Virus record (IMG/VR): IMGVR_UViG_3300015194_000009
Coordinates: 1 to 32,975 of that record
Strand: one strand, 5' to 3'
DNA length: 32,975 bases
DNA from: a virus
Part shown: positions 1 through 32,975 of the stretch, piece by piece
How the letters are laid out: each line of letters opens with the position of its first letter
Position numbering within the stretch: the first letter of the stretch is position 1
Translations under genes and position numbers: made by a program
Notes under the pieces: model-generated
Told to the model about the DNA's origin: nothing
Seen by the model: only the letters and a program-made list of their open reading frames with translations
Databases searched by the model: none

Positions 1-1
1 G

Positions 2-301
2 CAGGCCAGGGCGCACTGGATCGCCAGCGACAAGGACGTGGCCGCGTGGATGGAGATGGTCCACGGCGTTGACCCCAGCGACGTTCTGCCGCCGACCCTG
101 ACCACCATCACGGAAGCCAAGACGCTTCTAAAGATGGCCTACCCCGACGACAAGGCCGCCGCCAAGAAGGCGGTCGAAGACCTGACCCTGCGTTTCACCC
201 TGCGTGAGAGCAGCGGCCTGACCGTGGCGTCCGTGAACGACAAGCGCGACGCCGCCAACCCGACAGCCGGTGAATTTGCCGGTGTTGATTTAGGAGCCTG
301 A
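2..301 (+). CDS. C-terminal part of a probable DUF2800 (RecB/Cas4-like nuclease) protein
   Basis: The reading frame is open to the left edge of the window, so the gene starts upstream; an internal GTG at 38 is unlikely to be the true start. About 99 residues are visible. The end has the pattern SGLTVASVNDKRDAANP followed by a short acidic tail, which resembles the C-terminus of DUF2800 proteins, phage proteins with a PD-(D/E)XK nuclease core. In many phages DUF2800 lies directly before the ssDNA-binding protein and the family A polymerase, and that order is seen here. The nuclease core itself is outside the window, so the function is inferred from this tail and context. The tail contains GEFAGVDL, a motif repeated in two later replication proteins. 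The stop codon lies 5 nt before the next ATG, and that gene's AGGAG sits inside this gene's end. Confidence 0.55.
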   Translation, partial: QARAHWIASDKDVAAWMEMVHGVDPSDVLPPTLTTITEAKTLLKMAYPDDKAAAKKAVEDLTLRFTLRESSGLTVASVNDKRDAANPTAGEFAGVDLGA

Positions 302-306
302 AAGCC

Positions 307-969
307 ATGACGACCAGTTTCGACCCCGCAGCCGCCGCATCGGACAAGACTGCCGAGTGGGTGGCCGACATGTACAAGCGCTGTCCGCCGACGATCACCG
401 ACAGCGGCAACGTGCGCACCGGCCCCGTGCGCCTGTCCTTCTGTGAGAACCTGATGAAGCCGCGCGAGCGGCCCGGCAAAGACCCGCAGTACCAGTGCAG
501 TTTCCTGTTCCCCGCCGGCGCTGACATGTCGGTGCTGAAGGCCGCGGCGCAGGCGGTCGCGGTCGAGAACTGGCCCAACGCCGGAAAGCCGGGCGGCCCG
601 ACCCTGTTCAGCCCGTTCCACGACCAGGGGGAGAAGGCGCAGTACGAAGGTTACGCCGCCGGGTCGTTCTTCCTGTCGTGCAGCGCGCAGCGCCAGCCGC
701 CCGTGGTCGATGCGCGCAACGTGCCGATTGTCGACAAGTCGCTGATCTATCCCGGCGCTTGGGCTCTCGCCGTGCTGCGTCCGTTCAAGTTCGAATACCG
801 GGAAACCGCCGGCGGCCCTGTGATGAAGCGCGGCGTGAGCTTCGGCCTTCAGATGGTCATGCGCATCGCTGACGACAAACAGCTGGGTGGCGGTGGCGGC
901 GATCCGGCTGCGGAGTTCGCCGGCGTCAACATCGACGTGGGCCGGGTCGATCCGGCGAGCCTGTTCTAG
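307..969 (+). CDS. Single-stranded DNA-binding protein, Enc34 type (former DUF2815)
   Basis: This 220-aa protein matches the phage Enc34 ssDNA-binding family (PF10991). The N-terminal half has the typical TGPVRLSFCENLMKPRERP segment, followed by KDPQYQCSFLFPAG and a later QRQPPVVDARN region. Members coat single-stranded DNA during phage replication. The C-terminal tail is gapped by a glycine run (GGGGGD), then AEFAGVNID at about residues 202-210, and ends in DPASLF with a terminal phenylalanine, like the protein-docking tails of other SSBs. Its place between the DUF2800-like gene and the polymerase fits a replication operon. The ATG is preceded by AGGAG about 10 nt upstream. The last 17 nt of the gene recur exactly, in inverted orientation, at 6982-6998. 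Confidence 0.82.
   Translation: MTTSFDPAAAASDKTAEWVADMYKRCPPTITDSGNVRTGPVRLSFCENLMKPRERPGKDPQYQCSFLFPAGADMSVLKAAAQAVAVENWPNAGKPGGPTLFSPFHDQGEKAQYEGYAAGSFFLSCSAQRQPPVVDARNVPIVDKSLIYPGAWALAVLRPFKFEYRETAGGPVMKRGVSFGLQMVMRIADDKQLGGGGGDPAAEFAGVNIDVGRVDPASLF
953..969 (+). repeat. Left arm of a 17-bp perfect inverted repeat
   Basis: The sequence cggcgagcctgttctag forms the 3' end of the ssDNA-binding protein gene, including its TAG stop. The same 17 bases occur on the minus strand at 6982-6998, where they end the last gene of the late block. Both copies encode ASLF-stop. The two arms enclose the polymerase-to-DpdA segment. Confidence 0.9.
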
Positions 970-971
970 TC

Positions 972-1079
972 GTGTGCAGCGACCCGACTACCTTTGTCGC
1001 ATGGGGCTTGGGCGCCGTGCTGTTCGCTACGGCGCTCCTGTTCCTCGCCCTGGCTGTCGACATTTTCAGGAACCGCTGA
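972..1079 (+). CDS. Tiny single-span membrane protein (35 aa)
   Basis: A GTG-initiated frame of 35 codons fills the gap between the ssDNA-binding protein and the polymerase. It encodes one strongly hydrophobic helix at about residues 8-30 (including GAVLFATALLFLALAV) followed by a basic end, DIFRNR, which suggests a membrane anchor with its C-terminus in the cytoplasm. Its stop is 1 nt before the polymerase ATG, and the polymerase ribosome-binding site (AGGA) lies inside its last codons, which suggests translational coupling. Its own ribosome-binding site is weak (GGCGAG, about 10 nt upstream). I recognise no family. A membrane peptide within a replication operon could tether replication or act in exclusion, but nothing in the sequence shows which. 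Confidence 0.45.
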   Translation: MCSDPTTFVAWGLGAVLFATALLFLALAVDIFRNR

Positions 1080-1080
1080 C

Positions 1081-3219
1081 ATGGCGCCGACCGCCCACAT
1101 CGACTTCGAAACGCGGTCGGCAGCCAACCTTAAGACCGTGGGCGTCTACCGCTACGCCGAAGACCCGACGACCGAAGTACTGTGCATGTCGTGGCGCTTG
1201 GGCGACGGGCCGGTGCAGCGGTGGGCGCCCGGCGACCCGTACCCCTCTTTGCTCGACGCCATCCGTGAAGGCGCGATCGTGGCGGCGCACAACGCGGGGT
1301 TCGAGCGCTGCATATGGAACACCGTGCTGGTGCGCCGCGGGGGCCTGCCCTGGCCGCTCCTCGAGCCTTCGACCCAAGACTGCACCATGGCCCGCGCCCA
1401 CGCCCTGGCGCTCCCTGGTGCGCTCGATAACCTGGGCGCCGCGCTGAAGTCTCCCGTCCAGAAAGACAAAGAGGGCTCGCGGCTTATGATGCAGATGTGC
1501 AAGCCACGCTCTGTATCCGAGACGGGTGTGATCACCTGGTGGGACGACCCTGATCGCCGCCACCGCCTTGAAGCCTATTGCGACCAGGACGTGCTGACAG
1601 AGTGCGCGGTCGACCAGATGATCCCGCCGCTGACCGACTTCGAGCAGCGGCTGTGGACGCTGGACCAGCGCATCAATGACCGCGGCATCGCCGTCGACCT
1701 GGTGCTGGCTCGAGGAGCCATGGACGCCGCGGCGGAAGCGAAGAAGCGGGCCGATCAGGAGATGTGGCGCCTGACGCAGGGCGCGGTGGCGAAGTGCTCC
1801 GAAGCCGCCAAGCTGATCGCGTGGCTGAACGCCCGCGGCATTCCCTGCGTCAGCGTGGCCAAGGGCGAGATCGAAGAACTGGTGCTGTCCGCCGACGTGC
1901 TGGGCGACCCTGACGCCGCCGCCGCCATTCGGCTCCGCCGCGCTTCGGCGCGCACGTCCACCGACAAGTTCAAGAAGATGCTGGTGTGTGTCTGCGCCGA
2001 CGGGCGCCTGCACGGCATGTTCACCTACCACAAGGCGTCGACGGGCCGCTGGGCCGGGTCGCTGGTGCAGGTTCAGAACCTTGTGCGCGTGGACGCCGAG
2101 AGCGAAGGCCCCGACGTGGCGCGCACCGTCCACATCCTGAAGACGGCCCGCAGCGGCAAGGAAGCCGTGGACGCGATCAGCCTGATGTGCGGCCCCGCCG
2201 TCGAGTGGATTTCCAAGTCGGTGCGCTCCGCCCTGGTCGCCGCGCCCGGCAGGCGCTTCGTCGGCGGGGACTGGTCGAACATCGAAGGGCGCGTCAACGC
2301 CTGGACCGCGAACGAGACGTGGAAGCTGGACGCCTTCCGGGCCTACGACGTCGGCACGGGTCACGACCTCTACAACCTCAGCTACGCCAGGTCCTTCGGC
2401 ATCCGGCCCGACGACGTGAAGAAGCCGCAGCGCCAGATTGGCAAGGTGCAGGAACTGGCGCTCGGCTACCAGGGCGGCGTGGGCGCCTTCATCAACCTGG
2501 CCGCCAACTACCTGATGGACATGAAGGCCGTCTCGCGCACCGCGCTGGACGCATCGGACGACATGGCCAGGTTCGAAGCGGCGATGAAGTGGGACCGCGC
2601 CGGAGACCGCCGCTACGGGCTCGACAAGGACGTGTGGGTGGGTATCCAGATCGTGGTTGACGCCTTCAGGGCCGCGAACCCCAACATCGTCCAGTCGTGG
2701 TGGGACAGGCAGGATGCGGCGATCGACGCCGTGGCCAACCCCGGCCTGGTCGTGCCGTGCTGCGGCGGGAAGATCCAGTACCTGGTCGCGAAGGGCTTCC
2801 TGTTCTGCCGCCTGCCGTCGGGCCGGGTGATCTCCTACTGCGCGCCGCGCATCCGCTGGGCCGACACGGGCCGCGTCGACGCCGACGGCAAGCGGATCAA
2901 GAAGCGGCAGGTCGAGTACGACGGCACGCACAGCAAGACGAAGAAGTGGGGACCGCTGCGGCTGTACGGCGGCCACCAGTGCGAGAACGACACGCAGGGC
3001 ATCGCCCGTGACATCCTGGCCGAAGGCATGTTCAGGTGTGAGGCGTGGCCGGCGCCGCTGGTGCTGCACGCCCACGACGAGATGCTGGCCGAAGTCGACG
3101 AAGACTCGCCGTTCCGCGCCCACCACATGGAAGCCCTGATGGTCATTCGACCGGATTGGGCCGACGCAAAACTGCCGCTCGCGGCCAAAGCCTGGGAAGA
3201 CCATTGCTATGTTAAATAG
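1081..3219 (+). CDS. Family A DNA polymerase with 3'-5' exonuclease domain
   Basis: This 712-aa replicative polymerase has a DEDD exonuclease and a Pol I-type polymerase domain. Exonuclease motif I is HIDFETRS (D8, E10), motif II is AHNAGFE (residues 69-75) and motif III is YCDQD (166-170). Polymerase motif A is GGDWSNIEGR with catalytic D397, motif B is the KVQELALGYQ region, and motif C is HAHDEM with D666. The HIDFETRS start is typical of phage polymerases. The ATG at 1081 is preferred over an in-frame upstream codon at 994 because it has AGGAA 8 nt upstream and puts exonuclease motif I at the N-terminus. The neighbouring ssDNA-binding protein and primase-helicase make up the rest of the replication set. 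The last 11 nt overlap the next gene. Confidence 0.97.
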   Translation: MAPTAHIDFETRSAANLKTVGVYRYAEDPTTEVLCMSWRLGDGPVQRWAPGDPYPSLLDAIREGAIVAAHNAGFERCIWNTVLVRRGGLPWPLLEPSTQDCTMARAHALALPGALDNLGAALKSPVQKDKEGSRLMMQMCKPRSVSETGVITWWDDPDRRHRLEAYCDQDVLTECAVDQMIPPLTDFEQRLWTLDQRINDRGIAVDLVLARGAMDAAAEAKKRADQEMWRLTQGAVAKCSEAAKLIAWLNARGIPCVSVAKGEIEELVLSADVLGDPDAAAAIRLRRASARTSTDKFKKMLVCVCADGRLHGMFTYHKASTGRWAGSLVQVQNLVRVDAESEGPDVARTVHILKTARSGKEAVDAISLMCGPAVEWISKSVRSALVAAPGRRFVGGDWSNIEGRVNAWTANETWKLDAFRAYDVGTGHDLYNLSYARSFGIRPDDVKKPQRQIGKVQELALGYQGGVGAFINLAANYLMDMKAVSRTALDASDDMARFEAAMKWDRAGDRRYGLDKDVWVGIQIVVDAFRAANPNIVQSWWDRQDAAIDAVANPGLVVPCCGGKIQYLVAKGFLFCRLPSGRVISYCAPRIRWADTGRVDADGKRIKKRQVEYDGTHSKTKKWGPLRLYGGHQCENDTQGIARDILAEGMFRCEAWPAPLVLHAHDEMLAEVDEDSPFRAHHMEALMVIRPDWADAKLPLAAKAWEDHCYVK

Positions 3220-3412
3220 GTACGAAGCGTTGGCCAGAGAGTACAGGGCCACGGCTCGGTTAAACCTATCCTTGGCTTTGGAGTGCGAGAGTAAAGGTCT
3301 AGCAGATCACGTCGGCCCTTGGCTTGCCTTGGCTTGCGCCGCCGAACGGTGTGCCTACCAAACTGAACAAGAAATCAAAGCCGTCTACGAAGACGACCGG
3401 GACCCGTCATGA
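3209..3412 (+). CDS. Small helical protein of unknown function (67 aa)
   Basis: This 67-aa protein appears almost entirely alpha-helical, alanine-rich and with three cysteines. It has no motif I recognise. Its ATG lies inside the last codons of the polymerase, and its TGA overlaps the next ATG in an ATGA junction, so it is very likely translated as part of the operon. The gene uses more AT-ending codons (TTA, CTA, AAA, AGA) than the polymerase, which suggests a different history or recent acquisition. Confidence 0.7.
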   Translation: MLNRYEALAREYRATARLNLSLALECESKGLADHVGPWLALACAAERCAYQTEQEIKAVYEDDRDPS

Positions 3413-3675
3413 CCAGTGAATCCATCATCGAAAACGGCGGTCTGTCTGCAACGCAGCAGCGGCTGTTCCTCGCCTTGTTCGAAAAGGGCGACGTGGGGAT
3501 CACCGAACTCTACAAGGCCGCCATCGGTCTTCTGGACATGGACCACGCCGAAGTGCGCCAGCAGCAGCAGTTGCTCGGCGCGCACATCACGAAGATGAAC
3601 CGCCGGCTGAAGCGTTACCGTCTCAAAGCCGGGCCGGGTGCGACGAAGAGAACCTACGCGCTGCACACCATCTGA
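3409..3675 (+). CDS. Winged-helix-like DNA-binding protein (88 aa)
   Basis: The 88-aa product resembles a single winged-helix domain of the OmpR-type effector fold. It starts with a helical LSATQQRLFLALFEKGD segment, then an acidic linker, then a candidate recognition helix QQLLGAHITKMNRRLKRYRL, and ends with a wing-like KRTYALHTI strand. There is no receiver or ligand domain, so it would be a stand-alone DNA binder. It is coupled to the previous gene by an ATGA overlap and followed by a hairpin leader before the primase-helicase, so it could regulate this operon or help replication initiation. The fold assignment rests on pattern only. Confidence 0.6.
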   Translation: MTSESIIENGGLSATQQRLFLALFEKGDVGITELYKAAIGLLDMDHAEVRQQQQLLGAHITKMNRRLKRYRLKAGPGATKRTYALHTI

Positions 3676-3692
3676 CCCTAGAAACACTAGGG
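3676..3692 (+). promoter_or_regulatory. Hairpin covering the primase-helicase ribosome-binding site
   Basis: CCCTAG and CTAGGG form a perfect 6-bp stem around the loop AAACA, starting immediately after the preceding TGA. The 3' arm runs into the purine-rich ribosome-binding site GGGGAAGG of the ATG at 3706, so the folded form would partly hide that site. There is no T-run, so it is not a typical intrinsic terminator. Confidence 0.55.
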
Positions 3693-3705
3693 GAAGGCGC
3701 AGCAT

Positions 3706-5649
3706 ATGACAGACGAATTGCGCCGCGCAGCCGTCGATTGGGCGGCCAGGGGCTTCAAGGTTTTCAGGCTGGTGCCCGGGGCCAAGAACCCGATGCGCAA
3801 GGCATGGTACGACGAAGCGACCGACGACCAGATGGAGGTTCACGCGCTGTGGTCCGACCCGGTCACCGGCTGGGCGCGGCCCTACAACATCGGCGTCGAC
3901 TGTTCGACGATGATCGTGGTCGACGCCGATGTTAAAAACGGTAAGCCGGGTATCGCGTCCTTCGCCAGCTTGGACTTGCCGCTGCAAACGCTGATGGTCG
4001 ACACCCCGACTGGGGGTTTTCACGCCTACTACAGCGGGCCGCCACGTGCCAACTCGTCAGAGACCTTGGCGCCGGGCATCGACACGCGCGGGGTGCATGG
4101 CTACGTGATCGCCCCCGGGTCAGAGTTAGACCCGTCTATTCCGTCTAACAAAGGCGTGGGTGGTTTTTACACGCTCAAGCAGGACGCCGCCTTAGCCGAA
4201 GCGCCGATGGACTTTGTGCTACGACTAGGCGCGCCGAGGGAACGGTCAGAGTCGACAACCGCCGTACAGTTGGACCAGCCCGACACCCTGCTGCGGGCGA
4301 TTCAGTTTCTAGAGAGCGAAGCGCCCTTGGCGATCGAGAACGCGGGCGGCGACCTGACTACATTCAAGGTCGCCTGCGTGCTGAAGGACATGGGCGTTTC
4401 GGTGGATGTCGCCTTACGCCTAATGGCCGATAGGTGGCTGGGCCGGTGCGCCTTCACGTGGTCGCCAGAGAGCGCCATAGGTTGGCTGGAAAACAAGATC
4501 GCCAATGCGTACGAGTACGGCAAGATGGCCCCGGGCTCGGGCTCGCCTGAAGCCGAGTTCGCCGGGTTGGATCTTCCCGACGACCTGCCTTCGCCACTGG
4601 GCGACCAGGCGGTGACGCCTTGGTTCCACCACGGCGACACATGGGACACGAACGTCAGGTGGCTGTTCTATGAGATGCTGGAGGCCAAGGGCGTCGTCGG
4701 CATGATCGGGCCGCCCAACGGCGGCAAGACGTTCCTGATGCTGGAGCTTGCCCGCTGTCTAGCCACCGGTGCGCCGTTCTTCGGCACGCCGCCCGACGAC
4801 ATAGGCGGCACGGCGTTCCTGTTCGGCGGGACCGAAGGTGGCGGACTGCCCCAGCGGCTCGCAGCGCTGAACGAGGAAGGCCGTCTCCCCATCGCGGGCT
4901 GTCGGATACCACCGCTGGGCATCCGGGGCGCGCTGGACACCCTGGCGAGCCAGCTGCGGGCCTTCGCGGACGCCATGCAGGCTGAGCACGGCGTGCCGTT
5001 GCGCTTGGTCGTGCTGGAAACCCTGTCGGCCAGCGGGCTGGTGGAAGACGAGAACGACAACGCCAAGGTCGCCATCGCGATCACCGCCCTGGCCGCGCTG
5101 GGGCAGAGGCTGGGCGTGCTGGTGGCCTTCACGCACCACCCGACCAAGGACGGACGGGCGGAGCGCGGGGCCGGCGCGATCCGGGGCAACAGCGACTACA
5201 TCATGGAAATCACCCGCGACAACCCGCAAAGCCCGATCCGCGACGTGGACCTGACCAAGGCCCGCAACGCGCCGCAGCGCCGCCTCGGCGCCTTCACCCT
5301 GCTGCCTGTCACCCTTGGCCAGGACGACAGGGGCCGCCCCGTGGTCAGCTGCATGGTCAGCCAGGCGCAGGGCGAGAAGGCCCCCAGCGCAGGCCCTGCC
5401 TTCTCCGAAATGCTGGTTCAGTGCGTCGAGTTCGCCCTGATCTCCGACGGCACGACGGTCGACGGGGTAGAGGCGGTCGAAGTCGATGAAGTCAAAGCGC
5501 TGTTCAAGGACCGGAAGACCGGAAGCCGGGACCGCGGCAACATCAGCCGGGCGTTCAGCAAGGCCCTGGCCTTCGCCGAAGAGACCGGAGCGGTGCGCAC
5601 GATCGCCAGCGACGGGCGCAAATATCTGACCCTGCCATTTGGAGACTGA
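3706..5649 (+). CDS. Primase-polymerase / RepA-type replicative helicase fusion
   Basis: This 647-aa protein joins two replication activities. Residues 1-200 match the bifunctional primase-polymerase domain: AVDWAARGFKVFRL at the start, the metal-binding VVDADV (D73, D75), GGFHAYY with H106, and a GIDTRGVHGYVIAPGS block. Residues 320-560 form a RecA-like helicase of the RepA type (AAA_25) with Walker A GPPNGGKT (335-342), Walker B LRLVVLETL and the FTHHPTKDGRAERGAGAIRG region. A flexible linker between them carries AEFAGLDL (E284), the motif shared with the ssDNA-binding protein. A C-terminal region after about 560 may be another winged helix. The protein would unwind the fork and make primers for the polymerase. 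The primase half uses many AT-ending codons while the helicase half is strongly GC-ending, which suggests domain exchange. Confidence 0.92.
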   Translation: MTDELRRAAVDWAARGFKVFRLVPGAKNPMRKAWYDEATDDQMEVHALWSDPVTGWARPYNIGVDCSTMIVVDADVKNGKPGIASFASLDLPLQTLMVDTPTGGFHAYYSGPPRANSSETLAPGIDTRGVHGYVIAPGSELDPSIPSNKGVGGFYTLKQDAALAEAPMDFVLRLGAPRERSESTTAVQLDQPDTLLRAIQFLESEAPLAIENAGGDLTTFKVACVLKDMGVSVDVALRLMADRWLGRCAFTWSPESAIGWLENKIANAYEYGKMAPGSGSPEAEFAGLDLPDDLPSPLGDQAVTPWFHHGDTWDTNVRWLFYEMLEAKGVVGMIGPPNGGKTFLMLELARCLATGAPFFGTPPDDIGGTAFLFGGTEGGGLPQRLAALNEEGRLPIAGCRIPPLGIRGALDTLASQLRAFADAMQAEHGVPLRLVVLETLSASGLVEDENDNAKVAIAITALAALGQRLGVLVAFTHHPTKDGRAERGAGAIRGNSDYIMEITRDNPQSPIRDVDLTKARNAPQRRLGAFTLLPVTLGQDDRGRPVVSCMVSQAQGEKAPSAGPAFSEMLVQCVEFALISDGTTVDGVEAVEVDEVKALFKDRKTGSRDRGNISRAFSKALAFAEETGAVRTIASDGRKYLTLPFGD

Positions 5650-5652
5650 CCC

Positions 5653-5982
5653 GTGAACGCCAACCCGCTGCCCCACCGCCACGCCCAGCACTTCAACATC
5701 TCAAGCAACGCGACGGACTTCATCTTGGCCGTCGGGGACACGCGAATGATACCGCTTGAGAAGGGCCTGGCCTTCGCGATCGAATGGCTGGAGACCATCA
5801 GCATGTCCCCCGTCGCGGCCAAGATGCTGCTGGAGACCTTGCAGGAGTCGGTGGCGCGCTACGAAGCGGTCGCAGGCCCGATCGTGTCCCTGCCCGCCGC
5901 TGTGGTCAGCACGGCCACGGGGGAGAGCTTGGCCGGCGCCAACGTGACGGGGCTGTTCGCGGCGAAGGAGCCGGAAGTATGA
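5653..5982 (+). CDS. DUF3467 domain protein (109 aa)
   Basis: The protein resembles the DUF3467 family: HFNISSNATDFILAVGD at residues 11-27, then MSPVAAKMLLETLQESVARYE in the middle, where family members have a helix of the form MS..HAK.L...L...l..YE. The family has no established function and is found in bacteria and phages. Translation probably starts at GTG 5653, with GGAG about 8 nt upstream inside the end of the primase-helicase gene. The C-terminal tail after residue 75 is alanine- and valine-rich and less conserved. The stop overlaps the ATG of the QueD-like gene (ATGA). Confidence 0.7.
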   Translation: MNANPLPHRHAQHFNISSNATDFILAVGDTRMIPLEKGLAFAIEWLETISMSPVAAKMLLETLQESVARYEAVAGPIVSLPAAVVSTATGESLAGANVTGLFAAKEPEV

Positions 5983-6269
5983 TCACAGAGACAGGGGCCA
6001 GTTGTGTGTTTTGCGCCGCGCACACCAATCCCGACGGGCAGGTTCACGGGCACAGCTACGAAGTGACCGCCTGGTTTTCGAGGCGCGAAGTCCTGTCTGC
6101 ACAGCGCGAACTCGCCGCGCTGTTGAGCGAAGTGGACCACGGGGTGCTGCCCGCTCGCCTGTCCTTGGCGGAAGACCTCGCCGCGTGGGTGCTGGTGTCT
6201 CTCCCCGAGTGCGTAGCCGTCGAGGTTAGACGCCCGCTGGAGGGCGTCCACGCGCGTGTGCGGCGCTGA
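5979..6269 (+). CDS. queD: Short QueD-like 6-carboxytetrahydropterin synthase
   Basis: This 96-aa protein has the zinc-binding signature of the QueD/6-pyruvoyl-tetrahydropterin synthase fold: CAAH (H15) and HGHSYEV (H23, H25). It also has the SEVDHGVL segment that matches the catalytic LDH of QueD, and an SLAEDLAAW helix matching PTSENLA. QueD makes 6-carboxytetrahydropterin, the second intermediate on the route from GTP to preQ0. Its direct neighbour is the DpdA transglycosylase, which inserts such deazaguanines into DNA, so the two very likely act together. It is shorter than the usual 115-140 aa, and the catalytic cysteine normally found between the first and second zinc histidines is absent. 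It may therefore be altered, inactive, or use another residue. The start overlaps the preceding stop as ATGA. Confidence 0.75.
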   Translation: MITETGASCVFCAAHTNPDGQVHGHSYEVTAWFSRREVLSAQRELAALLSEVDHGVLPARLSLAEDLAAWVLVSLPECVAVEVRRPLEGVHARVRR

Positions 6270-6283
6270 TATTCTTCACGGGT

Positions 6284-6985
6284 ATGCACCAACCAAGCAG
6301 CGCGCGGCACGTCCCCCGCGCGTGCGTGTCTATCAACCGCCTGCTCAAACGAAAAAGCGGTTTTCGCCCCCCGCTTGGGGGTTGGATACTAGACAGCGGA
6401 GCCTTCACTACCGTCACTAAGTACGGCGGTTACCCTACCACCCCTGAACAGTACGCATTAGCGGCGGAGCGGTGCCGCCTGCTGACCCCTGGTTTGCTGG
6501 CCGTGGTCTGTCAGGACTACATGTGTGAGCCTTTCGTGTTGCTCAGAACAGGGTTGACGGTGAAGGAGCACCAACGGTTGACGGTGGAGAGGTACGACGC
6601 CTTGCGCCTTGCGTGGACGCTACTCAACGACGGGCTTGTGCCCCTAATGCCCGTGCTGCAAGGCTACTCGCCGGAGGAGTACGTGGCGCACATCCGAGAG
6701 TATGGGCGCCGGTTGACACGGGGTATGTGGGTGGGCGTCGGTTCTGTGTGCAAACGCCAAGGGAAGCCTGCCGATCTGTTGCGGGTGCTGCGCGCGGTAA
6801 AGGCCGAGCGTCCCGACCTTCGGCTGCACGGCTTTGGCGTCAAAGCGACCGCGCTGCGCTACCCCGGGGTTCGGAAACTGCTCCACTCTGCGGACAGCAT
6901 GGCGTGGTCTTTCGCCGCAAGAAGGGAAGGGCGAGATGCCAACTGCCCCCTGGAGGCGCTGCACTTCGCCTTGTCCATGGGCTAG
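6284..6985 (+). CDS. dpdA: DpdA-family DNA guanine transglycosylase (7-deazaguanine insertion)
   Basis: This 233-aa protein belongs to the phage DpdA family, DNA-acting relatives of tRNA-guanine transglycosylase that exchange guanine in DNA for a 7-deazaguanine to block host restriction. Visible motifs are WILDSGAFT (D37, matching the TGT base-binding aspartate), CQDYMCEP (D78), MPVLQGY, WVGVGSVCKR, LHGFGVKATAL, and HSADSMAWSFAARREGRDAN, where D204 matches the TGT nucleophile. Which base it inserts cannot be read from the sequence. The ATG at 6284 is annotated, but the codons just upstream (IFFTG) continue the family's usual N-terminus, so translation may start at CTG 6266, which overlaps the QueD stop. 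The 3' end overlaps the last late gene on the other strand. Confidence 0.92.
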   Translation: MHQPSSARHVPRACVSINRLLKRKSGFRPPLGGWILDSGAFTTVTKYGGYPTTPEQYALAAERCRLLTPGLLAVVCQDYMCEPFVLLRTGLTVKEHQRLTVERYDALRLAWTLLNDGLVPLMPVLQGYSPEEYVAHIREYGRRLTRGMWVGVGSVCKRQGKPADLLRVLRAVKAERPDLRLHGFGVKATALRYPGVRKLLHSADSMAWSFAARREGRDANCPLEALHFALSMG

Positions 6986-6998
6986 AACAGGCTCGCCG
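6982..6998 (-). repeat. Right arm of the 17-bp perfect inverted repeat
   Basis: On the minus strand this reads cggcgagcctgttctag and ends the last late gene with ASLF-stop. It is identical to 953-969 on the plus strand. The bases on either side differ, so the match is exactly 17 bp. Confidence 0.9.
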
Positions 6999-7224
6999 CC
7001 AACTCCGCCGCCTCTTCGGCCCGAACCTCTTCAAGCAGTTCCGCCAGCTTGTCCACGTCGACCCGGCGTAGCTTCGCTTCGTCGATGCGGACCTGCGCCG
7101 ACAACACGATTGCGGCGATGGCCCGCTGTTCGGTCATGACCTTGGCCAGGGACTTCACATCGCCGGTCAGGGTAGAGGCGTCGATCCGCATGATGTCGAG
7201 AGAGCGCTGTAGCGCCAGCGTCAC
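6982..7224 (-). CDS. Small helical protein ending the late block (80 aa)
   Basis: The 80-aa product is predicted helical and strongly charged, with the segment DASTLTGDVKSLAKVM followed by a DVDKLAELLEEVRAEEAAEL heptad-like tail ending in ASLF. I recognise no family. No ATG or TTG lies between the ATP-grasp stop and GTG 7224, so GTG 7224 is chosen, although it lacks a clear ribosome-binding site; ATG 7191 is an alternative. It lies 23 nt after the ATP-grasp gene and converges on dpdA, with the two stop codons overlapping in CTAG. Confidence 0.6.
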   Translation of the reverse strand: MTLALQRSLDIMRIDASTLTGDVKSLAKVMTEQRAIAAIVLSAQVRIDEAKLRRVDVDKLAELLEEVRAEEAAELAASLF

Positions 7225-7247
7225 CAGGTCGTCGAACTGGTCGTGGG

Positions 7248-8567
7248 CTAATAGTCCAGTCCCGCCGCGAAGCCGTGCGCCTGGATCAAGGGCAGCTGCT
7301 TCTTCAGCCGCGATCCGATGTCGGGCCGCCAGAACGGCGAGGCCGGGGCCTTCAACTTGGCCATCGTCCTGTACGCGGCGCGCGCGGCTTGGCTGACCGT
7401 TTCCCCCGTGCCACTCGTCACCAGCACGTAGTCCCCCGCCGTCAGCCAGCACGGCATCGTCACTACTTTCCCGTTCACGTCGTGGGGTGCATCGCCCATC
7501 ATCATCCCGCACGGGTGGACGTGGGCCCCCGCGCTTTGGGCTCCGTACACCGGTATCCCCACGACCTCTTTCCGGGTGATGTGGCTGTACGGGAAATCGG
7601 GAATTGCCATCACGGCGCCCACCGCCACCAGATCCATTGTCCAGTTTCGCGAGTCTTTCCCTTCGGCTAGATTTAACAGCCATTCGGCGTGGTCCCCGGT
7701 GTGCAGCGCCTGCTGGATATTGAAGGTCGGCCAGCCGGGACGCATGGTGAACTCCAGCGGCCAGGGCGTCCCTTCGTCGTCGATGATGCAGTTCACGTCA
7801 ACGTAGCCGCAGTACCCCAGCCGGTCGAGCGCATCTTCCAACGGCTTCAGCACCATGTTGGCCAACTTGGACCGGCGCACACAGCGCACCACGGTTCCCA
7901 TCTCGCCTGTCGCCGGGCCGGTGTCGCCGGCCATCAACTTCTTGAACTCGAAATTTTCGCACCATCCGGCGTTGAAGCCACCCGGCCCGAACCAGCCGCC
8001 GACGGCCATTTCCGTGCCGCCGATGAAGCGCTGGAGCAGGAAGGACGACTTGAGCTTGCCGACCTTCTTCCAACGCTCGAGCATGAACACCATGTCCGCC
8101 GGCGACTTGGCCACGTAGGACAGGCTCTTGTCGTCTTCATCGCCGCAGGGCTTGGACACGAACCGCCCGCCGTCCTTCTTCACATAGGCGATGGCCTGGT
8201 CGTAGTCGCTGAACTCGCGGAAGGGCGGCACGTCCACCCCGGCCTTCTTCAGCACATCCTGCCCCAGCTTGCGGTCAAGCTCCCACGCCGCCGCTTCGGG
8301 CGTCGGGCCGATGATGCGCGACCCCTCCTTGCGGTAGGCGTCCAGCTGCTGGACGTAGCGCGTGTTGTCGGTGCAGAAGATCAGATCCGCCCACCTCGCC
8401 CATTCGCGCCAGTCGGTCACCCGGTCGACCAGGCCCTTACCGAAGAAGTCGTTCTTGCCTTCCTGCCGGCGGTAGAACCACTTCACCGTATGGCCGTCGT
8501 CCATGCAGCGCAGCGCCCAATCCAGCACGCCGTCGCCGCCCCAGTTGTCAACAATCAGGATCTTCAC
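7248..8567 (-). CDS. PurD-like ATP-grasp ligase
   Basis: This 439-aa protein has the architecture of phosphoribosylamine-glycine ligase (PurD). An N-terminal Rossmann-like segment (ILIVDNWGGDGVLDWALR) is followed by GPTPEAAAWELDRKLGQDVL, which matches the GPs.eAA.LE.sK.f.k.fl signature of PurD. The ATP-binding FVSKPCGD region and GYVDVNCIIDDEGTPWPLEF with a following MRPG correspond to the metal-binding ATP-grasp core. Such enzymes join a carboxylate to an amine with ATP. Its place among virion genes, not beside other purine genes, makes ordinary purine synthesis uncertain; it could modify DNA, protein or a small molecule. GTG 8567 is chosen because it overlaps the preceding stop (GTGA) and begins exactly at the first strand; an upstream codon would add 19 unrelated residues. 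Confidence 0.87.
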   Translation of the reverse strand: MKILIVDNWGGDGVLDWALRCMDDGHTVKWFYRRQEGKNDFFGKGLVDRVTDWREWARWADLIFCTDNTRYVQQLDAYRKEGSRIIGPTPEAAAWELDRKLGQDVLKKAGVDVPPFREFSDYDQAIAYVKKDGGRFVSKPCGDEDDKSLSYVAKSPADMVFMLERWKKVGKLKSSFLLQRFIGGTEMAVGGWFGPGGFNAGWCENFEFKKLMAGDTGPATGEMGTVVRCVRRSKLANMVLKPLEDALDRLGYCGYVDVNCIIDDEGTPWPLEFTMRPGWPTFNIQQALHTGDHAEWLLNLAEGKDSRNWTMDLVAVGAVMAIPDFPYSHITRKEVVGIPVYGAQSAGAHVHPCGMMMGDAPHDVNGKVVTMPCWLTAGDYVLVTSGTGETVSQAARAAYRTMAKLKAPASPFWRPDIGSRLKKQLPLIQAHGFAAGLDY

Positions 8568-11500
8568 TGGCTGCGCTCCAACCTGGCCTCGACGCGCTGG
8601 TCGGACTTGATCCGCCGGCGCCACGCCTGCGTGTCCCGCTTATGCTTGGCGGCGTTCACTTCGTCGGGCGCGGTCAGGTACTGCGGCGCCGGGCGGATCG
8701 ACAGCAGGCTCTCCAGCGGCCCGATGTTCGACCCACGCTTGCGCCCCTTGGCCAGCTGCCCGACGCTGATCGGCATGAACTGCTCCAGCAGGTAGTCCAT
8801 CAGCGTCGGCTCGCCCTCGACCGGCGCCACGCCCTTGGGCCGATAGATCGGAAGGCCGCGGTAGTCCTTGTTGTTCGTCAGCTGCACCGTTGCGGACAGC
8901 GCCGGGTTCAGCTTGTTGATCATCTCGGGGAGGATGTTGTTCGGGAAGTCGTTGCCGAAAGCGTACACGTCCTTCTGGTAGCCGGGCGTCATCGCGCGCT
9001 CGGGCTCGCCGCTGGTCACGTCCGTGCCGCCGGTGCGGTAGGCAAGAAAGTCCCGGTCCTTCGGATCGTCACCGGTCTTTAGCCTGGTCATGATGCCGTT
9101 TTCGAGCGCGGTCACCGCAGCCAGGGCGGCAACATATGCCGTGCGATCGGTGATGCCTTTGCCGGTGACCAGGCCCTTCCCGCTCTTGGGGATGTCGGCC
9201 AGGCCGCCGCCGATCTCGCGCACCGTGCCGATGTCCCACCCCGGCGAGAGCAGGATCAGCTGCGCCGTCTGCTTCATCGCCTTGTGCCAGAACATGTTGT
9301 CTTGCACCAGTTCGCCGAAGCGGTTGTCGATGCTGTCCAGCAGCTTGTTCGAATAGAGGTCGACCTCTTCCTGCGTGGCTTCGGGGTGACCTTGCAACCA
9401 CTCTTCCATCCGCGAGGCGAAGGCTCCGCGCTTCAACATCGGGATGTACTTTTCGAACAGGGGCGCGCTGACCGTCTGGACCACGTTGGCGGCCAGGTCG
9501 ATCGTCGTCTTCGCCTTCTCCCACAGCGGGCCGCGCCACAGACGCTGGCCGGTTTCCAGCAGTTCCTTCTTGAAGGTGCCGCGCTCCATGGCGTTGAAGA
9601 ACGACCCCGAAGGGCGGGTGCGGTAGAACGGGTCCATGCGCAGGCGGCCCCCGGCGCGCACGAAGGCGTCGTTGACCTTGGCCGATAGGGCGTCTGGCGT
9701 TTCCACGTCCAGCAGCTGCCGGGACATCTTCATGCCGCGCAGCGGGTTCAGAACGAACGCAGCCGGCGCCTTGGCCAGGGACTTCATGCCCCCGACGACA
9801 TCCCCGCGCGACAGAGCGCCGAAGCCCTTGGCCACTTCGCCGACGATCCCTTCGCGCGCCATGACGTTTAGGTGGAAGGCCGACAGCCCCAGCTTGGCCA
9901 TGGTCATGCCGTTCGAAAGCGCCCGGGCCGTCTGGTAGAACGGCTTGGCGCTCCCGGCTTCCATGCCCTTGGAGATGTACCGGTTGTACACCCGCGCCAC
10001 CGCTTCGGGCGCGAAGTACGCCTTGGGCGCCTGTCCCCCCACAACCTCGCCGCCTTCGCTCTTGTCGATGATCGTGCGCGCAGCCTTGTCGACCAGAATG
10101 CCGTCAAGCTTGGCGTATCCAGGGGGCTGCTGGCCGGGGGTGTGCTTCTGCGCGTAGCCCAACCCGTCGAGCTCCTGAAGGATGTCGTGCGACGCCAGGA
10201 ACCGGTTCATGTTGTTGACGTAGGCCATGGTCGCGTCGACGGGGTTTTCGATCTTCGGCGTGAGGCCCGCTTCAATCCCCTCCGCCAAGGTAGGGATTGA
10301 CCGCGCCTTGAAGTTCCGCCCGCTGCCCTGCTTGGAGTAGAACTGACCCAAGCTGTCGTTCACCTTGGCCGGATCGTCCTTCCACATGTGGACGTAGTAG
10401 TCCTCAATGAAGTTGGGGATCTTGTCGTCGGGAAGGATTTTCTCGATACGGTCGCGCGCCTTCTCGTACACCCGGCCAAGGTCGTCGGCGGCTTTCTGGA
10501 GCTTCGGGTCGGCCAGCTTGCTGCTGATCTTGGACCGGTTTTCGAAGTAGTTGACCAGGCCGCGCTGCTCGTCGACCGGCAGGTTGGCCGTCGTGCGGTT
10601 GGCCTCCAGCAGATTGTGCGCCGCCTTGTTCGTCTCCAGATCAGACTCGCCCGTGGCGCGGCGCACCACGCGCCCCGTCTTCGCCGCTTCGGCTGTGAGG
10701 GTCGTCGGTGCGAAGACCTTCTTGACCGCCGACACGGCGTCCCGGCCCGCGGCGGATGCGACGGCCAGGGTGCTGGGCGGCTTCGCGGGCGCAACGGGCT
10801 CCACAGGCCCCGTGGGGCGCGCACGGCGGGGCTTCGGCCCCATCAGCACGTCAGGTGGCCGCGTGGCCTTCGCGGCCAGTGTGGGGCCTTCTGTGGGCTT
10901 CGCGACTGGATCGGCCTTCCACGGGGCCGCCGCAGGTTTGCCGGGTGCTTCGGCGGCGCGCGCAACTCTGCCACGCCCTGCCGCCGGAAGGTGGGGGACC
11001 GCATCGCCGGTCATGGCGTCGGCAGTCATGGCGTCGGCCACGCCCCGGGCCTGTTCGGGTGTGGCGCCTCGCTTGATGCCCCCTTTCAGCCGCTGCTTGG
11101 CGTACTCCAGCGGCTTGTGAGCCCTGGCTGCGGCGTTGGCGGCGGCGTCGGCCAGCCGGCCTTCTTCCTTGGCGCCCTTCCACGCGGCGCCGATGTCCTG
11201 CGCCGGCAGATCGGTGATGCGGCGCTTGATCCGCCCCAACGTCAGCGGCGCGTCGGGGTTGCGGTCCTGCGCCGGATCGTCGCGATTGGACGTGGCGGGT
11301 TTGGCCGCAACGGGGTGCTGCCCGAAGTTCGGCAACGCAGGCGCCGCGGCCTTCTTGTCTTTCGTCCAGGGTTTGGCCGCAGCCGACGGCGCCCCGGGCA
11401 CGTAGTGGACGTGATCCCCTTCGTCGAGCAGCTCGCGCGGCTTGGGGTCCTTGGCGCGGATCGCCGCCACGGCCTGGGCGCGCGTCATCCCTGCGGGCGG

Positions 11501-11725
11501 CACGAAGTCGGCGGCCATGTTGCTCGTGTGGTAGGAGTTGGCCACTCCGCCCACCGCAGCGTTGTGCCGAGCGCTTCGGCCCGTGCTGGTGATGCGCGCA
11601 CCGGGCACGTCGGCGTTCACGACACTGGCGGCGCTGGGCGTCACTACGGTGTCGGTCGCCCACGGCGTGGGGGCCTTCTTGGGCGCGGCTCTCACGACCG
11701 CATCGGCCTCCCACGGTTGCGGCAC
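8564..11725 (-). CDS. Large internal virion protein with N-terminal M15 peptidase domain
   Basis: This 1053-aa protein is the largest in the window. Residues about 43-110 form an M15-type peptidoglycan peptidase: SYHTSNMAADF gives zinc ligands H66 and D73, and DHVHY gives H105/H107. The rest is a long helical region with no recognised domain. Four PW..D motifs (PWEADAVV at 4, PWATDTVV at 21, PWTKD at 119, PWKADPV at 268) stud the N-terminal quarter, separated by proline- and alanine-rich linkers. In podoviruses, large internal or ejection proteins with cell-wall hydrolase domains enter the cell ahead of the DNA and open the wall locally; that role is inferred here. It follows two other internal-type proteins, as in T7-like core gene order. 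It starts at an ATG 3 nt after the stop of the preceding gene. Confidence 0.85.
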   Translation of the reverse strand: MPQPWEADAVVRAAPKKAPTPWATDTVVTPSAASVVNADVPGARITSTGRSARHNAAVGGVANSYHTSNMAADFVPPAGMTRAQAVAAIRAKDPKPRELLDEGDHVHYVPGAPSAAAKPWTKDKKAAAPALPNFGQHPVAAKPATSNRDDPAQDRNPDAPLTLGRIKRRITDLPAQDIGAAWKGAKEEGRLADAAANAAARAHKPLEYAKQRLKGGIKRGATPEQARGVADAMTADAMTGDAVPHLPAAGRGRVARAAEAPGKPAAAPWKADPVAKPTEGPTLAAKATRPPDVLMGPKPRRARPTGPVEPVAPAKPPSTLAVASAAGRDAVSAVKKVFAPTTLTAEAAKTGRVVRRATGESDLETNKAAHNLLEANRTTANLPVDEQRGLVNYFENRSKISSKLADPKLQKAADDLGRVYEKARDRIEKILPDDKIPNFIEDYYVHMWKDDPAKVNDSLGQFYSKQGSGRNFKARSIPTLAEGIEAGLTPKIENPVDATMAYVNNMNRFLASHDILQELDGLGYAQKHTPGQQPPGYAKLDGILVDKAARTIIDKSEGGEVVGGQAPKAYFAPEAVARVYNRYISKGMEAGSAKPFYQTARALSNGMTMAKLGLSAFHLNVMAREGIVGEVAKGFGALSRGDVVGGMKSLAKAPAAFVLNPLRGMKMSRQLLDVETPDALSAKVNDAFVRAGGRLRMDPFYRTRPSGSFFNAMERGTFKKELLETGQRLWRGPLWEKAKTTIDLAANVVQTVSAPLFEKYIPMLKRGAFASRMEEWLQGHPEATQEEVDLYSNKLLDSIDNRFGELVQDNMFWHKAMKQTAQLILLSPGWDIGTVREIGGGLADIPKSGKGLVTGKGITDRTAYVAALAAVTALENGIMTRLKTGDDPKDRDFLAYRTGGTDVTSGEPERAMTPGYQKDVYAFGNDFPNNILPEMINKLNPALSATVQLTNNKDYRGLPIYRPKGVAPVEGEPTLMDYLLEQFMPISVGQLAKGRKRGSNIGPLESLLSIRPAPQYLTAPDEVNAAKHKRDTQAWRRRIKSDQRVEARLERSQ
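11010..11039 (-). repeat. Tandem 15-bp duplication inside the internal virion protein gene
   Basis: Two adjacent copies of gtcatggcgtcggca/c (14 of 15 bases identical) encode the repeat DAMTADAMTGDA in the linker of the 1053-aa protein. It looks like a replication-slippage duplication. Confidence 0.75.
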
Positions 11726-11728
11726 GGT

Positions 11729-12835
11729 CTACCCCTTGGTGCGGATGTTGCCTTCGGGGTCGACGTACTGCGCCCCCTTCGGAACCTTGTTGTAGTCCGC
11801 CTCGCTCTTGACCTGCACCGGGCGAACCGCCTGCCCGCCACCACCGCCGGCGCGCGGCGTAGGCCGGGCAGGCGCACGTCCTCCTGTACCCACGGGCTTG
11901 CTATTGGCCACAGCCGCGGCGTCCACGGCGCGGCGGTAGGACTGATCCGACTTGTAGAGATCGGCGTCGACGCTGTTCGCCGACACGTCGCGGCGGGCGT
12001 CAGCGGTAATCTGCGCGGACTGCGTGCGGCTGTGCGCCATGACTTCGGCCACGGTCATGCGCGACCCGGCCTGCGTGTTGGCGATGCGCTCGTTGGACCC
12101 TGCGCGCTCGTGCTCAACGTCGCGCCGGCTGTCGGCGTTGATGTGCGCGGAGTCCGTGCGGGCTTCGCTTCCGATCTGGGCGGACTGGATCTTGGCCTGC
12201 GCGGCGGTCTGCGCCTTGACCAGTTCTACCTGCGCCTTCATCAGATCGCGCGTCTCAGGCTCCAGGCCCTTCATCAGGCCGATCTGGCGTTCGGTTGCGG
12301 CCAGCAGTGTGGGACCGTCGATGCCGGGGTTGCGGGCTTTGATGTCCGACGCGATAGACTTCAACGTGGCCATGCTGTCGTGCATCGGGTCACCGGTCGG
12401 CTGCGCCACGCCCGACATCCCGCCCTGGGCCCCGCCGCCTTGCGGCTGCATCCCCGGACCACCCATAGGCGGCTGCATCCCGCCACCGCCACCCATAGGC
12501 GGCTGGGGCGGCCCGCCTTGCCCCCCACCGCCCATAGGCATTGCGCCAGGGACGCCGACGTGCTGCGGCGCGGTGAAGCCCATGTCCGGTCCAGCCATGG
12601 GGCGCTGGCCGCCCTGCGGCGCGACAGGGTGCATCCCCGGGGGGCCACCTTGTCCGCCGGGCGCACCGCCGCCAAGGCTGTTACCCAAGGCGGCGTCGGC
12701 GGCGATCTGCCGCTTCTGCGCGTCGAGCTGAAGCTGCTGCTGTTGCAGCGTCATGGCCCGCGTGCGCAGGTCCATGCTGTGGCTTTGGCCCGCCTGCATC
12801 CCTTGGGCCAGCGCGCCCAGTCCGCTCAAGTCCAT
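11729..12835 (-). CDS. Gly/Pro/Gln/Met-rich internal virion-type protein (368 aa)
   Basis: The 368-aa protein starts with a helical, glutamine-rich segment (LQQQQLQLDAQKRQIAADAAL). It continues with about 100 residues of low-complexity glycine, proline, methionine and glutamine, then a long helical part made of similar 12-15-residue units (for example AQIGSEARTDSAHINADSRR followed by related units). The C-terminus ends YVDPEGNIRTKG. I recognise no enzymatic domain. Its place between two other non-enzymatic proteins upstream of the large M15-containing protein suggests a core or ejection protein, analogous in position to T7 gp14/gp15. This is inferred from context only. Confidence 0.75.
   Translation of the reverse strand: MDLSGLGALAQGMQAGQSHSMDLRTRAMTLQQQQLQLDAQKRQIAADAALGNSLGGGAPGGQGGPPGMHPVAPQGGQRPMAGPDMGFTAPQHVGVPGAMPMGGGGQGGPPQPPMGGGGGMQPPMGGPGMQPQGGGAQGGMSGVAQPTGDPMHDSMATLKSIASDIKARNPGIDGPTLLAATERQIGLMKGLEPETRDLMKAQVELVKAQTAAQAKIQSAQIGSEARTDSAHINADSRRDVEHERAGSNERIANTQAGSRMTVAEVMAHSRTQSAQITADARRDVSANSVDADLYKSDQSYRRAVDAAAVANSKPVGTGGRAPARPTPRAGGGGGQAVRPVQVKSEADYNKVPKGAQYVDPEGNIRTKG
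12460..12539 (-). repeat. Low-complexity repeat coding PPMGG units
   Basis: The 15-mer acccataggcggctg occurs at 12460 and 12490 (30-bp period), and a shorter cccataggc copy occurs at 12531. On the minus strand these encode the PPMGG/MQPPMGG repeats of the 368-aa protein. Confidence 0.7.
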
Positions 12836-12844
12836 GGTGCGCCC

Positions 12845-13954
12845 CTACCCGAACAAGGCCATCAGGCTGGACCAGTCAAAGCCGCCGGAGCCCCCAGCCG
12901 CGCCTGCGGACCCACCGCCGCCTCCGCCACCCGGCATGGACTTCATCGGGCCGCCTTGCCCGAAGATACCCTGCCCGAACAACTGCCCCAGCCCGCTCAT
13001 GGTCTGGTTATTCAGTTGGTTCTTCATCGCCCGGGCGTTCTGGTTGATGCCCGTCGCGTTCTGGCCGACGCCCATGTAGGCCAAGTCTTGGCCCTGCTGC
13101 GCGCCGACCAGGCCAGCCGCACCAGCGTTGGCGCGGTTGAGGCTGTCGAGCGCCGCAAAGTTGTTCTGACTCATCGCCGTGGACGTATCGTAGGGCAACA
13201 TCCCGCCGCGCGTGAGGGTGTCGAGCCCGCTGGTGTTGAGGCTGTTCGCCCCTTCGGCCAAGCCCGCGCCCGTGTTGGCGAGCCCGGCCCACCCGCCGGC
13301 CAGGCCAGTCGCGTCGCCGGCCAGCCCGCCGAAGGAGCTGTTCAGTCCGGTCTGATCGCCCACCAGCGAGCCGAAGCCGCTGATCGCCGCGAGCTGGCGC
13401 TGCTGCTGCTGGTTCTGCCAGTCGATGTCGAAGTTGCGGCTCGCATCACCCGCGACCCCCGCGCCGTAGGGCGATCCCGCCACGCCGTATTGGGCGTTGA
13501 TCGCGTTCTGGTGGTCCATGGTCTGTTGGTACTGGCGGTCGTACAGGGCGCGCTGCGGGTCGAAGCCCGTCTGGATCACAGAGTCCATCAGGCCGGGGAT
13601 GCGGCCCTGTGTCGCCTGAAGCTGGTCGGCCATGCCGGGGATGCGAGACGCCAGCCCTTGGAGCCCGCCTTGCATCCCAGGGATTTGCCCGGCCATGTTC
13701 GTCAAGCCCTGCGCGCCGGCGTAGGCTTGGTCCGCAACGCCGCGAGACTGGCCGGCCACCTGGTTGGCCGTGTCCATAGCTCCCGCGGCGTTGGGGTTAT
13801 TGAGAACCCCGTTCACCTGCTGCTGGTACTGGGGAATCGTCTGGAGCGCCGCGTTGGCTGCTCCCGTCAGCGCCTGCTGGCCCTGCTGGAAATTCTGGTC
13901 GGCCCCCTGCTGCCACGTCGGGGTGTACGCCTGCGGCACATGGCTTTTTCCCAC
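12845..13954 (-). CDS. Internal virion-type protein with Gly/Leu repeats (369 aa)
   Basis: The 369-aa protein is rich in glycine, alanine, glutamine and asparagine. Its centre has loosely repeated hydrophobic-glycine units such as GLTNMAGQIPGMQGGLQGLA and, later, LAGDATGLAGGWAGLANTGA, which could form amphipathic helices that insert into membranes. The C-terminus has a glycine run followed by GGFDWSSLMALFG. No catalytic motif is visible. The gene lies between the GNAT-like gene and the Gly/Pro-rich gene, in the block where podoviruses encode core and DNA-ejection proteins, so an ejection role is plausible but unproven. Confidence 0.75.
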   Translation of the reverse strand: MGKSHVPQAYTPTWQQGADQNFQQGQQALTGAANAALQTIPQYQQQVNGVLNNPNAAGAMDTANQVAGQSRGVADQAYAGAQGLTNMAGQIPGMQGGLQGLASRIPGMADQLQATQGRIPGLMDSVIQTGFDPQRALYDRQYQQTMDHQNAINAQYGVAGSPYGAGVAGDASRNFDIDWQNQQQQRQLAAISGFGSLVGDQTGLNSSFGGLAGDATGLAGGWAGLANTGAGLAEGANSLNTSGLDTLTRGGMLPYDTSTAMSQNNFAALDSLNRANAGAAGLVGAQQGQDLAYMGVGQNATGINQNARAMKNQLNNQTMSGLGQLFGQGIFGQGGPMKSMPGGGGGGGSAGAAGGSGGFDWSSLMALFG

Positions 13955-13966
13955 GGTGGACCCCCT

Positions 13967-14440
13967 TCAGAGGCGCTTCGCATAGGTGTTCGCGACGTGC
14001 GAGTAACCAAGATGCGTCAGCAGTCTGCCGACCCTATCATGGGAACCGTCACGGCTCAAAACATGAAGGTTGGTCCCGTAGACGATCGACTGCGCGCCGC
14101 GCATCCGCAAGAGCAGTTCTGATTCTCGGATCAGCTTAACGCCCGCCAGGCCCCGGCCCTCGTCCTTGTCGACGTAGATGGTGTCGTTGGTCGCGATGCG
14201 GGAGTGCTGGTGATGAAGGTGTTCGGTGACACAGAAGCAGCTGTAGCCGATCATCCGCATCCCGGATCGGATCACGATCGGGACCAGGCGCTTCTGCCGC
14301 TCGGCTTCAAGGATGGCGGGCCAATTCGGGGAGAAGGCCGGGTCGGTGGGGTGGGCGACTTCCTGCCAGTGGACGGCCAGCATATCCTCGAGCCCTTCGG
14401 CCAGCGCGGCGGAAATGCTCTCAATGTTGACTTGGTACAT
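13967..14440 (-). CDS. GNAT-like acetyltransferase domain protein (157 aa)
   Basis: The protein has a GNAT-like layout: a helical N-terminus (IESISAALAEGLEDMLAVHW), a central strand IVIRSGMRMIGYSCFCVTEH, then TIYVDKDEGRGLAGVKLIRE, which resembles the acetyl-CoA binding motif A with its following helix. The C-terminal RVGRLLTHLGYSHVANTY resembles the last GNAT segment (FYe..GF). Related proteins are found among podovirus virion genes, where their substrate is mostly unknown. The ATG at 14440 is preferred over 14485; it overlaps the preceding stop by 20 nt. Confidence 0.72.
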   Translation of the reverse strand: MYQVNIESISAALAEGLEDMLAVHWQEVAHPTDPAFSPNWPAILEAERQKRLVPIVIRSGMRMIGYSCFCVTEHLHHQHSRIATNDTIYVDKDEGRGLAGVKLIRESELLLRMRGAQSIVYGTNLHVLSRDGSHDRVGRLLTHLGYSHVANTYAKRL

Positions 14441-14885
14441 CGCCCACCAGCCTGACCAGGAGGAAGGCCGCGGCGCAGGGGCCATAGTTGACGAAGCACC
14501 AGGGGTGCGTGTGCGGGATGATGTGCAGCTGGCCGGGCCACAGGACGAAGGAGCCGTTCAGGGTGTGCAGCCGGGCGCCGGGAGACGGGACAAGGTTGAC
14601 GGCCAGCAGCGTGCCTTCGTGTTCGAAGCCGTCACTGGTCCACGTCGCGTCGATGCCGACCGGGCGGACCTGGGCGTCTACGACCTTGACGGCGTGGCCC
14701 GTGACGGACGTGGCTTGCTGTTGCAGGCGGACCAGCAGGGCGCGGGCGGACTTCCATTCGTCCATGGTCGGCGTGGCTTCGCCCGCTTCGACCAGGCGGG
14801 GGGCTCCACCGTCTACCTCCCGAAACTTCGTGACGTAGGCGGCGGCGGCGCGCGACACGTCGATGAAGTCGTTGGGCTGGATCAC
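14421..14885 (-). CDS. Unknown protein with cupin-like C-terminus (154 aa)
   Basis: The 154-aa product has a helical first half (DFIDVSRAAAAYVTKF, then ARALLVRLQQQATSV) and a beta-rich second half including LWPGQLHIIPHTHPWCFVNYG, with histidines spaced as in cupin metal sites. I cannot name a family with confidence. GTG 14885 is chosen because it overlaps the TGA of the preceding gene (GTGA), a junction type used repeatedly here. It sits directly before the GNAT-like gene, and the two may be functionally linked. Confidence 0.6.
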   Translation of the reverse strand: MIQPNDFIDVSRAAAAYVTKFREVDGGAPRLVEAGEATPTMDEWKSARALLVRLQQQATSVTGHAVKVVDAQVRPVGIDATWTSDGFEHEGTLLAVNLVPSPGARLHTLNGSFVLWPGQLHIIPHTHPWCFVNYGPCAAAFLLVRLVGDVPSQH

Positions 14886-15145
14886 AGCGGGCGCCCCACA
14901 AAGCCCACGGCTTTCCCGTCGTACTCTTCGTGCCCGACAGTAAACGGCAAGTTGGTTTCTTCGCCGTCCACAGACATTGTGGGGTGCTTCGGTGTGCACC
15001 CAAGGTGCATCCCCCGGAAACGAGCTACGCCGTCGCAGTTAATGCAACGACCGGTTATTTCTGCGTACTTTATGTTGGTGTCTTCCATCCGAGCTACGCG
15101 GACGTTAAACTCGAACTCTAAGTGGGGGCACTGTCCTTCGCTCAC
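14882..15145 (-). CDS. Small zinc-finger-like phage protein (87 aa)
   Basis: The 87-aa protein has CPH near the N-terminus (C6, H8) and a CINC pair (C34, C37), which could bind zinc. The pattern CPHLEFEFNVRVARM, then a C..C strand, an F.G...G loop and PTMSVDGEETNLPF is found in a widespread but uncharacterised family of tailed-phage proteins. GTG 15145 overlaps the peptidase stop (GTGA). The gene has more AT-ending codons than its neighbours, suggesting separate exchange. Confidence 0.7.
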   Translation of the reverse strand: MSEGQCPHLEFEFNVRVARMEDTNIKYAEITGRCINCDGVARFRGMHLGCTPKHPTMSVDGEETNLPFTVGHEEYDGKAVGFVGRPL

Positions 15146-15534
15146 GGGTAGGCGCGCCAGCTTAACTCGAAATGGCCCCAATCTTTAAAGTGAACCCAGT
15201 CTCCGCCCCAAACCACCGGAATATGCAGTTCGTGGCTGGCGGCCAGCACCGCGGCGGCGACGCCTGTGTAGGGGTGCGGGTCTGCACTGACCAGCTGACC
15301 GCGCGCGTCGAAGCAGGAAACGTCCACGGCGCAACCGTACCCACCTGCCCCCGCAAGGTGGCGGCTGTGCTGCGTCGTAGACGCGCCCTTCGCGACCAGG
15401 GCTGCTTCCTGGCTGGCCAGGCGGAGACCGGACGTTATGAGGAAGGGCTGTTTGGTCGCCCCGTAGGCGAAGGTCATGACCTTCACCAGATCGGGGTGGA
15501 CGCCTGCCAGGCTGTGAACGCTGCGCTGGTCCAC
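15142..15534 (-). CDS. M15 peptidase, probable endolysin
   Basis: This 130-aa enzyme matches phage M15 peptidases that cut peptidoglycan stem peptides at lysis. It starts with SVHSLAGVHPDLVKVM, the usual N-terminal LxxVHPdLv segment, then TSGLR, SRH (H59), AVDVS (D71) and WGGDWVHFKDWGHFEL with H121 as third zinc ligand. The spacing from H59 to D71 is longer than the usual SxHxxGxAxD by about five residues (a GAGGYG insertion). It has no signal peptide, so it needs a holin; a single-span membrane protein gene lies two genes upstream. GTG 15534 gives a 4-nt gap to the preceding stop. TTG 15558 is an alternative start that would overlap it. Confidence 0.87.
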   Translation of the reverse strand: MDQRSVHSLAGVHPDLVKVMTFAYGATKQPFLITSGLRLASQEAALVAKGASTTQHSRHLAGAGGYGCAVDVSCFDARGQLVSADPHPYTGVAAAVLAASHELHIPVVWGGDWVHFKDWGHFELSWRAYP

Positions 15535-15538
15535 CGGG

Positions 15539-15688
15539 TCAGGCGGTGCGCGGGCCAAGGGTGCGCGGCGTCTTCGCCACGCCCGACCGCGTCGGGTTCG
15601 TGTTCACCGAACCGCTGCCCGGGCGCATCGACGCATCGGAGCCGGCGGGGGAGCGGTTGGTCATGCCCTTGGGCTTCAGTTCGGCCAT
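15539..15688 (-). CDS. Small basic protein of unknown function (49 aa)
   Basis: This 49-codon gene was found from its ribosome-binding site: AAGGA (15697-15701 on the opposite strand) lies 8 nt before ATG 15688. The product is rich in serine, threonine, proline, arginine and lysine, probably unstructured, with no recognised family. It sits between the membrane protein and the M15 peptidase. Confidence 0.6.
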   Translation of the reverse strand: MAELKPKGMTNRSPAGSDASMRPGSGSVNTNPTRSGVAKTPRTLGPRTA

Positions 15689-15742
15689 GGCGGTGGTCCT
15701 TGTGCTGAGCCGAGCTTAGCGGCGCCCTAGCTGATGTGCAAG

Positions 15743-15928
15743 TCAGCCGATGTGGATGTTGGGAAACAGCCAGTGGGACAGGGCGTACACAAGCATGGCG
15801 CTGCCGATGCACCGCACCCACCACTTGATCTCTTTGCCTGTGCGCTCGCACTCCTTGACGTGAGAGTCCAAGTCGTAGCGCGTCTTCAGGATCGCGTCGT
15901 GCATGTCGCCTAAATCCGGTGCGCCCAC
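15743..15928 (-). CDS. Small membrane protein, candidate holin (61 aa)
   Basis: The 61-aa protein has a charged helical N-terminal half (DAILKTRYDLDSHVKECERT) and one membrane helix near the C-terminus (WWVRCIGSAMLVYALSHWLF, about residues 36-55). This layout resembles XhlA-type membrane proteins that take part in phage lysis. It lies close to the M15 endolysin gene. A perfect AGGAGG lies 6 nt before GTG 15928 and fixes the start. The other holin candidate in the window is the Pam3-gp28-like protein at the far end of the late block, so its exact role is open. Confidence 0.72.
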   Translation of the reverse strand: MGAPDLGDMHDAILKTRYDLDSHVKECERTGKEIKWWVRCIGSAMLVYALSHWLFPNIHIG

Positions 15929-15934
15929 GGCGGG

Positions 15935-15940
15935 CCTCCT
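15935..15940 (-). promoter_or_regulatory. Strong ribosome-binding site of the small membrane protein
   Basis: AGGAGG is 6 nt upstream of a GTG start and sets it. It is one of the strongest ribosome-binding sites in the late block. Confidence 0.8.
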
Positions 15941-15985
15941 AAACTGAACGCTGTCGTGAGCGGTGAAGGTTCTTACTATCGAGCG

Positions 15986-16096
15986 CTACGGCTGTCGCCT
16001 GCATTTGATCGTGCCGTACCCCGCCTCCGTCCCTGAGCTGAACGTGCCCTGTCCGACCAGATACACCGTGGTTGTGGACGACACGATGCCGGACAT
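15986..16096 (-). CDS. Possible tiny protein after the fibre gene (36 aa)
   Basis: A 36-codon frame begins at an ATG overlapping the stop of the third fibre-like gene (TGATG), the junction used by many real genes here. The product begins MSGIVSSTTTVYLVGQGTF and ends basic. I recognise no family. A plus-strand frame of 64 codons covers the same bases but runs antisense to the block. The remaining bases up to 15941 look like a short leader. Confidence 0.35.
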   Translation of the reverse strand: MSGIVSSTTTVYLVGQGTFSSGTEAGYGTIKCRRQP

Positions 16097-17517
16097 CAGT
16101 ACGCCTGAGCCTGGAACCCATACACGTCAGCCACCCCCGCGCCCGCGAGAACAGTGACCGTGCAGGTCGTGGTGGTGGAGGCGGTCTGTCGCGGCGCTAC
16201 CGCTGTGGTCCGGTCTTGCATAACGCAATCCCAGCCGTTCGGCGCGGTCGTGGCGAAGGTCAGGATCAGGGTTTGACCCGCCGTGCAGGTGGCGACCATC
16301 GTTCCGGCCGTGTTGCCCCCCACCTGTGTGCCGACGCTGGTGCAGGTTCCGGTCACGGTTGGAGCGGACCCCGTGGCGACGGTGGCGGGCACTTTTAGCG
16401 GCAGGGTTAAGGTGGAAAACCCGATCGTTGTATCAATTGTGAATTGATCCGACACGCCCAGAGCGGTCGAGTTACCAATCGCAAAGTGGTCGTTGATCGA
16501 GTTGTCTGCGCCCATGCACCATGTCGTGCCGCTGACGATGTTGGCGCAGAATTGCGGGTCGGAGCCAGAATTAGCGGAGCTTGTCTTCGCGACGAATTGA
16601 GCCGCACCGGTACCGGTGTTCTGGACCGTCATGTCCAGTTCGCCTTGGATGCTACCAGTAGCATAAAACGGAGTGATGGTGTAGTAACTGCCGGAGAGCG
16701 TGGGGAGTGTGATCGCATATACCGTCTGACCATTCGACATAGTGAGGATCGTCTCTTGGTGCACCGCACCACTGCCTGAGTATGGCGACGCTGCAAGGAT
16801 CGTCGGCCCCTCAAAGCTGAGGCGGTTCTGCGCGTCGTACCAGGGCATTTTTAGATAAGCGCTGCCCGCCGCGTTCAACTGCACATCATAAACGCCGTTC
16901 GTCCCGTGAACGATCTGCATACCGTTGTAGAGGTTGATCTGCTTGGTGGACCAATTCATGTCCATCATCGGCGTGTTCGACCAGTTCTGCCACGAGAACA
17001 GCGGAGCCGAGAACGACGTAGAAGCCGCAGTGGCCGAGCCATCTACCGGATAGATGCCGCTTTGGAGGCGGTGAATAACTCCATCCGTACCCTGAAATTG
17101 GAAGTGCATCTCCATCGAGGGGACACCGCCGCTGGGGCAGAATAAGTTCTCGATGGCCCAGTGAAGCGACGGCTCGGTGGACAGTTCTCGCCCGCCCCCC
17201 GAAGTGATGTTGTAACCCATCATCTGGACGATATCGGGGCGGGAGGAGCAAGGTGTGTTTGCACCCACGCCGTTGTAGTAGGTCAAGTTCCACTTAGCCG
17301 ACAACGCGTCCATCGCCGTAGTATCTACGGTCTTGCTGTTTCCACTTGCTGACTGGGTTTGGCGGAGAACGTTCGACCCGAGCGCACCCGTGAAGGTCGA
17401 GCCCGAGCCGCCGCCAGGGATCGACTGGGCGCTCAGCGGTCCCGCGAGGGTGACGAGCGCGCACACGCCCGCGAACAAGATCAAGGCCACAAGACGTATT
17501 TTCAGAGACCGGCTCAT
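16096..17517 (-). CDS. Fibre-like protein with Sec signal peptide (473 aa)
   Basis: Residues 1-30 form a classic signal peptide: basic MSRSLKIR, a long hydrophobic core, and the cleavage site LSA before QS. The mature part is rich in serine, threonine, glycine and asparagine and looks like an all-beta tail-fibre or receptor-binding protein. Its C-terminus has the LKVPATVATGSAPTVTGTC type of strand pattern seen in phage tail proteins. The mature part has eight cysteines, an even number that suits disulfide bonds in the periplasm. It is the last of three such genes after the nozzle gene. Its ATG overlaps the stop of the previous one. A virion role, an exported decoy or a cell-surface role are all possible. 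Confidence 0.78.
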   Translation of the reverse strand: MSRSLKIRLVALILFAGVCALVTLAGPLSAQSIPGGGSGSTFTGALGSNVLRQTQSASGNSKTVDTTAMDALSAKWNLTYYNGVGANTPCSSRPDIVQMMGYNITSGGGRELSTEPSLHWAIENLFCPSGGVPSMEMHFQFQGTDGVIHRLQSGIYPVDGSATAASTSFSAPLFSWQNWSNTPMMDMNWSTKQINLYNGMQIVHGTNGVYDVQLNAAGSAYLKMPWYDAQNRLSFEGPTILAASPYSGSGAVHQETILTMSNGQTVYAITLPTLSGSYYTITPFYATGSIQGELDMTVQNTGTGAAQFVAKTSSANSGSDPQFCANIVSGTTWCMGADNSINDHFAIGNSTALGVSDQFTIDTTIGFSTLTLPLKVPATVATGSAPTVTGTCTSVGTQVGGNTAGTMVATCTAGQTLILTFATTAPNGWDCVMQDRTTAVAPRQTASTTTTCTVTVLAGAGVADVYGFQAQAY

Positions 17518-18143
17518 TGGCTCGACACCACAAACTTGACCCCATCAGTCGTGATTGACGTGATGGCGATGTTGTCGGTCAGGACGAGGCCGCCCGGCGA
17601 CGCGCAGCTCACGCTGTTCCCCGCGGCGACCTGAAAGGCGTTGGACGTGGTGGCGGACCCGGTGGCGCCGAAGAACACGTACTCCGTCTCGCTGGACGTG
17701 TTCTGGAGCAAGCAGCCTTTGCGCGTGGCGCTGGACGCCAGGGCAGACTGGAACACCCCGTGCGTGGTGATCGTACCGCCCGCCTGCGTCGTCGTGGCCG
17801 TGGCGCCGATCACCGACAGGTTGCCCGACGTATCCACCTTGGCGACGGTGACGTTGCCGCCGGTGGCCCCTGTCGCCGTGCCACCGATGATAATGGGCGG
17901 GTTGGCATTGGCCGCGCCGGCGGCAGTGGGACCGTAGACCGCGCCGCCACCTCCCCCACCTGAAGCCGAGGTGCAGAGCTTGCCGGTCGTGTCCTGCGTG
18001 ATGTTGTAGGTGTTGCCGACGACCGGCGTATTCGGCGGTGTGCCGCACGCCGTCACGGTCTGTGCCTGCACCGTCTGCGCGAGCACTGGTGCGGCGAACA
18101 GCAGAGCCGCTAGGAAGCCAAGGAATGCAACGATGCGCTTCAT
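17514..18143 (-). CDS. Fibre-like protein with Sec signal peptide (209 aa)
   Basis: The first 22 residues are a signal peptide (MKRIVAFLGFLAALLFAAPV, cleavage at VLA before QT). The mature region has a glycine run, then AVYGPTAAGAANANPP and VAKVDTSGNLSVIG, a segment seen in many phage tail-fibre and prophage tail proteins. It ends with a beta-rich domain. Four cysteines occur in the mature part, consistent with disulfides. The stop overlaps the next ATG (ATGA). No enzymatic motif is seen. Confidence 0.78.
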   Translation of the reverse strand: MKRIVAFLGFLAALLFAAPVLAQTVQAQTVTACGTPPNTPVVGNTYNITQDTTGKLCTSASGGGGGGAVYGPTAAGAANANPPIIIGGTATGATGGNVTVAKVDTSGNLSVIGATATTTQAGGTITTHGVFQSALASSATRKGCLLQNTSSETEYVFFGATGSATTSNAFQVAAGNSVSCASPGGLVLTDNIAITSITTDGVKFVVSSQ

Positions 18144-18165
18144 GGCGCTGTCCCCGAAATGGTGA

Positions 18166-18194
18166 GGCGGAACGTAGCCGAAGCACGCTCCGCC
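18166..18194 (-). other. Strong hairpin between two fibre-like genes
   Basis: On the minus strand GGCGGAGCG pairs with CGTTCCGCC (one G-T wobble), and an inner GC-TTCG-GC closes the loop with a stable UUCG tetraloop. It lies in the 61-nt gap between the first and second fibre-like genes. No T-run follows, so it may act in mRNA processing or partial termination, not as a standard terminator. Confidence 0.6.
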
Positions 18195-18204
18195 GTCAAA
18201 GTTG

Positions 18205-19314
18205 TCAGTTGCTCACGACGACGACGTTGAGCATATCCGGGTCGGTCGCGCCGGAGCCGGAGCCCGCGTTGCTGATCTGGATATGGAAGTAGGCGTTATT
18301 CGTGTTGTTCGGCGAACCGACAATGCCCGAGACGACGGGGTTTGTCGCGGAGCAGGCCGTGCTGTTACAGGCCGCCGAAGCGGTGACTGCGGGCGTGCCT
18401 CCGAGAGCGGACGTGAACGCGATGGAGTAGTTCCCCGCGGAGATGCGCGTGCAGGACGAGACGTTGAAGCTGGCGGTCAGCGTGCAAGAGCCGCCGGTGC
18501 TGCCCTGGATCAGCGCCCACGCCTTGACGGGGCTGGCGGGAACCGCCGCCCATGTAGCATCGGCCTTCAGGAACTTGCCCGCAGCGGCGTCGCCAGCCGC
18601 CGGCGCTGGCACGAGCCCGCGCGTTCCGCCGGAGCCGCTGTCGCCCACCATGGTGGAGATGGCGACAGAGCTTGCCGAGGTAGCCCGGCCTTTGGCGTCG
18701 AAGGTGACCTGAGCGACGTTCAGTCCGTCGCCATAGGTAGACGCCGACACGCCGCTGTTGGCCAAGGTCAGGGCCGTGGCGACACTGGCCGACCCGTCCA
18801 CCGAACCTGAGCCGGTGGCGTCGCCCGTGAAGCTCAACGTCCGCGCCGTGGTCCACTTGGCCGCCGAGCCGGTGATGCTCGAGGACAGGAAGGCCAGGGT
18901 CTGCGTCGTCGAACCGTCGTAGTATTTCAGCAGACCCGATGCGCCCCACAGGTGACCGGTTATCGGGCTGGTCGGCGCCGTGCCGTTGGGGACAATGAAC
19001 GACGGCCCGCTCACGGTGGCCGCGGCGAAGCCCACAGGGCCCGTGAAGGTGTCCCCCGCCTTGTTGGCCGGCGTGAAGGTCAGGGCGGTCGTCACGTCGC
19101 CGCTGGTGAGCGTCACCGCCCCCGTGCGGGTGTTGAAGCTGGCCACCAGGCCGTTGGCGCAGGACAGCACGCTGTTGAAGTTCGACATCACCTGGTTGGC
19201 GTCGGCGGTCTGGCCGTTCGTCAGGGTGAAGGGATAAGCCGGGCAGGCAGCAAAGGCCGGCGCGGCAAACAGGCCGACCAGCAGCGCGGCGGCCAGGGCG
19301 AGGATCTTCTTCAT
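18205..19314 (-). CDS. Fibre-like protein with Sec signal peptide (369 aa)
   Basis: The N-terminus MKKILALAAALLVGLFAAPA, with cleavage at AFA, is a textbook signal peptide. The mature part starts with ACPAYPFTLTNGQTADANQV and has FNTRTGAVTLTSGDV, a motif very common in phage tail fibres, followed by repeated beta-rich units (TFTGPVGFAAATVSG, then VAQVTFDAKGRATSASSVA). Six cysteines lie in the mature part. ATG 19314 overlaps the nozzle stop (ATGA); a longer frame upstream would bury the signal peptide and is rejected. A fibre is expected just after the nozzle gene; a signal peptide on it is not, since tail fibres normally fold in the cytoplasm. Confidence 0.8.
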   Translation of the reverse strand: MKKILALAAALLVGLFAAPAFAACPAYPFTLTNGQTADANQVMSNFNSVLSCANGLVASFNTRTGAVTLTSGDVTTALTFTPANKAGDTFTGPVGFAAATVSGPSFIVPNGTAPTSPITGHLWGASGLLKYYDGSTTQTLAFLSSSITGSAAKWTTARTLSFTGDATGSGSVDGSASVATALTLANSGVSASTYGDGLNVAQVTFDAKGRATSASSVAISTMVGDSGSGGTRGLVPAPAAGDAAAGKFLKADATWAAVPASPVKAWALIQGSTGGSCTLTASFNVSSCTRISAGNYSIAFTSALGGTPAVTASAACNSTACSATNPVVSGIVGSPNNTNNAYFHIQISNAGSGSGATDPDMLNVVVVSN

Positions 19315-21161
19315 GGCAGCATATACCCCAAAGGCTGGTAGCGAAGGTGGACATTGCCGAGGGCGAAGCTCGCCACCGACGCGCCGCTGATCAGCAGCGA
19401 AGCCTGTTTGAATACCACGGGAAGCGGCCAAGCGACGCGCGTCAGCCGCAGATAGCCGGCGGCGGCGCCCCACACCGCGGAACCCCAGTTGAAGCCGCCC
19501 CACACCGTCGAGCCCGTTCCGCCGCCCGTCTGCGTCACGACCGCCAGCTGCGTCGATCCTTCGTCGAGCGCCTGGATCGTGATCACCTGGCCGCTGGGCG
19601 ACGCCACGACGTACTCAGTCTCGACGATCGCGTTCATCGCCATCTGCTCGTTGTCGGGCATGAGGCAAGTCTGAAACGACCACGACAGCGCAACGCCGTT
19701 CTCTGTGTATACAGACGCCGACGTAGGAACACAGGTCGACAACCACAGCTTGGCGTCCACGCCGACAGCCGCAGCTACGAAACCCGTAGACGCACCGTTG
19801 TAAGGCTGAATAAGAGTGGAGCCGAAAGTGTGCGGCCCGGTCCATATCTTCTGGTTAAAGTCGTACCAATACTCTTGGTAAGGCTGGTTGAGTGCCGCGT
19901 TGTTCCTCACCGTGATCCGTAATACGTTTTGGTTGAACGCCGCACACATGCGAGACGGATTGAGCGCGTTAAGGAAGGGCACGTTCACGCCGAGCCCATA
20001 GGCCCCGATGGGCTCGGATAGCGTGCCGCTGAACCCCAGGATGCGCACCCCGTCGACGGCCACGTAGGCAATGCCGAGCGGCGTAGCGCACAGGGTGTTG
20101 GGCGCGAAGGTCCCCACCGAACCGTTGACCACATTGGACGCAAGGTTGCCCGTCGCGGAGTCTCCGGTGATCTGGTAGAAGGCGCCCGCACCTTTGAAGG
20201 CCACCAGCGCTTCGATCACGCCGCCCGACACCTGGCTGGTCAGCGGCTCGCCCACCACGGCGGTGATGTCCTGGTTGTCGCCCAGCACAAGCGCCTGCGT
20301 GGCGTTGGTCACCTGTGTGGGGTTGAGGCTGTCGGAGAACACCAGGGCATTGGCCACGGCGTAGTAGGCTCGCCCGCTGAACCCGGCGACCGACTTCGGC
20401 ACGGCGGTCAGCGGGTTGCCGGTCGTGTTGCCCGCCCCCCACAACGGCGCCGCGGGTGTGCCGCCGGCCACGGTCAGGGCCACGCCTGCGGCGGTGGCGG
20501 TCGTCGCCTGCGACAGCGTGACCGACAACCCGCCCGGGGAGGCTATGGAGGCGATGGTCGTGCCTGCGGGAACACCCGCGCCGGTGACCGTCATACCGAC
20601 CGCCCAGCCCGCTTGCAGCACGTTGGTGGACAGGTTGTCGACCAGGGTGCTCGTGTGCGTGTTGCCGGTGACGGTGGTGGATGAGAAGGACGAAATGTCG
20701 ATCCACCCGAAGTACGCTCCGGCGCCGCCAGGGAAGCCGGGGTGCGTCACGATGATGCGGCTCTGCGTCACCGCCTCCATCTTGGGCGGGACCCAATCGC
20801 CGGTGAGGCTCTGCGTCGCGGGCAGGTTTGCGGACAGCTGGCCGCTGATCGCGATGAAGACGTTGTTGGCGATGTCGTAGCAGAAGGGCTGGTCCTTGCC
20901 CGCGAAGGCCGCCGAGGAGATCATGCCGTAGGCGCGCGTCCCGAGCACCAGGAGCGCCGTGACGCCCGCGGGGGTGGTGAAGCCCGCGAAGGTGGTCAGC
21001 GACGTGCTGGCGGGCCGCGCTACGAACACGTTGGGCGTCGACGGCGCGGGGACCAGGTTGGACAGCGAAGACATGGCGCCCAAGGGCACGTTGCTGCCGT
21101 CGAGCGCGTCGGACAACCCGATGGGGCGGAAGGTCAGGGGGACGCCCTTGCGGATCGCCAC
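19311..21161 (-). CDS. Tail nozzle / tail tube-like protein (616 aa)
   Basis: The 616-aa product follows the adaptor gene and precedes the fibre genes, the usual place of the nozzle or tail-tubular-B protein in podoviruses. It begins with VPLTFRPIGLSDALDGSNVP and LSNLVPAPSTPNVFVARPA and continues with beta-propeller-like strand repeats, as in gp12/P22 gp10-type tail proteins. No catalytic motif is seen. It starts at GTG 21161 with GGAGG 5 nt upstream, inside the last codons of the HNH-like gene. A patch at about 19670-19965 uses many AT-ending codons, unlike the rest of the gene. Confidence 0.75.
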   Translation of the reverse strand: MAIRKGVPLTFRPIGLSDALDGSNVPLGAMSSLSNLVPAPSTPNVFVARPASTSLTTFAGFTTPAGVTALLVLGTRAYGMISSAAFAGKDQPFCYDIANNVFIAISGQLSANLPATQSLTGDWVPPKMEAVTQSRIIVTHPGFPGGAGAYFGWIDISSFSSTTVTGNTHTSTLVDNLSTNVLQAGWAVGMTVTGAGVPAGTTIASIASPGGLSVTLSQATTATAAGVALTVAGGTPAAPLWGAGNTTGNPLTAVPKSVAGFSGRAYYAVANALVFSDSLNPTQVTNATQALVLGDNQDITAVVGEPLTSQVSGGVIEALVAFKGAGAFYQITGDSATGNLASNVVNGSVGTFAPNTLCATPLGIAYVAVDGVRILGFSGTLSEPIGAYGLGVNVPFLNALNPSRMCAAFNQNVLRITVRNNAALNQPYQEYWYDFNQKIWTGPHTFGSTLIQPYNGASTGFVAAAVGVDAKLWLSTCVPTSASVYTENGVALSWSFQTCLMPDNEQMAMNAIVETEYVVASPSGQVITIQALDEGSTQLAVVTQTGGGTGSTVWGGFNWGSAVWGAAAGYLRLTRVAWPLPVVFKQASLLISGASVASFALGNVHLRYQPLGYMLP

Positions 21162-21162
21162 G

Positions 21163-21723
21163 TCAGCCTCCAGTCTCGCGCTCTAGGTAAGCCAGAACGG
21201 CGCGCAACTCGTCCAGTGTGGCGTCACGCTTCAGCAGGTTCGCCCGGTTAGAGATCACACGAACGTTGCTGCGCACGTACCCGCGCTCAGGCACAAGACG
21301 ATCTAGAGACGGGGAGTTTGGGTTGAAGCCCGCTCGTCCTTCTCTCGCGACCAGCGGGAGGCCAAGCACCGGGCACAAAACAGGGGGCACTAAATCCGCG
21401 AGGACCAAATCGAACGGCAACCCCAAGCGCTTCGCCCGGCTCTGCGCATTCTTGAGCATATGGTAGCCTGGGTGTTTCCTGACCCAAGCGAGAGTGGCCG
21501 CTTGGGCTCTGTCGGGGTGGCGCGCTCGGTACCGCCGGCACGCCCCACGTAAGCGTTCCGGGTCTTCCTTTTGTAGCGCCGCGACGTGCGCCCTGGACTT
21601 CTCCCGCACGGCGTCCCGGTTTTCCGTCTTCCAACGAACGTTGTCCGCCCGGCGCTTAGTAGGGTCGACGGCGTACCGCGCCCTGCGTCGAGCGTTGCGG
21701 GCGTCCCTCTGCTCTTGATCCAC
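21163..21723 (-). CDS. HNH-like free-standing homing-type endonuclease (186 aa)
   Basis: The N-terminal 90 residues are very basic and helical (ARRRARYAVDPTKRRADNVR and similar units), probably DNA-binding. The C-terminal part has LCPVLGLPL, then SPSLDRLVPERGYVRSNVRV and ISNRANLLKRDAT, the signature of a phage endonuclease family related to HNH enzymes (SPSLDRIDP..GYV.GNV..IS.RAN). Such genes usually spread by cutting related phage genomes at their insertion site. GTG 21723 with AGGAG 7 nt upstream sets the start. The gene lies between the adaptor and nozzle genes, and its last codons supply the nozzle's ribosome-binding site. Codon use is more AT-ending than its neighbours. Confidence 0.8.
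   Translation of the reverse strand: MDQEQRDARNARRRARYAVDPTKRRADNVRWKTENRDAVREKSRAHVAALQKEDPERLRGACRRYRARHPDRAQAATLAWVRKHPGYHMLKNAQSRAKRLGLPFDLVLADLVPPVLCPVLGLPLVAREGRAGFNPNSPSLDRLVPERGYVRSNVRVISNRANLLKRDATLDELRAVLAYLERETGG
21167..21171 (-). promoter_or_regulatory. Nozzle ribosome-binding site inside the HNH-like gene
   Basis: GGAGG, 5 nt before GTG 21161, is part of the last codons (ETGG-stop) of the HNH-like gene, so the inserted gene carries or keeps the signal needed to translate the nozzle gene. Confidence 0.7.
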
Positions 21724-21743
21724 CCCTGCTCTCCTCGCGCTGT

Positions 21744-22499
21744 TCACGAGAGGTGTACCACGCCATGCGCTAGGGGCAACAAACAACATAGGAGGAACCC
21801 CCAGCCGATAGTCTTCGTATTCGGCAACCTATTGAAAGAACTACCGAATTGCCGACGGTCCAGGGTGACGTTGTAGGTGCGCGTCTCACCGTCGTCCTTC
21901 AGCACCAGGTACTTGCGCAGGATGTTCTCGGCTTCGGTCAGGAAGGCTGGGCCACGCTCGTCGTCGGCCAGCTGCATCAGCTCGCCGGCGAGGCGGGTCT
22001 TCAGGTAGTTGCTGTTCAGGAACCACGGCACCGTCGCGCTGCTCTCCGGGGTCGCGATGTCGGGCTGCTGCTTGAAGTAGCGCAGGGTCGCCACGTAGGC
22101 GCCGCTCGACGGCGGCCACACGTAAGCCTGCGGCGGGCTCACCGACATATCGACGGTGTACTGCGTCGGGTAGGAGTTGAAGCCCGGCGTCTGCACCAGG
22201 GCATCGTACTCAGACTGATCGACGGCGATCATGCGGTAAGGCACGCCGCTGATCGTGTAGAAGAACTCCGGTCCCTTGGCGCCCTGTTCGACGCGGAGGA
22301 AGTCGGCGGGGAAAGCGTAGGGCCCTGCCCCGCCACTCAGGGTGACAGTCGTGGACGCCCGGTTCACCTGGAAGTCGTAGTCCTGACAAAGCTCCTGAAG
22401 GATCATGTTCAGAAGCTGGCCGGCCTGCGACGTGAAGCCGGGCGCCTTGGCGATCTGACCGGCGAGCGTGACGAGTTGCGCGGCGGTCAGACCGGCCAT
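21744..22499 (-). CDS. Tail adaptor protein, SU10 type (251 aa)
   Basis: The protein resembles SU10-type phage head-tail adaptors: a helical N-terminus, the ILQELCQDYDFQVNRASTTV segment, then PYAFPADFLRVEQG, YPTQYTVD, a Y.P.P strand with LRYFKQQPDI, and a C-terminal LDRRQFGSSFNRLPNTKTIGW. In the family, to my recollection, the chain usually ends near this last GW. Here it continues with 18 extra hydrophobic residues (starting GFLLCC) that appear to come from the adjoining endonuclease insertion. The last codons before that junction are strongly AT-ending, unlike the rest of the gene. It forms the ring between portal and nozzle. The start is 1 nt after the preceding stop. Confidence 0.82.
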   Translation of the reverse strand: MAGLTAAQLVTLAGQIAKAPGFTSQAGQLLNMILQELCQDYDFQVNRASTTVTLSGGAGPYAFPADFLRVEQGAKGPEFFYTISGVPYRMIAVDQSEYDALVQTPGFNSYPTQYTVDMSVSPPQAYVWPPSSGAYVATLRYFKQQPDIATPESSATVPWFLNSNYLKTRLAGELMQLADDERGPAFLTEAENILRKYLVLKDDGETRTYNVTLDRRQFGSSFNRLPNTKTIGWGFLLCCLLPLAHGVVHLS

Positions 22500-22500
22500 A

Positions 22501-23079
22501 TCAGCCCCCGTTTTCGAACAGGGCCTTGCGGGCGGCGATCTTGCCGGTCAGCAGGGCGATCTGGTCTTCGTAGCGCTTGACCGAAATGGCCAGGTTCTGC
22601 TCCGCCAGGGCGGCTTCAGCGTCGGCCTTTTCGAGGTCGGCGGCGATGGTCGCCTTGTCGTGAGCGAGGCGGTCCACGTTGGCCTTGACGTGGCCGGTGG
22701 GCTCGTACTTGCCTGTACGGCCCGACTGTTGGGCCTTCTGCGCGCCCTCCTGGATGATGCGGGTCTGCTCGCCGTCGATCTCTTGCACCCGCACCTTGCG
22801 ACGCTGCTGCGCGGCGCCGTGGTCCGTGCGAACGCGAGACAGGTCTTCGGCGAACTGCGCCAGGGTCTGCTGGTGCTTCTCCAGTTCGTCCTGAAGCTCG
22901 GGCAGTTCGGCCTTGGCCTTCTGCCGCTCCGCGAGCGCCACCATACTGTCGACGACGGCGTTTTGCAGGTCAACCGGATCGTCACGCTCGACATAGGTTT
23001 GGAGCGTGATCTGGCGGTCGTTCCCCAGCGTGACGAGAAGGGAAATGCCGATGGCGGGGATCTTGGTTTGCGCTTCCAT
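22501..23079 (-). CDS. Coiled-coil structural protein (192 aa)
   Basis: After a short beta-rich start (TKIPAIGISLLVTLG and ITLQTYVERDDPVDLQNAVV), the protein is a long coiled coil from about residue 45: ALAERQKAKAELPELQDELE through the end, dense in alternating Glu/Lys/Arg and leucine. It has no recognised domain. Its position between a 167-aa protein and the adaptor in the head-tail part of the late block suggests a virion or assembly role. The ATG lies 2 nt after the stop of the preceding gene. Confidence 0.75.
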   Translation of the reverse strand: MEAQTKIPAIGISLLVTLGNDRQITLQTYVERDDPVDLQNAVVDSMVALAERQKAKAELPELQDELEKHQQTLAQFAEDLSRVRTDHGAAQQRRKVRVQEIDGEQTRIIQEGAQKAQQSGRTGKYEPTGHVKANVDRLAHDKATIAADLEKADAEAALAEQNLAISVKRYEDQIALLTGKIAARKALFENGG

Positions 23080-23081
23080 GA

Positions 23082-23585
23082 TCACACCATCTGTTGCGGC
23101 GCAGACGAGACCGCGCCCGAGCGGGCGTTGATCAGCGTATTGCGCGGGGCCTGGCGCTGGAGGTCTTTGGCGTTCTTGCCGTCGATCTCCATCTGGTGCT
23201 TCCACCCGCGGAACTGAATGTCCCGAAGCGTATCCGCTTGGTGGCGCGGAACCTTATAGGTGTGCCCGTGCCAGTAGGCCGCGCCATTCAGGGTGATCTT
23301 GTCGGAGTGTTCGGCCAGGTCGAGGGTGATCATCACCAACTCGTCCTTGGCGCCGTCACCCGTGATGCGGCCCTGCTCCTGCCGCGCGTCGGCGATCGCG
23401 GCATCCAGCGCCTGCTTGCGCGCCGCGGCCTTGCGCTCGTCGGTAACCTTCTTGAACGCTTCGGCTTTGATGGCCTCGAGTTCTTCGACGGTCAGCAGCG
23501 GCTGCACTTCAGGCGGCGTGTCGTCCATCAGCGCGGCGCGCGCCGCCAACTCTTCGGGCGACAGCGCGTTGTCGTTCTTGTCCAT
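23082..23585 (-). CDS. Head/connector-region protein of unknown function (167 aa)
   Basis: The N-terminal part is acidic and helical (LSPEELAARAALMDDTPPEV, then LLTVEELEAIKAEAFKKVTDE). The C-terminal part has a beta segment with ITLNGAAYWHGHTYKVPRHQ and ADTLRDIQFRGWKHQ. I cannot name a family; similar small proteins are found between capsid and adaptor genes in related phages. ATG 23585 has GAGGA about 7 nt upstream and is preferred over the in-frame TTG 23606. Confidence 0.7.
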   Translation of the reverse strand: MDKNDNALSPEELAARAALMDDTPPEVQPLLTVEELEAIKAEAFKKVTDERKAAARKQALDAAIADARQEQGRITGDGAKDELVMITLDLAEHSDKITLNGAAYWHGHTYKVPRHQADTLRDIQFRGWKHQMEIDGKNAKDLQRQAPRNTLINARSGAVSSAPQQMV

Positions 23586-23622
23586 GGGGTTTCCTCTGGG
23601 GTCCAAGCGAGCGGGCCCCAGA

Positions 23623-23937
23623 TCAGCTATGGGTCCAGGGTCCGTTCGCGATGGTATCCGCGGAAAGCAGAATAGGCCAGCCTCTGCTGTCGACCCCCAC
23701 GTAGTCGCCGGGCCGCACCTTCAGCACGCCGCGGTTCGGGATGATCAGAAGACCATTGCCGTTGAACCCGCCGACCAGCTCGTGCGCGTTGCCCTGGTCG
23801 TTCTTGATCGCGTTGTTCAGCGCGGCCACGTCGGCGAACGCCATGCCGGCGCCGCTCGCGACGACGCCCACACCGTGCTTGAAAGCAAGCGCGGTCAGGC
23901 TGGTGGTCGCGTTGGTCCCGAGAGTAATGGTGGCCAT
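23623..23937 (-). CDS. Small beta-rich head protein, possible capsid decoration (104 aa)
   Basis: The 104-aa protein is rich in glycine, asparagine and small residues and looks all-beta: ATITLGTNATTSLTALAF, NGNGLLIIPNRGVLKVRPGD and YVGVDSRGWPILLSAD. It is the next late-strand gene after the capsid gene, separated from it only by the endonuclease VII-like insertion. Small decoration or head-fibre proteins often follow the capsid gene, so this role is proposed from position and composition alone. Confidence 0.6.
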   Translation of the reverse strand: MATITLGTNATTSLTALAFKHGVGVVASGAGMAFADVAALNNAIKNDQGNAHELVGGFNGNGLLIIPNRGVLKVRPGDYVGVDSRGWPILLSADTIANGPWTHS

Positions 23938-23971
23938 TGACCTGTCCTTAGACTGCTGTTACGGCGGGGGC

Positions 23972-23976
23972 AGGAG
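23972..23976 (+). promoter_or_regulatory. Ribosome-binding site of the endonuclease VII-like gene
   Basis: AGGAG lies 7 nt before ATG 23984 and fixes the start of this plus-strand gene. Confidence 0.75.
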
Positions 23977-23983
23977 AAACAAC

Positions 23984-24460
23984 ATGCCTAGACCCCGCCC
24001 TGACACATCGGTAGAAAAACGCTGCTGCGCCTGCAAAGAGACGAAGCCGAGAGACCAGTTCTACAAGTCGAAGCGCACGTTCGACGGCCTTCAGACCAAC
24101 TGCAGGGCGTGTCACGCAGCGCGCCGGGCCGAGTGGGGCGCCAGCAACAAAGAGACGACGCGCCGGTACAGCAAGGCGTGGAGGGCAGCTAATCCCCGGT
24201 TGGCGAAAGACTACAAGCTCAAGACCGCCTATGGCATCCCGCTTGGAACCTACGACCGTATGCTGGCGTCGCAGCGTGGTCTCTGCGCCATCTGCGGCTC
24301 CCCGGACCCTTTCGGGCGCGGAGACTTTCACGTCGACCACTGCCACGATACCGGGGCCGTCAGAGGACTTCTCTGCGCACCCTGCAACACCGGTATCGGG
24401 CAGCTTGGTCATAGTGTAGAGCGCCTACAGTTGGCCGTGGATTACCTTAGCCGAAAGTAG
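23984..24460 (+). CDS. Endonuclease VII / HNH-type nuclease on the opposite strand (158 aa)
   Basis: This 158-aa protein has the zinc-binding layout of phage recombination endonuclease VII: CCACKETK and C..C in the first 43 residues, then LCAICGS (C101, C104), HVDHCH (116-121) and LLCAPCNTGIGQLG (C131, C134). True Endo VII resolves DNA junctions, but many phage copies of this type are mobile homing-type nucleases. It is the only gene on the plus strand between 6985 and the window's end; it is inserted between the capsid and the next head gene, and its end overlaps the capsid's last codons by 14 bp. AGGAG 7 nt upstream sets ATG 23984. Without a late promoter of its own it would be read only from an early or plus-strand transcript. 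Confidence 0.85.
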   Translation: MPRPRPDTSVEKRCCACKETKPRDQFYKSKRTFDGLQTNCRACHAARRAEWGASNKETTRRYSKAWRAANPRLAKDYKLKTAYGIPLGTYDRMLASQRGLCAICGSPDPFGRGDFHVDHCHDTGAVRGLLCAPCNTGIGQLGHSVERLQLAVDYLSRK

Positions 24461-25793
24461 ACGTGAAGGCAGAGACGCTTTCAATCCTAGCAAAGAAGGA
24501 TTGATTTTCAATTATGGTTCCGTAGAAAAGCTTCCATCCCACAACACGAAGCTGGTTGAGCGGGTCGGACTTGTCAGCGGTCTTCAGGTAGGTGAACTCC
24601 GCGTCCTTCAGCACGACCTGGCCGTAGGCTCCGCGACCGAAGATGAAGGTCGGGTACACGGTCAGGCCGGTGGCCGGGGCCGCGGGCGGAACCTGCGCCA
24701 CGCCCACGCCAGTGATGATCACCGCACCGTTGCCGGCCAGCTGCGTCGCCTGCCCCGCGAGGGGCCCGGTGGTCGGGCCGCTGGCGGACAGAGCGAGGTT
24801 GGCGGGCGAAGACGTGGTGCCGATGTAGACGCTGAAGGTGAAGCCCACCAGGTTGGGGAGCGTCACGCTGATCGACCCAGTGGGGCCGGTGACGGCGAGC
24901 GAACCCGACACCTGGTAGATGCGGCTCTCGTACTGGTTCTGCGTGTCCGACGCGGTGACCGTGATGAAGTAGTTGTTGGTCGCCAGGGCGCCGGCGGTGC
25001 CCGGCGTGCCCGTGATCTGCGCCACGCCCGTGAAGGACGGGACCATGTTGGACTTGCAGAAGCGAATGCCCGACCACTCGCCGACCTCGTAGTTGTAGAG
25101 GCGGTTCAGGTCGGAATAGGTCCACGCGGTGATGACGGTCGCGTTCTGCCGGAAGTCCGCCACGACCAGGGTGTGGCAGATGGCGGCGTAGTGCGGCATC
25201 TGGCGCGGGTTCTCCGACGCGCGGGCGCCGCCGTTTTCGACCGCCACCATGGTGTTGGTCATCTCGTCGCCCATGTAGCGCGGGGCGCCGAGCGTTTCGA
25301 GCGCGGCGTCCGTGCGGATCACCGTCTGCGTGTCGAGCACGTCGCCGGCGACCAGGGCGGCGCGCGAGCCGCGGCTGTTCACATAGTTGATCTGCGTGCC
25401 GGCCATCAGGTTGTTGAAGGTGTTGCGCTCGAGGGTTTCAGCGACCTGAAGGCCAACGAGTTCGATCGCCTTCTTGAACAGCGGGTGTTTGATGGTCAGT
25501 TCGGCCACGTCGGTGATGGTCACCTTGTCGCCCCACTGTTGGGCGGTGGCGGACACCTGGGCGATGGTCATGGTCTCGCCGGTCGGCGGGACGCCTTCGG
25601 AAAGCGGCGCGAAGGGCAGCGGGATGCGGTTGTAGCGGGTGGCGGTGTAGGTGGTGCCGCGGCCTTCCGGCAGGGTCAGCGGATCGCCGAACTGATATGC
25701 GCACAGCTGGCGGCGGGCCAGCGGCAGAGTCTCGTCAGCGATGTACGCTTCGATGTCCGAAGAGAACTGCGAAGCGGTGTTGTTGCCGGCCAT
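24447..25793 (-). CDS. Major capsid protein, N4-gp56 family
   Basis: The 448-aa protein matches the N4-gp56 family: an N-terminal arm, GTTYTATRYNRIPLPFAPLS, VPPTGETMTIAQVSATAQQW, HPLFKKAIELVGLQVAETLE, and the C-terminal YPTFIFGRGAYGQVVLK and DPLNQLRVVGWK blocks. It builds the capsid shell. Residues about 252-376 are an inserted beta-rich domain that looks Ig-like (ITGTPGTAGALATNNYFITV and later strands), probably exposed on the outer surface. The last 30-odd codons are unusually AT-ending, right next to the endonuclease VII-like gene. The ribosome-binding site lies in a hairpin. It is preceded by the scaffold gene, as usual. Confidence 0.93.
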   Translation of the reverse strand: MAGNNTASQFSSDIEAYIADETLPLARRQLCAYQFGDPLTLPEGRGTTYTATRYNRIPLPFAPLSEGVPPTGETMTIAQVSATAQQWGDKVTITDVAELTIKHPLFKKAIELVGLQVAETLERNTFNNLMAGTQINYVNSRGSRAALVAGDVLDTQTVIRTDAALETLGAPRYMGDEMTNTMVAVENGGARASENPRQMPHYAAICHTLVVADFRQNATVITAWTYSDLNRLYNYEVGEWSGIRFCKSNMVPSFTGVAQITGTPGTAGALATNNYFITVTASDTQNQYESRIYQVSGSLAVTGPTGSISVTLPNLVGFTFSVYIGTTSSPANLALSASGPTTGPLAGQATQLAGNGAVIITGVGVAQVPPAAPATGLTVYPTFIFGRGAYGQVVLKDAEFTYLKTADKSDPLNQLRVVGWKLFYGTIIENQSFFARIESVSAFTSTFG

Positions 25794-25801
25794 TGGTCGG
25801 T

Positions 25802-25820
25802 CTCCCCTTGCGACGGGGAG
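25802..25820 (-). promoter_or_regulatory. Hairpin covering the capsid gene ribosome-binding site
   Basis: CTCCCC and GGGGAG pair perfectly around a 7-nt loop just upstream of the capsid ATG. The GGGGAG arm is also the ribosome-binding site, so folding would hide it and could set the capsid-to-scaffold ratio. Confidence 0.55.
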
Positions 25821-25838
25821 GCCGACATGGCGTTCCCC

Positions 25839-26612
25839 TTAGAGCTTCATATCCTCGAGGCGTTGGCGGCGCTGCTCGGCTTCGGACAGGTTCTTCCCCG
25901 TCCCGCGCGCAACGTCGCTCCTCGCCCCGCCTTGGCCGGGCCGCACCGTTTCGCGGGTGCGGGCTTCGGCTGCATCTCGTTTCGCCTTGGGCCGGGCTCG
26001 GGTGGCTGCGTTCACGGCGTTCTCCCCGATCAGGTACTTGGCGACGGTCTCCCGGCTTGCGGTCGTCCCGTTAGCTCGCAATTCGGCGAGACGGGCTTCC
26101 ACGTCGCGGGCGACCTTGGCGTAGGCCGGGATGCGCGAACACGCCGCCTCAAAGCTGGTGCGGTCGGTCGCGTCCTGGCTTTCGAACCGCATCCGCTGGA
26201 TCTCTCCAGTCAGGCGCTGTTCCGTCCGCTGCGCCACATACTCGGCGCGTTCCCACGGCTCCAGTTGCGCGAGCCGTTCTTGCTCGTCGCGTTGTGCCTG
26301 TGCGGTGGTGCGGGATTGGGACTCTGCGCGGAGCCGGGCCAGTTCCGCTTCCGCATCCTGAGCCCTGCGTCGGGCTTCGGTTACGGCGCGTTCAGCGCGG
26401 GATGGTTCGCGTGCCGGCGGTGGGTCGTCGTCGAACTCGTCGTCCGGTGGGTCAAGCTGGTCGTCTTCGTCGAGCGGGTCGAGGGGTAGGTCCTCTTCCT
26501 GATCGGCGTCGACGCCTTGATCCTGGTTGTCGTCGAGATCGGCGGGCGAACCGCCCTGATCATTCTCAGGCGCAAAAAGCGCCGTAGTGGTCAGAAGGCC
26601 ACGTCGAAACAT
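25839..26612 (-). CDS. Scaffolding protein (257 aa)
   Basis: The 257-aa protein lies between portal and capsid genes, the usual place of the scaffold. A strongly acidic, unstructured region (residues 15-70, many Asp/Glu/Pro) is followed by a long charged coiled coil (RAERAVTEARRRAQDAEAEL and on), then a helical C-terminus that is basic, as in other scaffolds that bind the capsid through it. It starts at ATG 26612 with AAGGGA about 4 nt upstream. Confidence 0.8.
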   Translation of the reverse strand: MFRRGLLTTTALFAPENDQGGSPADLDDNQDQGVDADQEEDLPLDPLDEDDQLDPPDDEFDDDPPPAREPSRAERAVTEARRRAQDAEAELARLRAESQSRTTAQAQRDEQERLAQLEPWERAEYVAQRTEQRLTGEIQRMRFESQDATDRTSFEAACSRIPAYAKVARDVEARLAELRANGTTASRETVAKYLIGENAVNAATRARPKAKRDAAEARTRETVRPGQGGARSDVARGTGKNLSEAEQRRQRLEDMKL

Positions 26613-26680
26613 GCAGTCCCTTTCGTCAGCAGGTAACGCCTGCAAGGCGGTGGTGGGTTACGCCCACGACGCGAAGCCTA

Positions 26681-26709
26681 TGTATCGGGCAGTTCTGCTA
26701 AACGGTCAA
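26681..26709 (-). promoter_or_regulatory. Predicted sigma-70-like promoter before scaffold and capsid
   Basis: On the minus strand TTGACC (26704-26709) and GATACA (26681-26686) are separated by 17 nt, close to the bacterial consensus, in the gap between the portal stop and the scaffold start. It would raise scaffold and capsid expression. Two small hairpins (GTGGG/CCCAC and CGCCT/AGGCG) follow in the leader. Confidence 0.45.
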
Positions 26710-26710
26710 G

Positions 26711-28807
26711 TCAGGTCTTCCGCGGCGGAACGACCGCACCGGCGGCGCCCATCTGGTCGGGGTTGATCGCGCCCGGCGGCCCGCGCATCCCGCGGCCCGC
26801 ATCCGGCTGTGCGCCTTCCTGAAGGCCACCGCCACCGCCGCCCTGACCTTGGCCCATCGCCTTGGCCTGCGCCTGGTTTTTCATCTGCATCTGCTGCATG
26901 TGCCCCTGGATGTGGGCGCGGAACGTCCCGTGCGGGTCTCCGCCTTCCGCCTGCATCGCCTGCATGTGCGCCTGAAGGTGTTCAATGTCCGGGTCGTTGG
27001 GGTGGACCGGCACGGCGAACCCATGCTCGAGCATCCCGTTCTCTTCGTTCGGGTCGACGGTCAACTGCTTCTTCAGATCCTTGAAGATCAGGGGTCCGAG
27101 TCTCGGGCCAAAGGCGTTCTCCGCCAGCTGGACCATCAGGGGCGCCATGTCGAGCTGGAAACCCTGGTACATCTGCGGGGGCACGCCCTTGAACACATTG
27201 GCCATGGCGATCTGCTGCTGGACCTGCGCGGCGTTGCGCGCGGCTTCGACGCCGAACCAGCGGAAGGCGTAGCGCTCGTCCATCTCCAACGGCGGGATGG
27301 TCTCCATCTTGGCGCGCTCGCCCATCTCGCCGAACACGCGCACCAGCATCTCGTCGTCGCGGAACTGGTAGTCGAGATCGGCGAACCACTGGAGCAGCGG
27401 CGACAGGATGGCTTCTTCAATCACGGTCACGGCGTCGGCGGTGGTCAGGATGTCGACCTGTTGCTCCATGGCGATTTCCGCCTGGTTGCGCTTCTGCCGG
27501 CCACCCGTCTGCTGCGGCATCATGGACGGGTTGACGCCCAAGGTCTGGAACACTTCCTGCTTGCAGGCGCCCACGATCTCGAACCCGTGCTTCCACAGCT
27601 CGGGGAACTTGGCGAACTCGGTGTCCTTCGGGCTCGTCTCCCACACCGCGGCCAGGCCGAGCACCATGGACCCAACCCGCGGGTTCTTCTCGGGGTCGGT
27701 CATGACGATCGGCATGGCGCTGAAGTGCGCCGTGTCCGCCGCTTCGTTGATGGCGTCGTTGGCGAACACCTGCATGTCGATCACGCTGGCGGACGGCGAG
27801 CGGCCCTTGAAGACGCCCAGCGACTTGTCCACGGAAGCCGAGATGACCGGCACCTTGTCGTTCCAGTAGGGGTTGCGCTTGCACCCCATGATCTGCTGCT
27901 CGCCGCCGTAGTAGGTTCGGCACAGGCGATAGTCGTCCCCCACCTTCAGCTTGGTCCACGTCTCGTACCCGAGAACGTGCTTCGACCCGCCGCCGGCCTT
28001 GATCCCCGCGGCGTCTGCCAGGTTCTTCGCGGTGTCGACCCGGCCCGGAACATCCTTCTTGGACATGGACTTGATCAGCGCTTCGCCTACGTCCTTGACG
28101 CAATCGCCGTCCTTGATCATCCGCTTGATCGCGGCCTTGGACCAACGGCGGACGAGCGTCACCGACCCGCCGACGTGTATGGCGTCGTCGATGCTCTCGC
28201 ACGTCGCCGGCAGAACCAGGAGGTCGGCGTCGGGGATGACTTCCACGTGCGGACGCCCAACGTGGACTTCCTCCTCCTCCAGCATTTCGGTCGTGCCGAG
28301 ATCGGGGAAGGCCAGCCCGTCCTTTTGCACGTCGGGCTTCTTGCGGCGCCACACCTGGTGCAGGGTCGTCTCGCGCCAGTCGACGTACAGGGTGTACTGC
28401 CCTTCCACGTCGCCGGCCTTGACCATGGCGGGGACGACCTCTGTGCGCAGTTTTGCCTTGCGAACATAGTTGTCGAGCAGGGCCACGATAGCGGACGGCT
28501 CGTCACCGTCAGGCGTGGTCGCTTCGACGTAGCGCCCGTTCTGCGGGAACACCTGGTTGACGAAACGGGTCTTGCGCGCCTCAATGGCGTTCTGGACAAT
28601 AGGTACAAAGATTTGGGAGTTTCCACTATAGAACTGTCGCTCGCCGAGCTTGCAGTTGTACATGTCCCAATAGTCTATGTTGTCGTTCGCACGACTGCGC
28701 TGGTCGATGTATCCTTTGTCCACGTCGGCGAACAACTTCAGAAGTTCGCGGCGCACGGTGATGCGGGTCGACAGCTCCTCGCTGCGGTTGAGTTTCTTCT
28801 TGGCCAT
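26711..28807 (-). CDS. Portal protein (698 aa)
   Basis: The 698-aa product follows the large terminase and precedes the scaffold, the standard portal position. It has the portal N-terminal pattern VDKGYIDQRSRANDNIDYWD, then the conserved GNSQIFVPIVQNAIEARKTR, a central DVIDMQVFANDAINEAADTA-like helical region, and a glutamine- and methionine-rich C-terminus (AHMQAMQAEGGDPHGTF and later a poly-Gly). The portal is the dodecameric DNA channel of the head. Residues about 30-75 use many AT-ending codons, unlike the rest. Its ATG overlaps the terminase stop by one base (TGATG). Confidence 0.92.
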   Translation of the reverse strand: MAKKKLNRSEELSTRITVRRELLKLFADVDKGYIDQRSRANDNIDYWDMYNCKLGERQFYSGNSQIFVPIVQNAIEARKTRFVNQVFPQNGRYVEATTPDGDEPSAIVALLDNYVRKAKLRTEVVPAMVKAGDVEGQYTLYVDWRETTLHQVWRRKKPDVQKDGLAFPDLGTTEMLEEEEVHVGRPHVEVIPDADLLVLPATCESIDDAIHVGGSVTLVRRWSKAAIKRMIKDGDCVKDVGEALIKSMSKKDVPGRVDTAKNLADAAGIKAGGGSKHVLGYETWTKLKVGDDYRLCRTYYGGEQQIMGCKRNPYWNDKVPVISASVDKSLGVFKGRSPSASVIDMQVFANDAINEAADTAHFSAMPIVMTDPEKNPRVGSMVLGLAAVWETSPKDTEFAKFPELWKHGFEIVGACKQEVFQTLGVNPSMMPQQTGGRQKRNQAEIAMEQQVDILTTADAVTVIEEAILSPLLQWFADLDYQFRDDEMLVRVFGEMGERAKMETIPPLEMDERYAFRWFGVEAARNAAQVQQQIAMANVFKGVPPQMYQGFQLDMAPLMVQLAENAFGPRLGPLIFKDLKKQLTVDPNEENGMLEHGFAVPVHPNDPDIEHLQAHMQAMQAEGGDPHGTFRAHIQGHMQQMQMKNQAQAKAMGQGQGGGGGGLQEGAQPDAGRGMRGPPGAINPDQMGAAGAVVPPRKT

Positions 28808-30843
28808 CAGCGATTTCTCCCCCGCACGAGAGCCGATGTGTACCGGCGCCCGTCGCTGGTGTAGGCGTAGTGCCTATCATCGTTTTGGGTTTCCGGCGAC
28901 CCAAGCGTCAGCAGGCCGGCGAAACTCTCCAGCCCTTCCATCATGGTCCGGTACACGCCTTCGTCGGCGCTCTCGCTCAAAGTCCCGTTCTTCTCGACGC
29001 CGCGGCAGTAGCCGGCGGCGAAGCCGTTCAGCGTCCAGCGGGCGTCAGGGCTGACCGCCAGCATGGGGAACCCCCTGGCCTCCCGGCGCAGCAGGTTGAC
29101 GATGAAGGGGCGGCCCATGGACGGTGGCAGGCCCTTCTGCATCTGCGCCGGGATGCGCCCCAGCGCCTGGCGCAGGCCCACGTTGTTGTACTGGTCGAAG
29201 TGCAGCGGGCCGCCGACGATCGACAGGCTGCGCCCGGCCCGCAGGTTTGCTTCGGACAACACATCGGCGGCGATGGCCAGGGGCTCGCCCTCTCGAAGCC
29301 AGTCGGCCAGGATGCGCAGCGTGCCGTCGACGACCTGCACCAGCATGGCCGTCACGTAGCTGCCGGTCGCGTTCATGGCCAGGTACAGGGGCCGGCCCTG
29401 CGCCGCGGTCAGCTCTTCGGATATGTGGCGGTGGCCGAAGTCGTCGTAGACCGGGGCCCCGGGCCGCATCTTCAGCGCGTAGGCCAGGGCGTTGGGAACG
29501 TCGATCAGGCCGGACGGGAAGCCCAGCAGCTGGCGCTTAAGATCCGGCAGTGAAGAGGCGTGGACGACTTCCCGGGCGTTGTAGAAGGGCTGAAGGCTGC
29601 GTATGAAGTCGTGCTTGCCCTTGGGCGCCCGCATCCCCTTGACGGGCAGGGTGACGCCGCGGCGAGCCTGCTCCTGCCGGATGGGCTGCGACAGCCACTC
29701 CTCGAGGCCGTCCAGTTCGACGCCGATCAGCACGGGCGACCAGGTTTCGTTGCAGGCGAACACGGCGTCCACAATCTCGTTGGGCAGCAGCTTCCTGCCC
29801 CACGCATCCCACACGACCAGCTTCGGGCCCACCCACGACCAGGCCGCATAGCCGGTGCCGGCCGCGGTTTGTGAGATGGTGCGCGCTGGGTCGAACATGG
29901 CGTAGACGGCCTGCCATGTGCGCACCGTCGGTTCGATGCGGATCATCTCGTCCTTGAAGGGCTTCTCCTCGGGGACTTCGGCCTGCATCAGATATTCGCA
30001 GTTGAACTCCTGCTTCATGCCGAGCCGGGTGAACGACGCCTCCAGCGCGTTGACCGGCTCGACGCCGAGCTCCTTCAGCTGCTTCTTGGACAGACCCTGC
30101 GGCGCGTCCAGCGGGAAGCGCTCGGGCCAGGACGACACGCGCGCGCCGGTCTTGTCGTAGTGGTAGACCGGGTACTTGTGCGTCACCCACCCTTCGTCTT
30201 CCTCGAACTTCAGCGGCAGGGCTTCGGGGTGCAGGGGCGTCGCGTTCATCCGCATCTGGTAGGACGGGTCGAGCGCGGGAATCACGTCAGTCATGACGTA
30301 GGTCAGGATGGCCTTTCGAAGCTCGGGCCGCGTCATGTCCTTGCGGTCTTCGATGTCGTCCAGCAGCACCAGGTCCGGGCGCCAGTCGAGATGCTTGACG
30401 CCGCGCAGGGACTGGCCGCGGCCCCGCGCCTGGATCTTCAGGTTAGACGACGTGACCAGTTCGAAGTCGCCCCACGTTGAGCCGCGCGGATCACCGAACA
30501 CCGACTGAAGCTTTTCGTTGGTCTCCAGTTCGTGGGCGATGGCGGCTAAGCGTTCTCCCGCTTTGTCCTCGTTGGCGCCGATGATCAGGCAGTTCCTGAA
30601 CTCGCGGAACACCGTCTTGATCGTGATGGCCTCTTCCGCGATCGTCGACTTGGCCCCGCCGCGGAACACCAGGAACTGGTCGCGTTTGTTGTCGCCGTGC
30701 CAAGCGTTGATCATGTCGACGTGGAAGGCGGGCTGGGCCTGCGGGTGGCGGTGGGCGAACAGGGTGCGGTGCGCCAGTGGCCGGTTCTTCAGCCATATCC
30801 GCATCAGCTGTTTTTGCGCGTCGTCGGCGGTCGGGTCAGCCAT
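28807..30843 (-). CDS. terL: Terminase large subunit with extra C-terminal nuclease-like domain
   Basis: This 678-aa packaging motor has an ATPase domain with a deviant Walker A RGGAKST (61-67) and Walker B DLVLLDDIED (157-166). An RNase H-like nuclease follows with AMFDPAR (D318), GVELDG (D378) and GLIDVPNALAYALKM (D448). It is about 150-200 aa longer than most phage terminases. Residues 485-650 look like a second nuclease-like domain: PLYLAMNATGSYVTAMLVQV resembles the first strand of the fold, but the catalytic Asp is Asn (N491), and MMEGLESFAGLL replaces the usual HDALQY. It therefore appears inactive and may be regulatory or structural. ATG 30843 overlaps the preceding stop by 8 bp. Confidence 0.94.
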   Translation of the reverse strand: MADPTADDAQKQLMRIWLKNRPLAHRTLFAHRHPQAQPAFHVDMINAWHGDNKRDQFLVFRGGAKSTIAEEAITIKTVFREFRNCLIIGANEDKAGERLAAIAHELETNEKLQSVFGDPRGSTWGDFELVTSSNLKIQARGRGQSLRGVKHLDWRPDLVLLDDIEDRKDMTRPELRKAILTYVMTDVIPALDPSYQMRMNATPLHPEALPLKFEEDEGWVTHKYPVYHYDKTGARVSSWPERFPLDAPQGLSKKQLKELGVEPVNALEASFTRLGMKQEFNCEYLMQAEVPEEKPFKDEMIRIEPTVRTWQAVYAMFDPARTISQTAAGTGYAAWSWVGPKLVVWDAWGRKLLPNEIVDAVFACNETWSPVLIGVELDGLEEWLSQPIRQEQARRGVTLPVKGMRAPKGKHDFIRSLQPFYNAREVVHASSLPDLKRQLLGFPSGLIDVPNALAYALKMRPGAPVYDDFGHRHISEELTAAQGRPLYLAMNATGSYVTAMLVQVVDGTLRILADWLREGEPLAIAADVLSEANLRAGRSLSIVGGPLHFDQYNNVGLRQALGRIPAQMQKGLPPSMGRPFIVNLLRREARGFPMLAVSPDARWTLNGFAAGYCRGVEKNGTLSESADEGVYRTMMEGLESFAGLLTLGSPETQNDDRHYAYTSDGRRYTSALVRGRNR

Positions 30844-31090
30844 CGCCCATGGATCGCGCCAGCGAATGCTGCACGTCGGTCACCGCTCCCAAAAGGCAAA
30901 GACCTTCGTGCGCCCATTCCGTCTTGCTGATAGCCGTAATCCACCCACACCGTCCCGGCTCTGTCCCGGTAGTCAATGCGGCGCAGGCCACCGCCGTGAT
31001 CTCCCCTGCCTTGGCCTTGTCCAGCAGGTGGGTCAGCAGCGGAACCAAGTCCGTGCTGGGCGCAGCGTGGAGGCGAACGGGCTCTACCAT
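30836..31090 (-). CDS. Small phage protein before terminase (84 aa)
   Basis: The 84-aa protein has a helical start (DLVPLLTHLLDKAKAGEITA), a beta segment (VACAALTTGTEPGRCGWITA) and a C-terminal helix ending LGAVTDVQHSLARSMGDG. The pattern of a short helix, AGEI.g.a.a, a central strand and LLGAV..LQH.l is common in small uncharacterised phage proteins. It is placed where a small terminase could be, but there is no helix-turn-helix, so I do not assign that role. It overlaps the terminase start by 8 bp. Confidence 0.7.
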   Translation of the reverse strand: MVEPVRLHAAPSTDLVPLLTHLLDKAKAGEITAVACAALTTGTEPGRCGWITAISKTEWAHEGLCLLGAVTDVQHSLARSMGDG

Positions 31091-31095
31091 TTGGC

Positions 31096-31314
31096 CTACA
31101 CCGCTTCGTAGGCGTAGCGGTTCTTCACGTGGCGCTGGAAGTACTCGCCGGCGCTGCCCGCCGTCTGCCACTGGCGGTACACGCCCTCGGGCACGTTGCG
31201 GTACAGGTAGGTGTCGCCTGACCTGAACTCGACGGTCATGTCTTCGCTGTCCGGGTCGTAGTCGATCGACCGGATGTGCGTCGAGTTGGGGCGGAAGGTT
31301 TCAGGGGCGATCAT
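31096..31314 (-). CDS. KTSC domain protein (72 aa)
   Basis: The 72-aa protein matches the KTSC domain (PF13619): NSTHIRSIDYDPDSEDMTVE, FRSGDTYLYRNVPEGVYRQW and AGSAGEYFQRHVKNRY correspond to the family's S..I..i.YD, f.nG..Y.Y..VP and s.G.yFn..i...y parts. The function of the domain is unknown; it is found alone in phages and bacteria. ATG 31314 is preferred over an upstream frame. Confidence 0.85.
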   Translation of the reverse strand: MIAPETFRPNSTHIRSIDYDPDSEDMTVEFRSGDTYLYRNVPEGVYRQWQTAGSAGEYFQRHVKNRYAYEAV

Positions 31315-31447
31315 CTTTGCCTTCCCGTGCCCGTCCGGCTCGCCACTCTTTCGCCCACAGCCAGTGCTCCCACATGATAGCCGCAACGAACAGGCATAGC
31401 CCTACTACCGCGCCTACGCACAGCGTGTACCATAACAAAAGAAGCAT
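31301..31447 (-). CDS. Small membrane protein (48 aa)
   Basis: The 48-aa protein has one long membrane helix (LLLLWYTLCVGAVVGLCLFV, residues 2-25) followed by a charged, basic C-terminus. It overlaps the preceding stop by one base (TGATG) and the next gene by 14 bp. No family is recognised. It lies near the Pam3-gp28-like holin and lipoprotein and may belong to the lysis set. Confidence 0.65.
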   Translation of the reverse strand: MLLLLWYTLCVGAVVGLCLFVAAIMWEHWLWAKEWRAGRAREGKDDRP

Positions 31448-31701
31448 CACGCCGTCTCGTTGGCGCGGCCCGGCGGGCCCTTGGTTGTCTCGCCGCTGTG
31501 CAGGGCGCCGCGCAGCGCCTCGATCTCGCGGTGCAGAGCGTCCCACTCTTCGGGTGTCGGGTCGCGCCCTTCGGCCTGCGCCGTGCTGATCACGTCGCGT
31601 TGGCGCTGCACCCACGCCAGCACGTCTTCGGACATCTGCACCAGCCGGGGCAGTTCCTCGAGGACGGTCAGGGCGATGCCGGCGGCTGTGACCTTGGCCA
31701 T
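31447..31701 (-). CDS. Helical protein of unknown function (84 aa)
   Basis: The 84-aa protein is predicted helical: a hydrophobic ALTVLEELPRLVQMSEDVL segment, then VQRQRDVISTAQAEGRDPTP and EEWDALHREIEALRGALHSG, ending in a short unstructured tail. No motif was recognised. It lies between the lipoprotein and the 48-aa membrane protein. ATG 31701 is 1 nt after the preceding stop. Confidence 0.7.
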   Translation of the reverse strand: MAKVTAAGIALTVLEELPRLVQMSEDVLAWVQRQRDVISTAQAEGRDPTPEEWDALHREIEALRGALHSGETTKGPPGRANETA

Positions 31702-31702
31702 G

Positions 31703-32074
31703 TCAGTGAACCTTCTGGCTGGTGGCCAGTGCGGCGAAGGCCCGCACCGCCGTCTGGGCCGCACCGACCGCGCCGGCCACGTCCCCGGACTTCAGGCGCA
31801 CCGCCGCCTCCGCCGTCTGGATCGACCCCCAGGCATAGTCGTCGGCGCGGCGGATGCTGTCGAGCGTCGCCGGCGTCTTGCACAGGGTCAGGCCCGTGGT
31901 GCAGTCAGGGAGGGCGGCGTAGTCCTTGGCGACGCGGAGCGCGACCCAATAGGACGCCTCAACGCCGTACAGGGTCTGCGCCGGCGTCGTGTCACCGGGA
32001 CGGGCTTTGGGCGTGGCGCATGAGGCCAGGGCGAGGCAGGCGGCGCTAACCGCCAAGAGTCGTTGAAGGCGCAT
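31703..32074 (-). CDS. Phage lipoprotein, possible outer-membrane spanin or exclusion protein (123 aa)
   Basis: The first 19 residues are a lipoprotein signal: MRLQRLLAVSAACLALASC, with the lipobox ending at C19 (L-A-S-C). The mature part is helical and alanine-rich (GVEASYWVALRVAKDYAALP, later DVAGAVGAAQTAVRAFAALA), with a C-T-T-G-x-x-L-C pair. It overlaps the end of the Pam3-gp28-like holin gene. Outer-membrane lipoproteins in phages usually act as spanins at lysis or block superinfection; the size and helix content suit either. A spanin partner in the inner membrane was not identified. Confidence 0.78.
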   Translation of the reverse strand: MRLQRLLAVSAACLALASCATPKARPGDTTPAQTLYGVEASYWVALRVAKDYAALPDCTTGLTLCKTPATLDSIRRADDYAWGSIQTAEAAVRLKSGDVAGAVGAAQTAVRAFAALATSQKVH

Positions 32075-32363
32075 AGGTGGAGGTTCCTTGCGATTGAACG
32101 ATCTGGCTCGACAGCGTGCTGATGGTGCTCTGCTGCGCGTTGACCACGGCCACGGCGTTCTTGGCGTCGACGTGGGCGTTGCGTTTCTGCCAGAGGGACC
32201 ATGCCACGGCCAGCAGCACCAGAACGGCCCCCACCAGCTGTTGCACCTGGTCGGACTGCACGTAGCCGTGGTTAACCGCCCACCCGCCAGCCGCCGTCAG
32301 GACCGCACGGGCGATAGAAGCCAGGTAGGACGGGACGGGGCTCGGGGTGGCGATTGGTTCCAT
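32046..32363 (-). CDS. Pam3-gp28-like putative holin (105 aa)
   Basis: The 105-aa protein has two membrane segments: YLASIARAVLTAAGGWAVNH (residues 13-32) and VQQLVGAVLVLLAVAWSLW (40-58), separated by GYVQSDQ. This arrangement, with AL..aGG..v..G......q.lvGA....a...WS, matches the Pam3-gp28 putative holin family. A helical C-terminus (AKNAVAVVNAQQSTISTLSS) follows. It lies far from the M15 endolysin but at the start of the late block, next to a lipoprotein. Its ATG overlaps the preceding stop (TGATG). Confidence 0.8.
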   Translation of the reverse strand: MEPIATPSPVPSYLASIARAVLTAAGGWAVNHGYVQSDQVQQLVGAVLVLLAVAWSLWQKRNAHVDAKNAVAVVNAQQSTISTLSSQIVQSQGTSTYAPSTTLGG

Positions 32364-32797
32364 CAGTACGTCGGGTCCATGGGATCAGCCGGAACCGCGC
32401 CGGTCGATCCTTCCGCCGGCACGTAAACCGGGGCGGGAACAGGGGCGGCGTTCGCCAGGTGTTCGTCGACCACGGCCTGTGCGGCTTCGGCGTCAGGGGC
32501 GGCGTGAACCGCTTCCACGACGTGATCAGGGAGCACGGTCCCGTCGGCAGGGTTGGCGATGTTCGCCTTGGCCTGCGCGGTCGCCGCGTCCGCAACGACC
32601 GCAGGGTCCGCGGGGCCAACGATGATGTGGTTGAGCACGGCGCCGCAGGCCCGTTCGATCGCATCGGCGCAGGCGTTCAGCGCCTCTACGCCGGAGCGCC
32701 GGAGCGGCTCGACGGCGGCGGCGACCAGGGTCTGGCCGTCCATGACCAGATGGGCGTTGCGGTCGTCGGCGGTGGGGGTCGCGTCGGCTTTGGCCAT
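32363..32797 (-). CDS. First visible late-block protein, unknown function (144 aa)
   Basis: The 144-aa product is alanine-, valine- and aspartate-rich. It has a helical N-terminal half (LVAAAVEPLRRSGVEALNAC and ADAIERACGAVL), then repeated AADA/ADP segments and a proline-rich end (APVPAPVYVPAEGSTGAVPA). No domain is recognised. ATG 32797 has AGGAA 8 nt upstream. It is the most upstream late gene in the window and is followed by the holin gene in a TGATG overlap. Confidence 0.7.
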   Translation of the reverse strand: MAKADATPTADDRNAHLVMDGQTLVAAAVEPLRRSGVEALNACADAIERACGAVLNHIIVGPADPAVVADAATAQAKANIANPADGTVLPDHVVEAVHAAPDAEAAQAVVDEHLANAAPVPAPVYVPAEGSTGAVPADPMDPTY

Positions 32798-32866
32798 TGG
32801 TCGGGTTCCTGAACGGGAGATCGGGCAGCGGCGAGAATGCGCAGGGTTGGAAGGCTTTGGCAAGAG

Positions 32867-32910
32867 GCCCCTGTCGCCGTTGGGCCTTGGGGGGTTGGGG
32901 CGACAGGGGC
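32867..32910. other. Perfect 12-bp inverted repeat upstream of the late block
   Basis: GCCCCTGTCGCC (32867-32878) and GGCGACAGGGGC (32899-32910) are perfectly complementary around a 20-nt loop. It lies in the 178-nt stretch (32798-32975) with no gene, upstream of the first late gene. Neither side is followed by a T-run. It could be a factor-assisted terminator, a protein-binding site or an RNA structure. The rest of this stretch has only an imperfect GGAAGGCTT direct repeat (about 32849 and 32950). Confidence 0.7.
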
Positions 32911-32975
32911 TTCCCGGCTGGACCTCCATCCGAACGGCGGCAAGGTGCGGGAAGGCTTGGCGGGCGTCAAGGGGT

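Follow-up and report, generated by a model that had tools for sequence, protein, structure and literature searches.

The prevailing view of tail fibres is that they fold in the cytoplasm and become part of the virion before lysis. To our knowledge, the fibres of the podoviruses P22, Sf6, T7, SU10 and PhiM1 are made as cytoplasmic proteins without signal peptides. The coat proteins pIII and pVIII of filamentous phages carry signal sequences and are virion proteins that pass through the export route before assembly; these phages are not tailed, and their particles are assembled at the membrane as they are extruded, without lysis. Among bacteria, the MAT fibres of Bdellovibrio are exported trimeric proteins resembling phage fibres, with a conserved domain directly behind the signal peptide, and they are located on the surface of the predator. 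Their N-terminal domain is beta-rich and spans about 130 residues, and a C-terminal S74 chaperone/protease is found in 13 of 21 members (PMC10769870). The locus described here shared with the podoviruses (P22 gp10/gp9, Sf6 gp8/gp14, T7 gp12/gp17, SU10 and PhiM1) the nozzle fold and a fibre gene directly after the nozzle gene, and its first fibre, P1, and the relatives of P1 had motifs of tail-fibre PHROGs and of the solved SU10 and PhiM1 fibres. Unlike podovirus fibres, P1 and the two following proteins, P2 and P3, carried signal peptides and paired cysteines. In contrast to the MAT fibres they were encoded by a phage, and the domain behind the signal peptide of P1 (hereafter NG-ADA, the conserved N-terminal domain of the first fibre) comprised only about 40 residues, modelled by AlphaFold2 as an extended stretch plus a helix; no S74 was found, with no Pfam match in P1–P3. 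As virion proteins exported before assembly, P1–P3 would resemble pIII and pVIII, which differ in being assembled at the membrane without lysis.

The window, i.e., the whole analysed stretch of 32,975 nucleotides, was searched for structural RNAs with Rfam and for tRNAs, with no match. The genes of interest were on the minus strand in the order nozzle, P1, P2, P3, so that P1–P3 followed the nozzle within the virion block, as is expected of tail fibres. The nozzle gene (19311–21161, minus) encoded 616 residues without a signal peptide. P1 (18205–19314, minus; 369 residues) consisted of the NG-ADA domain (residues 24–61, 19132–19245), a fibre middle and a tip with four cysteines. P2 (17514–18143, minus) had 209 residues, and P3 (16096–17517, minus) had 473. 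The start of P1 overlapped the stop of the nozzle gene by 4 nt (ATGA, 19311–19314), the start of P3 overlapped the stop of P2 in the same manner (17514–17517), and the ATG of P2 was directly preceded by GGGGAC. The two overlaps fixed the starts of P1 and P3, and all three starts thus preceded the hydrophobic segments. The start bearing the signal peptide overlapped the nozzle stop by the same 4 nt in 56 relatives.

The preliminary description had proposed that all three genes begin with Sec signal peptides, and this was confirmed with one home-made mechanical rule, which accepted nine of nine known E. coli signal peptides. Each of the three had the n-, h- and c-regions of a good Sec signal peptide, with small residues at -3 and -1. 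Cleavage was predicted after AFA in P1 (context MKKILALAAALLVGLFAAPAFA|AC; residues 1–22, 19249–19314), after VLA in P2 (context MKRIVAFLGFLAALLFAAPVLA|QT; 18078–18143) and after LSA in P3 (context AGPLSA|QS; 17428–17517). Cytoplasmic synthesis without a signal peptide is usual for tail fibres, though not strictly defining, and P1–P3 depart from it. The comparison set comprised 133 related IMG/VR loci, in which genes within 5.5 kb of the nozzle on its downstream side were counted as post-nozzle genes. The rule was positive for 49 of 862 genes before the nozzle (5.7%) vs. 157 of 454 after it (35%). At the former rate, three signal peptides in a row would arise by chance with a probability of about 2e-4. 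In the signal peptides of the first fibres of the relatives, alanine occupied position -1 in 56/56 and position -3 in 53/56, and an AxA was placed exactly 11 residues ahead of the NG in 43/56. The signal peptide sequences were only 20% alike among the relatives, whereas the NG-ADA domains were 57% alike. These sequence statistics support the interpretation that the N-termini of P1–P3 are SPase I signal peptides under selection. The reading that the hydrophobic starts are accidental or that the start codons are misplaced is extremely improbable and already contradicted. It can draw on the 5.7% positive rate of the scan in upstream genes, but it is opposed by the starts coupled through ATGA, both in the window and in the 56 relatives, and the parity of the cysteines described below cannot come from misplaced starts.

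In exported proteins, an even number of cysteines is accepted as a sign of disulfide bonding (PMC7678975). The mature parts of P1, P2 and P3 contained 6, 4 and 8 cysteines, respectively, as had been noted beforehand; P3 has nine in total, one of which lies inside the signal peptide. In the non-redundant proteins of the related loci, the mature cysteine number was even for 114 of 128 proteins with a signal peptide vs. 186 of 450 without one (Fisher 2e-23). With one vote per family of variable parts, 25 were even and 2 odd, and the number outside the NG-ADA domain was also even in 38/44. Within the domain, Cys24 (19243–19245) and Cys52 (19159–19161) are proposed to form a pair. The first fibres of 119 nozzle loci comprised 57 with both the signal peptide and this pair (56 recognised by the rule and L082 recognised by eye), 31 with the signal peptide only and 31 with neither; the pair occurred in none of the 31 loci without a signal peptide. 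The 31 first fibres with a signal peptide but no pair are a point against the scheme set out below. On the nozzle tree, the signal peptide state changed eight times, and five to six independent pairs showed the cysteine pair changing in the same direction and none in the opposite one (p 0.03–0.06). Export and periplasmic disulfides of P1–P3, which the preliminary description had suggested, are strongly supported by these patterns in the relatives, namely, the excess of even cysteine numbers, the confinement of the pair to fibres with signal peptides and the fixed distance of the AxA.

The nozzle had been named from a guess on its sequence, and this was supported by its predicted structure. The AlphaFold2 model (pLDDT 73) matched P22 gp10 with a VIA Z of 20.8 over 416 aligned residues (rmsd 4.3), indicating the fold of P22 gp10 and T7 gp12, and Foldseek matched it to a Pa223 tail protein (1e-11). 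When the nozzle profile was run against PDB sequences, no match fell below E 0.008. For P1, profile matches to tail fibres were obtained (phrog_11355, E 1.6e-8; phrog_7389, E 6.3e-9). P3 was tied to fibres only by its C-terminal tip (about residues 376–473, minus strand), which was common to the exported fibres of relatives. The earlier label of fibre-like thus held for P1 by profiles and for P3 by its tip, whereas P2 kept it by position and by relatives that nearly all carried signal peptides, with no direct match to known tail fibres. No Pfam or NCBIfam family was above the cut-off in P1–P3. In the AlphaFold2 model of P1, residues 21–60, covering the NG-ADA region, reached a pLDDT of 82–95, and the model was poor beyond residue 60.

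Near its C-terminus the nozzle carried a WGx3WGx3W motif (W554–W564; 19470–19502, minus), a loop with a pLDDT of less than 50 in the model. The motif and an NG-ADA fibre occurred together in 128 nozzle loci, neither occurred in 5 and the motif alone in 1; two apparent exceptions were variants of the motif on inspection, and the nozzles without it formed a single clade, so a Fisher p on these counts is uncorrected for kinship. Three NG-ADA loci had no recognisable nozzle, and among 5431 phage ORFs the motif occurred outside the nozzles only in proteins of these three loci, in the same position near the C-terminus. The motif accompanied NG-ADA fibres in phages with and without fibre signal peptides and in bacterial loci with exported RHS proteins. 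In the latter (L091–L109, Alphaproteobacteria), the same domain, with signal peptide and cysteine pair, was found beside exported RHS/YD-repeat genes, and a neighbouring protein had the same tryptophan spacing; unlike the phage loci, these were chromosomal, no nozzle was nearby and both partners were exported. On the basis of co-occurrence, the NG-ADA domain is proposed to dock on the WG loop of the nozzle. The absence of the domain from P2 and P3 is a point against docking of all three in this way. A tblastn search with the N-terminus of a relative without a signal peptide gave no match. NG-ADA in the fibres of Kuravirus (SU10) was considered and dropped, as the match fell in a neighbouring GANSDITSLTGLTTPLS stretch outside the domain.

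In a large uncultured clade, blocks of one to five fibre genes with signal peptides were typical, so this gene set was indeed recovered in related phages, as the preliminary description had proposed to check. No isolate with this nozzle or portal was found: in INPHARED, megablast of positions 15000–25000 and tblastn with the P1, P2, P3, nozzle and portal proteins gave no match, and the terminase gave only partial matches of under 60% identity. In some relatives (L056 and L082), proteins with signal peptides that resembled outer-membrane barrels were encoded near the nozzle. Searches of the open-access literature found no report of exported tail fibres, for this or any other tailed virus, in agreement with the earlier remark that no description of such a set was known.

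The following scheme may account for these observations. P1–P3 would serve a short-tailed phage as its tail fibres and be synthesised as Sec precursors, with mature parts suited to an oxidising compartment by their paired cysteines, one pair stapling the NG-ADA domain. After cleavage, the Dsb enzymes of the host would oxidise them, and they would trimerise in the periplasm; heads and nozzles would meanwhile be finished in the cytoplasm. Lysis would mix both pools, the NG-ADA domain would dock on the tryptophan loop, and the particle would be completed outside the cytoplasm. The probable gains are fibres hardened by disulfides for use in soil or water and the avoidance of premature fibre binding inside the cell. 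It is awkward that fibres exported ahead of the virion could bind the receptors of their own host or get lost. With moderate confidence, P1–P3 are regarded as fibres of the virion that are exported and docked at lysis rather than as decoys, since the WG motif and NG-ADA were kept and 12 of the 13 loci with a complete exported interval (the only such loci) contained no other fibre gene, i.e., no ORF of 200 aa or more without a signal peptide. Of the three roles offered previously, joining the virion at lysis is favoured on the same two grounds, and receptor blocking and host coating are considered less probable.

Export is equally supported if P1–P3 act off the virion, as periplasm-folded receptor binders or a cell coat, either blocking superinfection or serving as decoys that release progeny from debris. 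The presence of several exported copies in one genome (five in L003) and the barrel-like proteins of L056 and L082 are in line with such a role, and some phages (L009, L036 and L122) that combined a first fibre without a signal peptide with extra fibres bearing one fit an additional function of the latter. However, virions of nearly all complete loci would then be fibreless, the nozzle motif and the NG-ADA domain of the first gene were retained just as in phages without signal peptides, and a signal peptide alone leads to the periplasm, not to the cell surface; this reading is judged unlikely. A division of labour is rather unlikely too: P1 alone would be a virion fibre added at lysis, and P2 and P3, together with the small exported proteins of relatives, would have periplasmic roles, e.g., as assembly factors, blockers or lysis helpers. 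The restriction of NG-ADA to P1 and the mostly short length of the P2 relatives and of a small exported family (28/133 loci by a simple pattern) favour it, but the P3 tip is common to the fibres of relatives. It is very unlikely that the N-termini stay uncleaved and either anchor the fibres in the inner membrane, in the manner of signal-arrest-release proteins, or insert into the tail. A precedent for uncleaved signals is known from phage endolysins of the signal-arrest-release type (PMC3765740). Nevertheless, the nearly invariant alanines at a fixed distance to the mature domain and the paired cysteines directly behind the cleavage site speak against retention, and the relatives without signal peptides had a Met start 2–8 residues ahead of the NG-ADA domain, so the hydrophobic segment is dispensable for the fibre.

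Taken as virion fibres docked at lysis, P1–P3 point to an uncultured lineage of short-tailed phages that seems to export its fibres by the normal route of the host and probably attaches them to the particles only at lysis. The broader proposition, that a widespread tailed-phage lineage uses two-compartment virion assembly with NG-ADA/WG joining at lysis and that the same pair operates in bacterial exported RHS systems, is given about an even chance. If the Sec route is true, virions would be finished outside the cytoplasm, their fibres could carry disulfides, and they would rely on SecA, SPase I and the Dsb enzymes of the host. Annotation pipelines may then drop such genes or rename them as host proteins. 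Furthermore, the combination of an export tag with a small docking domain would offer a route for fibre genes between phages and exported bacterial systems.

The minus strand of the 32,975-base window, an IMG/VR virus record, carried genes for the terminase (28807–30843), portal (26711–28807) and major head protein (24447–25793), with a scaffold-like protein listed between the latter two. Small neck-type genes were listed between the major head protein and a 616-residue tail protein (19311–21161), which was followed by the fibre-like genes P1 (18205–19314), P2 (17514–18143) and P3 (16096–17517). An M15-type endolysin (15142–15558) was found on the same strand, as were three cysteine-free proteins of 364, 368 and 1053 residues in the position expected of ejection proteins. 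A small minus-strand protein with a lipobox-like start (MRLQRLLAVSAACLALASCATPKARPGD; 31703–32074) was possibly an outer-membrane spanin. Sequence searches of PHROGs, Pfam and NCBIfam with the 616-residue protein found nothing, and PDB sequences gave only chance-level matches (best E 0.008). The AlphaFold2 model of this protein, built from 14 relatives (pLDDT 73), matched P22 gp10 (VIA Z 20.8, 416 residues, rmsd 4.3), Sf6 gp8 and further tail hubs of podoviruses. Hence, the name nozzle, given in the preliminary description, is justified by the predicted fold.

The Sec-type signal peptides noted earlier at the N-termini of P1, P2 and P3 were confirmed, together with 6, 4 and 8 cysteines, respectively, past the cleavage site. 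The preliminary description had named starts located after the hydrophobic segments as evidence against export. The start of P1 shared 4 nt with the nozzle stop, as did the start of P3 with the P2 stop; therefore, these starts were not downstream of those segments.

The nozzle, portal and P1–P3 gave no tblastn match among 50,697 phage records. Relatives in IMG/VR numbered in the hundreds, with 186 contigs carrying the P1 N-terminal domain and 267 carrying the nozzle. This domain (NG-ADA; consensus C-x-x-x-P-Y-T-L-T-N-G-T-T-A-D-A-T-Q-V-M-A-N-F-N-x-I-x-x-C) began nearly every gene directly after the nozzle and was absent from P2 and P3. It was preceded by a signal peptide in most phages; the remaining phages had none, and a methionine stood 2–8 residues ahead of the domain. 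Up to five signal-peptide genes followed the nozzle (L003). The bacterial kin of NG-ADA were mostly alphaproteobacterial. An Elusimicrobia MAG contig (L112, JAGWUP010000017.1) held a full nozzle and an NG-ADA fibre lacking a signal peptide, and was either a prophage or phage DNA that had been binned with a bacterial MAG.

Signal peptides, assigned by a fixed rule at 133 unique nozzle loci, occurred in 157 of the 454 genes located up to 5.5 kb downstream of the nozzle vs. 49 of the 862 before it, and some of these 49 resembled true exported proteins. Even cysteine numbers are preferred in exported Gram-negative proteins (PMC7678975). Among cysteine-bearing proteins clustered at 70% identity, the number was even in 114/128 with a signal peptide vs. 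186/450 without one (45/111 downstream and 141/339 upstream of the nozzle); restricting the count to proteins with at least two cysteines gave 114/125 and 186/301. Of the 14 odd signal-peptide proteins, three (L156, L162, L182) were odd only through a cleavage site misplaced by the script. When each family of variable parts was given one vote, 25 were even, 2 were odd and 1 was tied (p 6e-6). The NG-ADA cysteine pair was present at 57 signal-peptide loci (L082 classed by eye), absent from 31 others and found at 0/31 loci lacking a signal peptide, raw counts that are inflated by kinship. Signal-peptide state changed at least 8 times on the nozzle tree, and the cysteine pair followed it in 5–6 independent pairs and never went the other way (p 0.03–0.06, marginal alone). 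In 56 non-redundant proteins, whose signal peptides had a mean identity of only 20%, an AxA cleavage motif occurred in 53, and 43 had a spacing of 11 residues between the site and NG. Each site was taken as the best small-x-small match in the vicinity, a choice that favoured Ala but did not impose a constant distance. These sequence patterns indicate that proteins of the P1–P3 type are very likely exported to an oxidising compartment.

Other exported genes accompanied the fibres. A second exported family (150–200 residues, some about 400) followed them at 28 of the 133 loci (e.g., L003, L054 and L082 at +6137, +1308 and +1369 from the nozzle end), with an N-terminus like ANLSLLSGPQYSEPSQILATINTLIRNIN that is perhaps a variant of the proposed NG-ADA docking domain. 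Further fibre-like proteins with signal peptides, carrying QKTKAxLxTEVNTNxxDNTTGLITP or similar, were encoded upstream of the nozzle in L029, L032, L038, L060, L079 and L086; thus, such genes were not limited to the post-nozzle block. At about 2.3–2.4 kb before the nozzle end, L056 and L082 encoded signal-peptide proteins like small outer-membrane barrels (TSPAFAADLSVKAP...GWYAGFG), which in some relatives might mimic a receptor or act in exclusion.

The nozzle carried a strict W-G-x3-W-G-x3-W motif (WG motif) at 123 of 155 loci and a close variant at most others. In the window, it lay about 63 residues from the C-terminus, in a loop of the model (residues 551–568, pLDDT under 50). The strict motif occurred in 0/14,470 shuffled ORFs, and the motif was found in only 3/5431 other phage ORFs. 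These three proteins (505–657 residues, motif 57–64 residues from the end) came from loci with an NG-ADA fibre and no recognised nozzle, and are probably divergent nozzles. Motif and NG-ADA fibre occurred together at 128 nozzle loci; 5, forming one clade without the loop, had neither, and at 1 the motif was accompanied by a first fibre that had diverged. Two loci that seemed to be exceptions carried motif variants. Most simply, this co-occurrence would mean that the WG motif is the docking site of NG-ADA. The nozzles of one clade (L155, L175, L183, L184, L193, L194, L199) were long (about 900 residues in L155 and L199) and lacked the WG loop. No NG-ADA fibre was found there where downstream sequence sufficed, and some members had other fibre-like genes with signal peptides; therefore, a different docking mode is expected.

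The same pairing was observed in bacteria, where 1–4 tandem NG-ADA proteins with signal peptides stood beside a small exported YD/RHS-repeat protein, which ended in the WG tryptophan spacing or a close variant in 18 of 19 alphaproteobacterial contigs. Inspected contigs of sufficient reach also encoded a giant exported RHS protein. In the conserved alphaproteobacterial locus (L091–L109; e.g., L102:1487-9083, L099:2215-12172, L103:6879-14118), the small protein ended in WGx3(W/F)Gx3W or a similar sequence, and some of the giant proteins contained a C39 or transglutaminase-like domain. This locus looks like an exported RHS system using phage-type fibres, of which we know no description.

The exported proteins are probably virion fibres, because the signal-peptide phages kept both NG-ADA and the WG motif, and because 12 of 13 complete signal-peptide loci had no ORF of at least 200 residues lacking a signal peptide as a possible second fibre. 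The nozzle had no signal peptide, so the exported fibres would meet it only once the membrane opens, i.e., at lysis. Late attachment of fibres would be feasible, as the tailspikes of P22 can join completed heads in vitro.

Filamentous phages are already known to bear signal sequences on their coat proteins. Exported proteins resembling phage fibres are likewise known in Bdellovibrio (PMC10769870). Among the signal-peptide-bearing genes listed for Porphyromonas phages, those linked to core phage functions encode, among others, spanins and capsid proteins (PMC10367356). No report of exported tail fibres of tailed phages was found in the open-access literature. By their sequences, P1–P3 would belong to a known kind of protein, the tail fibre; that they may follow a new assembly route is the stronger claim.
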